Assembly: GCF_004122115.1 (NCBI RefSeq)
Contig: NZ_SBKP01000009.1
Location: 1 to 64,000 of the forward strand
Direction: 5' to 3'
DNA length: 64,000 bases
Origin: Sphingobium fluviale
GTDB lineage: Bacteria > Pseudomonadota > Alphaproteobacteria > Sphingomonadales > Sphingomonadaceae
Of this stretch, positions 1-64,000 are shown piece after piece. Below the pieces are notes generated by a model. That model worked only from the letters and a program-made list of their open reading frames with translations. It was not told where the DNA came from and did not search any database. The position numbers and the translations under genes were made by a program. How positions within the stretch are numbered: position 1 is the first letter of the stretch; every line of letters begins with the position of its first letter.

Positions 1-1
1 A

Positions 2-241
2 AACGACCGCAGAGGTTCGTCGAGAAATAATGCGGAGCAAAGCCCGTCAGATACCGTCGGAATTCTGCGCATTTCAGACACTGAAACCGCGTTCCTTCAC
101 ATTATCGACACCTCGCGATTACTCAAGGTGCTGAAGGAGGATAAACGCGCCATTTTCAGCGCAGCCGCGCATGCGCAGCGTGCCGCCGACTATCTCCACA
201 GATTGCAGCCGCAGCCCGATGAAGTGAAGGAAGCCGCCTGA
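2..241 (+). pseudogene. 3' remnant of an ArdC-like antirestriction protein (5' end outside window or replaced)
   Basis: The open frame enters from the left edge and stops with TGA at 239-241. Its last ~45 residues (LKVLKEDKRAIFSAAAHAQ, then RAADYLHRLQPQ) match the C-terminal tail I know from ArdC/DUF1738 antirestriction proteins, which have an N-terminal ssDNA-binding domain and a zincin-like metallopeptidase domain and travel on plasmids and integrative elements. The residues encoded before about base 118 do not resemble the usual ArdC sequence in any of the three forward frames, so the similarity begins abruptly. This suggests a truncated or recombined copy rather than an intact gene cut by the window edge. 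Function is probably lost, but the missing upstream sequence prevents certainty. Confidence 0.55.
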
Positions 242-249
242 AACAGAAG

Positions 250-273
250 CGCCGGAGGGAAAACCCTCCGGCG
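250..273 (+). terminator. Perfect 10-bp hairpin after the ardC remnant
   Basis: The arms CGCCGGAGGG and CCCTCCGGCG are perfectly complementary and flank an AAAA loop, followed by TTT. The hairpin starts 8 bases after the ardC stop codon. This is a convincing intrinsic-terminator stem with only a short T tract. Confidence 0.7.
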
Positions 274-375
274 TTTCGCGGAACCGCCGCCATGGTGACG
301 GCGGCAATGTCGTATCCCGCCCGACCCACCCCTAAGCGGACGGCGCGGCCTTTGGGGCCGCCCCCGCAGGGGCTT

Positions 376-564
376 TCAGCCCCGATAATCCTCGAAACCG
401 CGCTCCCGCTTACGCGGCACGTCCTTGTGGCCGCTGCACAGCCAGCAGGAGCAAGGGCGGCAATGCGTAGAGGCATTGCGCCCGACCGCGCGCGGCGAAT
501 GCGTGGGCGCGTCAGCAAGGCCACGCGACCACAGAGCCATGACGCGCCGCGCCCGCGCTTTCAT
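376..564 (-). CDS. Small cysteine-motif protein of the mobile-element type (hypothetical)
   Basis: A 62-residue basic protein starting MKARARR, with a central PCSCWLCSGHKDVPRKRER stretch ending in FEDYRG. The CxCxxC core after an Arg/Lys-rich N terminus resembles small uncharacterised proteins that I associate with plasmid and integrative-element cargo; this is recall, not a search. The clustered cysteines could bind a metal or simply be redox-active. The frame stays open upstream to 672, so starts at 597 or 672 are possible. I chose 564 because the charged MKARARRVMAL start looks typical. The neighbours are the ardC remnant on the left and tRNA-Gly on the right. It may also be a chance frame in GC-rich DNA. 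Confidence 0.4.
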   Translation of the reverse strand: MKARARRVMALWSRGLADAPTHSPRAVGRNASTHCRPCSCWLCSGHKDVPRKRERGFEDYRG

Positions 565-854
565 CCGTTCTTCGTCTTGTCTGCGCCTTGCCCGCATCCG
601 TCCTGTCCTGCCGCTTACAGCCCTAATATGTGCGCTGCGCGCCATAGCCGAATTGACCGAGAGATGGCCCACAACAAGGCTCGAATCAACCGGAGACGGG
701 ACCGCTTTGATGCGCGATAATGGGGCGGGTAGAAGCGGATTTTGCGCGCGTGGCCGCGCGACGGTTCCGCAAATTTTTCTGCACAGTACCTACACAGGCA
801 AAAACCGGCGGTTTTTGCTATTGTTTTTCAAATCTTTAGTGGAATCTGAAGATT
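565..854. other. Intergenic DNA of the element end, with one hairpin
   Basis: I see no convincing gene here; the open frames are arginine- and proline-rich artefacts of GC-rich DNA. The only clear structure is a perfect 9-bp inverted repeat at 798-818 (GCAAAAACC, GGC, GGTTTTTGC), followed by an AT-rich stretch that runs to the tRNA 3' end. This is the expected position of an attachment site and its recombinase-binding arms if an element is inserted at the tRNA. Confidence 0.35.
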
Positions 855-928
855 TGGAGCGGGTGAGGGGAATCGAACCCCCGTCGTAAGCTTGGGAAGC
901 TTCTGCTCTGCCATTGAGCTACACCCGC
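855..928 (-). tRNA. tRNA-Gly (anticodon CCC)
   Basis: Read on the minus strand the gene begins GCGGGTGTAGCTC and ends in CACCCGC followed by encoded TCCA. The acceptor stem GCGGGTG/CACCCGC pairs fully. The anticodon loop is TTCCCAA, giving CCC, as in the E. coli glycine CCC isoacceptor. The T arm contains GGTTCGATTCC. The 3' end faces left toward the ardC remnant, so a tRNA-targeting element would sit exactly there. The gene looks intact. Confidence 0.95.
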
Positions 929-1246
929 GCGAGAGGGGCGCTGTGTGGCATGGGGCGCGTGCTGCGTCAACGGGGATTGGGGCGAGGGGCCGCCTTACAT
1001 CCCCTGTCATGACGAAAATCCGGCATCATTAGTTATTGCGCCAAGCTAGGGGATGGCGCGGGATTTGCGAATGTTCGAGGCGACTATGGCTTTAGGCATG
1101 CTGAGCAAGACGGGCTGACTTTTTGAGCGCTTTCTAAAAGCATGCCTCCCACGTGTGACCGGCTGAGCGTTGCCCGGTAAAGCGCTCTGGACAGGCAATG
1201 CCCTGCCGGTTAGGACGGCGCATGAGCAAGAATATGGTTAAACGCT
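929..1246. promoter_or_regulatory. Intergenic region upstream of the capsule export genes
   Basis: About 320 bp without a supported gene, lying between the 5' end of tRNA-Gly and the first polysaccharide gene. It should hold the tRNA promoter (leftward) and the promoter of the export operon (rightward). The one visible structure is a perfect 8-bp inverted repeat, GGCATGCT at 1095-1102 and AGCATGCC at 1139-1146, separated by 36 bases. I do not see a clear -35/-10 pair or a JUMPstart/ops element. Confidence 0.35.
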
Positions 1247-2437
1247 ATGGATAGCCCCCGCATAGGCTCTGAAGTCGAGGCAGGTTACTCGCGGATCTCC
1301 GGGTCAGATTCTTATGTGTCGTCAAGCATTGGGGGCAATGTAATGCGCCGGCTCAAATCGCTCGGTTCGTTATTCTGGATCACCGTGGTGATCCCCACCA
1401 CCATTGCTATTCTCTATTTTGGATTGTTCGCCTCCGATGTCTATATATCGGAATCGCGCTTCGTTGTGCGCAGCCCAGACAAGCCCGCGACGACCGGGCT
1501 TGGCGTGCTCCTGAAATCGACCGGATTCACCAACGGTGGCGACGAAATCTTTGCGGCACAGGATTATGTTGCGTCTCGTGATGCCCTGACGGCGCTCAAC
1601 CGTGGCGGATCATTTGAGAAGGCATACTCGGCCGCTGGTATTTCGATTTTCGACAGGTTCAATTCGTTGGGCACGGGCGATACGTTCGAGGATCTTTACA
1701 AATATTATCAGAAGAAAGTGAAGGTCGATCACGACACTACCTCGTCGATCACCACGCTGTCCGTGCGCGCCTACACGCCGCAAGATGCGCAGCGGTTCAA
1801 TACCCAGCTGCTCGAAATGGCTGAGGCAACCGTCAACAAGCTCAATACACGGGGGCGGCAGGATCTGATCCGCTTTGCCCAGATCGAGGTCGACGAAGCT
1901 AAGCAGAAAGCGCGTGATGCCGCCTCCGCGCTGGCGATATATCGTAACCGCGAAGGCGTAGTGGACCCTGAGAAACAGGCGGCCGTGCAGCTCCAGATGA
2001 TCTCTAAGATTCAGGACGAATTGATCGCGACCCGATCGCAGCTGCGCCAGCTCCGCAACTTTGCCGCGCAGAACCCGCAGATTCCGGTTCTGGAGACGAA
2101 GGCTGAAGACCTCAAGGCGCAGATCGACGAGGAGCTTGGGAAAGTAGCAGGGGATAGCAAATCCCTTTCATCCACCGCTGCGCAATATCAGCGCCTTGCC
2201 TTGGAAGCGCAATTTGCCGACAAGAATTTGGCGGGCGCGCTGGCCTCTCTCCAGGATGCGCGAAACGAGGCGCAGCGCAAGCAAGCCTATGTAGAACGCA
2301 TCGTCGAGCCGAACCTGCCCGACGATGCACTGGAGCCTCGGAGGTGGAGAGGGGTATTGGCTGTCCTAGCTTTGGGGCTCGCAGTCTGGGGTGTATTGCG
2401 TATGTTGTTCGCAGGTATCCGCGAGCATATCGGCTAA
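1247..2437 (+). CDS. kpsE: Capsular polysaccharide export inner-membrane protein, KpsE/BexC family
   Basis: A 396-residue protein with the family layout: a cytoplasmic N terminus, a transmembrane segment at about residues 45-67 (VVIPTTIAILYFGLFA), a long periplasmic domain with coiled coil at about 200-350 (rich in QKARDAASAL-type heptads), and a second transmembrane segment near the C terminus (VLAVLALGLAVWGV). Such PCP-3 proteins link the ABC exporter to the outer-membrane OPX protein and are needed for translocation in ABC-type capsule systems. A start at 1343 (MRRLKSLG, preceded by GGGGG) is also possible and would shorten the N terminus by 32 residues. It is followed closely by kpsM- and kpsT-like genes. 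Confidence 0.85.
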   Translation: MDSPRIGSEVEAGYSRISGSDSYVSSSIGGNVMRRLKSLGSLFWITVVIPTTIAILYFGLFASDVYISESRFVVRSPDKPATTGLGVLLKSTGFTNGGDEIFAAQDYVASRDALTALNRGGSFEKAYSAAGISIFDRFNSLGTGDTFEDLYKYYQKKVKVDHDTTSSITTLSVRAYTPQDAQRFNTQLLEMAEATVNKLNTRGRQDLIRFAQIEVDEAKQKARDAASALAIYRNREGVVDPEKQAAVQLQMISKIQDELIATRSQLRQLRNFAAQNPQIPVLETKAEDLKAQIDEELGKVAGDSKSLSSTAAQYQRLALEAQFADKNLAGALASLQDARNEAQRKQAYVERIVEPNLPDDALEPRRWRGVLAVLALGLAVWGVLRMLFAGIREHIG

Positions 2438-2442
2438 TTCCT

Positions 2443-3240
2443 ATGCGCAGGGAGTTGAACAGTTCGTTGTCACAATCTTGGGCCATCCAGAGGCGCATCA
2501 TTTTCGCTTTAGTGATGCGTGAGGCCCTGACCCGCTACGGCAGACATAATATAGGTTTCTTGTGGCTGTTTGTAGAACCGATGATTTTCACCATCGGTAT
2601 CACCATCTTCTGGACGTTTACCAAGGCAGCTCATGGTTCCGATCTGCCGATCGTGCCGTTCGCCATTACTGGCTATTCATCGGTTCTTGTATGGCGCAAT
2701 ATCCCTGGTAGGCTTTCCAACGCGGTGTTGCCCAACGTCGGGATCATGCATCACCGCAACGTTCGGCTGATTGACATCTATTTCGCTCGACTTCTGCTAG
2801 AAACGTCAGGTGTATCGATGTCATTTCTCTTTTTGACCCTTGCATTCTGGGTAGTCGAATGGACTGCTTTGCCGGAAGACGTGTTGCAGGTTCTGTCGGG
2901 TTGGCTTCTTTTGAACTGGTTTGGCTGGTCTATGGGGCTGCTGATAGGTTCCTTGAGTGAGCAAACCGAAATCATCGAAAAAATCTGGCATCCGGCGACC
3001 TATTTCCTTTTCCCCCTTTCTGGAGCTGCTTTTATAGCGGATGCGCTTCCCCCGGCTTTCCGAGACTTTGTGCTATGGTTGCCAATGGTCCATTGTGTAG
3101 AGTATATCCGGGAGGGGTTCTTTGGTTCCGCTTTTGTTGCACATTACGACCTCGGTTATGTGGTAACCTGTTGTTGCGTTATGAGTGTCGCAGGGTTCCT
3201 CAATGTCAATTATGTCGCTAACCGGGTAGTGCTGCAATGA
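2443..3240 (+). CDS. kpsM: Polysaccharide ABC exporter permease, KpsM/BexB family
   Basis: A 265-residue ABC-2 type permease with about six hydrophobic segments and the typical N-terminal amphipathic stretch REALTRYGRHNIGFLWLFVEP. It forms the membrane channel with KpsT and exports the finished capsule chain. The frame extends upstream to 2344, but that part overlaps kpsE; ATG 2443, just after the kpsE stop, gives the usual family length. Its stop overlaps the start of the ATPase gene (ATGA at 3237-3240), implying translational coupling. Confidence 0.9.
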   Translation: MRRELNSSLSQSWAIQRRIIFALVMREALTRYGRHNIGFLWLFVEPMIFTIGITIFWTFTKAAHGSDLPIVPFAITGYSSVLVWRNIPGRLSNAVLPNVGIMHHRNVRLIDIYFARLLLETSGVSMSFLFLTLAFWVVEWTALPEDVLQVLSGWLLLNWFGWSMGLLIGSLSEQTEIIEKIWHPATYFLFPLSGAAFIADALPPAFRDFVLWLPMVHCVEYIREGFFGSAFVAHYDLGYVVTCCCVMSVAGFLNVNYVANRVVLQ

Positions 3241-3884
3241 TCCGGTTCGAGCAGGTATCCAAGCGCTATCCGCTGGGCCATGGCCAGCGCGTTGTCCTGC
3301 AGGATGTAAATTTGGAAATCGCCAGAGGCGAAAAAGTTGGTATATTAGGGCGCAATGGATCTGGAAAGTCTACCACAATAAGGCTGCTGAGCGGGGCGGA
3401 GCTCCCATCAGCAGGACGAGTGGTTCGGGACATGACCGTTTCATGGCCGCTCGCCTTCGGCGGGGCTTTCCAAAGTTCACTCACTGGAAGAGATAATCTC
3501 AGGTTGATCTGCCGTATATACGGTAAAGACCACGAGGACTGTATTGATTTCGTAAGCGATTTCTCCGAGCTTGGCGCCTACCTTGATGAACCGATACGGA
3601 ACTATTCCTCTGGCATGAGCGCACGCCTAGCTTTCGCCATCTCAATGGTAATAGAATTTGATTGTTTTTTAATTGACGAAGTAGTCGCCGTAGGAGACAG
3701 CCGTTTCCATCAGAAATGCCATGAGGAGTTGTTCGTCAAGCGTATCGATCGGTCTTTCGTGATCGTATCTCACGATACAGAATACATTCGCCACCACTGC
3801 GATATCGCACTTGTCCTGAGAGACAGCACCTTCCATCGCTTTTCGAGTATCGATGAAGCGATTGAGAATTATGTAAGTAATTGA
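3237..3884 (+). CDS. kpsT: Polysaccharide ABC exporter ATPase, KpsT/BexA family
   Basis: A 215-residue ATP-binding subunit. Walker A is GRNGSGKST at residues 38-46, the signature is SSGMS at 124-128, and Walker B is CFLIDEV at 143-149. The short length without a C-terminal carbohydrate-binding domain matches capsule-type KpsT rather than O-antigen Wzt with a terminal-recognition module. It powers export through the KpsM-like permease, whose gene it overlaps by four bases. Confidence 0.92.
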   Translation: MIRFEQVSKRYPLGHGQRVVLQDVNLEIARGEKVGILGRNGSGKSTTIRLLSGAELPSAGRVVRDMTVSWPLAFGGAFQSSLTGRDNLRLICRIYGKDHEDCIDFVSDFSELGAYLDEPIRNYSSGMSARLAFAISMVIEFDCFLIDEVVAVGDSRFHQKCHEELFVKRIDRSFVIVSHDTEYIRHHCDIALVLRDSTFHRFSSIDEAIENYVSN

Positions 3885-3896
3885 GGAGTTGACGCA

Positions 3897-4667
3897 TTGA
3901 AAGCAGTTTTACTTGCGGGTGGACTCGGAACTCGTATTTCAGAAGAAACTGTCAATAAGCCAAAGCCCATGATCGAGATTGGTGGGAAGCCCATTCTTTG
4001 GCATATTATGAAGATATATTCTGCTCATGGAATAAATGATTTCATCGTGTGTCTGGGATATAAGGGTTATGTGATAAAGGAATTTTTTGCCAATTACTAT
4101 CTGCATACTTCTGATGTTACGTTTCAGATGCGCGATAATTCTATGCATGTTCATGCTAATAAATCAGAGCCATGGTCCGTAACATTGGTTGACACCGGTG
4201 ATGACACGATGATTGGTGGACGGATCAAGCGAATTTTGCCGTTCATCGGCGATGACGAGGCTTTTTGTCTAACTTATGGGGACGGTGTTGGAGATGTCGA
4301 CATAAGTGCGGTGATTGCAACGCATCGCGCTGAGGGCAGGCTGGCAACCGTTACTGCAACTCAGCCGCCAGGCCGTTTCGGATCCCTGCGGTACGAGGGT
4401 AATCAGGTTCTTGGGTTCCAAGAAAAGCCGCAGGGAGACGGTGGCTGGATCAACGGTGGGTTCTTTGTGCTTTCGCCCAAAGTTGGAGATTATATTGAGG
4501 GCGATGAGACTGTTTGGGAACGTGAGCCCATGGAGCAGCTGGCTGTAGAAGGCCAGCTGTCGGTTCATTTTCACGATGGCTTTTGGCAGCCTATGGATAC
4601 ATTGCGTGACAAACGGCAACTTGAAGAATTGTGGGCATCGGGCGCTGCGCCCTGGAAGATTTGGTGA
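3897..4667 (+). CDS. rfbF: Glucose-1-phosphate cytidylyltransferase
   Basis: A 256-residue nucleotidyltransferase that makes CDP-glucose from CTP and glucose-1-phosphate, the entry to CDP-linked deoxysugars. The N-terminal motif [13 protein letters not shown], followed by [12 protein letters not shown], is diagnostic of RfbF/DdhA, and the length is the family norm. The start is TTG at 3897 behind a GAGGAG ribosome-binding site. It lies 12 bases after kpsT and 7 bases before an SDR gene, so it is probably in the same transcript. The coding sequence is clearly AT-richer than the flagellar and housekeeping genes in the window, consistent with lateral acquisition of the sugar genes. Confidence 0.93.
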
Positions 4668-4674
4668 GGAAATC

Positions 4675-5718
4675 ATGAAAATTCTTGTTACCGGCAACAT
4701 GGGCTATGTCGGACCAAAGCTGGTATCGCATCTTAGAAGTGCCATGCCCGATGCAATTCTGTACGGCTATGATAGCGGTCTTTTTGCGCACTGCCTGACG
4801 GCGCCTGGCGCCTTTCCAGAAACAGGCTGTGCTCGCCAGTATTTTGGGGATGTCCGGGATTTGCCGGAAGAACTGCTGTCAGAGGTGGATGCTGTGGTAA
4901 TGCTTGCCGCTGTTTCCAATGATCCTATGGGGCAAAAATATGAGGGCGTTACCAGCGCAATAAATTATGAGGCCTGTGCAGATATTGCCCAGCGGGCGCT
5001 TAGGCTAGGTGTAAGGCGCATCGTTTTTGCTTCAAGTTGCAGCATGTACGGGTTTGCAACTGGAGGACCCCGCAAGGAAACAGACGATCTCAATCCCCTC
5101 ACGGCTTACGCGCGCTCCAAGGTGGCTACTGAGAAGGCGCTGGAACAACTGGAATGCGGAGATGCGGTGGTCACCTCCCTGCGGTTTTCCACCGCATGCG
5201 GAATGTCGCCTCGATTGCGGCTCGATCTTGTGCTCAACGACTTTGTGGCATGCGCTCTTGCCAACCAGGAAATCACGGTGCTCAGCGATGGTACGCCATG
5301 GCGCCCGCTTATCGACGTGAAAGACATGGCGCGGGCGATCGAATGGGCGCTCGTTCGTACACCTGAAGCAGGCGGCAATTATGTCGCTGTTAATGTGGGC
5401 TGCGACGAATGGAATTATCAGGTCAAAGACCTTGCGGAAGCCGTAGCAAAAGCGGTTCCAGGCACCAGCGTATCCATAAATGTCGACGCACTGCCCGACA
5501 AACGATCCTACCGTGTCGACTTTTCCCGGTATCGTGAACTGGCGCCAGATCATCAGCCGCAGGTTAAGCTGGAACAAGCTATCAATGAACTCGTTGAAGG
5601 GTTGCGGGCAATGAATTTCGCTGACGGTAATTTTAGGTCGTCGCAGTTCATGAGGCTGAAGGTCTTGGAGGATCATGCTCAGGCCGGACGCCTCGATGAT
5701 GCTCTATACTGGCGCTGA
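4675..5718 (+). CDS. NAD-dependent epimerase/dehydratase (extended SDR) of nucleotide-sugar metabolism
   Basis: A 347-residue extended SDR. The dinucleotide-binding motif GNMGYVG lies at the N terminus, and the catalytic YARSK (YxxxK) follows a SSCSMYG strand. Dehydratases that form 4-keto-6-deoxy sugars usually carry an acidic TDE/SDK-type motif before the tyrosine. Here it is SSC, which points to an epimerase or reductase instead. The start at 4675 has GAGGAAATC upstream and places the Rossmann motif at the usual position; a frame extension to 4576 overlaps rfbF and is unlikely. Context (rfbF before, RmlC-like after) suggests a CDP-hexose substrate. The exact reaction is unknown. Confidence 0.8.
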   Translation: MKILVTGNMGYVGPKLVSHLRSAMPDAILYGYDSGLFAHCLTAPGAFPETGCARQYFGDVRDLPEELLSEVDAVVMLAAVSNDPMGQKYEGVTSAINYEACADIAQRALRLGVRRIVFASSCSMYGFATGGPRKETDDLNPLTAYARSKVATEKALEQLECGDAVVTSLRFSTACGMSPRLRLDLVLNDFVACALANQEITVLSDGTPWRPLIDVKDMARAIEWALVRTPEAGGNYVAVNVGCDEWNYQVKDLAEAVAKAVPGTSVSINVDALPDKRSYRVDFSRYRELAPDHQPQVKLEQAINELVEGLRAMNFADGNFRSSQFMRLKVLEDHAQAGRLDDALYWR

Positions 5719-5748
5719 CCGCTCTGTACTGTGAAATGAGGTTTTTAT

Positions 5749-6306
5749 ATGATTTTCAACGAGATGCCGCTGAAAGGCGCATACACAATAGATTTGCAGC
5801 CTCGCGGTGACCAACGTGGTTTTTTTGCTAGGGCTTTTTGCCAGAGAGAGTTTGGTGAACTGGGCTTGGAGACTAATTTTGTTCAGATGAACGATTCGTT
5901 CAATGCGAAGGCGGGTGTATTACGAGGCATGCACTTTCAGCGTCCGCCTTCTTCTGAAGTGAAGCTTGTGCGATGTATCAGGGGTGCATTGTTCGATTTC
6001 ATCGTCGACCTGAGGCCTGACTCCCCCACGTTTAAGCAGTGGTCTGGCGTTGAACTTACGGCAGAAAATCGGCGCATGATTTACGTGCCGAGAGGTTTCG
6101 GACACGCATTTGTGACGTTGAAAGACGATACAGAGGCGCTTTACATGGCAAGCGCTTTTTATGACCCCGCTTCTGAAGGTGGCGTTCGCTTTAACGATCC
6201 AGATTTAATGATTAATCTGCCCATCGCGATATCAGAGATTTCTGACAAAGACCAATCCTGGCCGGACTTGGCTCAGCAGAACCTTGAGTTTTTAAGGGGT
6301 CTCTGA
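5749..6306 (+). CDS. dTDP-4-dehydrorhamnose 3,5-epimerase-like cupin (RmlC/RfbC family)
   Basis: A 185-residue cupin with RmlC landmarks: RGDQRGFF near residue 19, the GVLRGMHFQ block containing the catalytic-type His62, DLRPDSPTF near 87, PRGFGHAF near 114, and a tyrosine in LYM near 132. RmlC enzymes epimerise C3 and/or C5 of 4-keto nucleotide sugars. No other rml genes (rmlA, B or D) are present, so the substrate is probably a 4-keto CDP-sugar rather than dTDP-4-keto-rhamnose. The neighbours are rfbF and an SDR upstream and an FAD oxidoreductase downstream. Confidence 0.85.
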   Translation: MIFNEMPLKGAYTIDLQPRGDQRGFFARAFCQREFGELGLETNFVQMNDSFNAKAGVLRGMHFQRPPSSEVKLVRCIRGALFDFIVDLRPDSPTFKQWSGVELTAENRRMIYVPRGFGHAFVTLKDDTEALYMASAFYDPASEGGVRFNDPDLMINLPIAISEISDKDQSWPDLAQQNLEFLRGL

Positions 6307-6354
6307 GGTTAAGTTTTTGAATTTGCCATTACGCGAGGCACGATAGGGGGTATA

Positions 6355-7455
6355 GTGTATCGTTGTGATTGCCTCGTGGTGGGAGCGGGAGTTGTTGGGT
6401 TAGCTATTGCGAGAGAATTTCAGCTGGCTGGCTATGAAACGTTTGTCATTGATCGAGCACAGACTTTTGGCACAGAAACCAGTTCGCGCAATTCTGAGGT
6501 AATTCACGCAGGTATATATTATCCTTCTGGTTCCCTTAAAGCGCAGCATTGCGTACTAGGCAAACAGCTGCTTTATGAATACTGTGTGGATAGAGATATT
6601 CCGCACAAGCGTATTGGAAAGATTATTGTCGCTGCTTCACATTCCGAGGTAGGAGCGCTTGATCGTTATCGAGCGAGTGCTAGCCTCAATGGCGTGAATG
6701 ACCTGATTTGGTTAGATGGCGATGAAGTAGAGCGGATCGAGCCCAATGTTCGCGCTGTTGCAGGGCTACTCTCGCCCAGTACCGGCATCATCGATAGTCA
6801 TGCATTTATGCTCGCCCTGCTTCATGACTTTCAGATGGCCGGCGGCCATTTCGTCCCGTCGTGCGAAATGACGGGCGGCATTTCAGAAGGTGAGCGTGGC
6901 ATTCGCGTTTGTCTCAATGACGGAACTGAAATTTTCACCCGATGGCTTATCAACTGTTGCGGGCATAACGCGCCAGCGACCGCGCGATCGATTGAGGGTT
7001 TTTTGCCAGAACACGCCCCCGATAGCCATTTTGCGGTCGGTCATTATTATGTCTTGAACGGGGCGTCGCCATTCTCGCATTTGGTCTATCCTGTTGCCCC
7101 TCCTGGAGCGCTAGGCGTTCACGTTACTTTGGATATGGGCGGCCAGGTGAAATTCGGACCGGACATTCGTTGGATCGACAAGCTTGACTATAGCTTTGAC
7201 GATAGTCGACGCCCAGCTTTCATTGAGGCGATACAGTCATATTTTCCTGGACTCAATCCGGATATGCTCTGCGAAGGCTATACCGGCATTCGACCGAAAA
7301 TCGCCAGCGCTTCCAAGCCGGATATGGACTTCGTCATTCAGGACGAGCGAGCGCATGGCACTGTCGGGCTGGTAAATCTCTTCGGTATAGAATCGCCGGG
7401 GTTGACGGCATCCTTATCCATCGCCAAGACCGTAGCTGCTATTGCTCAGCGATAA
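6355..7455 (+). CDS. FAD-dependent oxidoreductase, L-2-hydroxyglutarate dehydrogenase/oxidase (LhgO) family
   Basis: A 366-residue DAO-fold flavoprotein. The FAD-binding motif VVGAGVVGLAIA lies at residues 8-19, and the block SRNSEVIHAGIYYP is typical of the L2HGDH/LhgO subfamily. A second conserved block near the C terminus (GYTGIRPKI) also fits. It starts with GTG behind GGGGG. Family members oxidise 2-hydroxy acids. Placed inside a capsule sugar operon after rfbF, an SDR and an RmlC-like gene, it may act on a sugar-derived hydroxy acid or nucleotide sugar, but this is inference. It could also be a passenger gene carrying out standard L-2-hydroxyglutarate oxidation. Confidence 0.82.
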   Translation: MYRCDCLVVGAGVVGLAIAREFQLAGYETFVIDRAQTFGTETSSRNSEVIHAGIYYPSGSLKAQHCVLGKQLLYEYCVDRDIPHKRIGKIIVAASHSEVGALDRYRASASLNGVNDLIWLDGDEVERIEPNVRAVAGLLSPSTGIIDSHAFMLALLHDFQMAGGHFVPSCEMTGGISEGERGIRVCLNDGTEIFTRWLINCCGHNAPATARSIEGFLPEHAPDSHFAVGHYYVLNGASPFSHLVYPVAPPGALGVHVTLDMGGQVKFGPDIRWIDKLDYSFDDSRRPAFIEAIQSYFPGLNPDMLCEGYTGIRPKIASASKPDMDFVIQDERAHGTVGLVNLFGIESPGLTASLSIAKTVAAIAQR

Positions 7456-7462
7456 TCTATCG

Positions 7463-7492
7463 CGCGAAATGGCCTGGATCGGGTTTTTCGCG
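7463..7492. terminator. Hairpin after the FAD oxidoreductase gene
   Basis: The perfect 7-bp arms CGCGAAA and TTTCGCG enclose a 16-base loop eight bases past the stop codon. There is no T tract behind the stem, so this may be an attenuator or a chance repeat rather than a strong terminator. Confidence 0.35.
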
Positions 7493-7559
7493 AGGATAAC
7501 CGCATGGTATTAGAGGAGGCTTCCTGTCACGGTGCTTACATATGGGCTCCCCACGAATA

Positions 7560-7590
7560 GCGGAAATATGCATTTTCCGCGTTTGCAAAC
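7560..7590. repeat. Tandem palindromes upstream of the RgpF-like gene
   Basis: A perfect inverted repeat (GCGGAAA at 7560-7566, TTTCCGC at 7574-7580, spacer TATGCAT) is directly followed by the perfect 10-bp palindrome GTTTGCAAAC at 7581-7590. They lie 28 bases before the start codon at 7618, in an otherwise gene-free 160-bp gap. This position suits a regulator-binding site or RNA structure controlling the downstream glycosyltransferase genes. No regulator is known. Confidence 0.4.
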
Positions 7591-7617
7591 TCTGTTCTGG
7601 ATATTGATGACCGCCTC

Positions 7618-8922
7618 ATGTTCTGGAAATTAGCTACATATGCCAAGTCAGTGGCGGTTCCGCTGATCGAGGGATATCTGCGATGGCGCGACCGCATCGG
7701 CCTTGCAATGCTGAAGCTAAGCGGCAAATCCACAGTTGTAGACGTGCAAAATGCTGATCGCCTCACGAGCGACCGAGTTGTTATATTTGCGGCCTATCCC
7801 ACTGAAAAGCTCGCATCATTCCACATCCGCTTTCTAGAAAAGTGGGAGCGGCGAGGGTATTGCATCATCATAGCTAGCCACCACCCACGCGCAACGGAAA
7901 TCCTTCGACCTTTGGCTGAGCGTGGATGGTGCGTGATCCGGCGTCGGCCGTTCGGTCGGGATTTTGGCTGTTACCGGGATGCATCTCGATTGCTCTATGA
8001 TCTGCAGGACAGCGGGCAGGCAAATTTTTCGCGTGTCGTATACATTAACGATAGCGTCGTCACGGTCGATACCGCTGAGGAGCAGATCATCAGCTATATT
8101 GACGCGCCAAGCCGTCATTTCGTTGGCATTACCGACAATTACGACCGCGGATATCACATCAGTTCGTATATGTTTGGCATATCAGGTCAGGTGTTTCGTG
8201 AGCGTCGGGTGCGTGACTATTGGCGCAAATATGGTGCGGTTTCTACGCGTCGATACGCTATTTCCAAAGGCGAAATAGGCTTTTCGCGCTGTATAACAAA
8301 GACGGGCTATATCCCGCATGTTCAATGGCCTATAGCAAAGCTGAAATCTCGGCTCGAGAGATTGGACCTAGACCGTGTCAGCATGATTGCCGAGGCTATG
8401 GAACCCCATTTCAAATCCCGGCACAAACATCCGCTAATTCAAGTGAATGAAAGTCTTGATGAATTTGTGTCTTCGAGGAAGAAGCTTTTAGCTGAAGACC
8501 CTGCTCAGAAGCTCGGTGGTTTAATCAGCCAGTTCGTTCGATCTTCCGGGAATAAGCCACAACCCAAGCCAGTCGGCGGTCGACATATGGAATTGGTCGA
8601 CCTTCCTAACGATAAGCAGGTCGCCGTATTCAATCGTACCGCCCGAGATCGGATGACGGACACAATCGTCGGCTATATTTTTCGTGGTAGTCATATTCAT
8701 CATGGCGCAGCTCCCTTACTGTTCCTGGGTGCCGGTGTTCTCAAAAAGGACCTAGTATTGCGGCGTATCATCGAGCCATTCAACATCGAGAAGTTACTGC
8801 TGGACTCGAGGGCTTGCGCTTCTCACGAAGTAGACGAAATATTGATGGAAATAGTTGCCCGCGGTCATCCCAAATCGTTCCGAGGCGGGCGAGCACTCAT
8901 GCTGCGCTGGGACTTTATATGA
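7618..8922 (+). CDS. Rhamnan synthesis protein F (RgpF)-like putative glycosyltransferase
   Basis: A 434-residue protein. The central section (VVIFAAYPTEKL, RRPFGRDFGCYRD, VVYINDSVV, SSYMFGISG) matches the pattern of the RgpF/PF05045 family, which is linked to rhamnose-containing wall polysaccharides and O antigens. The N-terminal ~40 residues and the last ~130 residues show no motif I recognise. It probably acts at the cytoplasmic face as a glycosyltransferase in capsule assembly. ATG 7618 is the first good start. It lies 27 bases before the next glycosyltransferase gene. The substrate cannot be inferred. Confidence 0.72.
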   Translation: MFWKLATYAKSVAVPLIEGYLRWRDRIGLAMLKLSGKSTVVDVQNADRLTSDRVVIFAAYPTEKLASFHIRFLEKWERRGYCIIIASHHPRATEILRPLAERGWCVIRRRPFGRDFGCYRDASRLLYDLQDSGQANFSRVVYINDSVVTVDTAEEQIISYIDAPSRHFVGITDNYDRGYHISSYMFGISGQVFRERRVRDYWRKYGAVSTRRYAISKGEIGFSRCITKTGYIPHVQWPIAKLKSRLERLDLDRVSMIAEAMEPHFKSRHKHPLIQVNESLDEFVSSRKKLLAEDPAQKLGGLISQFVRSSGNKPQPKPVGGRHMELVDLPNDKQVAVFNRTARDRMTDTIVGYIFRGSHIHHGAAPLLFLGAGVLKKDLVLRRIIEPFNIEKLLLDSRACASHEVDEILMEIVARGHPKSFRGGRALMLRWDFI

Positions 8923-8949
8923 ATTTCAGGTCGGAGCGGTAGCTTAACT

Positions 8950-10248
8950 ATGCGCATACTGATTTTGATGGACAATGCCACGCTGGCACAGCTGGTTTCC
9001 GGTCAACCCCCAATTGCAGGGTTTAGCCACGATAAGAATCTGTTTCAATTCGCTCACGAGTCGCTGCGTAAGGGTTACGAACTGTTCATCTGCTCGATCC
9101 AAGACGACAAGCGCACGACGCAATATAATCGTATTTATAGCGTTTATCCGTTCTGGGATGCGCGGCCCGATGGAACGGACTATGGCACGGTTTGCCCCGA
9201 CATTGTGGTAGGCGTGTTTCTGGAGGCGATGAACGTCCGCACCGTCTTCCCTCATGCAAAGATCGTGGCAATCCAGGCCGCCATTCACTGGTCGGAATCT
9301 CCTGAAACCTTTGGTGCCGAATATCTCTTCGATACCATCACAGCCATACGATATAATGTCGACTTTTTGATTACGCAGAACGAGCGGATGAAAAATTTGC
9401 TTGACGTGTTTTTCAAGTTTGTCGCTAAGACCTCGATTGCTGACCGCATAATCGTGGCGCCGCTCGGAATTGTGGAAGAGGAACGTCGCGAGGTCGTTGA
9501 TCGACAACAAATCCGGCGTCAGATGGGACTAGCAGACGGTGAAATAGCCATCGTCAATTCCGGTGGCGTATGGTCTTGGACTGATTTCAATTGCTTCATT
9601 TCTGCCTTTTGCCGTCATTGCGATGCGCGCGCAAGCAAGCTGAAGATCTTCATCATGGGATTTCAGCAACCTGAGAATGATTTTCATACAGCTTATATCG
9701 CCCAGACTAAGAAAATTATCAGCCAGCACTCTCACCTTATCGGCCGGAATATTGTAATTGAGGATGAATGGTATCGTGCCAGCAAAGTGGTAAAGCAATA
9801 TACCGCTGCAGCTGACGTTGGCCTGAATGTCAATCTTCCCACTCTGGAGAACTGGCAGAGCTATCGTCTCCGCTTTCTCGACTATCTCTACTTCGGAATT
9901 CCTGCGATCAACACGGCAGGGGATCAAGTTGCAGACGAGGTGTGCCCGGAAGCCTTGTTCGTGGTGAAGCCTGGAAACGAGCAAAGTTATCTGAACGTGC
10001 TAAGTACAATCGAAAGTGACCCGAAGGCTTTGGCGACCCGGGCAGCAGCGATGCACAAACTTGCGCGCAGTTACGATAGCCGCGCCACCTATGGTGTGGC
10101 AATTGACCATATTGTTGCAAGTCCGAGGCGCCCAGAGCAGGATTTTGCGGCGTGGCCTGAAACTGTGCTGGATTTCGCAACCCGACGGGCGGGCAGCATG
10201 TTTAAGGGGCGTCTGGCGGCGCGACTGGGCGAATGGTTGGACGACTGA
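8950..10248 (+). CDS. Glycosyltransferase, GT4/GT-B like
   Basis: A 432-residue protein with a GT-B-like layout. The N-terminal half starts MRILILMDNATL, and a C-terminal Rossmann-like half contains IAIVNSGGVWSWTD and the acceptor/donor-site region LDYLYFGIPAINTAGDQVADE, where the E/D-rich loop of GT4 enzymes usually lies. No signal peptide or membrane segment is visible, so it is likely cytoplasmic and adds a sugar to the growing capsule repeat. It sits between the RgpF-like gene and an SDR gene on the same strand. Its sugar specificity is unknown. Confidence 0.75.
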   Translation: MRILILMDNATLAQLVSGQPPIAGFSHDKNLFQFAHESLRKGYELFICSIQDDKRTTQYNRIYSVYPFWDARPDGTDYGTVCPDIVVGVFLEAMNVRTVFPHAKIVAIQAAIHWSESPETFGAEYLFDTITAIRYNVDFLITQNERMKNLLDVFFKFVAKTSIADRIIVAPLGIVEEERREVVDRQQIRRQMGLADGEIAIVNSGGVWSWTDFNCFISAFCRHCDARASKLKIFIMGFQQPENDFHTAYIAQTKKIISQHSHLIGRNIVIEDEWYRASKVVKQYTAAADVGLNVNLPTLENWQSYRLRFLDYLYFGIPAINTAGDQVADEVCPEALFVVKPGNEQSYLNVLSTIESDPKALATRAAAMHKLARSYDSRATYGVAIDHIVASPRRPEQDFAAWPETVLDFATRRAGSMFKGRLAARLGEWLDD

Positions 10249-10264
10249 AACTGGGGGCGGGCAA

Positions 10265-11176
10265 ATGAGAGTATTGCTGACGGGGGCGACTGGTTTTCTG
10301 GGTTCTCATATTGCGGCCCACCTCGTGGTACGTGGAGATGATGTTTTAGCCATACATCGACCAGGAACCCGGCTCGACCGTTTGCAAAAGGTGATTGGCA
10401 ACCATCTGGCAACCGCAAAAATGTCTGAAGGCTATGATAATCTGGAGGATATTCTCGCGCACTTCAAGCCAGATGCCGTCATCCACGTCGCAGCCAAGAG
10501 CAGGGGTGGAGAGTCACCTTCAGAGCTCAAGGAATATGTCGATGCCAATATCCTGTTCCCCAGCCGGCTCCTGCAAGCGATGGAGGCGGTTAATGTCCGC
10601 GCTCTGGTGAACGCGGGCACCAGTTGGCAATGGGGTGAGGACGGGTCTTATCGTCCGTTCAACTATTATGCTGCTACCAAGCAATGTTTTGAGGATATTC
10701 TCCCTCATTATTGCGAAAGCGGCCTCAAATGTGCGACCCTGAGACTGTTCGATATCGTGGGACCGGGAGATGACCGCAACAGGATAATCGACCTGTTGAT
10801 CGATGCAGGTTTGCGAGGTGAAGCGCTCAAAATGTCTCCAGGTGAGCAGCATATGTATATTGTCGATGTCCGCGACGCAGCGCGCGCCTTTGTTCATGCG
10901 GTCGACCTTGTTACATCGGCAGAGGCGGATGCGCATAGCGTTTATGGTCTTCGCTCCCATGAAGCGATCAACCTAAAGGATTTAGTCGACCAGTTGCAGC
11001 AGGAGACAGGTTTGCGGATCGACGTAGAATTCGGGGGACGTCCTTATCGTGCGCGTGAGATCATGCGTCCCTATGATGGGCAGCCGTTGCCCCCCGGATG
11101 GCAGCCGCAGATTACGCTACCACAGACGTTAAGGGACATGGTCCATTTCCGGCAACAAGCTTTGCTGAGCGCGTGA
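10265..11176 (+). CDS. NAD(P)-dependent sugar epimerase/reductase (SDR), RfbJ-like
   Basis: A 303-residue extended SDR with GATGFLGSH at residues 7-15 and a YYAATK active-site motif. The stretch around LRLFDIVGPGDDRN and the segment GEQHMYIVDVRDAARAF recall CDP-abequose/CDP-paratose synthases (RfbJ/RfbS), which reduce 4-keto CDP-sugars. That fits the rfbF gene at 3.9 kb. The start at 10265 follows GGGGGCGGGC and puts the Rossmann motif at the N terminus; the longer frame from 10016 overlaps the previous gene. It lacks the dehydratase-type acidic motif, so it is not the missing CDP-glucose 4,6-dehydratase. Confidence 0.78.
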   Translation: MRVLLTGATGFLGSHIAAHLVVRGDDVLAIHRPGTRLDRLQKVIGNHLATAKMSEGYDNLEDILAHFKPDAVIHVAAKSRGGESPSELKEYVDANILFPSRLLQAMEAVNVRALVNAGTSWQWGEDGSYRPFNYYAATKQCFEDILPHYCESGLKCATLRLFDIVGPGDDRNRIIDLLIDAGLRGEALKMSPGEQHMYIVDVRDAARAFVHAVDLVTSAEADAHSVYGLRSHEAINLKDLVDQLQQETGLRIDVEFGGRPYRAREIMRPYDGQPLPPGWQPQITLPQTLRDMVHFRQQALLSA

Positions 11177-11206
11177 CGCTTCTCAGCCTTCGATAGCGAA
11201 TAAGCT

Positions 11207-12028
11207 TTGAATACTTCGGATACGCTGCATCTTCCGCAAATAACGCTTTGCGCGGTCGCTTCCATCGATCCAGCACCGGCCTTGCGGGCGTTGCGGCTCA
11301 GCATGCGTGGTATACGGTTCGGCAGTGTCAAGTTAATCAGTAGCATTCTTCTTGATGACGTCCCCGCGAGCATTGAGCAAATCAAGATCGAACCATTTTC
11401 TGACATACGCGGCTATTCGCGTTTTATGATGAAGGATCTCTGCTCCTACATCAGTACGCCTTATGTACTGGTTGTTCAGTGGGACGGCTTCGTGACCGAT
11501 CCCGGAATGTGGAATGCCGATTTCCTTTCCTATGATTACGTAGGAGCGCCTTGGCCTCAATTTGAAAAAGCGCGGTCAGTAGGCAACGGGGGCTTTTCCT
11601 TGCGCTCCCTCAGACTACTGGAGGCCACAGCCGATCCTGCCGTAAGTGCTTACCATCCCGAGGATGTGGGTATCTGCCACGTCAATCGCTCAGTGTTGGA
11701 GCAGGGCTTTGACATTCGCATAGCACCATGGGAGGTAGCTAACCAATTCGCATACGAGCGAGAAAATACGCGAAAATGTTTCGGCTTCCATGGCTCATTC
11801 AATTTCCCTGAGGTGTTGGGGCACGACCTGCGCGCTTTCATCGATGAAACCCCTGCTAAGCTGTTCCTCAATAGAGATGGGCGTGACCTGTGTCGTAAAA
11901 TGGCGAGCAGCTCGGATCGCGCGACCGCTATAGCGGGAAGGCGACTGGCCCGGGAGCTCGCTCGCCTCTCTCCGGTTTCGCGGCAGTCATGGAAGACGTT
12001 GCTTGATACGCATAAGTTGTGCAGATGA
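11207..12028 (+). CDS. DUF5672-type putative glycosyltransferase
   Basis: A 273-residue protein with blocks typical of DUF5672 proteins found in polysaccharide loci: SRFMMKDLCSYISTPYVLVV, QWDGFVTDPGMW, FLSYDYVGAPWP, VGNGGFSLRS and PEDVGIC. The QWDGF and NGGFSLRS blocks resemble the metal and donor sites of GT-A enzymes, so a glycosyltransferase role is plausible though I know of no assigned specificity. The best start is TTG at 11207, which is weakly supported; a shorter form from an internal ATG is possible. It lies 30 bases after the SDR gene. Confidence 0.7.
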   Translation: MNTSDTLHLPQITLCAVASIDPAPALRALRLSMRGIRFGSVKLISSILLDDVPASIEQIKIEPFSDIRGYSRFMMKDLCSYISTPYVLVVQWDGFVTDPGMWNADFLSYDYVGAPWPQFEKARSVGNGGFSLRSLRLLEATADPAVSAYHPEDVGICHVNRSVLEQGFDIRIAPWEVANQFAYERENTRKCFGFHGSFNFPEVLGHDLRAFIDETPAKLFLNRDGRDLCRKMASSSDRATAIAGRRLARELARLSPVSRQSWKTLLDTHKLCR

Positions 12029-12285
12029 GACCGTATATTTCGAGAGCGACATTCAGTGCGAAGATCATTCTGAGGCGGAAGGTACAAATAAGATGGACTA
12101 TTATCTGACATTTGGAAGCCATCATTTGGCTGCCACTCATCAGGGCGCTTTTATATATAAGCTTAACAGATATGCCTATACCCATGAGTATAACTACTGG
12201 AAAAAATAGATTTCGATGTGCATGGAATCGTTAAGAGATTATACGGAAGTCAGGCTATGGCGATTCTAATGATGAGAGAAATACC
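12029..12285 (+). other. AT-rich gap with a possible 38-residue open frame
   Basis: This 257-bp gap between the DUF5672 gene and the sulfotransferase is unusually AT-rich. One short frame at 12093-12209 (ATG to TAG) encodes 38 residues rich in tyrosine and histidine, ending HEYNYWKK. It has no good ribosome-binding site and no recognisable family. I regard it as noncoding or as the relic of a deleted gene. A promoter for the sulfotransferase could lie in the TTTATATATAAGC stretch near 12150. Confidence 0.3.
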
Positions 12286-13662
12286 TTGACAAAGATTGTG
12301 AAACAAAAATCCTCAGGCATGGACGTTGCGAACGGTGCTTTGAAAATCGTTTATCATGATGAGCCAAGCCTCACCGATTATCAGTTTTGTTTCGGAACTG
12401 TCCAACCTGGCTCGCAGCCCTCTTTTTTTCTTAAAGCGGAAAGTCCGGTTACCGAGAACTTGTCTGGTTTGCATATATCGCATGCGGAAGGCGATGCCTT
12501 CGATTTCATCAATTTTGACTGGGCGCTCATTAAGGAGGCGGGAGGCTGGGGCCGCGTGACCTGCTACTTGAAATTCGATTTGATTCTAGAAGAGGGGCAA
12601 AGGCGATCAATCAGTCTTGTAGACAATGGCGGATCTCATCATAGGATCGCATTCGCTGAGAAGCGCCAAGGGCAATGTTCAGTGGAACCTTTTAATCCTC
12701 TGATCTGCAAATCAGTAAATTTGTTAGAAATGTATGATTCGCACTACACGCCATTACTTATTGGAGGTGCGCCGAAGTCGGGGACAACTTGGATTGAAAT
12801 GCTGCTCAATGCCCATCCTTCTTGTATCATCACAGGAGAAAACGCATTTTGGGAGTGGCCGGTTAATACTTACAACCTCTCGGAACTTCCTATGCCTGCC
12901 GAGGAGCGATACATTCGTAAAGCTTCGGTTGTACAAAAGCCATATTCTAATGCAATTGGTATGATGGGCTACGGTCGCGCAGAGATTACTTTTCGGCAAC
13001 TGGCTGCGCTTACAGGTTCATCCCACGTAGGCGATAAAACCCCGGGAAATGCGCTCCACGCCCAACAGATACTCATGTTGTTCCCTTGCGGTCATTACAT
13101 TCATTGCTACCGTAATCCGTTCGATGTGGCGGTTTCCAGAACCTATCATGAGGTGCTTATTCTTAGAAATGCCGCCGACAAACTGGTTTCTTCGGAGGTT
13201 TATTCGATTCTGCCGTCCAGGGTAGTTAGTGCGATTCTAGAGGGGCAGGATGATGTGGAAGCGATGATTGCCGACTCACTTCGAGACAAGGACTATCTCC
13301 GCAACATTTTCGATGGCTGGCTTTCGTTCAATCACTATGCAGCGCTTGCAAAGCGCGAATACCCTGATCGAGTCCATTTCGTGAGTTACGAATCTTTGTC
13401 GGTCAGACCTGAAGGGACGGTGACGCAACTCTTTCGGAGGGTTGGACTAGAGTATTCAGCCGACATCGTTGCCGAGGTCGTCGCGCGCTGTGATTTTAAC
13501 AAGGTGAGCGGCGGTCGTGATCGCGGTGCTGGCGACAATTCATCTTTCTTCCGCAAGGGAGTTGTGGGTGATTTCCCTAACCATTTTGACCGCACAACGC
13601 TTGGCTGGGCAAAGGGGTATCTTACGAAGAGAGATCCCTACTTTACCACTAGATATTTTTAG
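12286..13662 (+). CDS. PAPS-dependent sulfotransferase with an extra N-terminal domain
   Basis: A 458-residue protein. The C-terminal ~300 residues carry the sulfotransferase signature: PKSGTTW at residues 163-169 (5'-phosphosulfate loop), CYRNPFDVAVSR (3'-phosphate site) and FFRKGVVGDFPNHF near the C terminus, equivalent to RKGxxGDW of cytosolic sulfotransferases. It should transfer sulfate from PAPS to a hydroxyl, most simply on the capsule repeat. The first ~150 residues are a separate region, apparently beta-rich, that I do not recognise. The start is TTG 12286; ATG 12319 is an alternative. It is convergent with the methyltransferase gene, with only six bases between stops. Confidence 0.85.
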   Translation: MTKIVKQKSSGMDVANGALKIVYHDEPSLTDYQFCFGTVQPGSQPSFFLKAESPVTENLSGLHISHAEGDAFDFINFDWALIKEAGGWGRVTCYLKFDLILEEGQRRSISLVDNGGSHHRIAFAEKRQGQCSVEPFNPLICKSVNLLEMYDSHYTPLLIGGAPKSGTTWIEMLLNAHPSCIITGENAFWEWPVNTYNLSELPMPAEERYIRKASVVQKPYSNAIGMMGYGRAEITFRQLAALTGSSHVGDKTPGNALHAQQILMLFPCGHYIHCYRNPFDVAVSRTYHEVLILRNAADKLVSSEVYSILPSRVVSAILEGQDDVEAMIADSLRDKDYLRNIFDGWLSFNHYAALAKREYPDRVHFVSYESLSVRPEGTVTQLFRRVGLEYSADIVAEVVARCDFNKVSGGRDRGAGDNSSFFRKGVVGDFPNHFDRTTLGWAKGYLTKRDPYFTTRYF

Positions 13663-13668
13663 GGGCTG

Positions 13669-14652
13669 TCAAACACTGGGGGGATATTGGCTTTTAATGA
13701 TCTGATCCAGTTTAATGGGCCATTCCATCGTGCATTCACCTGTCTTTTCCAAATATACGGCTGAACTCTCGTAGCCCGCACTATACTCGGCATCGTGCTT
13801 GTCTGGCCTCCAGATAAAGGGAATGAGAAAATGCTCGTGCGCCATTGCGCGCCCGATGATTTTAAAACCCGTCAATTTGTTAAACAGCCCATCCCAACTG
13901 GTATCGGAAAAGCGCCAGAAATCCCATGGCATATCGTGAAGTCCCAAAGTCTGATGTGTGTGAATATATGCGATTCCTCCCATCCGAAGAACGCGATTCA
14001 TTTCAAGGGCGACCTTCCAAGGCATGAGGAGATGTTCAAACACGCTGACCGAGTAGACCGCGTCGAAGCTGCCTGCAGGAAAATGAGATGAAAGCTGGTG
14101 GGCATCCCCCACCACGTGCACATTGTCGCCTGGGGCGATGTCGAGTACGGTAACCTCATGGTGAGGAAAAAGAGCCGATCGGTCTACTGCGGAGCGTGCT
14201 CGGCCGCCTATGTCGAGCATGGTCGAAAAGCCTGGCGCTTGAAGGCGCTGCAGAAAACGTCCGTGCAGTTCGGCCGTCGAAACATTTGCTAATCGGCGGC
14301 TGATCATCTCATCAAAATCATATGCGACTTGTTTTCCGTCGGAAGTATGGAAGATAAGCCGTCCACCAGCTGGGAAAGACGAGGTGGATTTGATGATCTG
14401 GCATCTGAATCCCTTGTCTGGGCCAAGCGCCAATACGCCACCATGAGGGAGCCCGACTTCTGCTCGAAAAAATTCTATATCGAGATGCTCGAAGTTCACA
14501 GCGACCAAAGATGAGTCAGGGCAATGGAACCACCCATTAATATACAAGAAATCATGGAATTTAGCGGCGGCATCAATTTCCGCCATGGTTCCGTGGGCAA
14601 CTTGCGATTTGCCTCGCAGCCTTTGAAAGATCGAGCGCGTTGTCTTTATCAT
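13669..14652 (-). CDS. Class I SAM-dependent methyltransferase
   Basis: A 327-residue protein. The region from about residue 140 is a Methyltransf_11-type domain: motif I MLDIGGRARS, an acidic strand-2 end in VTVLDIAPG, SFDAVYSVSVFEHL as motif II/III, and LRMGG thereafter. About 130 residues precede it (YINGWFHCP and GRLIFHTSDG) and may bind the acceptor. It reads opposite to the surrounding sugar genes. A role in O-methylating the capsule sugar is plausible but inferred from context. Confidence 0.78.
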   Translation of the reverse strand: MIKTTRSIFQRLRGKSQVAHGTMAEIDAAAKFHDFLYINGWFHCPDSSLVAVNFEHLDIEFFRAEVGLPHGGVLALGPDKGFRCQIIKSTSSFPAGGRLIFHTSDGKQVAYDFDEMISRRLANVSTAELHGRFLQRLQAPGFSTMLDIGGRARSAVDRSALFPHHEVTVLDIAPGDNVHVVGDAHQLSSHFPAGSFDAVYSVSVFEHLLMPWKVALEMNRVLRMGGIAYIHTHQTLGLHDMPWDFWRFSDTSWDGLFNKLTGFKIIGRAMAHEHFLIPFIWRPDKHDAEYSAGYESSAVYLEKTGECTMEWPIKLDQIIKSQYPPSV

Positions 14653-14759
14653 AATTGGATAGTTTCCCCGTCTACGCTGTTAGGCATAGGCGGCGAACAT
14701 TTTTCAATCAACTGAATTGCCTTTAGAGCCTAATCTGCGATAACTGATTCTAGGCCGCT

Positions 14760-16196
14760 TCAACTCCGCGCGTACCGGTCCTCATAGCGCACGATATCAT
14801 CCTCGCCGAGATAGGCGCCGGTCTGCACCTCGATCATCTCGACCGGGATCTTGCCGGGATTTTCGAGCCGGTGCACCGCGCCCAGCGGCACATAGACGGA
14901 CTCGTTCGCGCTCACCAGTTTGCTGAAATCGCCGATCGTCACCTGCGCGGTTCCGCCAACGACGATCCAATGCTCAGCGCGATGGGTGTGGCTCTGGAGC
15001 GAGAGTGCTTGGCCCGGATTGACAACAATGCGCTTCACCTGAAAGCCGTTGCCGACCGCGAGGCTTTCGAACCAGCCCCAGGGCCGCATGTCGCGCGGCA
15101 TGGCTTCGCCCTGCCGGATGCCGCGCTCCTTGAGGCTTTTCACCGCTTCACCCACGCGTTGGCTCGCGGATTTGGGCGCCACCAGCACCGCGTCCGGCAT
15201 GGCGACGACGATCATCTCGTCCAGCCCGATCCCGACGAGCTCAAGCCCGCCCGCCTCCGAGCGCAGCAGCGTGTTGCTGCAATCAATCGCGGTCGCCTGC
15301 GCCGAACAGACATTCCCTTGCGCATCCGGTCCGCTTTCCTGCCATACGCTCTTCCAGTCACCAAGGTCAGACCAGCCAGCAGAAAAGGGCATGACGGCGA
15401 GGTTCGAGGCCTTCTCCATGATGGCATAGTCGATCGAGATCGCTTGGGCTTTGCCCCAGGCCTGCGCACCGAGGCGGGTGAAGCCGAGATCGGTGGTGCC
15501 TGCGTCTACCGCGGCGCTGACGGCGTCCAGCAGTTCCGGCGCATGGGCGCGGTAGGCCTCGATGATGGCGCGTACGGAGAAGAGGAAAATCCCCGCGTTC
15601 CAGAGATAGCGGCCGGAGGCGAGCATTTCTGCCGCGTGCGCCGCATCCGGCTTTTCGACAAAGCGGACGAGCGACTGTGGCTCGGCTGCTGAGCGGGCCG
15701 CTGGATCGGTCAGCTCCAGATAGCCATAGCCGGTCTCGGGCCGCGTCGGCTCGATCCCGAAGGTGACAAGATCGCCCGCATCCGCCCTCCCGGCGGCGGC
15801 GCGCACGGTTGCGCGGAAGGCACCTGCGCCGGGGATCAGATGATCGGACGGCAGGATCAGCATCAGCGCATCGGGCGCCTGTTGCGCAAGTGCCAGAGCG
15901 GCGGCGAGCACAGCAGGCGCGGTGTTGCGCCCCTCCGGCTCGATCAGCACGGCAGTGGGCTTTTGCCCCACCGTGTCAAGCTGTTCCAGCACGATGAAGC
16001 GGAAGGGGTCACCGGTTACCACCAGCGGAGGCGCAAAGCCTTCGCCACAGGCAAGGGTGGCGGCCCGCTGAAACAGGCTGGTCTCGTCCATCAATTGAGC
16101 GAACTGCTTGGGAAAACTCTTGCGAGACAGCGGCCACAGCCGCGTGCCAGAGCCTCCACATAGAATGACGGGATAGATGTGCCGCTCGTTTGTCAT
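14760..16196 (-). CDS. manC: Mannose-1-phosphate guanylyltransferase / mannose-6-phosphate isomerase
   Basis: A 478-residue bifunctional type II PMI/GMP. The N-terminal nucleotidyltransferase begins with VILCGGSGTRLWPLSRKSFP. The C-terminal cupin isomerase domain carries RPWGWFESL, LQSHTHRAEHWIVV and the VPLGAVHRLENPG block. The enzyme makes GDP-mannose from mannose-1-phosphate and interconverts mannose-6-phosphate and fructose-6-phosphate, so it supplies GDP-mannose for the polysaccharide. It is transcribed leftward, divergent from the OPX gene, and its codon use is GC-rich like the core genome rather than the AT-rich sugar genes beside it. Confidence 0.95.
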   Translation of the reverse strand: MTNERHIYPVILCGGSGTRLWPLSRKSFPKQFAQLMDETSLFQRAATLACGEGFAPPLVVTGDPFRFIVLEQLDTVGQKPTAVLIEPEGRNTAPAVLAAALALAQQAPDALMLILPSDHLIPGAGAFRATVRAAAGRADAGDLVTFGIEPTRPETGYGYLELTDPAARSAAEPQSLVRFVEKPDAAHAAEMLASGRYLWNAGIFLFSVRAIIEAYRAHAPELLDAVSAAVDAGTTDLGFTRLGAQAWGKAQAISIDYAIMEKASNLAVMPFSAGWSDLGDWKSVWQESGPDAQGNVCSAQATAIDCSNTLLRSEAGGLELVGIGLDEMIVVAMPDAVLVAPKSASQRVGEAVKSLKERGIRQGEAMPRDMRPWGWFESLAVGNGFQVKRIVVNPGQALSLQSHTHRAEHWIVVGGTAQVTIGDFSKLVSANESVYVPLGAVHRLENPGKIPVEMIEVQTGAYLGEDDIVRYEDRYARS

Positions 16197-16521
16197 GGCC
16201 TTGATGTGTGCCTCTTATTGTGTCGGTCCGTCGCTGCAGGACTATCGGTACGAACGCATTTAGCCAACAGCGATATTTGGTTTGGTAGAATTTGCGGGTC
16301 CCGATCGTTTCGTGATTCGCATGCCCTTTGGCGCATCCATGAGGCAGGACTGTTACGCCGAGCGATGTCATCGCGCCCACAGATGTATTCAACAGTGACA
16401 AACGCCCGCCTGCAGTTATAGAGAACTGCGCGCGGTCGATGGCATGGCGAACAGCTGCACCGACCAAAAGTATGAAGTGCCAGCAAGAGTGATTGGTGAC
16501 AGGTTTCCTCAAGGGTTCAAG
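16197..16521. promoter_or_regulatory. Divergent promoter region between manC and the OPX gene
   Basis: A 325-bp gene-free stretch between two divergent starts. A candidate rightward promoter is GTGACA at 16395-16400, a 16-base spacer, and TATAGA at 16417-16422, which would give a leader of about 90 bases before the start at 16522. I see no clear leftward promoter for manC and no strong operator. Confidence 0.4.
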
Positions 16522-17712
16522 ATGACAGCTATATTCCATTCTAAGGCACACAGATGGATGCGTTCCGGATTATATTGCGCCCTGCCGCTATCCGTTGCGC
16601 TGGCTGGATGTACATCTTCCGGCCCTTCGGCGCGAGCGGTAAAGAGCGCGGAAAACCAGGCCGTCGCCAACGCCGATATCAAGATTGTTGAGGTAACCGA
16701 TGCCGTCGCACGGCAGGTGATCGCCAGTGGCCGCTCCGCGCTTTTTTCGGAAGCTCTGGGCGATGGCTATCCGGTGGGGGCGATTGTCGGCAAGGGTGAT
16801 GTGCTCGACATAGCAATCTGGGAAGCGCCGCCCGCCGCATTGTTCGGCGCGGCGGGTGGAGACGCGCGGCTCTCGTCATCCAGCTCCACCGCGCGCGGAA
16901 CCTCGCTACCCGAGCAGATGGTGAACAGCGATGGTCGCATCACCATCCCGTTCGCCGGTTCCATTCCCGCCGCAGGGCGCACACCGCAGCAGATAGAGCG
17001 TGATATCGCGGGGCGCCTCAAGGGCATGGCGCATCAGCCCCAGGTGATCATTCGGCTCGTGCGCAACGCCACGTCTAACGTCACCATTGTCGGGGATGTT
17101 ACGAACAGCGCGCGCGTGCCCCTCACCGCCAAGGGCGAGCGGTTGCTCGACATTCTGGCTGCGGCGGGCGGTGTGAAGCAGCCTGTGGGCAAGACGACGA
17201 TCCAGATTACCCGCGGAGAGAAGGTCGCGTCGCTGCCGCTGGAGGCCGTCATCAAGGACCCGCAGCAGAATATCCGCCTCCAGCCCGACGATGTGGTGAC
17301 GGCCCTGTTCCAGCCCTACAGCTTCACGGCCCTGGGCGCGACAGGCACCAATGCCGAAATCAACTTCGAGGGCACCGGTATTACGTTGGTTCAGGCGCTC
17401 GGCAGGGTCGGCGGTCTGCAGGATCAGCGTGCCGACGTGAAGGGCGTGTTCGTCTTCCGGCTCGAGGAACCGTCCGCGCTCGATCCGGCGATAGCGAACG
17501 GCGCACAAACCACGCCGGATGGCAAGATCCCGGTCATATATCGTGTCGACATGAAAAACCCGGCGACCTTCTTCATCGCGCAGGGTTTCCCGATCCGCAA
17601 TAAGGATGTGCTTTATGTATCGAACGCCCCGCTGGCGGATATGCAGAAGTTCGTGAACATCATCGCGTCAGTCGTCTATCCGATCATCGCCGTACAGAAT
17701 GCGACGAAATAG
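16522..17712 (+). CDS. Outer-membrane polysaccharide export lipoprotein (OPX family, KpsD/Wza-like)
   Basis: A 396-residue secreted lipoprotein. The signal peptide ends in a lipobox (LSVALAGC). It is followed by a polysaccharide export domain (VGKGDVLDIAIWE; DGRITIPFAGSIPAAGRTP) and at least two SLBB-like repeats (VTIVGDVTNSARVPL; INFEGTGITLVQALGRVGG). Such proteins form the outer-membrane exit pore for capsule. The start at 16522 has a Shine-Dalgarno-like AAGGG and gives a normal signal peptide; ATG 16558 is also possible, and the frame back to 16444 is probably noncoding. With kpsE, kpsM and kpsT it completes the trans-envelope machine. kpsC and kpsS homologues are not in the window. Confidence 0.9.
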   Translation: MTAIFHSKAHRWMRSGLYCALPLSVALAGCTSSGPSARAVKSAENQAVANADIKIVEVTDAVARQVIASGRSALFSEALGDGYPVGAIVGKGDVLDIAIWEAPPAALFGAAGGDARLSSSSSTARGTSLPEQMVNSDGRITIPFAGSIPAAGRTPQQIERDIAGRLKGMAHQPQVIIRLVRNATSNVTIVGDVTNSARVPLTAKGERLLDILAAAGGVKQPVGKTTIQITRGEKVASLPLEAVIKDPQQNIRLQPDDVVTALFQPYSFTALGATGTNAEINFEGTGITLVQALGRVGGLQDQRADVKGVFVFRLEEPSALDPAIANGAQTTPDGKIPVIYRVDMKNPATFFIAQGFPIRNKDVLYVSNAPLADMQKFVNIIASVVYPIIAVQNATK

Positions 17713-17746
17713 CGGAGAGTCGTTTGCGCCGCTCGCCCGGCGTCGC

Positions 17747-19732
17747 TCAGCGCGCGAACCGCACCCCGACCCAGATGGTGCGCGAGGTACCGAGATCGAT
17801 CGAGCCGCCCGCATTGCGTGTAATGACCGCCTTGTCGAACAGATTCTCGACCCGGCCTACCAGCGAAGCGCCATGTCCCAATGGAAGGCTCGCGGTGGCA
17901 TCGACGGTGAACGCGCCGGGCAGGGCGTCGGTCTGGAGATCATCCTCATATTGCGTGCTGACATAGCGCAGGGTTGCGGAGAGCGACGGGCCGCGCTCGG
18001 GTGCCCATGCGAGGGTGGTGCTCGCGGCGTGGGCGGGGGTTTGCGCCGGGCGGAGGCCGTCGAACTGCTGCCCCGGCGCTTTGACCTTACTGTCGGTATA
18101 GGCATAGCTTGCGGAGAGGGAGGCATCGCCCCGCCGCGCGCTGGCATTGAGCTCTATCCCCTTGGCGACGATCGCATCGACATTCTGGCGCCTGCGTGTC
18201 GTGGTATTGACGGTGACGTTGGCAATGGCTTTTTCCACGTGGATTAAGAAGGCGCTTGCCGAAAGCGTGACCCCGCCCGCCGGTTTCACGTCAAAACCCG
18301 CTTCAAAACCCTTGAGCGTCTCCGGTTTCAGGGCGGGATTCGCCTGTGTGGTGATGGGAAACACGACAAATCCGCGATAAAGCTCGTTCAATGTAGGCAA
18401 GCGAAAGCCGGTATAAGCGGCGGCGCGGACGCTTGCCACCTCGCTTAGCCGCAGCAGCGCACCGCCGCGAAAACTCACCCTCCAGTCCTTGCGGTCGGCA
18501 TAGCCGATATGGGTCAGCACGCCCGCCGGGCTGGTGCTGTCGTTGAACCCGTTGCGGATGCTCCAGCGATCCGCCCGTGCGCCGCCGGTCAGGATCAGCC
18601 GGCCCAAGGTCCAGTCGTCCTCTATGAAGAAGCCCGTCGTGGTCTGGTCGCCGCCCGCATGGCGATGCGCGGTCGCAAGGCCGGTGACGGTGCTATAGGG
18701 ATCTTCATACATGTCGCCGGTTGCATATCGCGTGTCCGCGCCGATGCGCAGCACATGGGCCTTGCCGACCGGCGGGCGCAGCTCGATCTTGCCGCCGATG
18801 CCGGTGGACGGTGTCTTGCGCTGGTCGAGCGTCTTGCGGAAGTTCGTCGCGCTGATCACAACATTGCCGAAATCGCGCGCCTGCACATAGGCGAGCGCAT
18901 CCACCTGCCAGGCACCCCGTCCGATAAGGCGGATGCTGGCATCCATGCCCTCGCTGCGGCTGTCGGCCCCGGCAAAGCGCAGGGTGCGGTCGTCGCGAAA
19001 CACGGTTGCGTGCGCCTGCAGCTCGAAATCGGTGCGCAGCGGCACGGCCGCGCGCACGGAGGTGGACCAGCTTTCGTAACGCGCGGTCACGCTGGCGCTT
19101 ACGCGCTGGTTCTCCGGCGTCGTCCAGAATCCGTCGCCCCGATCCCACCGGCCTGAGATGGAGACGAACCCCGCGCCCAGATTGGGGGAGAAGGAGGCGG
19201 ACAGCTCGCTCGCATCGCGGCTGCCATAAAAGGCGCTCGCCGAGAGGAGCGGCAGGTCTGCGCGCGTCGCGCTGGCGAGCTCGATCGTGCCCGCCACCGC
19301 TCCCGCGCCGAACGCCCCGACGCCACCACCGCGCGTGATGCGAACGAGCGAGAGCCGCTCCGGCACCAGCGCATTGAAGGGGATATAGCCGAAAAAGGGA
19401 TCGGCGACGGGTATGCCGTCCAGCAGCACCAAAGTGCGGCTCGAAGCGTTGCCGCCCAGCGCCCGCACCGTCGCGCCCTGTGCCGAAGGATTGGCGGAGC
19501 GGCTGTCGGAGCGGCGGAACTGCTGAAATCCCGCAACGTCAGCCAATATCGTCTCGATCCGCCCCGATGCGCTGTCCGTCAGCCGGTCGCGGTCGATCGT
19601 CACCGAGCCATAAGCCGGTGTCGCGGGCGGGAGCGGGAGCACACCACCCAATACGACGATAGTGCTGTTTTCCTGCGCGGCTGCAGGCAGCGCGCATCCC
19701 AGCGCGGTGAGGGCGATAATATATCTTGGCAT
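17747..19732 (-). CDS. TonB-dependent receptor
   Basis: A 661-residue outer-membrane receptor. It has a signal peptide (IIALTALGCALPAAAQ), an N-terminal plug (RIETILADVAGFQQFRRSDS; RTLVLLDGIPVADP) and a 22-strand-type barrel ending in the usual aromatic/charged tail (IWVGVRFAR). The size and plug resemble BtuB-like receptors, but no cobalamin riboswitch is evident upstream. It lies 145 bases downstream of a SulP permease on the same strand, so it may belong to the sulfur operon. The ligand is unknown. Confidence 0.88.
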   Translation of the reverse strand: MPRYIIALTALGCALPAAAQENSTIVVLGGVLPLPPATPAYGSVTIDRDRLTDSASGRIETILADVAGFQQFRRSDSRSANPSAQGATVRALGGNASSRTLVLLDGIPVADPFFGYIPFNALVPERLSLVRITRGGGVGAFGAGAVAGTIELASATRADLPLLSASAFYGSRDASELSASFSPNLGAGFVSISGRWDRGDGFWTTPENQRVSASVTARYESWSTSVRAAVPLRTDFELQAHATVFRDDRTLRFAGADSRSEGMDASIRLIGRGAWQVDALAYVQARDFGNVVISATNFRKTLDQRKTPSTGIGGKIELRPPVGKAHVLRIGADTRYATGDMYEDPYSTVTGLATAHRHAGGDQTTTGFFIEDDWTLGRLILTGGARADRWSIRNGFNDSTSPAGVLTHIGYADRKDWRVSFRGGALLRLSEVASVRAAAYTGFRLPTLNELYRGFVVFPITTQANPALKPETLKGFEAGFDVKPAGGVTLSASAFLIHVEKAIANVTVNTTTRRRQNVDAIVAKGIELNASARRGDASLSASYAYTDSKVKAPGQQFDGLRPAQTPAHAASTTLAWAPERGPSLSATLRYVSTQYEDDLQTDALPGAFTVDATASLPLGHGASLVGRVENLFDKAVITRNAGGSIDLGTSRTIWVGVRFAR

Positions 19733-19877
19733 CGGGCCAGCCGTTTAGGGGCTTTGGCACAGCAAGGGAAGGTGGGTTGCTGATCTTTGCGGCGGAGTGC
19801 GGCAGGGCGCGGCAGACTCACCGCAGCCGAGGGGGGGCAACGCGCGACGCCCCACGATACGGCAAGAGCGCGCTGCG

Positions 19878-21686
19878 TTATATCATCCCCCTTGCGAGCC
19901 AGAGGTCGGACTGCCCTTGCGCTGCGTCCTCCGCATCCGCCAAAGTCATTGCGGTGGTGAACGCAGTGTTCTGCGAAAGAAAGATCTGCCCGGTAAGATC
20001 GCTTGGCAGCGCCGAATGTTCCAGCGCGTCCATCACCGGGCCTTTTACCTCGGAGAGGTGAAGCTTTACACCGGCATCGGCGAGGCGATGGTTGATCGCC
20101 TCGATGCTCTCGAGCGCGGAGGCGTCGATCGCGTTCACGGCGGAGCACATCAGGATCAGGTGCCTGAGCCTTGGCTGCTCGGCCACTGCCTCCAGCACAT
20201 AGTCCTCCAGCCAGCGGGCGTTCAGATAGGTGAGGCTCTCGTCAATGCGGATGGTAAGGATACGCGGATCGGTGAAAACCTTGTGCCGCTTGACGTTCCG
20301 GAAATGCTCGGTTTCGGGAACGCGCCCGACAATGGCGGCATGAGGCCGCGATGCGCGCCAGAGAAACAGTGCCAGGCTCAAGCCCACACCGGCGATTACG
20401 CCCGGCTCGACCCCGGCCAGCAGGGTGACGAGGATCGTCGCCATCATCGCCGCGAAATCCGGTTTGGAATAGCGGAACACATGGACGGGAGTCTTGAAAT
20501 CGACGAGGCTGAGCACGGCGACGATGATGGTCGCGGCGAGCGTGGCGATTGGCAGCGACGCGAGCAGGGGTGTCAGGAACAACGCCGCGAGCAATATCCC
20601 CACGGCGGTAAAGGCGCCCGCCGCTGGCGTTTCGGCGCCCGCATCGAAATTGACGACCGAGCGCGCAAATCCGCCGGTTACGGGATAGCCGCCAGACAGG
20701 CTCGCCGCTATGTTGGCCGCGCCAAGACCGATCAACTCCTGATCCGGGCGGATACGTTGGCGCTTCTTGGCGGCGAGCGTCTGCGCGACCGAGACGCTCT
20801 CGACAAAGCCGATGATAGAGAGCAGCAACGCCGGCACCGCCAGCCGCTGCCACAAATCGGCATCGAACAACGGGACGGTCAAGGGCGGCAGACTCTGCGG
20901 AATGGCGCCGACGACCTTGACGCCTTGTGCTTCCAGATCGAGCGCGATCACCGCCAGCGTCGAAACGGCGACGGCGGCGATTGGTCCGGCTTTGGCGATC
21001 AGATCGGCGGGGCGGGCGGCGAGCCCCATGCGCATGAGCAGCGGCTTCAACCCCTTGCGAACCCAATAGAGAAAGGCGGTTGCCGCAACACCGATCATCA
21101 CCGTCGGCAGACTCGTCGCTCCAACATTCTGCCACAATGTACGCAGCAATTCCGGCATAGCCTCGCCGCTCGCCCTGATGCCCAGAATGGACTTTAGCTG
21201 GCTCGTGGCGATGATCAGCCCGGAGGCGGTGATGAAGCCAGATACAACAGGATGTGACAACAGATTAGCGAGGAACCCCAGCCGCAACACCCCCATCAGG
21301 ACCAGCATCAGGCCAGAGAGCAGCGCCAGCACCAGCGCGGCGGCGATGAACTGCGGGCTGCCTGGCGGCGCGATGTCGCTCGCTGCCGTCAGCGTCATCA
21401 ACGATATGACGGCCACCGGCCCCACCGCCAGCGTCCGGCTTGTTCCGAACAGCGCGTAGGCGATGATCGGCAGGATCGAGGCATAGAGCCCGATTTCCGG
21501 CGGCAACCCGGCGAGCATTGCGTAGGCAAGGCTCTGCGGGATCAGCATGATGGTGACGATCGCCGCCGCGACCAGATCGTTGGTCAGGGTCTCGCTCTTA
21601 TACCGTCGCCCCCAGTCGAGAACCGGCAGAAACCGGGCAAGCCCGTTCATCATCAGCGCCCGATCCTGTGCGGCTTCACCATCCAT
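19878..21686 (-). CDS. SulP-family sulfate permease with C-terminal STAS domain
   Basis: A 602-residue SLC26/SulP transporter. About 10-14 membrane segments lie between residues 30 and 440, including the family block MLIPQSLAYAMLAGLPPEIGL and the NIAASLSGGYPVTGGFARS region. A cytoplasmic STAS domain follows, containing LILMCSAVNAIDASALES. Members carry sulfate, bicarbonate or other anions. It is the fourth gene of a leftward set starting with a persulfide dioxygenase-like hydrolase, which suggests export or import of a sulfur oxyanion produced by detoxification. The specificity cannot be read from sequence. Confidence 0.9.
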   Translation of the reverse strand: MDGEAAQDRALMMNGLARFLPVLDWGRRYKSETLTNDLVAAAIVTIMLIPQSLAYAMLAGLPPEIGLYASILPIIAYALFGTSRTLAVGPVAVISLMTLTAASDIAPPGSPQFIAAALVLALLSGLMLVLMGVLRLGFLANLLSHPVVSGFITASGLIIATSQLKSILGIRASGEAMPELLRTLWQNVGATSLPTVMIGVAATAFLYWVRKGLKPLLMRMGLAARPADLIAKAGPIAAVAVSTLAVIALDLEAQGVKVVGAIPQSLPPLTVPLFDADLWQRLAVPALLLSIIGFVESVSVAQTLAAKKRQRIRPDQELIGLGAANIAASLSGGYPVTGGFARSVVNFDAGAETPAAGAFTAVGILLAALFLTPLLASLPIATLAATIIVAVLSLVDFKTPVHVFRYSKPDFAAMMATILVTLLAGVEPGVIAGVGLSLALFLWRASRPHAAIVGRVPETEHFRNVKRHKVFTDPRILTIRIDESLTYLNARWLEDYVLEAVAEQPRLRHLILMCSAVNAIDASALESIEAINHRLADAGVKLHLSEVKGPVMDALEHSALPSDLTGQIFLSQNTAFTTAMTLADAEDAAQGQSDLWLARGMI

Positions 21687-21701
21687 TCTCGGTCCGTTCT
21701 G

Positions 21702-22112
21702 TTATCGAGTGGCGACCCGGTGCGCGATCATTCCCCCCAGCATCGCCAGAACGACGATCACCGCCTTGCCGGGCGCGAGCGCGAGATCGGCGAGCGCTGG
21801 CCCTGGGCACAGGCCGCTGATGCCCCAGCCCATGCCGAACAGAACCGCGCCAGATGCGAGCTTGCCGTCGATCCTGCTCGTGCCCGGCAAATCGAAATGT
21901 GCGTCGGCAAAGGGCTTGTCGAGGCGACGCTGGATGACCCATGCTATCGCCATCGGGATCATCGCCCCGCCCATGACGAAGGCCAAGGTCGGATCCCAGT
22001 TGCCGAACAGGTCAAGGAAGCTCTGCACCCGCTGCGGATCGGCCATGCCGGAAAAGGCCAGACCCGTGCCAAACAACAGGCCCGCGATCAGGGCGACCCC
22101 AGCGCGGTTCAC
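21702..22112 (-). CDS. YeeE/YedE-family half transporter, second gene of the pair
   Basis: A 136-residue membrane protein starting with GTG, which overlaps the preceding gene by the four bases GTGA. It has about four hydrophobic segments and the FGMGWGISGLCPGPAL block, whose cysteine lies in the conserved transport motif of the YeeE/YedE (TsuA-like) fold. This small type usually pairs with a second half-length protein to build one transporter, as described for PmpA/PmpB. Likely substrates are reduced sulfur species. It sits between its partner gene and the SulP permease. Confidence 0.85.
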   Translation of the reverse strand: MNRAGVALIAGLLFGTGLAFSGMADPQRVQSFLDLFGNWDPTLAFVMGGAMIPMAIAWVIQRRLDKPFADAHFDLPGTSRIDGKLASGAVLFGMGWGISGLCPGPALADLALAPGKAVIVVLAMLGGMIAHRVATR

Positions 22113-22549
22113 AATATACCTCCCGCGCGCATTGCGGCCACGGTCGCAAATCCCGCGCCCATGAACACTGCCGTGGCGACGATGGATCGTCGGGACAGGC
22201 GGGACATGCCGCATACGCCATGCCCGCTGGTGCATCCCGATCCCAGCCGCGTGCCAAATCCCACCAGAAGCCCGCCGATGATGAGCGGGAGCGGCGAGTC
22301 GGGAAAGTGCGTGACAACGCCTCCGGTAAACATCGACACGATCAGTGCGCCCAGAGGCAGGCCAAGGATGAAAGCGGCCGCCACAACGCGCGGCGCCCCG
22401 GTATCGGCCAGCCCTGTTGCGCGCGCGGCCAGCCCGCTCACGCCGGCAATGCGGCCCAGCCCCAACAGCATGATCGCTGCGGCCAGCCCGATCATCAGGC
22501 CGCCCACAAAGCCTTCGACCGGCATGGCGTGAGGGAAGACCGGTATCAC
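22109..22549 (-). CDS. YeeE/YedE-family half transporter, first gene of the pair
   Basis: A 146-residue membrane protein with four hydrophobic segments and the conserved block GFGTRLGSGCTSGHGVCG, where the cysteines line the thiosulfate or persulfide path of YeeE-type carriers. It starts with GTG at 22549, overlapping the stop of the hydrolase gene by four bases, so it is translationally coupled. With its neighbour it should form a complete carrier for a reduced sulfur compound. Confidence 0.87.
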   Translation of the reverse strand: MIPVFPHAMPVEGFVGGLMIGLAAAIMLLGLGRIAGVSGLAARATGLADTGAPRVVAAAFILGLPLGALIVSMFTGGVVTHFPDSPLPLIIGGLLVGFGTRLGSGCTSGHGVCGMSRLSRRSIVATAVFMGAGFATVAAMRAGGIL

Positions 22550-23463
22550 AGCGCGTCCACCGGGATCTTGAGATAGGTCATGCCATTGCCCTCAGGCGGC
22601 GGCATATGCCCGGCGCGCATGTTGACCTGCACCGATGGCAGGATCAGCCTCGGCATCGCCAGCGTCTTGTCGCGCGCTTCGCGCATCGCGACGAACTCAT
22701 CTTCGCTTATGCCATCGTGGATATGGATATTGGCCTTCCGCTCGGCCTCGACCGTCGTCTCCCAGACATAGTTCGTCCGCCCTTCTGGCAGATAGTCATG
22801 GCACATGAATAGCCGCGTATCGGGCGGGAGCGAGAGCAGGCGGCGTGCCGACTGATAGAGCCTGCGCGCGTCGCCGCCCGGAAAGTCCGCCCGCGCGGTG
22901 CCGTAATCGGGCATGAACATGGTGTCGCCGACGAAGGCGGCGTCGCCGATTACATAGGCGATGCAGGCGGGCGTATGACCCGGCACGTGCAGAACCGTGA
23001 CATCCAGATTGCCGATCTTGAATGTGTCGCCATCGGCGAACAGGGCGTCGAAGTCCGAGCCGTCGCGCCTGAATTCCGGCCCGGCATTGAAGACGGCGCC
23101 GAACACCTGCTGCACCGTGGCGATATGCTCACCGATAGCGATTTTGCCGCCCAGTTCCTTTTGAAGATAGGGCGCGGCGGAGAGATGGTCGGCATGCGCG
23201 TGGGTTTCGAGCAGCCAGTCGACGCCGAGCGCCTTATCTTTGACATAAGCGAGGATCGCGTCGGCTGACGCGCGGGAGGTGCGGCCCGATGCGGGATCAT
23301 AATCGAGCACGCTGTCGACGACTGCCGCCCGATGGGTTTCGGGGTCATGCACCACATAGGAGACGGTGAAGGTAGGCTCGTCGAAAAATGCCTTGATCAC
23401 AGGAGCCCCGGATTGCGCCGCGCGAACCTGCGCGCAGGCGGTTGCAAGGGCTGAGTCGCTCAT
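22546..23463 (-). CDS. MBL-fold hydrolase, persulfide dioxygenase-like
   Basis: A 305-residue metallo-beta-lactamase-fold protein. The metal motif THAHADHLS gives His88, His90, Asp92 and His93. Further ligands fit VPGHTPACIAYV, VGDTMFMPDYGTARADFPGG and MCHDY, a pattern typical of the ETHE1/Blh persulfide dioxygenase branch, which oxidises glutathione persulfide to sulfite. The start at 23463 has AGGAG eight bases upstream; a longer frame to 23520 would run through the operator. It leads the leftward operon with two YeeE genes and SulP, divergent from a peroxiredoxin and an ArsR repressor. Confidence 0.85.
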   Translation of the reverse strand: MSDSALATACAQVRAAQSGAPVIKAFFDEPTFTVSYVVHDPETHRAAVVDSVLDYDPASGRTSRASADAILAYVKDKALGVDWLLETHAHADHLSAAPYLQKELGGKIAIGEHIATVQQVFGAVFNAGPEFRRDGSDFDALFADGDTFKIGNLDVTVLHVPGHTPACIAYVIGDAAFVGDTMFMPDYGTARADFPGGDARRLYQSARRLLSLPPDTRLFMCHDYLPEGRTNYVWETTVEAERKANIHIHDGISEDEFVAMREARDKTLAMPRLILPSVQVNMRAGHMPPPEGNGMTYLKIPVDAL

Positions 23464-23486
23464 AGGAAACTCCTGAAGTTTTATAT

Positions 23487-23503
23487 TTACATAATATATG
23501 TAA
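23487..23503. promoter_or_regulatory. Probable operator of the ArsR/BigR-like repressor
   Basis: A perfect inverted repeat, TTACATA (23487-23493), spacer ATA, TATGTAA (23497-23503), sits in a very AT-rich stretch inside the ~100-bp gap between the divergent hydrolase and peroxiredoxin genes. Dyads of this AT-rich kind are bound by ArsR-type repressors of the BigR/SqrR group. One site could control both directions. The regulator encoded at 24196 is the natural candidate. Confidence 0.7.
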
Positions 23504-23566
23504 TTGAATAATATTGCCACGTCAAGGGCGTTGCGTCTTGATCGCGATTATGAAAGAGCATCATGC

Positions 23567-24199
23567 ATGCAGGATGAGTACCGAATGGATGGCAGGCCGC
23601 CGTTGCGCATCGGCGACAGCGCGCCGGACTTCAGCGCACGCAGTACCGCCGGGGACGTGAAACTATCGCAATTTCGCGGAAAATGGCTGGTCTTTTTCTC
23701 TCACCCGGCAGATTTTACGCCGGTCTGCACGACCGAGTTCGTTGCTCTGGCACAAGCGGCCAGCCGGTTCTCCGCGCTCGATTGCGCCTTGCTGGGCCTG
23801 TCGGTCGACAGCCTGTTTTCGCACATGGCCTGGATACGCGCGATCCGGGAGGTCTTCGGCGTCACTATCGATTTTCCTGTAATCGAGGATCCCAGCATGG
23901 CGGTGGGCCGCGCATTCGGGATGATCGGCGAGTACGCGCGCGATAGCGCAACTATCCGTAGCACTTACTTCATTGATCCCGATGGCATCATACGCGCGAT
24001 CACCAGCTATCCGCATAATGTCGGGCGCTCGGTGGATGAGATGCTGCGGATGGTCGCGGCGCTGCAGCGCGCTGCGGGCGATACCGTGTTGACGCCAGAA
24101 GGCTGGCAACCGGGCGAGCCTGTATTGATGCCGCCATCCGCAGCCGCGGTCGATGAGGGTGACGCTGGCTGGTTCTGCCGGCGGGTGGCTGCGCCATGA
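23567..24199 (+). CDS. Peroxiredoxin (AhpC/TSA, 1-Cys/Prx6-like)
   Basis: A 210-residue thioredoxin-fold peroxidase. The peroxidatic motif HPADFTPVCTTEF places the reactive cysteine at residue 54, and the C-terminal extension contains GWQPGEPVLMPPS, as in Prx6-type enzymes. It reduces peroxides or persulfides in the cytoplasm. The start is uncertain: 23567 (MQDEYR), 23585 (behind AGGATGAG) or a TTG directly after the operator; I prefer 23567. It overlaps the ArsR gene by four bases (ATGA), so the two are cotranscribed, and it diverges from the persulfide dioxygenase operon. Confidence 0.9.
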   Translation: MQDEYRMDGRPPLRIGDSAPDFSARSTAGDVKLSQFRGKWLVFFSHPADFTPVCTTEFVALAQAASRFSALDCALLGLSVDSLFSHMAWIRAIREVFGVTIDFPVIEDPSMAVGRAFGMIGEYARDSATIRSTYFIDPDGIIRAITSYPHNVGRSVDEMLRMVAALQRAAGDTVLTPEGWQPGEPVLMPPSAAAVDEGDAGWFCRRVAAP

Positions 24200-24597
24200 G
24201 CGCGCTCTATCAGAGCCGGGCGCTTGCCGATGCCGCGACCGAAAAGCTCAAGGTTTACGCCCAGCCGCAGCGGCTGATGATACTCTCTTGCCTGCTGCGG
24301 GGGGAGAAGACGGTGGGCGCAATCGACATGGCGACAGGGATTGGCCAGCCCGCGCTCAGCCAGCAACTAGCCGAATTGCGTCGCGCCGAGATGGTGAGGA
24401 CTCGCCGCGAGGCGAAGCAGGTCTTTTATGACCTCGCCGACGACAAGGTCCGGCTGTGCGTGCGCAGTATGGAGGTAATTCTCGGTGACGGCGCCGATCT
24501 GCCCAAGGCGCTCGGTTCGGTTCTCCGGTCGGAGCAAGCAGCCGATGCGCCATCCGGGAAGCCTGCCGGTGCCGCCGCCTTTGCGAGGATCGGATGA
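24196..24597 (+). CDS. ArsR-family repressor, BigR/SqrR-like
   Basis: A 133-residue winged-helix regulator with PQRLMILSCLLRGEKTVG, the recognition region GIGQPALSQQLAELR and the wing TRREAKQVFYDL. The order and spacing match BigR/SqrR, persulfide-sensing repressors that use two cysteines. Cys32 corresponds to the first sensor cysteine. The second is not at the canonical helix-5 position, where I count Gly97, but there is a Cys88 nine residues earlier. It presumably controls both itself and the divergent sulfur operon through the dyad at 23487. The C-terminal tail of ~35 residues is Pro/Ala-rich. Confidence 0.87.
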   Translation: MSALYQSRALADAATEKLKVYAQPQRLMILSCLLRGEKTVGAIDMATGIGQPALSQQLAELRRAEMVRTRREAKQVFYDLADDKVRLCVRSMEVILGDGADLPKALGSVLRSEQAADAPSGKPAGAAAFARIG

Positions 24598-24632
24598 GAG
24601 CCGTCTATGTCCGAGTGCTGAGATACGGCTCT
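24597..24632 (+). terminator. Weak hairpin after the ArsR gene
   Basis: The arms AGAGCCGT and ACGGCTCT (8 bp, perfect) enclose a 20-base loop directly at the stop codon. No T tract follows. It might help end the peroxiredoxin-ArsR transcript before the convergent flagellar genes. Confidence 0.3.
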
Positions 24633-24763
24633 GGCCACAACATCTCGCTCAGGCGCATTCATGCGTAACACTTCTCTCTTCGCGATACAGATCGACGCAG
24701 TGCCGGAGGGATTGGCGCCGCAGCCATGCAGGGTGATGGACAACCGCGGCGATTAAAAATGCT

Positions 24764-25201
24764 CTAGAACTTCCCGTCTATCGATAAAGGCGGGCTGGAT
24801 CTGGGGCGGCGCATGGCACCCCGCCGGGAATAGGTTGTTCCGCCCCGGCCTGTCACGCGCTCCAGTTCCTTGCCCACCGCGTCCAGCATCTCGGCGGAGA
24901 GGCCGATCTGCCGCTCCAGGATGGCGCTGTTGACGGTGGCGGCGCGGTTGAGGTCTTCGCTGGTTTCGGCAAAGGCGCGGCGGTCATCCCCCGCTAGCGC
25001 CTCCATCCAGCCCGGATCACGCCGGTAGAGCGCAGCGCATTGCGCCTCCATGCGATCGGCAAGGCGGATTTTCGCCTGCGCGATTGCCTCTATCGTCCCG
25101 CGCGGGCCGGATAGGGCGAGCAGCTCGCTCTCCTCCTCCATCAGGCGGATGAGGTCGATCATCGTATCCAGAAGCTCCGCGAGGTCGACTCGCATGCTCA
25201 T
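24764..25201 (-). CDS. FlgN-like flagellar chaperone
   Basis: A 145-residue, mostly helical protein (LAELLDTMIDLIRLMEEES; IAQAKIRLADRMEAQ). FlgN chaperones bind the hook-filament junction proteins FlgK and FlgL and are short coiled-coil proteins with little sequence conservation, so the call rests on position and helix pattern. It overlaps the flgJ-like gene by four bases (ATGA at 25198-25201) and ends the leftward flgI-flgJ-flgN set. The last ~30 residues are basic and Pro/Ser-rich. Confidence 0.6.
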   Translation of the reverse strand: MSMRVDLAELLDTMIDLIRLMEEESELLALSGPRGTIEAIAQAKIRLADRMEAQCAALYRRDPGWMEALAGDDRRAFAETSEDLNRAATVNSAILERQIGLSAEMLDAVGKELERVTGRGGTTYSRRGAMRRPRSSPPLSIDGKF

Positions 25202-25491
25202 GGCGTGGCTCCGTCCGCCTGCTGCAGTTTCACGATCTCGGCAAGCACGCTGTCGGCTATGCCGATGCCGCCGCCGCGCGCAATAGCGTTGCCTAGTTGT
25301 TCGGCCAGCACACCACGGAACAGCGCCTCGCCATGCCCGCCGGAAAATGCCCCCGGCTCAGCGCCACTTTCCAGCATCAGCTTTGTCATCTGGCCGATGA
25401 ATACTGCCTCGAAGTCTTGCGCCGCCGCGCGCGCCTTCTGGTCCGTTTGCGCTACGGTAGGGGGGACAATAGAGCGGACAGGATCAGTCAT
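25198..25491 (-). CDS. flgJ: Flagellar rod-binding protein FlgJ (N-terminal domain only)
   Basis: A 97-residue protein matching the rod-binding domain (PF10135): AAQDFEAVFIGQMTKLMLES, then GGHGEALFRGVLAEQLG. It lacks the C-terminal muramidase domain found in enterobacterial FlgJ, as is normal in alphaproteobacteria, where a separate lytic transglycosylase opens the wall. It acts in the periplasm as a rod-assembly factor. Its start overlaps the flgI stop by one base (TAATG). Confidence 0.85.
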   Translation of the reverse strand: MTDPVRSIVPPTVAQTDQKARAAAQDFEAVFIGQMTKLMLESGAEPGAFSGGHGEALFRGVLAEQLGNAIARGGGIGIADSVLAEIVKLQQADGATP

Positions 25492-26588
25492 TATTGCACC
25501 TCGATCTCGGCCTGAAGCGCGCCCGCGCTGCGCAGCGCCTGCAATATGGTTATGAGGTCGCGCGGGGAGACGCCCAGCCGATTGAGCCCGCCGACCAAAG
25601 TCTTGAGGCTCTCGCCCTCCACCATCGCCAGCGACGCGCCGCCTCCGTCATCCACCGAAACCTGGGTGCGCGGCAAAACCTGCGTCTGCCCTCCGGAAAG
25701 CGGGCCGGGCTGAGACGCGATGGGGTTCTCTGCCACGGATATGGTCAGCCCGCCCTGCGCGATGGCAACGGGCGAGATGCGCACATCTGCGGTCATCACC
25801 ACCGTGCCCGCCGCCTCGTTGACGATGACGCGGGCCGGGCTGTCTACCTCCACGCCCAGATTCTCCACCTGCGCAATGCGCTCGACCAGCGCCGCGCCAT
25901 CCGCGGCGGATAGGCGCACGGTTGCGGGGTCGAGCATCTCTGCGCTGCCTGGAAAGGTGGCGTTGATCGCCTTGGTGATCCGCTGCGCAGTGGTGAAATC
26001 CGGGTTGCGTAGCGCGAGCTTCAGCGCAGTAGCGGATTTGAGCGCATAAGGCACCTCGCGTTCGATGATCGCGCCCGAAGCGATGCGCGCCGAGGTCGAG
26101 ACGCCCCGACTGATATTCGCGCCCGCGCCCTGCGCCTTGAAGCCCGACACCGCAACCGGCCCCTGCGCCACGGCATAAATCTGCCCATCCATCCCCCTCA
26201 AGGCCGTGACGAGCAGCGTGCCGCCCTGCAGGCTGGTGGCATCGCCCAGCGCGCTCACCGTCACGTCAATCTGGCTTCCCGCGCGTGCAAAGGGCGGCAT
26301 CGCGGCAGTGACCGAAACGGCAGCGACATTCTGCGTCTTCATCTGGGCGGAGCGGACATTGACGCCCATGCGCTCCAGCATTGCCTGCATCGATTCCTCG
26401 GTGAAGGGGGTATTGCGCGTCTTGTCCCCCGTGCCTGCCAGCCCGACGACGAGGCCATAGCCGATCAGCTGGTTGGGGCGGACATTCTCGACATCGACAA
26501 TATCCTTGATGCGCGGTGCAGCGACGGCGGATCCGGGCCAGAGCAGCAGCACGGCGAGCAGCATCAGAAGTTTTTGCGGGATGAGCAT
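25491..26588 (-). CDS. flgI: Flagellar P-ring protein FlgI
   Basis: A 365-residue periplasmic protein with a signal peptide ([17 protein letters not shown]), then [20 protein letters not shown] and [10 protein letters not shown], hallmarks of FlgI. It forms the P ring around the rod. The frame is open upstream, but that part overlaps divergent fliX; ATG 26588 gives a proper signal peptide although the GGAGGG ribosome-binding site is very close. It is divergent from fliX, with 43 bases between the starts. Confidence 0.93.
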
Positions 26589-26631
26589 CCCTCCTATTAT
26601 AGAAGGGAGGAGGGCCGGAGCAGCGGCGCCT

Positions 26632-27111
26632 ATGGCAATCAATCCCATCAGCACTGGCACTCCACAGGCCATCACCCAGCAGGCGCTGGCGCTGGTGCGC
26701 GAGGCAATGCCGATTGCGCAGGCCGCGCAAAAGCTGCTGGGCGAAGGGCAGGGCGCGCAATCCACGCCCTTGTCCAGCGGCGCGAATATTTATCAAGCCA
26801 GCCCGCAGCAGGTGCTCGGTTCGGTGCAGATGCTGGTGGCGCTCTCGGCGCTCAATCCGCAGGAGGTGCGGCGGCGGGAGCAGATCGCCCATGCTCGGCG
26901 CGGGCTGGACGGGCTGGAGCGGCTGCACCGCGAATTGCTGGATGGCCATGCCGGGCGGCAGACGCTCGATGCGCTGAAAGGCTGGCTGAGTGAAGGCAAG
27001 GTGACGGACAGTCAAGGTCAACTGCCCGAAGACCCGCGCTTTGCCGGCCTGATGGACCAAATAGAGCTGCGCGTGCGGGTGGAGCTGGCGAAATTCAATA
27101 TCGAGGTTTAG
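26632..27111 (+). CDS. fliX: Flagellar assembly regulator FliX
   Basis: A 159-residue protein. The C-terminal half matches FliX, the class II flagellar assembly factor of alphaproteobacteria: an [15 protein letters not shown] helix, then [20 protein letters not shown]. In Caulobacter, FliX links flagellar assembly to activation of FlbD and sigma-54 promoters, and lies next to flgI in the same divergent arrangement. ATG 26632 has a strong GGGAGGAGG site; the open frame back to 26473 is antisense to flgI. No flbD gene is in the window. Confidence 0.85.
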
Positions 27112-27139
27112 CCGGATTTCGTTGAGACTACGGTATCGG

Positions 27140-27200
27140 CCCGCTTCCGCTCCCAACCGCCCGACAGGGTATCCTATGGGTGGCTGGGAGGGGGAGCGGG
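27140..27200. terminator. Long imperfect inverted repeat between fliX and flhB
   Basis: The left arm 27140-27162 and the right arm 27178-27200 pair over about 20 of 23 positions (CCCGCTTCCGCTCCC against GGGAGGGGGAGCGGG). It lies between the convergent fliX and flhB genes and probably works as a bidirectional terminator. Confidence 0.6.
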
Positions 27201-27212
27201 CTGGTGCGGCAT

Positions 27213-27245
27213 ATCCGAAACGCTGCAAAGCAGCCTGTTTCGGAT
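27213..27245. terminator. Nested hairpin at the flhB stop codon
   Basis: The 9-bp arms ATCCGAAAC (27213-27221) and GTTTCGGAT (27237-27245) enclose a second perfect stem, GCTGC-AAA-GCAGC. The structure touches the flhB stop codon. It has no T tract and may act as an mRNA 3' stabiliser or terminator for flhB. Confidence 0.5.
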
Positions 27246-28306
27246 CAGGGTTTGGAACGCGTCAGCCTCAGAACATAGCTGATAATCTCCGCAACGGCGG
27301 CATAATGCTCCAGCTTGATCGGCTGGTCGATCTCAACACTGGCGTAGAGCGCGCGGGCAAGCGGTGGGCTTTCCACCACCGGCACTTTGTGCTCCGCCGC
27401 AAGCTCGCGAATACGCAGCGCGATCCTGTCCCGCCCCTTCGCCACCACTACCGGTGCCTGCATTGCGCCATGATCGTAGCGCAGCGCCACGGCATAGTGC
27501 GTGGGGTTGGTGATGACCACGCTGGCGCTGGGGATGGCGGACATCATCCGCCGTCGCGCCCGCGCCATGCCGATGGCACGGATACGGGCCTTGATCTGCG
27601 GGTCGCCCTCGTTCTGTTTGTGCTCGTCGCGCACTTCCTGATGGCTCATGCGCTGCCGGGCCAGCCACGCGCGACGCTGATAGAGGAAATCTGCCGTCGC
27701 CAGCGCCGCCACCAGCAGCGCCACCGCGCGCAGCATATCGTGCGCCATAGCGGAGGCATATTGCCCTATCGCGCCTGCATCCGCGCCGGTCATGCGGTCC
27801 AGCCCGTGGAGCGCAGGCCAGACGACTGCGCCCGCCACAATCGCGACGAATATGAATTTCATCAGCGTCTTGCCGAACTCGACCCACGCCTGTTTGCCGA
27901 ACAGACGCTTTGCCCCGGCCATGGGCGATAGCCGATCCCATTTGAGCTTGAGCTGGCCGGAGAGGAACAGGCCGCGCCCTTGCACCAGCGCGCCCGCTAC
28001 CGCCGCGACCAGCGTCAGCAGCAGGATCGGCCCGACTGCAACCAGAATCCCGCCGAGCAGCGTGCGGGCAAGGCGCTGGGCATTGCCGCTGGTGAGCGCA
28101 AGATCGCCCGCGCCCTCCCACAAAGCCTCGGTCTGCGCCGCCAGCTGTGCCGTCGCCACCGCACCGAGTGCGCCGACAATCAGCAGCATTGCCGCAAACA
28201 TCGCCGCATGACGCATCTCTGGCGCGGAAGGCACATCGCCGCGTTTGTGCGCGTCCTCCAGCTTCTTGGGCGTGGGGTCTAGAGTTTTCTGATCCGCGTC
28301 AGCCAT
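27245..28306 (-). CDS. flhB: Flagellar type III export protein FlhB
   Basis: A 353-residue protein. Four membrane segments lie between about residues 35 and 210, and a cytoplasmic domain carries the self-cleavage motif NPTH at 267-270. FlhB controls the substrate-specificity switch of the flagellar export gate. The N-terminal DADQKTLDPTPKKLEDAHKR segment is standard. It is four bases after fliR in the leftward fliE-fliQ-fliR-flhB run. Confidence 0.95.
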   Translation of the reverse strand: MADADQKTLDPTPKKLEDAHKRGDVPSAPEMRHAAMFAAMLLIVGALGAVATAQLAAQTEALWEGAGDLALTSGNAQRLARTLLGGILVAVGPILLLTLVAAVAGALVQGRGLFLSGQLKLKWDRLSPMAGAKRLFGKQAWVEFGKTLMKFIFVAIVAGAVVWPALHGLDRMTGADAGAIGQYASAMAHDMLRAVALLVAALATADFLYQRRAWLARQRMSHQEVRDEHKQNEGDPQIKARIRAIGMARARRRMMSAIPSASVVITNPTHYAVALRYDHGAMQAPVVVAKGRDRIALRIRELAAEHKVPVVESPPLARALYASVEIDQPIKLEHYAAVAEIISYVLRLTRSKP

Positions 28307-28310
28307 GTTT

Positions 28311-29096
28311 TTAGCTCGCCAGCGCCCCCGCCCATTGCGCCATCTCCTGCGCGAAGCCCGAAAGCGCGACGCTCAGCGTCATCGCCAACAGCGCGAGGCC
28401 CAGCGCGATCGCCAGCGGCTGCGCGATGAAGAAGAGTTGCAACTGCGGCGCCAGCCGGGCTGCAACTCCCAGCGCGGTATTGAACAGGATGCCATAAATC
28501 ACCAGCGGCGCGGCGAGGCCCAGCCCCAGCGCCATCGCGCCGCTTGCCGCTTTCAATGCAAGTTGCGCGAAGTCTGCTGCGGGGGCCATCTCTCCGGGCG
28601 GAAAGACACCATAGCTTTGCACCAGCGCGCCGATCCACAGATGATGCACGCCCAGCGCCATGCAGACCAGCAGCGCGGCTATGCTGATAAAGCGGGCAAG
28701 CAGCGGCACCTGCCCCCCGGCGGAAGGATCCTGTACCAGCCCTGTCGTGAGGCCGACCTGAAGACTGATGATCGCGCCTGCAATCGTAATAGCAAGGAAC
28801 ATCAGCCGCACTACCCCGCCCAGCATCATGCCAGTGAGCAGCTCGACCAGCAGCAGATGCGCCAGCACCGCATTGCCTTCTATCGCTGCGTCTACTGCCG
28901 TGCCCATATGCGGACTGAGCAGCCCTTGCATCCCTGCTGCCAGCCCCAGCGCGATGAGCAGGCGGATCCTTCCCGGCACCGCATCGTCGGAAAAGCCGGG
29001 AAGCAGCATCAGCATCGCGCCCACGCGGGCGAAGATCAGTGCATGGAGGGTGAGGATGCGCGGGAGATCGGGCGCTACCGCGCTGAGCGCGTCCAC
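28311..29096 (-). CDS. fliR: Flagellar export gate protein FliR
   Basis: A 261-residue polytopic membrane protein with about six segments (ILTLHALIFARVGAMLMLLP; LLLVELLTGMMLGGVVRLMF). FliR forms the helical export gate with FliP and FliQ. GTG at 29096 is the likely start, four bases after the fliQ stop; the upstream extension of the frame overlaps fliQ. Confidence 0.9.
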   Translation of the reverse strand: MDALSAVAPDLPRILTLHALIFARVGAMLMLLPGFSDDAVPGRIRLLIALGLAAGMQGLLSPHMGTAVDAAIEGNAVLAHLLLVELLTGMMLGGVVRLMFLAITIAGAIISLQVGLTTGLVQDPSAGGQVPLLARFISIAALLVCMALGVHHLWIGALVQSYGVFPPGEMAPAADFAQLALKAASGAMALGLGLAAPLVIYGILFNTALGVAARLAPQLQLFFIAQPLAIALGLALLAMTLSVALSGFAQEMAQWAGALAS

Positions 29097-29100
29097 CCGC

Positions 29101-29364
29101 TCAAGGCCCGATGATACGCGCGGACAGCTCTGCCATGAAGGCCGAGAGCGCCGCACCGATCATCGGCAGGCTCAAGAGCAGCACTACGCCGATGCCGATC
29201 AGCTTGGGCACGAAGGTCAGCGTCATTTCCTGTATTTGCGTCAGCGCCTGCACCAGACCTATGATCACGCCGATGACGAGCGACGCGATCAGCATCGGCC
29301 CCGCTATGGTGAGCAGCAGGATCAGTGCCGTGCGCGAGAGGGCGAGCATATCGGCGGGGTCCAT
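29101..29364 (-). CDS. fliQ: Flagellar export gate protein FliQ
   Basis: An 87-residue protein with two transmembrane helices (ALILLLTIAGPMLIASLVIG; IGIGVVLLLSLPMIGAALSA) joined by the QALTQIQEMTLTFVPK loop, diagnostic of FliQ. It starts six bases after fliE. Confidence 0.95.
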   Translation of the reverse strand: MDPADMLALSRTALILLLTIAGPMLIASLVIGVIIGLVQALTQIQEMTLTFVPKLIGIGVVLLLSLPMIGAALSAFMAELSARIIGP

Positions 29365-29370
29365 ACGCGC

Positions 29371-29703
29371 CTAGATCTGCATGCGCATGATGTCGTTATA
29401 GGCGTTCACAACCCGATCCCGCACCGCCACCATGGTGTCGAGCGCAGTTTCGGCTGCGCCGATCGCGGTGGCGACGTCGATCAGGTCGCCCTTGCCCGCA
29501 ACCTGGGCGAGACTGGCGCTTTCGGCCTTTGAAAGTGCGCCCCCCACCTGACTAACCGCGCCTGCGACGAGATCGCCAAAGCCGGAAGAGGCCGGGATAT
29601 CTCCGACCGATGACGGAGCGGCATTGCCCGCCACTCCGTCCGCCACGCCGCGCGCCCGTCCATAGGCCGAAAGCGCGTCCAAGGCTCCGATAGAGTTTAC
29701 CAT
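29371..29703 (-). CDS. fliE: Flagellar hook-basal body protein FliE
   Basis: A 110-residue protein. The C-terminal helices (VATAIGAAETALDTMVAVRD; VVNAYNDIMRMQI) match FliE, which joins the MS ring to the proximal rod. The N-terminal half is Gly/Ala/Ser-rich and variable. It lies between flgC and fliQ in one leftward transcript. Confidence 0.93.
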   Translation of the reverse strand: MVNSIGALDALSAYGRARGVADGVAGNAAPSSVGDIPASSGFGDLVAGAVSQVGGALSKAESASLAQVAGKGDLIDVATAIGAAETALDTMVAVRDRVVNAYNDIMRMQI

Positions 29704-29716
29704 CGCGCCCTCCCTC

Positions 29717-30124
29717 CTACTTCAGCAGGTCTATCGTGCGCATCGTCAGCGTGCGTGCGGCCTCTATGGCATTCAGGTTCGCCTCATAGCCGCGCTGCGC
29801 CGCTTTCATGTCTGCCGCTTCGGTGAGCGAATTGACGTTGGGCATCAGCACATAGCCTTTGGCGTCTGCCGCCGGATTTCCGGGTTGATAGACGCGCGGA
29901 AAGGCGCTTTTGTCGCCTTTGATGGCGGGGACGGACACCTCTCGTGCGCCGCTTGCCTTGTCCACCTCCGCGCGGAAGGTGGGGACGCGGCGGCGATATG
30001 GCTGGCCGCCGGGGTTGGTCGCCACGGAGTCCGCATTGGCGAGATTTTCCGCGATCACCCGCATCCGCAGCGATTGCGCGCGCAGGCCGCTAGCCGACAC
30101 CTGAACCGAGCTTTCCAGATCCAT
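29717..30124 (-). CDS. flgC: Flagellar proximal rod protein FlgC
   Basis: A 135-residue rod protein. It begins MDLESSVQVSASGLRAQSLR and continues with RVIAENLANADSV, the conserved N-terminal rod motif; the C-terminal rod motif is MKAAQRGYEANLNAIEAART. ATG 30124 has AAAGGAGA upstream; the frame beyond it to 30442 crosses the divergent fliN and is not coding. The usual partner flgB is not beside it or elsewhere in the window. Confidence 0.93.
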   Translation of the reverse strand: MDLESSVQVSASGLRAQSLRMRVIAENLANADSVATNPGGQPYRRRVPTFRAEVDKASGAREVSVPAIKGDKSAFPRVYQPGNPAADAKGYVLMPNVNSLTEAADMKAAQRGYEANLNAIEAARTLTMRTIDLLK

Positions 30125-30221
30125 GAAATGTCTCCTTTGCTTCATCTTATAGGCAATAATTTCCGGGTTACGGCCGGGATGCGGCAGAATTTTCCTATCA
30201 TGGTGAGGAAGAGGATTGCGC

Positions 30222-30455
30222 ATGTCCGCCATCAACGATGTCGAGGTAGAGCTGTCTATAATATTGGGTGCGACCCGCCTGCCGGTGAGGGAAATCCTCG
30301 CGATGAGCCGCGGAGCAATGATCCCGCTCGATTGCACGCAGGACGACCCTAGCCTTGTCATCGTCAATGGCCACACCATCGCGCGCGGGCATATATTGGT
30401 GGAGGAAGACCGCATGTCGCTTGAAATCACCGAAGTCATCAAGCGGAGGCGCTAA
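30222..30455 (+). CDS. fliN: Short flagellar C-ring protein FliN
   Basis: A 77-residue protein consisting only of a SpoA/FliN domain (VEVELSIILGATRLPVREIL; GHTIARGHILVEED). Typical FliN proteins are 100-140 residues with an extra N-terminal part, so this is a minimal form. It sits in the C ring and helps CheY-dependent switching and export docking. ATG 30222 has GAGGA nearby; a TTG six bases earlier is less likely. It is followed after three bases by fliO. fliM and fliG are absent here. Confidence 0.85.
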   Translation: MSAINDVEVELSIILGATRLPVREILAMSRGAMIPLDCTQDDPSLVIVNGHTIARGHILVEEDRMSLEITEVIKRRR

Positions 30456-30458
30456 GCG

Positions 30459-30887
30459 ATGGACATTACGGACATACTGCGCACCCTTGCCGCCCTCTCT
30501 GCTGTACTTGCCCTGCTCGGTGCGGGTCTATGGATGGCGCGGCGTTTCGGCGTCGTAGGAGGGGGGAGTGCAGGGCATGGCCGTGTGGCGCGACTGGCGC
30601 TGGCCGAACGGATAGCGCTTGACCAGAAGCGCAGCATCGCGCTTGTGCGGCATGGCACCGCAGAGCATCTGATTTTGCTCGCACCCGAAGGCAATATCCT
30701 GCTGGGTGATCAGCGGGAAGAGATTGGCGAACCTATGGTAATAGATTTGGTTGCCTGCCGGGCGCTTGCAACCACCGTGCCGTTGCCACCTGCGCCTTCC
30801 CAGCCCCTATTGCCCGCACTGCCTGCTATCCGTCACCGTCCAACACGCATCCCGCGCCCCGATCCCTTTCCTGCCCGTTGCGCATGA
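30459..30887 (+). CDS. fliO: Flagellar biosynthesis protein FliO
   Basis: A 142-residue protein. One N-terminal membrane helix (LAALSAVLALLGAGLWMARR) is followed by a small cytoplasmic FliO domain (ARLALAERIALDQKRSIALV; LLLGDQ-like end) and a proline-rich tail of ~40 residues. FliO assists assembly of the FliP ring. It overlaps fliP by four bases (ATGA). Confidence 0.85.
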   Translation: MDITDILRTLAALSAVLALLGAGLWMARRFGVVGGGSAGHGRVARLALAERIALDQKRSIALVRHGTAEHLILLAPEGNILLGDQREEIGEPMVIDLVACRALATTVPLPPAPSQPLLPALPAIRHRPTRIPRPDPFPARCA

Positions 30888-31537
30888 CCCTCGACCCCAC
30901 TCAGTTTGAGATGAGCCGCCATCTGGTGCAACTCGTCATTGGCCTCACGGTGCTCAGCCTCGCGCCAGGCATCTTGATGACGGTGACGAGCTTTACGCGC
31001 ATCGTAGTGGCGCTCTCGCTGTTGCGCACCGGCATAGGCGCGCCAGGCGTGCCGCCCAATCCGGTTATCATCAGCCTCGCGCTGTTTCTAAGCTTTTTCG
31101 TAATGCAGCCGACGTTTGAAAAGGCATGGGAGGCCGGGGCGGCGCCATATGCTGACGGTACACTGGATGAGAAGGCCGCGTTGGAGCGGGCGTCTGCCCC
31201 CTTGCGCGATTTCATGCTGGGGCAGGTGCGGCCGGATGATCTGGCTCTATTTGTTGAGCTGTCGCGCAAGCCCGCACCCGAACGGGCGGCCATGCCGATG
31301 GGCGTACTCGTCCCGGCGTTCATGATATCCGAGCTGCGCCGCGCGTTCGAGATCGGCTTTCTGCTGCTGTTGCCGTTTCTGGTGATAGATCTGGCGGTCT
31401 CCGCTGTGTTGATGGCGATGGGCATGATGATGCTGCCACCCACCAGCATCGCACTGCCGATGAAGATCATCTTTTTCGTGCTGGTCGATGGCTGGTCGCT
31501 GGTGGCTGGCTCGCTGGTGAAAAGCTTTACGGCATGA
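30884..31537 (+). CDS. fliP: Flagellar export gate protein FliP
   Basis: A 217-residue membrane protein with the FliP blocks LMTVTSFTRIVVALSLLRTG, LALFLSFFVMQPTFEKAW, ASAPLRDFMLGQVR and LMAMGMMMLPPTSIALPMKI. FliP builds the core of the export gate. Many FliP proteins carry a cleaved signal peptide of ~20 residues; here the first membrane helix begins near residue 15, so none is present. The fliO overlap fixes the start at 30884. Confidence 0.92.
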   Translation: MTLDPTQFEMSRHLVQLVIGLTVLSLAPGILMTVTSFTRIVVALSLLRTGIGAPGVPPNPVIISLALFLSFFVMQPTFEKAWEAGAAPYADGTLDEKAALERASAPLRDFMLGQVRPDDLALFVELSRKPAPERAAMPMGVLVPAFMISELRRAFEIGFLLLLPFLVIDLAVSAVLMAMGMMMLPPTSIALPMKIIFFVLVDGWSLVAGSLVKSFTA

Positions 31538-31567
31538 GGGGGAGCGAGCCATGATGCCCGCTCCCCC
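31538..31567 (+). terminator. Terminator hairpin after fliP
   Basis: The perfect 9-bp arms GGGGGAGCG (31538-31546) and CGCTCCCCC (31559-31567) enclose a 12-base loop immediately after the fliP stop. The stem is very stable but has no T tract. It likely ends the fliN-fliO-fliP transcript. Confidence 0.65.
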
Positions 31568-31612
31568 ATGGCGCGTGTTCTGCGGCGTTCCCCAATCGCC
31601 GGGCGAGGCAGA

Positions 31613-31921
31613 CTATTTGGTCAGGAGAGCAATCAGCTCTGCTCCGCCCGTGTTGGTGGCGCCTTCTGCTTCATCCGCCGTAAAGGCTACAGAATAGCTT
31701 CCAAAATACCCGGACACCCTTCCATTTGCGAGAACGAGACGAAATGGCGTTTCAATGGAACCCGCTTTGCCACTGATTACTTTGGCCGCGCCTTTATCTA
31801 TAACAGTATAGCTGTAGGTTGTGCCATCATGAGTAAAATTTTTTACTTCCGGTTTTTCTGCAAGCGCAGGGGACGAAATAGAAAGAGCAGCCGCAGCGGC
31901 AGAAATAAACAGCATTCGCAT
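31613..31921 (-). CDS. Small secreted protein of unknown function
   Basis: A 102-residue protein with a clear signal peptide (MRMLFISAAAAALSISSPALA), giving a mature periplasmic protein of ~80 residues that appears beta-rich (YSYTVIDKGAAKVISG; FRLVLANGRVSGYFGSY). ATG 31921 has GAGGAG at good spacing, better than the ATGs further upstream. I do not recognise the family. It is leftward between the fliP terminator and an AT-rich gap, so it may be a separate transcription unit unrelated to motility. The flanking DNA is noticeably AT-richer than the flagellar genes. Confidence 0.65.
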   Translation of the reverse strand: MRMLFISAAAAALSISSPALAEKPEVKNFTHDGTTYSYTVIDKGAAKVISGKAGSIETPFRLVLANGRVSGYFGSYSVAFTADEAEGATNTGGAELIALLTK

Positions 31922-32086
31922 AAGTGATCTCCTCATTTGAATGCCAGACAAACATCCGGTTTTATTTTCGATCTCTTTTTCTCGCGGTGCAGCAATTCAT
32001 GCAACTGCAAAGAAGGAAAGAGCGGTTGCAAAGCTTGCATTGCCCGAAAATTTTATCGATTTTGCCAGGAAATTCTATATTGTGGA

Positions 32087-32521
32087 TCAGGTCGGCTTGG
32101 CGCTTGTTATGATGACGCGATGCACCATATTTTTGCCGAGTGACTCGATGGCGGCGCCGTTAACCACGGCAGCGAATACACGCAGATCCGGGAGGATATG
32201 GTCTGGCCCTGCGGCCATCGGCGTTGCCCATGTTCGCAGGTTGATGGCGTGCAGCAGCAACGGAATCTTCTCCGTCACCTCTGCCTGCTTGTCTGCTGAC
32301 ACCTCCAGTTGCACCTCAAAATTGGCGTAGCCGGACAGTCTGCCGTCTGTAGCAACAATGGGAGCAAGCAGGGTTCCTGCCGATATGAATACTGTTTCCG
32401 CCTTCGGTGGCGCGGCTTTTGGTGGAGGCGGGCCGAGGAGCTGAGCCACACCATAGGCTGCGCCTCCGCCAAGCCCTAAGCCGAGCGCCAACAGCAGAAT
32501 CAGTGTGAGCAGCTTCTTCAT
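32087..32521 (-). CDS. FliL-like membrane-anchored protein
   Basis: A 144-residue protein with one N-terminal transmembrane helix (LTLILLLALGLGLGGGAAYG), a Pro/Ala/Lys linker, and a periplasmic domain (NFEVQLEVSADKQAEVTEKI; PDLRVFAAVVNGAA). The topology and its position directly after motB fit FliL, the stator-associated protein that supports torque, but the sequence is divergent. It could instead be a clade-specific motility protein. It is the last gene of the leftward motA-to-motB operon. Confidence 0.55.
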   Translation of the reverse strand: MKKLLTLILLLALGLGLGGGAAYGVAQLLGPPPPKAAPPKAETVFISAGTLLAPIVATDGRLSGYANFEVQLEVSADKQAEVTEKIPLLLHAINLRTWATPMAAGPDHILPDLRVFAAVVNGAAIESLGKNMVHRVIITSAKPT

Positions 32522-32549
32522 TGCTTACTGTCCGTTTCCAAACAGCCTC

Positions 32550-33416
32550 TCAGAAGGCAAAGCCACTGTTTGCCGGAAGCGCGGATTGGTCCGCTAGCAG
32601 CACGATGGTGATGCGGCGGTTTTCGGGGCGATTGGGCTGATCGGGGTATACGGGCCGGGTCGCTGCCATCGCCACCACCTGAGTAAAGCGATCCGCCGCC
32701 ACGCCGCTGGCGATGAGCGCATTGCGCGCGGCGAGTGCACGCGCGCCGGAGAGCTGCCAGTTCGCATCGCTGCTGCCGCCCGCGCCATCGGTATGCCCCT
32801 CGACCGCGATGTTGACCTTGAAGTCCTTCATTTTCGCGGCGATCCGCGCCAGCATATTGCGGCCATAGGCGTTGAGGTTCGCGCTGTTGCCCTGAAACAT
32901 CGATTGCCGGTCTGTATCGGTCAGGCTGACGCGCAGTTCATCCCGCCCCATGTCGGTCATGAAGCTGGTGGGCGCGGCATGATCCTGCGGCACAGCGTCC
33001 AGCGCCACCTTCAGCTCCTGCGCCAGCACGCGCAGAGCCGCGCTCGGTACATCGGCGCTGCCGCCACGCGCGACGCCTGCCGAGGCAGCTGTCATCGCCG
33101 GGGTGCCTGTGGGCGAGCGGCTGTCGGCCTGATTGCGCTGGGTATGGCCGCCCGTGCCGGGTGAATCGCTTGCGCCAGATGTGGTGCCTGTCGCTTGGGG
33201 GGCGCTTGGCGGGCCGGGGGTGAAATATTCGGCCAGTCCTTTAAGTTGCTCTTTATCCGGGCTGGATATGAGCCATAACAGCAGGAAAAACGCCATCATC
33301 GCCGTCACGAAATCGGCGTAGGCGACCTTCCATGCGCCGCCATGATGCCCGCCGCCCACCACTTTCTTGACGCGGCGGATGACGATGGGTGCGGCCTGTT
33401 TGTCCGTGCCTGCCAT
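32550..33416 (-). CDS. motB: Flagellar motor stator protein MotB
   Basis: A 288-residue protein. The N-terminal helix WKVAYADFVTAMMAFFLLLW holds the proton-binding aspartate (Asp35). A Thr/Gly/Ser-rich linker follows, then a C-terminal OmpA-like peptidoglycan-binding domain (IAVEGHTDGAGG; LSGARALAARNALIASGV; RPENRRI). It forms the stator with MotA, whose gene lies 6.6 kb upstream in the same strand run rather than adjacent. It is eight bases after a small hypothetical gene. Confidence 0.93.
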   Translation of the reverse strand: MAGTDKQAAPIVIRRVKKVVGGGHHGGAWKVAYADFVTAMMAFFLLLWLISSPDKEQLKGLAEYFTPGPPSAPQATGTTSGASDSPGTGGHTQRNQADSRSPTGTPAMTAASAGVARGGSADVPSAALRVLAQELKVALDAVPQDHAAPTSFMTDMGRDELRVSLTDTDRQSMFQGNSANLNAYGRNMLARIAAKMKDFKVNIAVEGHTDGAGGSSDANWQLSGARALAARNALIASGVAADRFTQVVAMAATRPVYPDQPNRPENRRITIVLLADQSALPANSGFAF

Positions 33417-33423
33417 GACGGGC

Positions 33424-33714
33424 TCAGGTCAGCTCACCGAGCGCGTCACTCAGCCTTTGTTGCATAAGCCCCAGCCGCACCAGCGCCAGCGCCTCAGACG
33501 CGCACATGCCCTCCGAAAGCCGGTCCAGCATCACCGCGCTCTCATCCGCCTGTTGCGCCAACGCATCGAACAACTGCAGGCTGTCGATGTGGCGCTTGGC
33601 GAATGCCTCATCCACACAAAGCATGGCCGCGAGATGCTCAAGATGGTGCCGCATTTCGCGCCACTCATTCGCCATCGCGGTGCACAGCGGATAAACAGAG
33701 GGATGGAAGGCCAT
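33424..33714 (-). CDS. Uncharacterised small protein in the chemotaxis operon
   Basis: A 96-residue, apparently all-helical acidic protein (WREMRHHLEHLAAMLCVDEA; ALVRLGLMQQRLSDALGELT). No signal peptide or membrane segment is visible. It is set between cheD and motB with short gaps (39 and 7 bases), so it is surely cotranscribed with chemotaxis and motor genes. The helical pattern could suit a CheY phosphatase, an adaptor or a stator chaperone, but I recognise no motif. Confidence 0.7.
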   Translation of the reverse strand: MAFHPSVYPLCTAMANEWREMRHHLEHLAAMLCVDEAFAKRHIDSLQLFDALAQQADESAVMLDRLSEGMCASEALALVRLGLMQQRLSDALGELT

Positions 33715-33753
33715 GACTCACCATGAAGCTAGGAGGAAACGGGCGTGCATTGA

Positions 33754-34299
33754 TCAGGCGAACAGTTCGACATCGCTGGATGCAGATGGCGGACGGAACT
33801 GCGCAACCGGGCGCAGGGGCGGGGCTTGGGCGACGAGCGCGCAGGTGGCGATTCCGTCCCAGGCGCGGAATTCCACCTTGCGCGCTTGAGCGCCGCCGAC
33901 ATTGGTCTGGCCAACCGCGATGCCCTCAGTCTTGAGGAAACGCAGCGCGAACTCGGCATTGCGGGTGCCGATCGGCCCGAACGCAGCCTGAATATTGCCG
34001 CCGCCAAACACCTGCGCCGAGAGGCGGAGCCGCGATGCGCCTTTCTGCATCATCGCGTTGATGAGCAGCTCCATCGCATGCAGGCCATAGCGGTTCATGT
34101 CCGCGGCGGCGACATGCTGGCCCCGCCCCGGTTCGCCCAGCAGGAAATGGTTCATCCCGCCGATATGCGCAATCGGATCATGCAGGCACACAGCGATGCA
34201 CGAGCCCAGCAGTGTCGTGATCACCGTACCCGGTTCGCTTACCACCGCATTTTCGCCCTGTATGATCGCGATCCTCTTGGTGGGGCCACTCATGGTCAT
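33754..34299 (-). CDS. cheD: Chemoreceptor glutamine deamidase CheD
   Basis: A 181-residue protein. The motif TLLGSCIAVCLHDP contains the catalytic cysteine, and GGMNHFLL contains the catalytic histidine, both diagnostic of CheD; QVFGGGNIQ and RNAEFALRFL complete the fold. CheD deamidates receptor glutamines and can couple to CheY phosphatases. Its start overlaps the cheY stop by one base. The last ~25 residues are an unconserved proline-rich tail. Confidence 0.92.
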   Translation of the reverse strand: MTMSGPTKRIAIIQGENAVVSEPGTVITTLLGSCIAVCLHDPIAHIGGMNHFLLGEPGRGQHVAAADMNRYGLHAMELLINAMMQKGASRLRLSAQVFGGGNIQAAFGPIGTRNAEFALRFLKTEGIAVGQTNVGGAQARKVEFRAWDGIATCALVAQAPPLRPVAQFRPPSASSDVELFA

Positions 34300-34688
34300 C
34301 AGTTCAGCTCCCCAAAGACGCGCTCGATCTTTTCCTTGAGGGCGGCGGGCGCAAAGGGCTTCACGACATAATTGTTGACGCCCAATTCCGCTGCCTTCTG
34401 CACGACAGATTTTTCTGAGCTGCCGGTCAACATGATGAACACTGTCTTGCCGATGACGGGATCGGCGCGCACGGCCTTCAGAAACTCCAGTCCGTCCATG
34501 TCCGGCATGTTGTAGTCCGAGATGATGAGGTGCACCCGGTCGTTCTGCACGGCGGGCAGAGCTTCGATGGCGCTCGCCTTGTCTCGCACGTCGCGAAAGC
34601 CGAGATCCTGCAGCGTGCGGCGGATCATGGCGCGCATACTGGTCTGGTCATCAACCACCATCACCTTGATTGCGGACGCGGCAGGCAT
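34299..34688 (-). CDS. cheY: Chemotaxis response regulator CheY
   Basis: A 129-residue single receiver domain: acidic pair DD at residues 13-14, phosphoacceptor Asp58 in IISDYNMPDMDG, conserved Thr/Ser in MLTGSS and Lys in VKPF. It should be phosphorylated by CheA and bind the motor switch. The start ATG 34688 is one base after the cheB stop; a longer frame to 34712 overlaps cheB. A second cheY lies at 39324, so the two may divide motor-binding and phosphate-sink roles. Confidence 0.92.
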   Translation of the reverse strand: MPAASAIKVMVVDDQTSMRAMIRRTLQDLGFRDVRDKASAIEALPAVQNDRVHLIISDYNMPDMDGLEFLKAVRADPVIGKTVFIMLTGSSEKSVVQKAAELGVNNYVVKPFAPAALKEKIERVFGELN

Positions 34689-34689
34689 G

Positions 34690-35748
34690 TCAGTGTACCC
34701 CCATTGGTTCACGGCAGGCGCGGAGTAGCGCCTTGGGCAATGTATCGAGGCTGACCTCGCGCGTGACCGCGCCGAGCAACTTGGCGGCGCGCGGCATGCC
34801 GTAGATTACGCAGCTATTTTCATCCTGCCCCAGCGTTAGTGCTCCCGCCTTGCGCATGGCATGCAGTCCGTGGGCGCCATCCTTGCCCATGCCGGTCATG
34901 ATGATGCCGATGGCTTTGCGGCCCAATGGCGCACAGCTCTTGAACAGCACATCAACGCTGGGCCGGTGGCCGGAGACGAGCGCTGTATTGCGCAGGCGGA
35001 TGTGTCCATGCCGCCCACCTGAAAGTTCCATGTGCGTATCTGTGCCTGGGGCGATATAGACGGTGCCGGGCGCCAGCTTTTCTCCGTTGCGCGCCTCGGC
35101 AACGCGCATGGGGCAGGTGCGATCCAATCGTGCGGCAAAACCGCTCGTGAACATGCCGGGCATATGCTGCACCACCAAAGTGGGCGGAATATCGGGTGGG
35201 AGGGCGGAGAGCAGCGAAAACAAAGCCTCCACCCCGCCGGTTGATGCGCCAATGGCTATCACCAGCTCCGGGTCGCACCCGCCTGATGAGACAACAGTGC
35301 GGGGCATATCATGGTTGATTGACCGCATGGTGGAGCGCGCGGCGGCTTTCACCGTCTCACGCAGTGTCTTTGCCTCGCGCATCAGGGCTTCAGGGCCGCC
35401 GGCGGGCTTGCCGATGCACTCGACAGCCCCCAGCCGCATCGCTTCGATCGTCGTTTCCGTGCCCTTGGCCGTGAGCGAGGAACACATCACCACAGGCATC
35501 GGCCGCAATCGCATGATCTTTTCGAGAAATGTGATCCCATCCGTCCCTGGCATCTCGACATCGAGCAACAGCACATCCGGGTGGAGGTCTTTCAGCATAC
35601 GCCGCGCGATCTCGGCATCCGGCGCCGCACCGACCACGTCTATGCGCGGGTCCGCCTGAAGAATCTTCTTGAGGATGGCGCGCATCGAGGCGCTGTCGTC
35701 CACGATCAGCACGCGCGTGCGCTCTCCTACGGGGATATTCTCTCTCAC
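34690..35748 (-). CDS. cheB: Chemoreceptor methylesterase CheB
   Basis: A 352-residue protein. The N-terminal receiver has Asp63 in LLLDVEMPGTDG. The C-terminal methylesterase has catalytic Ser in IGASTGGVEAL, His in VVQHMPGMFTSGFA and Asp in MGKDGAHGL. It removes methyl groups from MCPs and deamidates them, providing adaptation with CheR. It overlaps cheR by four bases (ATGA at 35745-35748). Confidence 0.95.
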   Translation of the reverse strand: MRENIPVGERTRVLIVDDSASMRAILKKILQADPRIDVVGAAPDAEIARRMLKDLHPDVLLLDVEMPGTDGITFLEKIMRLRPMPVVMCSSLTAKGTETTIEAMRLGAVECIGKPAGGPEALMREAKTLRETVKAAARSTMRSINHDMPRTVVSSGGCDPELVIAIGASTGGVEALFSLLSALPPDIPPTLVVQHMPGMFTSGFAARLDRTCPMRVAEARNGEKLAPGTVYIAPGTDTHMELSGGRHGHIRLRNTALVSGHRPSVDVLFKSCAPLGRKAIGIIMTGMGKDGAHGLHAMRKAGALTLGQDENSCVIYGMPRAAKLLGAVTREVSLDTLPKALLRACREPMGVH

Positions 35749-36611
35749 CGCATAGTCTCCGGCTTGCGATACATGGTGTGGCCGCAGGGGATCATAAAGT
35801 CCTTCGCCTTGCTGACGAGTCGCTCGCTATGGCCGATATAGAGTGCACCGCCGGGCACGAGCTGGGCAACAAGGCGCATCTCCAGCTCGGCCTTCGCCTC
35901 CTCGTTGAAATAGATCATGACATTGCGACAGAAGATCGCATCGAATGAGTGCCGCCATGGCCAGCGTTCGAAGAGATTGAGCTGGGATGCGGTAACAAGA
36001 TTGCGTGCTTCGGGCGCGATGGCAAAACCGTCGCGTGTCTCCTTCGCCCACAGCTTGCGCCATGGCTGGGGGATCTGCTCCAGATGCCCCTTGGGATATT
36101 CCGCCTTGCGCACGGCAGACACCATTTCCTCCGATATGTCGGTCGCGAAAAGCTGGACGCCCGCACCGCGCGCCCATTGCGCCTCGCGCAGGTCCTGCCC
36201 CAGCAGTGTCATCGCGATGGTGTAGACCTCCTCGCCGGACGAGCTGGCGGCGGACCAGATGCGCACAGGCTCACGCATGCTCCGTCCGCGCCAGAGCGGC
36301 ATCATCTCGTTCCTGAGATGGTTGAAATGATGTTGCTCTCTAAAGAAATGGGTGTGATTGGTGGTTAGCAATTCGATCATTTGCCGCCGCTCGTTCGCAT
36401 CGCGCCTGACGAGCAAAATGTAATCTCCAAAGTTCTTCAGCTCCTTTTCGCGCAGGCGGCGAGACAGGCGAGAGCGCACCAAGGTCGCCTTCTGCGGGGC
36501 AAGGGAGATGCGTGCCTCCTGATGAAGCATGGCCGCAATCTCGCGGAACTCCGCGTCGGTGAGTGGCGCGCCGCCCCACAGGTCACGATCGAGTGGGGTA
36601 AGCTGGTTCAT
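35745..36611 (-). CDS. cheR: Chemoreceptor methyltransferase CheR
   Basis: A 288-residue protein with an N-terminal helical domain, the TNHTHFFREQHHF motif, the SAM-binding region IWSAASSSGEEVYTIAM and LFATDISEEMV, and IFCRNVMIYFNEEA. It methylates receptor glutamates using SAM. It overlaps both neighbours (cheB and cheW) by four bases. Confidence 0.95.
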   Translation of the reverse strand: MNQLTPLDRDLWGGAPLTDAEFREIAAMLHQEARISLAPQKATLVRSRLSRRLREKELKNFGDYILLVRRDANERRQMIELLTTNHTHFFREQHHFNHLRNEMMPLWRGRSMREPVRIWSAASSSGEEVYTIAMTLLGQDLREAQWARGAGVQLFATDISEEMVSAVRKAEYPKGHLEQIPQPWRKLWAKETRDGFAIAPEARNLVTASQLNLFERWPWRHSFDAIFCRNVMIYFNEEAKAELEMRLVAQLVPGGALYIGHSERLVSKAKDFMIPCGHTMYRKPETMR

Positions 36612-37120
36612 GCAGCGGCATCCAGATGGCGAGTGAGGCTTAATGCAGGCACATCAATCAACAGCACCATCGCGCTCTTGTCGCCTTGAGTGGTCTCTGC
36701 ATTATCCCCGCCGCGGTCGACCACGCGCACAAGCCCTGAAATCATGCTGGTATCCGCGCCATCAAGCGCGGGCGGCGGCTGGATCTCGGCCACGCTCACC
36801 GTCACGATGTCGTTCATCTCATCGACCAGAAAGCCGGCCTGCTTGCCATCGAGATTGACGACGAGGATGCACGAGCGCGCATGCGTTTCGCTCGGCGCCC
36901 ATCCCAACCGCTCAGACAGTCCTACTACTGGCACGACATTGCCCCGCAGGTTGGTGACGCCACGCACATAATGCGGCACGCCGGGCAGAGGCGTCGGTTC
37001 CTCCCATTCGCGGATTTCGAGCAGCGATGTCATCGCAATGCCAAACATATGGCCGCACAGAGTGAAGGTGACGATCTTCAGATCATGGGTAACATCAGTG
37101 GTTTCCGTCTGGTCGTTCAT
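36608..37120 (-). CDS. cheW: Chemotaxis coupling protein CheW
   Basis: A 170-residue CheW domain: LKIVTFTLCGHMFGI at the start, LLEIREWEEPTPLPGVPHYV, GVTNLRGNVVPVVGLSERLG and QAGFLVDEMNDIVTV. It couples receptors to CheA. It overlaps cheA and cheR by four bases each. Confidence 0.95.
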   Translation of the reverse strand: MNDQTETTDVTHDLKIVTFTLCGHMFGIAMTSLLEIREWEEPTPLPGVPHYVRGVTNLRGNVVPVVGLSERLGWAPSETHARSCILVVNLDGKQAGFLVDEMNDIVTVSVAEIQPPPALDGADTSMISGLVRVVDRGGDNAETTQGDKSAMVLLIDVPALSLTRHLDAAA

Positions 37121-39327
37121 GCGGCCATTCCTTTCAGCGTAAAGCGCGCGCCCGACGAATTGGCAGCCGAGACAAGCGCGTCTATGTCAAGAATGAGGGC
37201 GATGGAGCCGTCGCCAAGTATGGTGGCGCCCGAAAGCCCGGCGATAGGATAGAGGTTCTGATCGAGGCTCTTGACCACCAACTCGCGCCGGTCGTCGATG
37301 GTGTCGACCATCAGGCCGATGCAGCCCGCCGTATCGCTCTCGGCAATGATGACCAGACTTTCCTCAGGGCAGCGCCGATCATGAGCACTGAGGCCGAAGA
37401 TATCGCTCACGCGGCGCACGGGCACATAGCTTCCGCGCAGGTCTATGACCTCGGATGTGGGCGATAGCGCCTTGACCTGACCGGGATTGGGGCGGATGGA
37501 TTCCACCACATGCGCGAGCGGCACGACGTAACGCTGACCATCGATCCGCACGATCATGCCATCCAATATCGCAAGTGTGAGTGGAAGGACCATCGTGAAG
37601 CTGGTGCCTTGCCCCGGAGTAGAACTGATCTCTATGCGCCCGCCCAGCGCCTCGACATTGGTGCGCACCACGTCCATGCCGACGCCGCGGCCTGAAATGT
37701 TGGAGATCGTTTCCGCCGTGGAAAAGCCGGGCGCGCAGATGAGATTATCGATGTCTTCATCGGTCAACGGCGTGTCGGCCGCTACGATGCCCTTTTCTAT
37801 CGCCTTGGCGCGCACCCGCTCCCGGTCAATGCCGCGCCCGTCGTCCGCCACGCGGATGACGATGCGCGCGCCCTTCTGCTCTGCGGAGAGGCGCACGGTG
37901 CCTACCGGGTCTTTGCCCGCCGCGATCCGCTCCTCCGGGCTTTCGAGGCCGTGGTCGATGGCGTTGCGGATCATGTGGGTAAGCGGCTCGCCGATCTTCT
38001 CGATCACGCTCTTGTCCACTTCGGTGCCTTCGCCCTGCACCTCCAGATTCACCTGCTTGGCGGTAGCGGCGCACAACTCACGCACGATGCGCGGCACGCG
38101 GCTGAACGCCTGCCGGATCGGTTGGGCGCGCAGCGACATGACATTGTCCTGTATCTCGCGCGTGAGGCGCGCCAGCTGCGGCAGCTCTACCCGCTCCTGA
38201 TCCTCCGCCGCGAGACGATCGTTAAGGATGGAGTTGCGTATGACCAGCTCTCCCACGAGGTTCAGCAGCATGTCGAGCCGGGTCACATCGATGCGGATGG
38301 TCTGCGCCGCTGCGTCGAGCATCTTGGCGTCGCCTGCGGGCATAGCTGTGGGCGGTGGCGCAGAAGGTACGATTGAGAGCACCGGCGGCGCGGAAACTGG
38401 CGGAGTCCTCTCGTCATCCGGGTTGGACAGGTCTGCGGCGGTTACGATCTCTGCCTCTGGCGCAACAATCGCCTCTGGCTCGTTCGCGGCGGTAATGGTT
38501 GCGCCCTCCCGACGATATTCAATCAAACTATCGGGGGCTACAAAATCGAAACATTCATCCAGCTCCTGCTGCTCGACCGATCCATCGAGCAGCAATTCCC
38601 AGCGAATATAGCCCTGCTCCGGCTCCAGCTCGCGCAAGGGCGGCAGCTTCGCGAGATCGGCATGGATCACACGAGCGCCCATGCGTTCCAGCTCGCGTAC
38701 CACCAGCAGAGGCTCGGCCCCGTTCGCCATGGCGGCGCGCGAGGGCGCGAAGCTGATGCGCCAGGGGCCGTCATTGCCGTTGCCCTCAGGCGCGGCTATG
38801 GCAGGCGCATCGAAATCCTCCAGATCCAGCGCCACGGCAACGGGCACAAAGCCCATATCGTCCGCTTCGGCGGGTTGCGAAGCAGGTTCCGGTGCCGATG
38901 GAGACGGTATCGGATGCGTCGCGGCGGCGGCAGGCGCTTCTCCCGCCAGCAGCGCGTTCAGCCCGGCAAGCGCGGTTCCATCCTGCGGCACATCCGCCCG
39001 CCCCATCGCCGCCGAAACATGGTCGGACAATGTATCGAATGCGCTGAGCAAGTGCTGGCCGATTTCGGTTGTCGCTGCAATGTCTCCGGCGCGCACCCGA
39101 TCCAGCACATTCTCGAAGGTATGAGCGAAGGTCAGCAGCGCGTTATGACCAAACGCTCCTGCCCCACCCTTGATCGAGTGGACCGCGCGAAATACGCCCG
39201 CGATCACCTCGGCCGAGATGTCGCCATTGGCAAAGGCGGTCAGCCCCGCCTCGGCAGTGCCCAGACCCTCGACGCACTCCTCGAAGAAGATCGCCTGGAT
39301 CTCGTCCAGTTCCTTGTCCTCGCTCAT
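37117..39327 (-). CDS. cheA: Chemotaxis histidine kinase CheA
   Basis: A 736-residue kinase with an HPt domain (phosphorylated His50 in RAVHSIKGGAGAFG), a long variable Pro/Ala/Glu-rich region of about 100-330, a dimerisation domain (LLNLVGELVIRNSIL), an ATP-binding domain (HMIRNAIDHGLESPEER; DDGRGID; GRGVGMDVV) and a C-terminal CheW-like domain. ATG 39327 overlaps the upstream cheY stop (ATGA); two further upstream residues are possible but unneeded. No recognisable P2 CheY-binding domain is obvious in the linker. Confidence 0.95.
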   Translation of the reverse strand: MSEDKELDEIQAIFFEECVEGLGTAEAGLTAFANGDISAEVIAGVFRAVHSIKGGAGAFGHNALLTFAHTFENVLDRVRAGDIAATTEIGQHLLSAFDTLSDHVSAAMGRADVPQDGTALAGLNALLAGEAPAAAATHPIPSPSAPEPASQPAEADDMGFVPVAVALDLEDFDAPAIAAPEGNGNDGPWRISFAPSRAAMANGAEPLLVVRELERMGARVIHADLAKLPPLRELEPEQGYIRWELLLDGSVEQQELDECFDFVAPDSLIEYRREGATITAANEPEAIVAPEAEIVTAADLSNPDDERTPPVSAPPVLSIVPSAPPPTAMPAGDAKMLDAAAQTIRIDVTRLDMLLNLVGELVIRNSILNDRLAAEDQERVELPQLARLTREIQDNVMSLRAQPIRQAFSRVPRIVRELCAATAKQVNLEVQGEGTEVDKSVIEKIGEPLTHMIRNAIDHGLESPEERIAAGKDPVGTVRLSAEQKGARIVIRVADDGRGIDRERVRAKAIEKGIVAADTPLTDEDIDNLICAPGFSTAETISNISGRGVGMDVVRTNVEALGGRIEISSTPGQGTSFTMVLPLTLAILDGMIVRIDGQRYVVPLAHVVESIRPNPGQVKALSPTSEVIDLRGSYVPVRRVSDIFGLSAHDRRCPEESLVIIAESDTAGCIGLMVDTIDDRRELVVKSLDQNLYPIAGLSGATILGDGSIALILDIDALVSAANSSGARFTLKGMAA

Positions 39328-39689
39328 GAGCACACACGGCGGATCGCCGCCCCCAGCTTTTCCGCGTCAAAAGGCTTGGTGATCCATCCCGTGGCCCCGG
39401 CATTTCGCGCGCGGGATTTTTTTTCGTCTGAGAACTCTGTGGAGAGAACGAGGATCGGCGTGCCGCGAAATTCGGGCAATGCGCGCACCGCCTCGATCAG
39501 CTCGAAGCCGTCCATATGCGGCATGTTGATATCGGTGATGAGCAGATCGGGGTCTAGCTCCTTCATGCGTTCCAGACCCTTGCATCCGTCTTCTGCACCC
39601 TCGATCGCGTAACCTTGGGCTGTAAGTGACACCTTGAGCAGCATCCGCATGCTCGCGCTGTCATCCACGGTAAGAATGAGCTTGCTCAT
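39324..39689 (-). CDS. Chemotaxis response regulator CheY (second copy)
   Basis: A 121-residue single receiver: DD at residues 9-10, phosphoacceptor Asp53 in LLITDINMPHMDG, STEF at the Thr/Ser position and Lys in ITKPF. It is clearly different in sequence from the cheY at 34299 and precedes cheA. It overlaps the STAS gene and cheA by four bases each. It could be a phosphate sink or the main motor-binding CheY. Confidence 0.92.
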   Translation of the reverse strand: MSKLILTVDDSASMRMLLKVSLTAQGYAIEGAEDGCKGLERMKELDPDLLITDINMPHMDGFELIEAVRALPEFRGTPILVLSTEFSDEKKSRARNAGATGWITKPFDAEKLGAAIRRVCS

Positions 39690-40027
39690 TGCATTGTTTC
39701 CCCTTTTCCGGTGAGGCCGAGAATGTCTGCCAGCCCCAGCGCATCCAGCCGCGCGATCAGCGGTGCCTGCGCATTTTCAATCTCGAATGGAATGTTCAGC
39801 CGATCCGCTTCCTGTCGCGCCGCGATCAGCAATTGCAGTGCGGCCTGTCCGATGTTCACGGTCTCGGAAGCATTTATAAGGATCGCGGATTCATGATCGG
39901 CGGCGAGCACCAACCCGGCGCGCAAGTCTTCAGCCATCAGCGTGGTCACATTGGGTGGCAGGCGCAGGCGGCCATCGGCCTCAAGACCATCCATGGGGCC
40001 ATCAAGCAGCTTGTGGGGTGAGTCCAT
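39686..40027 (-). CDS. STAS-domain protein in the motility operon
   Basis: A 113-residue single STAS fold (LRLPPNVTTLMAEDLRAGLV; ILINASETVNIGQAALQLLI). STAS proteins of the anti-anti-sigma type usually have a phosphorylatable serine in a DSSG-like turn; here the equivalent turn reads GQAA. It may be a nonphosphorylated scaffold or partner in the chemotaxis system. The start at 40027 (GAGG upstream) lies 26 bases inside the end of motA; the next gene is a cheY. Confidence 0.75.
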   Translation of the reverse strand: MDSPHKLLDGPMDGLEADGRLRLPPNVTTLMAEDLRAGLVLAADHESAILINASETVNIGQAALQLLIAARQEADRLNIPFEIENAQAPLIARLDALGLADILGLTGKGETMQ

Positions 40028-40886
40028 TTTTCGCCTCGTCTAATGCGGTTTCGAGTTGTTGAAATGTCGGAGCGTATGCGGAAGGGGTCATCCGCCGGGC
40101 GATCTCGATGGCGACCTGCACGGGGAGGCTCTGCGCGTATCCGACGATCGCGGTCTTCGCGAGGATATAGGGCTTGCTGTCCGCCTCAATCGTCTGGTTC
40201 AGCTTTGAGGCGAGCGGCCCGACGATGCAGTAGCTGAGGAGCACGCCCATGAAGGTGCCGACCAGTGCGCCGCCGATCATGCCGCCGAGTATCTCGACTG
40301 GCTGGTCGATCGACCCCATGGTCTTGATGACGCCCAGCACGGCCGCAACGATACCGATGGCGGGCAGGCCATCGGCCATGGTCTGGAGGGCATGCTGCGG
40401 CTCGGCTTCCTCGTGATGATGGCGGTCTATGTCTGCTTCCATCGCCTCGGCCATCTGGTTCGGGTCTTCGAAGTTGACCGTCATCATGCGCAGATAATCG
40501 CAGATAAACTCGATCAGGTGGTGGTCCGCCCCGATGCGGGGAAAACGGCTGAAAAGGCTGCTCTCGTGTGGATTGTCGAGATGAGGCTCCAGCGCGGTGG
40601 CGCCGTCCTTGCGAAAAAGCGTCAGCAACTGGAACAGCAGGGTGAGCAGATCGAGATAGTCGCTGTCCTTCCAGCGCGAGCCTTTGAAGCTGCGCGCCAG
40701 CCCTTTTCCAGCGAGCTTCACCGTGTGCATGGTATTGGAGACGATGAACGCGCCAATAGATGCGCCGCCGATCGCCATCATTTCATGTGGCAGCGCGTGC
40801 AGGATGATGTCCATCTTGCCACCCGCCATCACGAAGCTGCCGAACACGCAGACCAGGATGATGATGAAGCCTACGCCGTTCAGCAT
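40002..40886 (-). CDS. motA: Flagellar motor stator protein MotA
   Basis: A 294-residue protein with four membrane segments. The conserved region LPAIGIVAAVLGVIKTMGSI contains the proline important for proton flow, and GALVGTFMGVLLSYCIVGPL forms the last helix. The first helix starts FIIILVCVFGSFVMAGG. It is first in the leftward operon that runs through che genes to motB. It is divergent from flaF across a 190-bp gap. Confidence 0.95.
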   Translation of the reverse strand: MLNGVGFIIILVCVFGSFVMAGGKMDIILHALPHEMMAIGGASIGAFIVSNTMHTVKLAGKGLARSFKGSRWKDSDYLDLLTLLFQLLTLFRKDGATALEPHLDNPHESSLFSRFPRIGADHHLIEFICDYLRMMTVNFEDPNQMAEAMEADIDRHHHEEAEPQHALQTMADGLPAIGIVAAVLGVIKTMGSIDQPVEILGGMIGGALVGTFMGVLLSYCIVGPLASKLNQTIEADSKPYILAKTAIVGYAQSLPVQVAIEIARRMTPSAYAPTFQQLETALDEAKNGLTPQAA

Positions 40887-41076
40887 GATGCGGGCCGTTC
40901 CCTCACGATTAAGACATTGCTTATCGGGAATTATAGGACGGGCGACCGCAGGCCGGTCATCATCTGACCAGAATGTTTACCATAGTGTCGGAATCGTCCT
41001 TGTATCGGCCGCCCAAGCGGCCTTGCGCGCTATAATGAGGTGATGTTTGCGCAGTTCATGCGCGCCGGGAGGAATT
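40887..41076. promoter_or_regulatory. Divergent motA/flaF promoter region
   Basis: A 190-bp gap between divergent starts. It contains a perfect inverted repeat at 41007-41022 (GGCCGC-CCAA-GCGGCC) and a consensus-like TATAAT at 41031-41036 pointing to flaF. No matching -35 is at standard spacing, so activation or a dedicated sigma factor is possible. Confidence 0.4.
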
Positions 41077-41424
41077 ATGGGCCTGTCTGCCTATCAGCGT
41101 GCACGCGGCTTTGCAGAGGCGCCACGCAGCACGGAGCATCGCCTGCTCGGTCAGGTTACAGGTGCGTTGATCGAAGCGGATCGACGTGGCCTCAAAGGAG
41201 CGGCACTTGTAGACGTTATCCATTGGAACCGCGAGGTCTGGGTCACCTTTGGGGCGACCTGCGCCGATGGGGCCAACCGTCTGCCCCCGCCCTTGCGCGC
41301 CAGCATCATCTCGCTCTCATTGTGGGTGGACAGGCACAGCAGCGAAGTGATTGCCGGGCGCGCAGCAATTGTCGATCTTATCGAAGTCAACCGCCTCATC
41401 ATGGACGGGTTGGCGGCCGGATAG
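41077..41424 (+). CDS. flaF: Flagellar biosynthesis regulator FlaF
   Basis: A 115-residue protein matching FlaF: MGLSAYQRARGFAEAPRSTE, then HRLLGQVTGALIEAD and NREVWVTFGATC. In Caulobacter, FlaF is needed for flagellin secretion and works opposite FlbT on flagellin mRNA. GGGAGGA before ATG 41077 fixes the start. No flagellin or flbT gene is in the window. Its stop is four bases from the convergent moaB stop. Confidence 0.9.
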   Translation: MGLSAYQRARGFAEAPRSTEHRLLGQVTGALIEADRRGLKGAALVDVIHWNREVWVTFGATCADGANRLPPPLRASIISLSLWVDRHSSEVIAGRAAIVDLIEVNRLIMDGLAAG

Positions 41425-41428
41425 CTGC

Positions 41429-41956
41429 TCAGCTTTCCTTCAGACGCGGCATCAGCTGGACAAAGTTGCAGGGCTTGAAGCGGCTGTCGAGCTGAGTGAC
41501 AAGGATGCCGTCCCACCCGTCCTTCACCGCACCGGGGCTGCCGGGCAGCGCAAAGATATAGGTGCCGTTCGCCACGCATGCGCATGCGCGCGACTGGATG
41601 GCCGAACTGCCGATCTTCTGAAAGCTGATCAGGCGAAACAGTTCACCAAAGCCGGGTATGAACTTCTCCGCCACTTGAGCCAGTGCTTCTGGAGTCACAT
41701 CTCGCCCTGTAACGCCGGTTCCACCAGTGGTGATAATGCAATCGACCTGTGGATCTTCTATCCACTCTTGAAGGCGCTCGACGATGCGCTCGACATCGTC
41801 CGTCTCGATGACGCGGGCCGCCAGCTCATGCCCTGCATCATGAATGCGTTCGACCAGTGCATCGCCAGAGCGGTCATCGTGCAGCCCGCGCGTATCCGAT
41901 ATGGTCATAAGTGCGATGCGGACCGGCAGAAAAATGGCATTGGCGTCGATTGGCAT
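41429..41956 (-). CDS. moaB: Molybdenum cofactor biosynthesis protein MoaB
   Basis: A 175-residue MoCF-fold protein with the molybdopterin-binding motif [20 protein letters not shown] and [19 protein letters not shown]. It adenylylates molybdopterin, in the MogA-like role, or assists in precursor binding. It is two bases downstream of the lytic transglycosylase gene on the same strand. Confidence 0.92.
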
Positions 41957-41958
41957 GG

Positions 41959-43698
41959 TCAGCGGCTGATCCGGTAGCTGAGTTCTACAGGCTTGCCGTT
42001 CTTCAGGGTCGGGAAAGCCGGCCAGCGTCCCTGCGCCATCGCGGTGAGCGCCTCCGCCCTGCCGGTTTCACGCAGATCATACATCCAGTAGTTGCGCATG
42101 ACGATATTCACATATGCGCGTGTCTCGTAATAGGGGAGGGATTCCATGAAGAGCAGCGGGTCGCCATTGTCGCGCACCTGAGTGTTCCAGCGTTCGACCG
42201 GCGCTGGCCCGGCGTTATATGCTGCCATAACCTTGGGCAGAAGGCCGCCGGTCGCCTTCATGTCGCGGAGTTGTTCCAGATACCTCTGGCCATATTCCAT
42301 GTTGGTGGAGGGGTTCGCAAGGCGAGCCGCGCTGACGGTATCACCCGCCACCAGCCGCGCAGTACCAGGCATCACCTGCATTAGTCCGCGCGCGCCGGCA
42401 GGGCTGACGGCATCTGTGCGGAAGCCTGATTCCTGTAACGCATGCGCAAAGACCAGCGCCGGATGAATCCGCCAGCCGCCTTCCGGCACCCAGCTTGGAC
42501 GGGGGAAGCGGCCAAAGCTGCCGCCATCATGCCCTGCAGGGCCATGCTGGGCGAGCCAGATTTGCGTCGCAGGCAGATCGAGCGTGTCGGTAAGTGCCAG
42601 GAGCGAATCATAATCGCGCACGGTTCCGATTGCTGCCTGATGGCGCAACAGCCGGTCGGCGCGGTCGTTCTCGCCAATCTCATGGAGGGAGAGGGCCGCG
42701 CGCACGGCTGGCTTGTCCATTATCGCGGCGGAACGCATGGGGTTGATGGAGGCCTGCGGCGCTTCCAGACCCAAGGTCTCGCGCGCCAACATGCCGTAAA
42801 ACGTATCCGCCCTTTGCGCAGCGCGTTTCAGCAGAGCGTTGACCTTCTCCGGCTGCCCGGCATTCATCCACGCGCGCGCAGCCCAATAGGCACCTGCCGC
42901 CCGCATGTCTTCGTTGGAGGCAAGCGCATTGACGCGCTCAAATGCTGTTGCTGCAGTGCGTGGATCGTTGCTCCGCCAGTTTGCCAGGCCAATGGTCCAC
43001 TGAGCCTGCACTACCCAATCGCCTGTGGAGCCGCTCTCCAGCGCGCGCGCGGCAAGGCGGCGTGCATTCGTATCGTCGTTGCCGATATAATAAGCCCAGG
43101 CTACGCGCTGACGGGCCTCTGCGAGACCATCGGCAGAGAGAGTCGCTTCTATCTCTGGCGTAATGAGCGCTTCGGCTGCGCCGGGCGTATCCGCCTTGAT
43201 ATAAGGCTGGATTTGCGCAACGAGCGCCTGCGCGGCTGTGTCCTGTCTGACGGTTGGCGTATATTGACGCTTGGGCGCCGCACCCAGCCACATCAGCTTT
43301 TGCACCTGCGGCCCATCCGGCAGAATATCGGCCCCGCGCTTCTTGGCCATGCGCGCAAGCTGCGCCGACTCTGGCAGCCAGCTCGCCTTGTTCATCAGGT
43401 CCAGCAGGTCAAACAGCTCCGCGCGTGGGGAGTTTTTGGCAGTATAAAGCTCTGCAAGCGCGACGGCGCGGACAGGGTCATCCCGATCCAGCGTACCGAT
43501 GCGCGCTTTCGCTTCCGCCCAGTTTGAAGCCCGTAATGCTGCAAACAAGGTGCGGTAATTGTCCTGCACTGAGAGCGGCGCAACCGCGCTCTGGGCTTCG
43601 GCGCTATTCTGGGGTGGGGTGAGCGTCGGCTCGGCACGGGCAATATTTGCCTGCAACGCCAGCGCGCCCGCCATGATGGCGATCAAAGATGCTCTCAC
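41959..43698 (-). CDS. Soluble lytic murein transglycosylase (Slt70-like)
   Basis: A 579-residue periplasmic enzyme with a signal peptide (IAIMAGALALQANIARA), a superhelical region of ~350 residues, and a C-terminal SLT domain with the catalytic glutamate in FAHALQESGFRTDAVSPAGA and RGLMQVMPGTARL. It cleaves peptidoglycan to 1,6-anhydromuropeptides, which the AmpG-like permease at the window end could recycle. GTG 43698 overlaps the upstream gene stop (GTGA) and gives a good signal peptide. Confidence 0.9.
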   Translation of the reverse strand: MRASLIAIMAGALALQANIARAEPTLTPPQNSAEAQSAVAPLSVQDNYRTLFAALRASNWAEAKARIGTLDRDDPVRAVALAELYTAKNSPRAELFDLLDLMNKASWLPESAQLARMAKKRGADILPDGPQVQKLMWLGAAPKRQYTPTVRQDTAAQALVAQIQPYIKADTPGAAEALITPEIEATLSADGLAEARQRVAWAYYIGNDDTNARRLAARALESGSTGDWVVQAQWTIGLANWRSNDPRTAATAFERVNALASNEDMRAAGAYWAARAWMNAGQPEKVNALLKRAAQRADTFYGMLARETLGLEAPQASINPMRSAAIMDKPAVRAALSLHEIGENDRADRLLRHQAAIGTVRDYDSLLALTDTLDLPATQIWLAQHGPAGHDGGSFGRFPRPSWVPEGGWRIHPALVFAHALQESGFRTDAVSPAGARGLMQVMPGTARLVAGDTVSAARLANPSTNMEYGQRYLEQLRDMKATGGLLPKVMAAYNAGPAPVERWNTQVRDNGDPLLFMESLPYYETRAYVNIVMRNYWMYDLRETGRAEALTAMAQGRWPAFPTLKNGKPVELSYRISR

Positions 43699-44447
43699 TG
43701 TCCCCAACCTTTGACCAGATCCCGCAATGCTTGCCACGCACCTGCCTTGGCCATTGGCTGAGCCAACATAAGCCTGGGATGCGCAACCGCAGCGGCTGTG
43801 ACGATGCCGCCCGAATGGTTAACAAAAGGTAAATTTTTTGTAACATCAAGGCTGTCGGTCGGACCTAGAACACGGTTCACCTGATCTCCCACCAGCAGGA
43901 GCGAAGTGGGAGCAACGAGGCCGACATGATGCCGCATCCTTGCGATCAGTCTCTCAAGGGTCGGTGGGTCAATCATTCCGCTCGCAGGAGCGATGAGGCT
44001 CATGGATGCCCAATAGCAATCCGCAGGAGCAAGGCCGATTGCGCGTATCATCCTTGAAAGCAGCATCATGCCCTGTTGATCGAACGGAGTTCCGGGACCG
44101 TCCGCTTTAGGATCGGGGGCATGGGTGAGGATCATCAGGCGCGGCGCGCGCGACCCGGCGGGCAGGACACGATGACCGGGCCAGCCTGCTTCGGGCAGGT
44201 CTGCGGCATGTGCCAGAAAATCATGAAAGGCGTCGAGCGTATGTGGAAAACCCGTCGGACTGGCTGGCGCAAGCGCCATAGGGGATGGGGGCCGCTTTGG
44301 CTTCAGCCAGTTGACAGAATCCTCGCTAACAGGACTGTCTACCCCTGCCAGTGTCCACCACGCCATCAGCCCATCTAGCTGAGCACGCGTGGCTTGCGAT
44401 TCCCTAATCATGAATTCATCCATAGGCATAAGATGCCATAGGCGCAT
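43695..44447 (-). CDS. Uracil-DNA glycosylase superfamily protein lacking FeS cysteines
   Basis: A 250-residue protein. The core resembles family 4/5 UDGs: RLMILTHAPDPKADGPGTPF, then QQGMMLLSRMIRAIGL, and a late AHPRLMLAQP in place of HPSALL. The family-4 GEAPG motif and the four iron-sulfur cysteines are missing. It may be a divergent glycosylase or a noncatalytic homologue. The start is uncertain among M codons at 44447, 44429 and 44423. It is coupled to the slt gene by a four-base overlap. Confidence 0.65.
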   Translation of the reverse strand: MRLWHLMPMDEFMIRESQATRAQLDGLMAWWTLAGVDSPVSEDSVNWLKPKRPPSPMALAPASPTGFPHTLDAFHDFLAHAADLPEAGWPGHRVLPAGSRAPRLMILTHAPDPKADGPGTPFDQQGMMLLSRMIRAIGLAPADCYWASMSLIAPASGMIDPPTLERLIARMRHHVGLVAPTSLLLVGDQVNRVLGPTDSLDVTKNLPFVNHSGGIVTAAAVAHPRLMLAQPMAKAGAWQALRDLVKGWGQ

Positions 44448-44449
44448 GG

Positions 44450-44467
44450 CTTGACGAACGCGTCAAG
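44450..44467. promoter_or_regulatory. Inverted repeat upstream of ETF-QO
   Basis: The perfect arms CTTGACG (44450-44456) and CGTCAAG (44461-44467), spacer AACG, lie in the ~110-bp gap between the divergent UDG-like and ETF-QO genes. The half-sites are identical to those of the MerR-gene dyad at 54707-54730, though the spacing differs. Confidence 0.5.
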
Positions 44468-44556
44468 AAGGGTCATCGCGCCAGTGTGTTAAACTGTTGG
44501 AACAGCGCGCTAGCCAGAAGCGATAAGGCCATGCGTCACGCCCGATGGAGACGAAA

Positions 44557-46209
44557 ATGAGCGAACGCGAGTCAATGCCCTATGATGTTGTGATCGTCGG
44601 CGGAGGCCCGGCGGGCCTGTCTGCCGCTATCCGGCTGAAACAACTTGCCAATGCGGCGGGGAGGGAGATTTCGGTCTGTATCCTCGAAAAAGGATCGGAG
44701 ATCGGTGCGCACATCCTGTCCGGTGCGGTGATAGACCCGAAGGCGCTCGATGAGCTGTTGCCGGAATGGCGCGAAATGGGCTGTCCGCTGGCAGATGTGC
44801 CAGTGACGGATAACCAGCACTGGTTCCTCACCAAAGGCGGAAAATTCGGCATGCCGCACATCTTCACACCCAAATTCATGCATAATGAGGGCACTTACAC
44901 CGGCTCGCTCGGCAATCTGTGCCGTTGGCTGGCGGAGCAGGCTGAGGGTTTGGGCGTGGAAATCTTCCCCGGTTTCCCTGCAGCAGAGATTCTCTACAAC
45001 GAGGATGGCTCCGTGAAGGGTGTGGCGACAGGCGACATGGGCGTTGACCGAGAGGGCAACCACAAGGGCGACTATCAGCCGGGCATGGAACTGCATGGGC
45101 GCTATACCCTCTTTGCCGAGGGCGCGCGCGGACATCTGACCAAGCAGCTCAAGGCAAAATTCGCGCTGGAGGCGGATTGCGAGCCGCAGGTCTATGGCCT
45201 CGGCATGAAAGAGCTGTGGGATATCGATCCCGCCAAGCACAAGCCGGGCCTCGTCATCCATACCCAAGGCTGGCCGCTTACGGATGCCTATGGCGGTGGC
45301 TTCCTCTATCATCAGGCGAACGGGCAGGTGGCACTGGGCTTTGTGGTCGGCCTTTCCTATCGCAATCCGCATCTCTTCCCGTTCGAGGAGTTCCAGCGGT
45401 GGAAGCAGCACCCGGAAATCCGCAAATATCTGGAAGGCGGCAAGCGCGTCTCCTATGGCGCGCGGGCGATCAACGAGGGCGGCTGGCAATCCGTACCGAA
45501 GCTGGAATTCCCCGGCGGGGCGCTGATCGGCTGCTCGGCGGGCTTCGTCAACGTGCCGCGCATCAAAGGTACACACACGGCGATGAAATCAGGCATGCTG
45601 GCCGCTGAAAGCGTGTTCGACGCCGTGGTGGCGGATCGCGCGGGCGATGAGCTGGGCACTTATGAGAGCACGTTGCGCTCAAGCTGGATTGCCGACGAAC
45701 TGCAACTCGTGAAAAACGCCGAACCCGCCGTCTCCAAATTCGGCGGCACGCTGGGCACTATCCTTGCGGGCATCGATATGTGGATGCGGGTGCTGAAAAT
45801 CGGCCTGCCGATAACGATGAAGCACAAGCCCGACCACACCAAGCTGTGGCGGAAAGAGCATTGCCCCAAGATCGACTATCCCAAGCCCGATGGCGTCATC
45901 AGCTTCGACCGGCTGTCTTCAGTCTTCCTTTCCAACACCAATCACGAGGAAGATCAGCCTTGCCATCTTCAGCTCAAGGATCCTTCCGTTCCGATCAGCT
46001 ACAATCTGCCGCTCTATGACGAGCCGGCGCAGCGCTATTGCCCGGCGGGAGTCTATGAAGTGGTAGGGCTGGACGAGGGCAATCCACGCTTCCAGATCAA
46101 CGCGCAGAACTGCGTCCATTGCAAGACATGCGACATCAAAGACCCGACGCAGAATATCAACTGGGTGACGCCGGAAGGTGGCGGTGGCCCCAATTATCCC
46201 AATATGTGA
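44557..46209 (+). CDS. Electron transfer flavoprotein-ubiquinone oxidoreductase
   Basis: A 550-residue ETF-QO. It has an N-terminal FAD site (VVIVGGGPAGLSAAIRL), a quinone-binding middle domain with GAHILSGAVIDPKAL, and a C-terminal 4Fe-4S domain with cysteines in RYCPAGVYEV and NCVHCKTCDIKDPTQNI. It passes electrons from acyl-CoA dehydrogenases via ETF to ubiquinone at the inner membrane. ATG 44557 has GGAG at good spacing; ATG 44545 is an alternative. A dyad upstream may link it to the regulator of the acyl-CoA dehydrogenase at 55 kb. Confidence 0.95.
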   Translation: MSERESMPYDVVIVGGGPAGLSAAIRLKQLANAAGREISVCILEKGSEIGAHILSGAVIDPKALDELLPEWREMGCPLADVPVTDNQHWFLTKGGKFGMPHIFTPKFMHNEGTYTGSLGNLCRWLAEQAEGLGVEIFPGFPAAEILYNEDGSVKGVATGDMGVDREGNHKGDYQPGMELHGRYTLFAEGARGHLTKQLKAKFALEADCEPQVYGLGMKELWDIDPAKHKPGLVIHTQGWPLTDAYGGGFLYHQANGQVALGFVVGLSYRNPHLFPFEEFQRWKQHPEIRKYLEGGKRVSYGARAINEGGWQSVPKLEFPGGALIGCSAGFVNVPRIKGTHTAMKSGMLAAESVFDAVVADRAGDELGTYESTLRSSWIADELQLVKNAEPAVSKFGGTLGTILAGIDMWMRVLKIGLPITMKHKPDHTKLWRKEHCPKIDYPKPDGVISFDRLSSVFLSNTNHEEDQPCHLQLKDPSVPISYNLPLYDEPAQRYCPAGVYEVVGLDEGNPRFQINAQNCVHCKTCDIKDPTQNINWVTPEGGGGPNYPNM

Positions 46210-46216
46210 GCGGGCG

Positions 46217-47875
46217 GTGCTGCGTTTGAAGCGCTGGCCTGGTCTTATGCCGGTTGCTGTGCTGCTGGCTCAGCCGGCTGTGGTAGCTGGCGCTTCGGCT
46301 GCCAGTACCCTCACTATGGAGCAGCAGAGGCTGGGCGCCTATGTAGAGGCGCGCATGGCCGAGAGCGATGGCGCGGTCCAGAATGCGGCGCGGGCATACG
46401 CGCAGGCGCTTAGGCTTGATCCTGCAAGCCCAGATATAGCAAGTCGTGCATTCCGTCAGGCTGTGCTGGCGGGAGACAGGGCGCTGGCGTTGAAGGCTGC
46501 GCGGGCGCTGGATGCTGCAGGGCTTTCGCAGCCCGATAGTTCTGTCTTGTTGCTCATCGATGCGATGGCGCGCAGCAAGTGGAAGGAAGCCTCGGCCCTG
46601 CTGGAACGGATTGAACAGGAGGGCAATTTCGCCTTCATCGTGCCGTTCATGCAGAGCTGGGTGTCGATGAAGGACGGACCATATGATCCACCGGTCGTGC
46701 CGGTGGACAAGCCCTACGCCGTGTTTGCCGTACGCTATCTGGAGGAGCAGTTGCTTCTCCAGCGGCTGGCGCTTGGCGATGGTGTTGGGGCGGCGGACAC
46801 TTTCTTGCAGGCACGAGCGCGCGGCACAGCATTCGGCCCGGCCCAGCGGGACGCGATGGCCGCCCGCTTTGCTGCACTGGGACGGGCTGATCTTGCGAGA
46901 GACTTGCGTGGGACTATGCAGCCGGCATCCACTAGCTGCGCCGCCGTGTCTCATGACTTTACCCCCCAGGGCGGGTTGTCGCGCTTGCTTGCCCGTCTCG
47001 CGCTTGATCTGATCGGTCAGGGTGATCCGACTGCCACCTTGAGCATCGCGCGAATGGCCAGCTTTGCAGATGACACCGACGATGACGTGCGTTTGCTGGT
47101 AGCGCGCGCTGCGCTGGTCGCGGATTTATATGCAGAGGCGCGCACGGAGGCGGAGAAGGCTGGCCCATGCTCGCCTGCCTATCTGGAGGCGCAATCCCTT
47201 AGGTTGCGCGCGATGATCGCATCCGCAGAAGACGCGGAGGCTGTGGCAGAGGCACGGCGCATAGCTGGCGCAGGGGATGCGCACACCTTGCGCCTCTTGG
47301 GCGATGTTCTCTCACAGACCAAAGACCACAAAGGCGCAGTCGTGGCCTATACACAGGCGCGCGCGCTGATGCAGGACAAGGATGACCCCGCTTTGTTGCT
47401 GCAACTGGCGGCTGCGCTGGAGCAGTCCGGCAACTGGCGCGATGCGAAACCTTTGCTTGAAAAGGTGGTAGAGCGCGCACCAGACAGCACTGCCGCTCTC
47501 AATTATCTAGGCTATGCCATGGCCGACAGAGGCGAGGATTTGCCCCGCGCCATTGCACTGCTGGAGCGGGCCAATCGCATCGCGCCCAAGGAGCCCGCCT
47601 TTATCGACAGCCTGGGCTGGGCGTTGTTCAAGGCGGGGCAGCCAGATAAGGCGCTTCCCCTTATCGAGGGGGCGGTGGCCGCTGCGCCCGGCAATGCTGA
47701 AATCAACGAGCATCTGGGTGATATATTGTGGGCGCTGGGGCGGCGTTTTGATGCGCGGGCGGCATGGCGCGCGGCTCTCGTCGGGCTGGATGCGGACAAG
47801 GGTGAGGACGCGGTGCGCATGCGCATCAACCGCAAGCTCGATTTCGGGGCGGAGGTGCCCAAGCCCGCATCATGA
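46217..47875 (+). CDS. TPR-repeat protein, probably exported
   Basis: A 552-residue protein with a possible signal sequence (LMPVAVLLAQPAVVAGASA) and many TPR-like helical pairs from about residue 35 to the end, clearest in LNYLGYAMADRGEDLPRAIA and FIDSLGWALFKAGQPDKALP. It starts with GTG at 46217, seven bases after the ETF-QO stop. TPR proteins of this layout serve as envelope scaffolds. It overlaps ispE by four bases. Confidence 0.85.
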   Translation: MLRLKRWPGLMPVAVLLAQPAVVAGASAASTLTMEQQRLGAYVEARMAESDGAVQNAARAYAQALRLDPASPDIASRAFRQAVLAGDRALALKAARALDAAGLSQPDSSVLLLIDAMARSKWKEASALLERIEQEGNFAFIVPFMQSWVSMKDGPYDPPVVPVDKPYAVFAVRYLEEQLLLQRLALGDGVGAADTFLQARARGTAFGPAQRDAMAARFAALGRADLARDLRGTMQPASTSCAAVSHDFTPQGGLSRLLARLALDLIGQGDPTATLSIARMASFADDTDDDVRLLVARAALVADLYAEARTEAEKAGPCSPAYLEAQSLRLRAMIASAEDAEAVAEARRIAGAGDAHTLRLLGDVLSQTKDHKGAVVAYTQARALMQDKDDPALLLQLAAALEQSGNWRDAKPLLEKVVERAPDSTAALNYLGYAMADRGEDLPRAIALLERANRIAPKEPAFIDSLGWALFKAGQPDKALPLIEGAVAAAPGNAEINEHLGDILWALGRRFDARAAWRAALVGLDADKGEDAVRMRINRKLDFGAEVPKPAS

Positions 47876-48702
47876 GCCTGATTGCCGAAACAGCCTATGC
47901 CAAGATCAACCTTGCACTGCATGTGCGCGCAAGGCGGCCCGATGGCTATCACGATATCGAAACCGTTTTTGCCTTTTGCGCGGATGGCGATGGGATATCG
48001 GCGGAAGCTGCGGACGAGCTTTCGCTAAGTATCACCGGCCCTTTTGCCGACGGCTTGCCGGTGGACGAAGGCAATCTCGTGCTAAGGGCGGCAGGGGCGA
48101 TGCAGGCGCATTTCAATGTGCGTACCGGTGCCCGGATCACTCTCGACAAGCGCCTGCCGGTGGCGGCAGGGCTGGGTGGTGGATCGGCGGATGCAGCTGC
48201 CGCCGCGCGGGCGTTGAACCGGCTTTGGCGGCTGGACGCATCCGAGGCGGCGCTGTGTGATGCCATAGGCCGGCTGGGTGCCGATGTGGCGGCGTGTGTT
48301 GCCTCCCGGCCCGCACTGGGGAAAGGGGTGGGGGATGCGTTGTTGCCACCTCCGGCTGATACCCCTGTATCGGCAACACCGATACTTCTCGTAAACCCGC
48401 TGAAGCTCTGCCCCACTGGGCCGGTCTATCAGGGGTGGGACGGCGCGGATCGAGGTTCGCTTGCCATTGTCCGCTCCGGCTGGCGCAATGATTTGACACC
48501 CGGCGCGGTGGCATTGGTGCCCGAAATCGGTATGGCGCTATATCTATTGGACGAGATCGGTACGGCGCATTTCGTGCGGATGTCCGGCTCTGGCGCAACC
48601 TGCTTCGCCCTTTTCGAGACTGAGGCAGCGCGCGATGCGGCGCGGGATGAGATTGCCGCACAACAGCCCGACTGGTGGACCTGCGCGAGTGTGCTGCGGT
48701 GA
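47872..48702 (+). CDS. ispE: 4-diphosphocytidyl-2-C-methyl-D-erythritol kinase
   Basis: A 276-residue GHMP kinase: AYAKINLALHVRARRPDGYH at the N terminus, the ATP loop LPVAAGLGGGSADAAAA, and a C-terminal MSGSGATCFALF. It phosphorylates CDP-methylerythritol in the MEP isoprenoid pathway. It is coupled to its neighbours on both sides by four-base overlaps. Confidence 0.95.
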   Translation: MSLIAETAYAKINLALHVRARRPDGYHDIETVFAFCADGDGISAEAADELSLSITGPFADGLPVDEGNLVLRAAGAMQAHFNVRTGARITLDKRLPVAAGLGGGSADAAAAARALNRLWRLDASEAALCDAIGRLGADVAACVASRPALGKGVGDALLPPPADTPVSATPILLVNPLKLCPTGPVYQGWDGADRGSLAIVRSGWRNDLTPGAVALVPEIGMALYLLDEIGTAHFVRMSGSGATCFALFETEAARDAARDEIAAQQPDWWTCASVLR

Positions 48703-49415
48703 GCGAGGTCTTCCGCATCCTGAAACATGGCGACGTGCCGATCCTGATCGTGTCCGACCACGCCTCGAACCATGTGCCCGAAGACGTTGATCTGGGTGTC
48801 GCGCCGGAGCTGCTCGATCAGCATATCGCGCTCGATATCGGCGCGGCAGAAGTTGCGGGGATATTGGCGGAGCGTCTGGCGTGTACCGCGATCCTGGGCG
48901 GCATATCCCGTCTGGTCATAGACCTTAACCGCGAAGAAGATGCGCCGGGCCTGCTCGTTACCGCGAGCGATGGCCACGCCATCCCTGGCAACCGCAGCGC
49001 CAATGTGGAAGAGCGCCTCGGCCGCTTTCACCGCCCCTATCATCATCGGATTGAGCAGCTGCTGGCGGGTATTGATCGCCCGTTCATCCTCTCAATCCAT
49101 AGCTTTACGCCCAGCCTTGCGACAGACCCGGATCAGAAACGCCCGTGGGAGATCGGCGTGCTGTATAACGAGGATGACCGCGCCGCGCGCATAGCCATCC
49201 CACTACTGCAGGAGGCCGGACTGATCGTGGGCGATCAGTTGCCCTACTCCGGGCGCCAGCTCAACTACACTATGAACCGCCATGCTGAGGCGAATGGCAT
49301 CCCGTATCTCGGTGTCGAGCTGAGACAGGACATATCCTGCACTGCTGAAGGACAGGCACGCTATGCCGGGATACTCGCGCCGATTGCACAGCAGTGCCGC
49401 GCCTTGCTTGCATAA
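48699..49415 (+). CDS. N-formylglutamate amidohydrolase family protein
   Basis: A 238-residue FGase-fold enzyme (PF05013): [12 protein letters not shown] near the N terminus, [23 protein letters not shown] and LSIHSFTP. Members hydrolyse N-formylglutamate in histidine catabolism or related N-acyl amino acids. GTG 48699 overlaps the ispE stop (GTGA). No hut genes are nearby, so the physiological substrate is open. Confidence 0.85.
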
Positions 49416-49462
49416 GATGTACTGAGGGAATAGAGGCAGGCCCACTAACAAGGGTTTCTTTC

Positions 49463-51184
49463 ATGACGAACAGCTTCGATAAATCCAAACTTCCCAGCCG
49501 CCACGTCTCCGTGGGGCCAGAGCGCGCGCCGCACCGCAGCTATTATTATGCGATGGGCTGGAAGGAAGAGGACATCGCCAAGCCGTTTGTGGCGCTGGCC
49601 TCTGCGGGCAATGACAGCGCACCGTGCAACACGATGCTGGATGCACAGGCTGATTGGGCGCGCGAGGGCGTGATGGCGGCGGGTGGCACCCCATTCCGCT
49701 TCAACACCATCACCGTGACCGATGGCATCGCGATGGGCCATCAGGGGATGAAATCCTCGCTTGTCTCGCGAGAGGTAATCGCGGACTCGGTGGAATTGTC
49801 GGTGCGTGGTCATTGCTATGATGCGCTGGTCGCCTTTGCCGGGTGCGACAAGTCTCTGCCCGGCATGATGATGGCGATGTTGCGTTTGAATGTCCCCTCG
49901 ATCTTCGTCTATGGCGGCTCGATCCTGCCGGGCCGGTTCGAGGACCGCGATGTCACGGTGGTCGATGTGTTTGAGGTGGTGGGCAAATATGCCGCAGGGG
50001 CATGTCCGCTCAAGGATGTGATCGCGCTGGAAAAGGTCGCTTGCCCCGGTCACGGTGCGTGCGGTGGGCAATATACCGCAAACACCATGGCGTGCGTGGG
50101 CGAGGCGATGGGGCTTTCGCTGCCGAACAGCAACATGGCCCCGGCGCCGTATCAGAGCCGTCAGGAGGTTGCAGTTGCTGCCGGCAAGCAGGTGATGGAC
50201 TTGCTCGCAAAGAATATCCGCCCGCGCGATATCTGCACGCGCGAGGCGTTCGAAAATGCGGCGCGCATAGTTGCTGCGACGGGCGGCTCCACCAACGCCG
50301 CGTTGCATCTTCCTGCCATGGCGAACGAGTGTGGCATTTCCTTCGACCTGTTCGATGTCGCAGAAATCTTCAAGACCACGCCTTACATGGCGGACCTGAA
50401 GCCCGGCGGTAAATATGTAGCGAAGGACATGCATGACGCGGGCGGCATCTATATGCTGATGAAGTCCCTCGCGCAGACCGGCCTGCTTAACCTCGATTGC
50501 ATGACCGTGACCGGCAAGACTCTGGGCGAGAATATCGACGAGGTGACGTGGAACCCGGATCAGAAGGTGATCTACGACGCCAGGGCGCCGCTCTCGCCCA
50601 CTGGCGGCGTAGTCGGCCTCAAAGGCTCGCTGGCTCCTGACGGCGCGATCGTGAAGGTCGCGGGCATGAAGCGGCTCCAGTTCGAAGGCCCGGCAGTGGT
50701 GTTCGACTGCGAGGAAGACGCCTTCGCCGCTGTGGAGAAGCGCGAGATTCTGGAAGGCCAGGTCGTCGTTATCCGTTATGAAGGGCCGAAGGGCGGCCCC
50801 GGCATGCGCGAGATGCTGTCCACCACCGCCGCGCTCTATGGCCTCGGTATGGGTGAGAAGATTGCACTCATCACCGACGGGCGCTTCTCTGGCGCGACGC
50901 GTGGCTTTTGCATCGGCCATGTCGGCCCCGAAGCGGCGGAGGGAGGGCCGATCGCGCTGGTGGAAAATGGCGATATCATCAGCATAGACGCCGAGGCCGG
51001 AACGATTGACCTGATGGTGGATACGGCGGTTCTGGCGGAGCGCAAGGCGCGATGGCAGCCGCGAAGCAACGATTATCAGGCGGGCGCGCTGTGGCGCTTT
51101 GCCCAGAATGTCGGCCCCGCCTATCAGGGTGCGGTGACGCATCCCGGCGCCAAAGCGGAAACGCATATCTATGCCGATATCTGA
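49463..51184 (+). CDS. ilvD: Dihydroxy-acid dehydratase
   Basis: A 573-residue IlvD/Edd protein. The iron-sulfur ligands are in [24 protein letters not shown] and [17 protein letters not shown]; the C-terminal block is [20 protein letters not shown]. It converts dihydroxy-isovalerate and dihydroxy-methylvalerate to the keto acids for valine and isoleucine. ATG 49463 is preferred over the in-frame extension to 49394. It overlaps nnrDE by 14 bases. Confidence 0.95.
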
Positions 51185-52583
51185 CCGGAACGCTCCGGTC
51201 CTGACCGCCGCCGAGATGCGGGCGGCGGAGGCAGCGGTAATCGCCGGCGGCGTGCCCGAATATGCGCTGATGCAGCGCGCGGGCAAGGCGGCGGCGGAAA
51301 TCATCTGGCGGGCGGGGGCCAAGCGCGAGACGCTGGTGCTGTGCGGGCCGGGCAATAATGGCGGCGACGGCTATGTGATCGCGAAGGCGCTACGCGACTA
51401 TGGCGTGCCGGTGAAGGTGGCGGCGCTGGCGGATCCGGTGACGGAGAGTGCGAGACAGGCGCGGGCGGAATGGGGTGGCGCTGTCGAGGGCTTTTTCCAC
51501 GTGGAAACGCATTTTGCGCAGGTGGTGGATGCGCTGTTCGGCACGGGGCTGACGCGGGGGCTGGAGGGTGAGGTAGCGGCGCGGCTGGTGCAGCTCGTCG
51601 AAGCATCAGAACGCAGCTATGCTATTGATATTCCAAGCGGAATCTCAACCGACGACGGCATGCCGCTCTCCGCCGTTCCGCATTTCGACCTGTGCATCGC
51701 GCTGGGCCAATGGAAGCGCGCACACATGCTGCGCCCCGCGACCGGCCATTGGCGGCGCAAGCATCTGTGCGACATCGGCATCCCCGCGCCCGACGCCACA
51801 TTGTTCCGGCTGGAGCGCCCGCGCCTCTCTCCCCCCGCGGACGACGCGCACAAATATACGCGCGGGCTGGTGGCGGCGGTGGCGGGCGAGATGCCCGGCG
51901 CGTCCGCGCTGGCGGCAGAGGCGGCGGCGCGCGGCGGGGCGGGCTATGTGCGGCTGATCGGCGTGCAGTCCGTAAACCGCACCAGCCACGCGATCGTGCG
52001 CGCATCGATGAAGAACGAGGCGGCGTTGAGCGACCCGCGCATCCGCGCGCTGCTGATCGGCCCCGGCCTTGGGCGGGGCGAGGCGGGGGCGGAGCGACTG
52101 GGGCAAGCGCTGGTGCACAGCCACCCGGTCGTGCTCGATGCCGACGCTTTGTGGCATCTGGCCGAGGGCGCGATGGCGGCCCTGCCCGAAAACGCGATTT
52201 TGACGCCGCATGCGGGCGAATTTGCACAGATTTTCGCCAATCTCAGCGGGCTGGACATTTCCGGCACCGTGATCGAGCTTGCGGTAACGGCAGCGCAAAG
52301 CTCTGGCGCGGTTGTGGTGCTGAAAGGGCCGACGACGGTGGTGGCAGGGCCCGATGGCCGCGCCGTGGTGGCAGACGCCGCGCCGAGCTGGCTCTCTACC
52401 GCTGGCACGGGCGACGTGCTGGCGGGCCTGTGCGCCGCGCGGCTGGCGGTGACGGGCGATCCGTTCCGTGCGGCGGCTGAGGCGGTGTGGCTGCATGGCG
52501 AGGCGGCGCGGCTGGCTGGCCCCGCCTTCCTCGCCGACGACCTGCTGCCTTATATTCCCGCCGCCATCGCCGCCTGCCTGTAA
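51171..52583 (+). CDS. nnr: Bifunctional NAD(P)H-hydrate epimerase / ADP-dependent dehydratase
   Basis: A 470-residue fusion. The N-terminal epimerase (YjeF_N) has [20 protein letters not shown]. The C-terminal dehydratase (carbohydrate-kinase-like) has [23 protein letters not shown] and [17 protein letters not shown]. It repairs hydrated NAD(P)H. It begins within the last codons of ilvD and is 11 bases before the methyltransferase gene. Confidence 0.93.
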
Positions 52584-52594
52584 ACGCTATCGGC

Positions 52595-53797
52595 ATGAGC
52601 GACCCCGGCCTGATCGTTCGCATCGCCGCGAAGGGCGACGGCGTGACGGCGGACGGCCGCCATGTGCCGATGAGTGCGCCGGGAGACCGGCTGCGAGGTG
52701 ACGGCGGGCTGGACTATGGCCCGCATCATGCCAGCCCGCCCTGCGTACATTACCCCCTGTGCGGTGGATGCCAGCTCCAGCACCTCGATGAGGAAAGCCT
52801 TGCCGATTATGTGCGCGGGCGCGTGGCAGGCGCGCTTGTGGGGCAGGGGATAGAGGGTGTGAACGTGTTGCCCGCGATCCTTTCGGCGCCGCAGACCCGC
52901 CGCCGCGCCGCGCTGCGCGTTGCGCGCTTCGGCAAAAAGACCGCGCTCGGCTTTTCGAGCGAGGGCAGCCACCGGATCGTTGACCTGAGCATGTGCGCGG
53001 TGCTGCACTCGGCGTTGTTCGCGCTGGTGGAGCCATTGCGCGCGCTGCTGGGCGATATGGTGGGCGAGCGGCGCGCCGCCCATGTGAAGCTGACCCTCGC
53101 CGACCAAGGTGTCGATGTGCTGATCGAGGGCGTAGAGGCGGACGGTTTGGCAGCGGCGGAGCGGCTTTCCGCTTTTGCGAGCGACCACAGGCTCGCGCGG
53201 CTTTCGATTGACGATGGCACTGGCATCCAGACCCGGCATGAACCGGAGCCGCTGACCATGACGTTCGGCGGCGTTGCGGTGCCGATGCCGCCCTATGCCT
53301 TTTTGCAGGCAACGGCGGATGGCGAGGCGGCGCTGGTCAATGCCGTGCGCCCGGCGCTGGATGGCGCGGGCGTGTGGGCCGATCTGTTTTGCGGCCTTGG
53401 CACCTTCGCGCTGTCATTGGGGGCGGGCAAGCGCGTCTATGCGGCGGAGGCTGCGCGCGACCTTGTGATGGCGCTGAAAGGAGCGGCGAACCGGGCGCAG
53501 GCGCAATTGTTCGCCGATCATCGCGACCTGTTCCGCAGGCCGCTGACGACGCAAGAGGCGAACCGCTTTGACGCGATCTTGCTCGATCCACCCCGCGCCG
53601 GCGCGCGCGAACAGGCGATCCAGCTCGCCAGCGCGACGGTGCCCGCCATCGCCTATGTATCCTGCAACCCATCCAGCTTCGCGCGCGACGCCAAGATGCT
53701 GATCGAGGGCGGCTATACGCTGGAGACCGTGCAGCCGGTGGGGCAGTTCCGCTGGTCGACGCATGTGGAGCTTGCCGCGATCTTCCGCCGCGCCTAA
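52595..53797 (+). CDS. 23S rRNA (uracil-5-)-methyltransferase, RlmD/RumA family
   Basis: A 400-residue class I methyltransferase. Iron-sulfur ligands are in CVHYPLCGGCQLQHL; the SAM site is WADLFCGLGTFAL; DAILLDPPRAG and the catalytic cysteine in YVSCNPSSFARD follow. It methylates a uracil of 23S rRNA (m5U1939 in E. coli). ATG 52595 is chosen because the frame upstream overlaps nnr. RlmC or TrmA specificity cannot be excluded. Confidence 0.9.
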   Translation: MSDPGLIVRIAAKGDGVTADGRHVPMSAPGDRLRGDGGLDYGPHHASPPCVHYPLCGGCQLQHLDEESLADYVRGRVAGALVGQGIEGVNVLPAILSAPQTRRRAALRVARFGKKTALGFSSEGSHRIVDLSMCAVLHSALFALVEPLRALLGDMVGERRAAHVKLTLADQGVDVLIEGVEADGLAAAERLSAFASDHRLARLSIDDGTGIQTRHEPEPLTMTFGGVAVPMPPYAFLQATADGEAALVNAVRPALDGAGVWADLFCGLGTFALSLGAGKRVYAAEAARDLVMALKGAANRAQAQLFADHRDLFRRPLTTQEANRFDAILLDPPRAGAREQAIQLASATVPAIAYVSCNPSSFARDAKMLIEGGYTLETVQPVGQFRWSTHVELAAIFRRA

Positions 53798-53809
53798 TAG
53801 TCGGCGCTT

Positions 53810-54175
53810 ATGAGCAGCGAACGCGAGACGGGCTTGGCCCTTGACCCCAAATATGACGCCAATGGCCTCATCACCGCGGTGGTGACGGACGCGGCGAGCG
53901 GCGCGGTGTTGATGCTCGCGCATATGAACGCTGAGGCGCTGAGCCTGACGCAGACGAGCGGCTTCGCGCATTTCTGGTCGCGCAGCCGGGGGCGGCTGTG
54001 GAAGAAGGGTGAGACATCCGGCCATGTGCTGCATGTGGTGGAGATGCGGATCGACTGCGATCAGGACGCGGTCTGGGTGATCGCGCGGCCCGCTGGCCCG
54101 GCTTGCCATACCGGCGAGACGAGCTGTTTTTACCGGCGCGTGACCGAGGATGGGCTTGAAAGGGTGCATGACTAG
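53810..54175 (+). CDS. hisI: Phosphoribosyl-AMP cyclohydrolase
   Basis: A 121-residue monofunctional His[33 protein letters not shown], the metal site DCDQDAVW and [11 protein letters not shown]. It opens the adenine ring of PR-AMP in histidine synthesis. No HisE domain is fused. It overlaps the lipoprotein gene by eight bases. Confidence 0.95.
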
Positions 54176-54701
54176 ACGCGCGGCGGCTGCGCTCGCTCTG
54201 ATCCTGCTCGCCAGCGCATGCGGCGGGCAGCAGGGCGCGCCGGTGAAGGACGATCCGCCTTCCTCCCCCGCCGCGTCCGCATTGGAACAGGCTGCGCGCG
54301 ATGCGGGCGTGGTGGGAGACACCAGCGCCTCGCCCATCGGCCTCTATCGCAGCCGCCATGAATCCGGGCTGGACAGCCTGTGCATCGTCCCCGCCGAGGA
54401 GCCGGGCAAAATGCGGTTCGCTCTGGAGGCGGCATTTGGCGAGCAGAGCGAGTGCCATGGGCGCGGCAGCCTGCGCCGATCGGGCGAGCGGCTGGTGATG
54501 AACTTCGATCGCTCCGCCTGCCTCATCGTCGCGGGCTATGAGGGCGACAGGGTGGTGATCCCCGGCGCGCTCGATGTGGAATGTGCAGGCCTGTGCAACA
54601 AGCGCGGCAGCCTGGAGGGCGTGAGCTTCCCCCGCGTCTCGCGCGAAGTGGGCGTGGCCCGCGATGCGCGGGGCAAGGATGGCGAGCAGTTGTGTAGTTG
54701 A
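54168..54701 (+). CDS. Putative lipoprotein
   Basis: A 177-residue protein with a lipoprotein signal ([10 protein letters not shown]) and a mature domain containing five further cysteines, [20 protein letters not shown] and [21 protein letters not shown] recognise no characterised family; similar lipoproteins of unknown role are common in Sphingomonadales. ATG 54168 lies within the end of hisI. Confidence 0.7.
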
Positions 54702-54706
54702 ACCGG

Positions 54707-54736
54707 CTTGACGTTTACGTGAACGTCAAGTATAGT
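54707..54736 (+). promoter_or_regulatory. Promoter with embedded operator for the MerR gene
   Basis: The -35 TTGACG (54708-54713) and -10 TATAGT (54731-54736) are separated by exactly 17 bases. A perfect 9-bp inverted repeat, arms CTTGACGTT (54707-54715) and AACGTCAAG (54722-54730), fills the -35 and the spacer. Transcription would start at about 54743, at or one base before the ATG of the MerR gene. This arrangement fits autorepression. Confidence 0.75.
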
Positions 54737-54743
54737 TGCGGCC

Positions 54744-55172
54744 ATGAACGACATGAGTCCCAAACCCGGCTGGGTCGAGCTGCCTGATGCGAAGGCGCAG
54801 ACGACCTACTCGATTTCCGACCTCGCAGGCGAATTCGGCATCACTTCGCGCGCGCTGCGCTTCTATGAGGATGAAGGCCTGATCGCGCCGGAGCGGCAGG
54901 GTTCGACCCGCATCTACGGCAAGCGTGACCGCGCCCGCCTTGCATGGATATTGCGGGCGAAGCGTGTGGGCTTTTCACTGGCCGATGTTCGTGAGATGAT
55001 CGACCTGTATGATGTGGGCGATGGCCGCGCGACCCAGCGCGAGGTTACGCTGCGGAAATGCCGGGACCGGATTGCGCTGCTGGAGCGCCAGCGCGAAGAC
55101 ATCAATGGCGCGATCGAGGAACTAGCCGGGTTCGTGGCCCTCGTAGAGACTGCGAAACGGAATGATAAGTAA
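54744..55172 (+). CDS. MerR-family regulator, LiuR-like
   Basis: A 142-residue regulator. The N-terminal HTH is [20 protein letters not shown], followed by [19 protein letters not shown], and the C-terminal coiled coil is [20 protein letters not shown]. MerR proteins of this type beside acyl-CoA dehydrogenase genes control fatty-acid or branched-chain amino acid breakdown. Only one cysteine is visible, so it is not a metal sensor. The mRNA may be leaderless given the promoter position; a start at 54753 is an alternative. The acyl-CoA dehydrogenase follows after 43 bases. Confidence 0.87.
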
Positions 55173-55215
55173 GATAGACCATATTCCCCCGTCATAAGAC
55201 AATTGGAGGATTGCC

Positions 55216-57018
55216 ATGCCCGTCTACTCCCCCCCGGTGAAAGACACCCGCTTTGTCCTCGATGCCGTGGTGCGGCTCGATGCCTATGCCAACCTGCCCG
55301 GTTTCGAGGGGGCCACGCCCGATCTCGTTTCTGCGGTGCTGGAGGAGGGCGGCAAGTTCGCCGCCGAGGTGATGGCGCCGCTGAACCCGGTGGGTGACGC
55401 GCAGGGCTGCACCCGCCATGCCGATGGCAGCGTGACCACGCCCGATGGCTTCAAGGCCGCCTATGACCAGTTCGTCGCCGCTGGCTGGCCGACGCTGCAT
55501 GCGCCGACAGAGTTTGGCGGGCAAGGCCTGCCCTCTGCGGTGGCGACCGCGATCGGCGAATATTTCTGCTCCGCCAATCACAGCTTCGAGATGTATCACG
55601 GCCTCACCACCGGCGCGATCAACTCGTTGCTGGTGAAGGGCACGCCGGAGCAGAAGGCCACCTATGTCCCCAAGATGGTGGAGGGCAGATGGACCGGCAC
55701 GATGAACCTGACCGAGCCACATTGCGGCACAGACCTGGGCCTCATCAAGACCAAGGCGGTGCCCAATGCCGATGGCAGCTATGCCATCACCGGCACCAAG
55801 ATTTTCATCTCAGCGGGCGAGCATGACCTTTCCGAAAACATCATCCATCTGGTGCTGGCGAAAACGCCCGACGCGCCGGAGGGCAGCAAGGGCATCTCAC
55901 TGTTTGTGGTGCCCAAGTTCCTCGTCAATGCAGATGGCTCGCTGGGCGCGCGCAACGCGGTGTCCTGCGGCTCGCTGGAGCACAAAATGGGCATCCACGG
56001 CAACGCCACCTGTGTGATGAACTATGACGGCGCGACCGGATGGCTGGTGGGCGAGGAGAATAAAGGCCTCGCCGCGATGTTCATCATGATGAACGATGCG
56101 CGCCTCGGTGTGGGCCTGCAAGGGCTGGCGCAGGCGGAGATCGCCTATCAGAACGCAGTGCAATATGCGCGGGACCGGCGGCAGGGCCGCGCGCTGACCG
56201 GCCCGGCGGACCCGGCGGAGAAGGCGGACACGCTGTTCGTCCACCCCGATGTACGCCGCATGCTGATGGAGGCGAAGGCGCTGACCGAGGGGCTGCGCGC
56301 GCTGATGCTGTGGGGTGCGGTGCAGGTGGACCTGACGCACCACGCCGCGACCGAGGAAGACCGGCAGACGGCGGATGACATCATCTCGCTGCTCACCCCG
56401 GTCATCAAGGGCTATGGCACGGACAAGGGCTTTGAAGTGGCGGTGAACTGCCAGCAGGTCTATGGCGGGCATGGCTACATCGTCGAATGGGGCATGGAGC
56501 AATATGTGCGCGATGCGCGCATCGCCCAGATCTATGAGGGCGCGAACGGCGTGCAGGCGATGGACCTTGTGGGCCGCAAGCTGGCGCAAAATGGCGGGCG
56601 CGCGCTGCAGGCGTTCTTCAAGATCATTGCCGAGGAAGTGGCAGCGGCCAAGGGCAATGCGCGCACGAACGATTTTGCCGAGGCGCTGGAAAAGGCGAAC
56701 GGCCAGCTTCAGGCCGCGACCATGTGGCTGATGCAGAACGGCATGACCAACCCCAACAACGCCGGCGCGGGATCGCACCATTATATGCACATGATGGGCA
56801 TCGTTGCCGTGGGCCTGATGTGGCTGCGCATGGCCGTGGCGGCGGCAGAGCGGCTGGACGCTGGTGCCGAGGACGCGGCGTGGCTGGAAGCCAAGCTCAC
56901 CACCGCGCGCTTTTATGCCGAGCGGATCATGCCGGATGCAGGCGCGCTGCGCCGCAAGCTGGAGGGCGGGGCGGAGAGCCTGATGGCGCTGCCGCCCGAA
57001 ATGTTCGCCGACAGATAA
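55216..57018 (+). CDS. Acyl-CoA dehydrogenase (long form, ~600 residues)
   Basis: A 600-residue protein of the DmdC/long ACAD type: an N-terminal extension, MVEGRWTGTMNLTEPHCGTD (FAD/substrate site), GVGLQGLAQAEIAYQNAVQY, QQVYGGHGYIVEWGMEQYVR and RIAQIYEGANGVQAMDLVGR with the likely catalytic glutamate. The C-terminal ~150 residues are an added helical domain. Electrons would go to ETF and ETF-QO, encoded at 44.6 kb. It is probably controlled by the adjacent MerR regulator. Substrate length is unknown. Confidence 0.9.
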   Translation: MPVYSPPVKDTRFVLDAVVRLDAYANLPGFEGATPDLVSAVLEEGGKFAAEVMAPLNPVGDAQGCTRHADGSVTTPDGFKAAYDQFVAAGWPTLHAPTEFGGQGLPSAVATAIGEYFCSANHSFEMYHGLTTGAINSLLVKGTPEQKATYVPKMVEGRWTGTMNLTEPHCGTDLGLIKTKAVPNADGSYAITGTKIFISAGEHDLSENIIHLVLAKTPDAPEGSKGISLFVVPKFLVNADGSLGARNAVSCGSLEHKMGIHGNATCVMNYDGATGWLVGEENKGLAAMFIMMNDARLGVGLQGLAQAEIAYQNAVQYARDRRQGRALTGPADPAEKADTLFVHPDVRRMLMEAKALTEGLRALMLWGAVQVDLTHHAATEEDRQTADDIISLLTPVIKGYGTDKGFEVAVNCQQVYGGHGYIVEWGMEQYVRDARIAQIYEGANGVQAMDLVGRKLAQNGGRALQAFFKIIAEEVAAAKGNARTNDFAEALEKANGQLQAATMWLMQNGMTNPNNAGAGSHHYMHMMGIVAVGLMWLRMAVAAAERLDAGAEDAAWLEAKLTTARFYAERIMPDAGALRRKLEGGAESLMALPPEMFADR

Positions 57019-57049
57019 CAACCTCGATTTTGCTCAGAGCGAGCCGAGA

Positions 57050-57122
57050 ATAGTCGATGTTGAGAACCGGAGCGCAGCGTACTTTAAGGTACGTGAGCAC
57101 CGGAAGCGGAAACATCGGCTAT
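57050..57122. repeat. Long palindromic intergenic element between convergent genes
   Basis: A ~73-bp imperfect palindrome. The outer arms are ATAGTCGATGTT (57050-57061) and AACATCGGCTAT (57111-57122), with inner arms around CCGG and GTAC. The core ACCGGAGCGCAGCGTAC, then TTTAAGGTACGTGAGCACC, is a sequence I recall as recurring between genes in Sphingomonadales genomes, that is, a REP-like element. Placed between convergent acyl-CoA dehydrogenase and cysK, it can form a large hairpin and act as a bidirectional terminator. Confidence 0.65.
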
Positions 57123-57144
57123 TCGCAGGCCGCTATGGGCAAAA

Positions 57145-58062
57145 TCACTCCGGCAGGAAATCCGGCACGGAGAGATAACGCTCACCCGTGTCATAGTTGA
57201 AGCCCAGCACCTTCGCGCCCGCGCCCAGATCGGGCAGTTTCTGCGCGATGGCGGCCAGCGTCGCGCCGGAGGATATGCCGACGAGCATCCCCTCCTCGCG
57301 CGCGGCGCGGCGGGCCATCTCCTTGGCGACGGCGGGATCGACCTGGATCACGCCATCGAGCAGCTGGGTGCGCAGGTTTGCCGGGATGAAGCCCGCGCCT
57401 ATGCCCTGAATCGGGTGGGGACCGGGCGCGCCGCCGCTGATGACCGGGGATAGCGTAGGTTCGACCGCGAACACCTTGAGATTGGGCCAAGCCTGTTTCA
57501 GCACCTGTGCGCAGCCGGTGATGTGGCCGCCGGTGCCAACGCCGGTGATGAGCGCATCCAAGGGCGCGTCGGCGAAATCGGCAAGGATTTCCTGCGCGGT
57601 GGTGCGCACATGCACGTCGATATTGGCGGCGTTCTCGAACTGTTGCGGCATCCATGCGCCGGGGGTCTGGGCCACCAGCTCCAGCGCGCGCTCGATCGCG
57701 CCCTTCATGCCCTTTTCGCGCGGCGTAAGGTCAAAGCTCGCGCCATAGGCCAGCATCAGGCGGCGGCGCTCCAGGCTCATGCTCTCGGGCATGACGAGAA
57801 CCAGCTTATAGCCTTTCACCGCGGCCACCATGGCGAGGCCGATGCCGGTGTTGCCCGATGTCGGCTCGATGATCGTGCCGCCGGGCTTCAGATCTCCCGC
57901 CGCCTCTGCCGCCTCGATCATGGAGAGGGCGATTCGGTCCTTGATCGATCCGCCGGGGTTCGCCCGCTCGGACTTGATCCACACATTCGCATCAGCAAAC
58001 AACCGACCCATGCGGATATGCGGCGTTCTGCCAATAGTTTCGAGGATGTTGGCCGCGATCAT
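57145..58062 (-). CDS. cysK: Cysteine synthase A
   Basis: A 305-residue PLP enzyme. The lysine is in [14 protein letters not shown], the phosphate loop is [11 protein letters not shown], and [10 protein letters not shown] and ISSGATLAA follow. It makes cysteine from O-acetylserine and sulfide. It overlaps the MFS gene by four bases (ATGA). Confidence 0.94.
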
Positions 58063-59363
58063 GCCTGCTTCTCCTGCTGCGGTGTCTTTTCGTCAGTGTC
58101 GTGCGCATCGAAGCGGCGCGCAAGCCCTATTTCGGGGAACAGCCGCGCCCATAGGGCGACGACGATGATCGCGCCGATCCCGCCCGCGATAACGGTCGTC
58201 ACCGGGCCGATCAGCGCAGCGACAAAGCCCGACTCCGCCTCGCCCAGCTCGTTGGAGGCGGAGATGCTGAGTTGCGAAACGCTGCTCACCCTTCCGCGCA
58301 TTTCGTCGGGCGTATAGACCTGAATCAGCGTCTGCCGCACGAAGACAGAGTACATGTCCGCCACTCCGCACAGGAACAGCGCGACAAACGCCACCGGCAT
58401 CGCGACCGCCAAGGGCATGAACGCGGTCGATCCGAACAGCGCCGTTGCAACGCCGAAACCCGCCACTGCCAGCAGCATCCTGTTGCCGACATTGCTGGAG
58501 GGCGGGCGGAACCCGAACCACAGCGCCGTCAGCCCGGCGCCTATCCCCGTGGCGGCGGCGAGCATGCCCAGCGCATCCGGCCCGGCATGGAAAATATCGT
58601 GCGCATAGATGGGGAGGAGCGCTGTCGACCCAGCCAGCAGAACAGCCATCAGATCCAGCGTGATCGTGCCCAGAACCAGCCGGTTGGTGCGCACATAGAC
58701 CAGGCCATCCAACATTTGCCGGATCGGGTGGCGGCGCTGGTCTATCTGGGTCGGCGGGATCGCAGGCAGTTGAGATATCGCTACGATCGCAACGACAAAC
58801 ATGCCGACAGACATCATATGCGGCAGCCAGGGCTTGACGGCATAGAGATAGCCCCCGAAGGCGGGCCCGGCAATCATGCCTGCCTGCCATATGAGCGCAC
58901 CCATAGCGATGGCGCCGGGTACCAGCGCCGCAGGCAGCAAGCGCGGCGCCATTGAGCTGTAGGCGGGCCCGGCAAAGCAGCGCGCGACGCCCAGCAGACC
59001 GGCCATAGCGAAGAGCAGGGGCAGGGATACCCAGCCATCATGCGTCGCGACGCCCAGGATCGCGGTGCAGATCATCTGCAGCACGACCGCCATCATCACC
59101 ACCTTGCGCCGGTCGATATGATCCGCCACCCAGCCGGATACCGGCGTGAGGAAGAATAGCGGCAAAAATTGCGCCAGCCCGATCAGGCCGAGTTGAACCG
59201 CGGCCTCCCGTGTGTCCATCGTCAGGCGCGCGGTGGAGTAGGCCTGCCACGCAATGACGAGCAGCAGGCTGTACTGGCCGATGATCGTGGCGAAACGACC
59301 GATGAGATACAGCCGGAAATCGCGCACGTGCAGGGGGTGAGAGGGGTTGGCGGAGACGTTCAT
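58059..59363 (-). CDS. MFS transporter (EntS-like MFS_3 type)
   Basis: A 434-residue, 12-helix carrier with the MFS loop motif [13 protein letters not shown] and the C-half block [17 protein letters not shown] typical of EntS-like exporters. The substrate is unknown. Translational coupling to cysK suggests a small sulfur metabolite or an accidental pairing. ATG 59363 (MNVSANPSH) is chosen; 59378 is also possible. Confidence 0.85.
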
Positions 59364-59431
59364 ATTGTGTCTCTGCACCCTCGCGGGAGTTGCAGCAACT
59401 GGCTAATTCTTCAGTGGGGTGAGAAAAAAAT

Positions 59432-61720
59432 TCAGCCGATGCTGACGAAACTGTCGATCACCCGCTTGCGCCCCGCGCTGTCGAAATCGATCTCCAGCTT
59501 GTTGCCATCCTGTGCGGCGATGATGCCGTAACCGAATTTCTGGTGAAAGACGCGCATGCCAAGGGACAGGTCATCGCGCGCTTTTGCAGCGACGGAGGCT
59601 GCGGGGCGCGCATCCCGTGCCCGCACATCGGGCGTGCCGATCCCGCCCGCCTGCGCCGCGCGCTGCCAGCCCGGCCCGCGCGCGCCGCTCATCGCGACGC
59701 TGGCGAACGGGTCTGGCCGCTCCATCCAGTTGGTGCGCCACAAGTTGGCGCTGCCCGCGACGCTGCTCTGTTCCTCGATATGCTCAGGCGGCAGCTCCGC
59801 GATGAAGCGCGAGGGGATGGAGCTGGTCCACTGGCCATAGATGCGGCGGTTGGCGGCATGGAGGATCGCGCAATGGCGGCGCGCCCGCGTGATCGCGACA
59901 TAGGCGAGGCGGCGCTCTTCCTCCAACGCCGTGAGGCCGCCTTCATCGAGCGAGCGCTGCGAGGGGAAGACGCCTTCCTCCCAGCCGGGCAGGAAGACGC
60001 TGTTGAATTCCAGCCCCTTGGCGGCGTGGATCGTCATGATCGTCACCTTGCGCTCATCCGGCGCGGCGTCGTTGTCCATCACGAGGCTGACATGCTCCAG
60101 AAACGCGCTGAGCGACTCATAGTCCTCCATCGCGCGGGCCAGCTCTGACAGGTTTTCGAGGCGGCCCGATGCTTCGGCGGTCTTTTCCGCCTGCAACATC
60201 GCGGTATAGCCGCACTCATCGAGCAGGATGCGCGCCAGCTCGGCATGGGGCAGGGCAGAAGCCATGTCGCGCCAGCGGGCGATGCTGGAGACGAAGCCGG
60301 AGAGGGCGCGCCGCGCCTGCGGGGTCAGCTCGTCACTGTCCAATATGCGCGCGGCGGCGGTGAGCAGCGGCGTACCCTCCGCGCGGGCGAGGCGGTGAAT
60401 CTTCTCCACCGCCTTGTCACCCAGCCCCCGCTTGGGCACATTGACGACGCGTTCGAACGCGAGGTCATCCGCCGGTTGGGCGACGAGGCGCAGATAGGCG
60501 AGCGCGTCCCTGATCTCTGCCCGCTCGTAGAAACGGAAACCGCCCACAATGCGATAGGGCAGGCCGATCTGGAGGAAGCGCTCCTCGAACTCGCGCGTCT
60601 GGAACTGGGCGCGCACGAGGATCGCGAAATCATCGAGCGCCTGCCCCTGCATCTGGCGCTGCTCAATCTCCTCGCTGACGGTGCGGGCTTCCTCCGCGCC
60701 GTCCCAGACGCCGAGCACGCGCACCTTGTCGCCCTGATCCACCTCGGTCCACAAGGTCTTGCCCAGCCGTTCGGCATTGCCCGCGATCACGCCAGACGCC
60801 GCGCCGAGGATATGGGGTGTGGAGCGGTAGTTCTGCTCCAGCCGCACCATCTTCGCGCCGGGGAAATCCCGCTCGAACCGCAGGATGTTGGCCACTTCCG
60901 CGCCGCGCCAGCTATAGATGCTCTGGTCATCGTCGCCCACGCAGCAGATGTTCTTGCGCTCCTGCGCCAGCAGCCGCAGCCACAGATATTGCGCGCTGTT
61001 GGTGTCCTGATACTCATCGACCATGATATAGCGAAAGCGGGTCTGATATTGGCCAAGCACCTCGCGGTCCTTGCGCAGCAGCACGAGGGGAAGCAGCAGC
61101 AGATCGCCAAAGTCGCAGGCGTTCAATGCCAGCAGCCGCGCCTGATAGGCGGCATACATCTTTTGCCCGCGGCCATTGGCGAAAAGCTCGCCCTCCTCCG
61201 CGCCAATATCGGCAGGGGTAAGCCCCTTGTTCTTCCACTGATCGATGAGGCCAGCGAGCTGCCGCGCGGGAAAGCGCTTTTCATCCAGCCCCTCGGCCTG
61301 AATCAGCTGCTTCATGAGCCGGAGCTGATCGTCGGTATCGAGGATCGTGAAATTGGATTGCAGGCCGAGCAGTTCGGCATGGCGGCGCAACATCTTCGCG
61401 CCGATGCTGTGAAAGGTGCCGAGCCACGGCATCCCCTCCACCGCCGCGCCGATGAGGCGGCCGACACGCTCCTTCATTTCCCGCGCGGCCTTGTTGGTGA
61501 AGGTGACGGCGAGGATTTCCGAAGGATAGGCGCGGCGCGTGGCGATGAGATGCGCGAGGCGGGCGGTCAAGGCCGCCGTCTTGCCCGTGCCCGCACCGGC
61601 CAGCACCAGCAGCGGGCCTTCGGTCGTCAACACCGCCTCGCGCTGGGGCGGGTTCAGCCCGGCGAGGTAGGATGGTTCAGGGTCTGGCATCAGGCTGGGC
61701 ATGGCGGTCATGACGAACAA
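59432..61720 (-). CDS. UvrD/PcrA-family DNA helicase
   Basis: A 762-residue SF1A helicase: Walker A in LAGAGTGKTAALTAR, VTFTNKAAREMKER (Ia), MVDEYQDTNSAQY (II), DDQSIYSWRGAE (III), MTIHAAKGLEF (V) and LAYVAITRARRHC (VI). The C terminus carries a Tudor-like segment (FHQKFGYGII) typical of PcrA/UvrD RNA-polymerase binding. It acts in repair and replication restart. The first M of several (61720, or shortly downstream) is uncertain. Confidence 0.93.
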   Translation of the reverse strand: MFVMTAMPSLMPDPEPSYLAGLNPPQREAVLTTEGPLLVLAGAGTGKTAALTARLAHLIATRRAYPSEILAVTFTNKAAREMKERVGRLIGAAVEGMPWLGTFHSIGAKMLRRHAELLGLQSNFTILDTDDQLRLMKQLIQAEGLDEKRFPARQLAGLIDQWKNKGLTPADIGAEEGELFANGRGQKMYAAYQARLLALNACDFGDLLLLPLVLLRKDREVLGQYQTRFRYIMVDEYQDTNSAQYLWLRLLAQERKNICCVGDDDQSIYSWRGAEVANILRFERDFPGAKMVRLEQNYRSTPHILGAASGVIAGNAERLGKTLWTEVDQGDKVRVLGVWDGAEEARTVSEEIEQRQMQGQALDDFAILVRAQFQTREFEERFLQIGLPYRIVGGFRFYERAEIRDALAYLRLVAQPADDLAFERVVNVPKRGLGDKAVEKIHRLARAEGTPLLTAAARILDSDELTPQARRALSGFVSSIARWRDMASALPHAELARILLDECGYTAMLQAEKTAEASGRLENLSELARAMEDYESLSAFLEHVSLVMDNDAAPDERKVTIMTIHAAKGLEFNSVFLPGWEEGVFPSQRSLDEGGLTALEEERRLAYVAITRARRHCAILHAANRRIYGQWTSSIPSRFIAELPPEHIEEQSSVAGSANLWRTNWMERPDPFASVAMSGARGPGWQRAAQAGGIGTPDVRARDARPAASVAAKARDDLSLGMRVFHQKFGYGIIAAQDGNKLEIDFDSAGRKRVIDSFVSIG

Positions 61721-61749
61721 TTAGGGAACAAATCGGCCTTGGGCAAGGA

Positions 61750-62304
61750 TTATGCAACAGGGCGCAGCAGATGGAGCCGCGCCTTGCCGGTATCGCGCGC
61801 GGTCTCGACCTCAAAGCCCTGCACAGACACATCCTCGCGTCGGCTCGTCTCTATGCTGATCCAGCTCTCCGGGCCGATCCAGCCGAGGCGGGCGAGCTTG
61901 TCCAGCGCCACGCTGCCCGCGCCGCTGTCATAGGGCGGGTCCATCAGGATGAGGTGCAGCGCCGCAGGGGCGGGGCCAAGCGCCATGACCGATGTTGCGC
62001 GGATGTCTGCGCGCGGGTCAGCCCGGCCAAGGCCCAGCTTCTCCGCATTGGCGCGCAGGCAATCGAGCGCCGCCTTGTCCTGCTCCACGAACAGGCACGA
62101 GCCCGCCCCGCGTGACAATGCCTCCAGCCCCAAGGCGCCGGACCCGGCAAAGAAATCACCCACGGCCAACCCCTCGAAGCTGCCCAGACGGCTGGTGAGC
62201 ATGGAGAACAAGGCTTCGCGCGTGCGGTCCGCTGTGGGGCGGGTGGTGTCTCCCTTGGGCGCAACCAGAGTACGCCCGCGCCATTCGCCGGATATGATCC
62301 TCAT
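61750..62304 (-). CDS. rsmD: 16S rRNA (guanine966-N2)-methyltransferase RsmD
   Basis: A 184-residue protein: MRIISGEWRGRTLVAPKG, then RPTADRTREALFSML, GDFFAGSGALGLEALSRGA and LILMDPPYDSG. It methylates G966 of 16S rRNA. ATG 62304 overlaps the stop of the pseudouridine synthase gene; the longer frame is antisense-free but unneeded. Confidence 0.93.
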   Translation of the reverse strand: MRIISGEWRGRTLVAPKGDTTRPTADRTREALFSMLTSRLGSFEGLAVGDFFAGSGALGLEALSRGAGSCLFVEQDKAALDCLRANAEKLGLGRADPRADIRATSVMALGPAPAALHLILMDPPYDSGAGSVALDKLARLGWIGPESWISIETSRREDVSVQGFEVETARDTGKARLHLLRPVA

Positions 62305-63260
62305 TTTTTCAGCTTTTTCAGCGCGGCGAGGAAGCGATCGAGATCGCCCTTGCGGATCTCCACCAGTGCGCCCGGCGCGCTGTCCGCCAGATCGAACGGG
62401 CCGTAGCGGGTGCGGATGAGGCGACTGACGCTGAGGCCCAGATGCTCCAGCACACGGCGCACCTCGCGGTTCTTGCCCTCGGTCAGCGTCAGCTCGATCC
62501 ATTTGTTATGGCCGGTGCTGCGTTCCAGATTGGCGTCGATGCGGCCATAGCGCATGCCGTCTATCTCCACCCCCTCGATCAGGCTTTCGAGCTGGGCCTG
62601 GCTGACGGAGCCGAAAGCTCTTGCCCGATAGGTGCGCTCTATGCCAGTCGACGGCAGCTCCAGCGTGCGCTTCAGCCCGCCATCGTTGGTGAGCATCAGC
62701 AGGCCTTCGGTCGTCATATCGAGCCGCCCGACCGGCATCAGGCGCGGCAGATCCTTGGGCAGGAAATCGTAGATCGTCTTGCGACCGGAAAAATCCCGCT
62801 CTGCCGTGAGGCAGCCCGACGGCTTGTGAAACAGGAACAGGCGGGTCTGCTCTGTCTCGCCCACCGGCGCGCCATCGACAGTGACGCCGGCGAGGGACGT
62901 GAGCAGGGTGGCGGGGGTGGTAAGCACCTCGCCGTTCACAGCGATGCGCCCCTCCGCAATCATCCGCTCGATCTCGCGGCGCGAGGCAATGCCTGCGCGG
63001 GCGAGCAGCTTTGCGATGCGATGCTCCTCGCGCCCGCCCTCTGGCCGGGGTTCGGCGGCACCGGATGCACGCGCGGCGCGCGGCGGCGCTTTGCGGAAAG
63101 CGGGTTTCTGTGGCGCGGGTTTTTTGGGCGCTGCACCCTTGGCGGCGACAGGCCTTTCGGCTCTGGGCTTGTCTGGCGCGGGCTTTTCCGCGCGGCGCGG
63201 CGGGCGGACGGACGCGGGCTTGACGGCGGGCTTGCGCGAGGGGCGTGAGGGCGGCTTCAT
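62301..63260 (-). CDS. 23S rRNA pseudouridine synthase, RluB/RsuA type
   Basis: A 319-residue protein with a Lys/Arg/Pro/Ala-rich N-terminal extension of ~80 residues, an S4 domain (RIAKLLARAGIASRREIERM) and the synthase domain with catalytic Asp in VGRLDMTTEGLLMLTNDG. It isomerises a 23S rRNA uridine. The basic tail is common in alphaproteobacterial RluB homologues. ATG 63260 is chosen over 63296. Confidence 0.88.
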   Translation of the reverse strand: MKPPSRPSRKPAVKPASVRPPRRAEKPAPDKPRAERPVAAKGAAPKKPAPQKPAFRKAPPRAARASGAAEPRPEGGREEHRIAKLLARAGIASRREIERMIAEGRIAVNGEVLTTPATLLTSLAGVTVDGAPVGETEQTRLFLFHKPSGCLTAERDFSGRKTIYDFLPKDLPRLMPVGRLDMTTEGLLMLTNDGGLKRTLELPSTGIERTYRARAFGSVSQAQLESLIEGVEIDGMRYGRIDANLERSTGHNKWIELTLTEGKNREVRRVLEHLGLSVSRLIRTRYGPFDLADSAPGALVEIRKGDLDRFLAALKKLKK

Positions 63261-63361
63261 CGCACCGCCCATGCCCCACTTCGCGCCCAAGAGCAACGTG
63301 CGTTGCCCTTCGCCGCAAAGTCATTACAACCCATGGCCGAGTTTGAGGAGAGTTCGGGGAT

Positions 63362-64000
63362 ATGGCGACAACCGCGATAAAGACATCGGCACTGGCGCGG
63401 GCGCGGGCGGTGCTGGGCAATCCCAAGACCGGCTATATGACGCTGTTCGGCTTTGGCTCCGGCCTGCCCTATGCGCTGTTGCTCGGCACGCTGACCGCGT
63501 GGCTGACGGACGCCAAGGTGGACCTGGAGACGATGGGCGTGATCTCGCTGATCGGCCTCGCCTATGCGTTCAAGTTCCTGTGGTCGCCGCTGCTCGACCG
63601 GCTCTCTCTGCCCGGCTTTGCCCGCCTGGGGCGGCGCAAGCAGTGGATCGTCCCCGCGCAGTTTCTGCTGGCGGTCATGCTGCTCGCCATGGCGCAGATG
63701 GACCCGCTGAACGCCATCGGCCTGTTTTCGCTCTGCGCCGGCATAGGCGCATTTGCCTCCGCCACGCAGGACATCGTGATCGATGCATGGCGTGTCGATG
63801 TGGCGGGCGAGGACGCGCCGGTCGATACGCTGTCCACCGTCTATCAGCTTGGCTATCGCGCGGCGGTGTTGCTCGGCGGGGCGCTGGCGCTGTTCATGGC
63901 GGACGCATGGGGCTGGGTGCCGGTCTATACGCTGATGGGCTGTGTGATGCTGGGGCTGGGGGTGCTGAGCATCTTCGCGCCCGAAAGCGCACACGCCGCG
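63362..64000 (+). CDS. ampG: AmpG-like muropeptide MFS permease (3' end outside window)
   Basis: An open frame of 213 codons that runs off the right edge. It begins ATG at 63362 behind GGGGA. The protein starts MATTAIKTSALARARAVLG and has the AmpG N-terminal blocks GFGSGLPYALLLGTLTAWL, GLAYAFKFLWSPLLDRL and ASATQDIVIDAWRVDVAG. AmpG imports anhydro-muropeptides for cell-wall recycling. It is divergent from the pseudouridine synthase gene with 101 bases between the starts. Confidence 0.9.
   Translation, partial: MATTAIKTSALARARAVLGNPKTGYMTLFGFGSGLPYALLLGTLTAWLTDAKVDLETMGVISLIGLAYAFKFLWSPLLDRLSLPGFARLGRRKQWIVPAQFLLAVMLLAMAQMDPLNAIGLFSLCAGIGAFASATQDIVIDAWRVDVAGEDAPVDTLSTVYQLGYRAAVLLGGALALFMADAWGWVPVYTLMGCVMLGLGVLSIFAPESAHAA

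Follow-up and report, generated by a model that had tools for sequence, protein, structure and literature searches.

The ArsR-family repressor encoded beside a peroxiredoxin gene in the window (the whole 64,000-nucleotide stretch of Sphingobium fluviale DNA analysed here) and the other members of its clade are shown by alignment to be devoid of the α2/α5 cysteine pair of BigR and SqrR. The only cysteines of the 133-residue protein are Cys32 and Cys88; as judged from the aligned orthologues these two do not form a conserved unit, and Cys88 alone is conserved. We propose, with a probability of about 0.45, a scheme in which the dimeric repressor works without the pair and would receive two inputs, one from the peroxiredoxin via a C-terminal tail and the other through Cys88 as a second thiol.

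The locus and the identity of the repressor

BigR (Xylella/Agrobacterium), SqrR (Rhodobacter capsulatus), HlyU and YgaV are two-cysteine ArsRs, most of which have been shown to be persulfide sensors. The window protein shares with all four the winged-helix ArsR fold and the adjoining persulfide dioxygenase and YeeE/YedE genes. Compared with the BigR/SqrR persulfide-sensing group (SSN cluster 4), it has the fold and the neighbouring sulfur-metabolism genes, with Ser31 in place of the α2 cysteine (BigR Cys42) and Gly97 in place of the α5 cysteine (BigR Cys108); also unlike BigR and SqrR, it has a peroxiredoxin in its operon and a C-terminal tail, and it misses the NCBIfam cut-off for BigR. Some ArsRs next to sulfur-oxidation genes have already been described as being without these two cysteines and as possibly acting by another mechanism (PMC12423496). 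The features of the locus are collected in Table 1.

Table 1. Genes, codons and motifs of the locus, in window coordinates.
Feature	Position	Strand	Evidence or remark
SulP sulfate permease	19878..21686	-	Pfam 3.4e-102; NCBIfam sulP 445.8 bits, over cut-off
DUF6691/YedE-type transporter half	21702..22235	-	Pfam DUF6691 2.5e-37; start uncertain, overlaps YeeE-type gene
YeeE-type sulfur transporter half	22109..22549	-	Pfam Sulf_transp 2.6e-12
Persulfide dioxygenase-like MBL-fold protein (Blh C-terminal part)	22546..23463	-	NCBIfam Blh; synteny
Palindrome TTACAT-N5-ATGTAA, proposed operator	23487..23503	+	Exact match, between divergent genes
Peroxiredoxin (Prx6/archaeal type)	23585..24199	+	AhpC-TSA 1.1e-33; 1-cysPrx_C 1.6e-5; PDB peroxiredoxins 5.8e-50
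Peroxiredoxin C-terminal Trp-Phe-Cys (WFC) cysteine	24176..24178	+	Comparison of partner peroxiredoxins
ArsR-family winged-helix repressor, 133 aa	24196..24597	+	Pfam HTH_5 3.5e-9; modelled fold nearest BigR 3pqj
Ser31 codon, canonical α2 cysteine column	24286..24288	+	Ser in 45/45 orthologues; Cys in 30/30 BigR-model matches
Cys32 codon, not conserved	24289..24291	+	Cys in 20/45 orthologues
Cys88 codon, invariant in clade, predicted dimer-facing side of α5	24457..24459	+	45/45 orthologues; 49/49 clade rows
Gly97 codon, canonical α5 cysteine column	24484..24486	+	107-sequence alignment
Tail motif, residues 125-133, G-A-A-A-F-A-R-I-G	24568..24594	+	Low-confidence model region, pLDDT <50

The stop codon of the peroxiredoxin gene overlaps the start of the ArsR gene (ATGA), and the genes for the dioxygenase, the two YeeE/YedE halves and SulP diverge from this pair. 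For the dioxygenase, ATG 23463 (minus strand) is the more likely start, and the peroxiredoxin probably begins at ATG 23585 (plus strand), the TTG 23504 of the ORF list being too early; these starts leave an intergenic region of 121 bp. The mechanical starts, GTG 23520 and TTG 23504, make both ORFs overlap. The Blh model of NCBIfam matched the dioxygenase with 4.5e-121 and 404.6 bits, which is under its cut-off of 625.

The ORF is an ArsR repressor, nearest to BigR/SqrR in sequence and modelled fold; the ORF is intact, and the domain and fold matches agree with the original prediction of a BigR/SqrR-like repressor. It passed the general ArsR/SmtB model HTH_metalloreg of NCBIfam (71.5 bits, cut-off 55) and reached 78.3 bits with the BigR equivalog NF040642, under the curated cut-off of 155; this latter score is weakly informative, since that cut-off was not reached in any of the 190 genomes of the class or the 14 controls either. 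Among solved structures (phmmer against the PDB) BigR was the best match, followed by NolR, with SqrR and HlyU also among the best. The structure model used was the second one made (mean pLDDT 76.5; the first, with a pLDDT of 57, was discarded as too poor); its blocks average at least 90 across residues 21–90, and residues 113–133 fall below 50. Foldseek ranked BigR 3pqj first, with an rmsd of 1.2 Å over 85 columns and a TM-score by target length of 0.81.

Loss of the canonical pair and the position of Cys88

The cysteine columns were assigned in two ways. In phmmer alignments without gaps, to BigR (3pqj) and to SqrR (13ct/6o8k), the canonical α2 cysteine pairs with Ser31, and Cys32 lies one residue further on. 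An alignment of 107 ArsRs was composed of 45 orthologues including the window protein (clade A), 32 members of a second ArsR group found in the same operon context (group B) and 30 from the loci of the top-scoring matches to the BigR model, and thus chosen towards the canonical type (group C); rows L002, L003, L004, L036.2 and L066.2 were left out of the counts. At position 31, Ser is present in 45/45 sequences of clade A, and Cys in 0/45, 2/32 and 30/30 sequences of groups A, B and C, respectively. At position 97, Cys is found in 3/45, 0/32 and 29/30, and at position 88 in 45/45, 1/32 and 0/30. Position 32 of clade A holds Cys in 20 of the 45 sequences and otherwise Y (8), L (8), F (5), S (2), H (1) or A (1). 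The phmmer alignment to BigR, which extends to residue 94, is consistent over its length with the placement of Gly97 and Cys88. As Ser31 and Gly97 occupy the canonical columns, both BigR/SqrR cysteines are missing. Cys32 had originally been taken for the first canonical cysteine, which both kinds of alignment rule out; the accompanying observation of a displaced cysteine held for the second site, which is indeed Gly97 with Cys88 nine residues earlier, and Cys88 did not align with the canonical site in the BigR/SqrR comparisons. The suggestion that the sensing geometry must differ, or that another partner is used, fits the absence of the pair, and the operon itself encodes a candidate for such a partner.

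In the model, α2 comprises residues 24–34, including Ser31 and Cys32, and α5 residues 83–96, including Cys88. Nine residues at 100 degrees each amount to 900 degrees, a half turn off, so that Cys88 lies on the face of α5 opposite to that of the canonical cysteine. In a homology model of HlyU the canonical α5 cysteine faces away from the dimer interface; in SmtB the α5 ligands, D104/H106 and H117'/E120', are described as spanning this interface (PMC1665450). Cys88 corresponds to about SmtB residue 110, by a phmmer offset extended three residues beyond the end of the aligned stretch, and the centre of the antiparallel α5 pair of SmtB is at about 112; the predicted position of Cys88 is therefore at the dimer interface, near the two-fold axis and the α5–α5' centre.

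A sulfur bridge between Cys32 and Cys88 of one protomer, as first suggested for the displaced cysteines, could draw on the presence of both residues in the window protein and in 20/45 orthologues, and on their location in modelled α2 and α5. We consider it very improbable, as Cys32 is neither canonical nor conserved, being absent from 25/45 orthologues, and Cys88 points to the other side of α5; the opposite face and the predicted interface position make such a bridge unlikely as a mechanism of the family. Cys88 could also be merely structural, since position 88 is hydrophobic (always V, L, I or M) in all 30 group-C rows.

A quick tree, which has one kind of support value and was built with the tail and columns 31, 32 and 88 left out, recovered clade A with locus L029 (49 rows, support 95) and group B with locus L149 (37 rows, support 96) as sisters (support 91). 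Cys is present at column 88 in all 49 rows of clade A, and among the 37 rows of group B in L035 alone. Cys occupies column 31 in the group-B rows L077, L079 and L117 and in L149, and 22 of the 32 group-B ArsR translations contain no cysteine whatever. L029 has kept Cys88 and has no tail, no visible peroxiredoxin and sox-like neighbours, and L149 has neither peroxiredoxin nor tail and lies beside cydAB-like genes; the neighbours of both were named from their translations. The ArsR of L029 (585–1007) carries a second Cys three residues after Cys88, and its neighbours resemble soxC and a c-type cytochrome in translation; it is a possible sox regulator. In an Agrobacterium plasmid ArsR linked to a peroxiredoxin (L250:3133–3567, class --C), Trp stands in the α2 cysteine column and the α5 cysteine is retained.

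These distributions bear on a reading in which Cys88 alone is the sensor, via an interprotomer disulfide or polysulfide or a mixed persulfide at the dimer interface, and the tail and the peroxiredoxin are unrelated to sensing. Its invariance across the orthologues and clade rows, its predicted place near the two-fold axis and its retention in L029 beside sox-like genes are all consistent with that. However, such a sensor cannot serve the sister group, which has the same operon and lacks Cys88 except in L035, and it leaves the association of the tail unexplained; we regard it as rather unlikely.

Two further types of ArsR were rejected for the window protein. A metal or arsenite sensor does not fit a protein with no His and no CxC, the ligand motifs of ArsR/SmtB proteins being the ELCV(C/G)D box or α5 DxHx10HxxE (PMC1665450, PMC8960804). 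The H2O2-sensing RexT of Nostoc likewise has no metal sites and uses vicinal Cys40-Cys41 in α3 (PMC8960804); in contrast, the window protein has no adjacent cysteines and none of that kind in α3, which excludes a RexT-type sensor. A literature search on the ligands of CzrA gave no match.

The C-terminal tail and its linkage to peroxiredoxin

In most ArsRs of clade A and group B the C-terminus is [GS]-x-A-x-F-A-[RK]-[ILVM] followed by a few further residues. An ArsR was counted as linked if a peroxiredoxin match lay on the same strand no further than 700 nt away in the first set, or 1200 nt in the new set. With the first regular expression the tail was present in 77/86 linked and 1/130 unlinked ArsRs, with an intermediate one, blind to GVAxFAR, in 63/86 and 1/130, and with [AT].F[APV] in 82/86 and 1/130. 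The last pattern fitted 12 of 18 linked ArsRs from newly fetched loci (L244 among them duplicates L020); of the rest, five have W for F and one has G for A. The motif A-x-[FW]-[APG], sought downstream of the last helix and widened to this form (A.[FW][APG]) after the data had been seen, occurs in 97/103 linked and 1/138 unlinked proteins among 241 distinct ArsRs; shuffling the C-termini of the linked set gave 9.5/103. The widening lost L011 and L052 (F then V) and L162, all caught by [AT].F[APV]; a machine match in L251 was excluded because it lies in a helix and not in the tail, and five of the fetched peroxiredoxin loci (L257–L261) have no ArsR. Of the six linked proteins without a match, L047 is truncated at a contig end, L052, L011, L157 and L162 have variant tails by eye, and in L089 no clear tail is seen. 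The one match among the unlinked proteins, L080, starts at a contig edge. Absence of the motif from the unlinked ArsRs is partly absence of an extension, because most have none at the C-terminus: at least 15 residues follow the helix in 26 of 138, and among these only L080 carries the motif.

New loci from rhizobia and from Methylobacterium plasmids have the tail as well, among them ArsRs that keep the canonical pair and operons in the order peroxiredoxin–dioxygenase–ArsR. As the rhizobial members keep the pair together with the tail and the peroxiredoxin, the tail does not simply replace the pair. An origin of the tail by overlap with the neighbouring gene was rejected, because it persists with differing downstream genes and gene orders. 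The association of tail and peroxiredoxin comes partly from shared descent. Tree contrasts, made without the contig-cut L047 and L080, gave 10 changes of peroxiredoxin state and four supported independent pairs, too few for significance; over these four the tail changed on average in the same direction in 2.8, in the opposite direction in 0.0 and not at all in 1.2. For loss of the cysteine at column 31 against peroxiredoxin linkage, three supported pairs gave 0.6 in the same direction and 2.4 unchanged, which is uninformative.

The small number of independent contrasts is compatible with a regulator that is blind to redox signals, being constitutive, autoregulatory or responsive to a non-thiol ligand, with a tail for dimerisation, DNA binding or turnover and a peroxiredoxin that has stayed in the operon by inheritance. 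Consistent with this, the majority of sister-group ArsRs mentioned above are free of cysteine, as is NolR of rhizobia, an ArsR whose signal is given as unknown and whose regulon is a different one, nodulation (PMC8960804). The window protein is like NolR, its second-best PDB match by sequence, in the absence of the BigR pair, and unlike it in retaining Cys88. A redox-blind regulator is nevertheless unlikely, given that the tail tracks the peroxiredoxin across gene orders and that L029 and L149 provide close contrasts within their clades, as do L157 versus L109 and L162 versus L198 (variant tails judged by eye).

On the side of the peroxiredoxin, the gene adjoins that of ArsR in 44/45 clade-A and 31/32 group-B loci, and a dioxygenase gene lies opposite within 1.5 kb in 42/45 and 19/32, many of these loci consisting of 1.5-kb flanks only. 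The reactive-site cysteine is present in 114/114 aligned peroxiredoxins. The C-terminal WFC cysteine occurs in 43 of the 46 readable partners of Cys88-clade ArsRs (48 in all, two unreadable) and in 0/55 partners of other linked ArsRs; the clade-A peroxiredoxins of L050, L051 and L053 have no C-terminal Cys, though their partner ArsRs retain Cys88. SqrR of R. capsulatus has been reported to control a candidate peroxiredoxin (PMC9995734). Among the literature matches listed, titles and abstract openings describe no such tail and no peroxiredoxin-coupled ArsR.

Candidate operator and proposed signalling

The palindrome TTACAT-N5-ATGTAA is the inferred operator. In the 3.07-Mb genome it is the sole match at up to one mismatch, and a reversed control pattern likewise matched once there; a second match, with two mismatches, lies inside the dioxygenase gene of the window. 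At up to one mismatch it occurs in 32 of 43 distinct clade-A intergenic regions (block shuffles, 0.1%), and at up to two mismatches in 10/21 group-B regions (shuffles, 1.0%) and 5/9 canonical peroxiredoxin-linked regions (shuffles, 2.0%).

In the scheme we favour, the ArsR dimer would repress both the divergent dioxygenase/sulfur-transport operon and its own peroxiredoxin–ArsR operon from this one shared palindrome. DNA would not be released by a sulfur bridge within the protomer, because the α2/α5 pair is absent. As the first input, the reactive cysteine of the peroxiredoxin would be oxidised or persulfidated, and the protein would then dock on the A-x-[FW]-A-[RK] tail and relay the signal, as the association of tail and peroxiredoxin suggests. 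As the second input, Cys88 near the two-fold axis may be modified, either directly or by the peroxiredoxin, so that the dimer is loosened. Sulfide/persulfide or peroxide stress would in this way derepress the detoxification genes, and the sister group, with neither Cys88 nor the pair, would rely on the first input alone. For the window repressor (24196..24597) we infer the DNA binding, the signal, the docking and any disulfide. Cys88 and the tail are separate traits, because L029 has Cys88 alone and group B, L035 apart, has the tail and the peroxiredoxin alone; two inputs are the simplest account of this separation, and the window protein has both. Going by the sequence comparisons, the main input would most likely be that of the peroxiredoxin through the tail.

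A relay in which the peroxiredoxin itself is the thiol sensor for sulfane sulfur or peroxide, and controls ArsR by docking on the tail, is a more tentative possibility. With sensing outsourced, the repressor's own pair could have been lost more than once while the regulon stayed unchanged; candidates for separate losses are clades A and B together (three B rows keep the first cysteine), Methylobacterium L249/L255, and L246. Peroxidase redox relays such as Orp1-Yap1 are familiar from eukaryotes, where a peroxidase acts as the sensor and hands the signal on to a transcription factor. The logic proposed here for a bacterial ArsR is the same as that of the eukaryotic Orp1-Yap1 and Prx2-STAT3 relays, and if the peroxiredoxin is the sensor the system would be a bacterial counterpart. 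The locus is a compact testable case, as it combines a sulfur context, a missing pair, a thiol on the opposite face of α5 and a tail, probably flexible, that goes with the peroxiredoxin gene.

Several observations were made on related loci. In Sphingopyxis granuli TFA the adjacent operons 0596-0593 and 0597-0601, possible counterparts of the present locus, are reported to be induced anaerobically, and 0596-0593 is given as sulfur detoxification plus alkylhydroperoxide reductase (PMC6472365). The operon of Sphingomonas naphthae additionally contains a PTP/NAD(P)-FAD oxidoreductase and a TauE/SafE gene. The genome of the window has a second dioxygenase locus (L002, G000:C14, near 17900–18157), whose ArsR carries the canonical cysteine pair, so both sensor types, with and without the pair, occur within one organism. 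On the Roseicitreum and Tropicibacter plasmids (L260 and L261) a gene for this kind of peroxiredoxin diverges from one annotated as a hydrogen peroxide-inducible genes activator and is followed by an MBL-fold gene. Downstream of the ArsR gene, positions 24764–33416 of the window encode flagellar-looking proteins (P-ring, FlhB, FliR, FliQ, FliP and MotB-like), named by eye.
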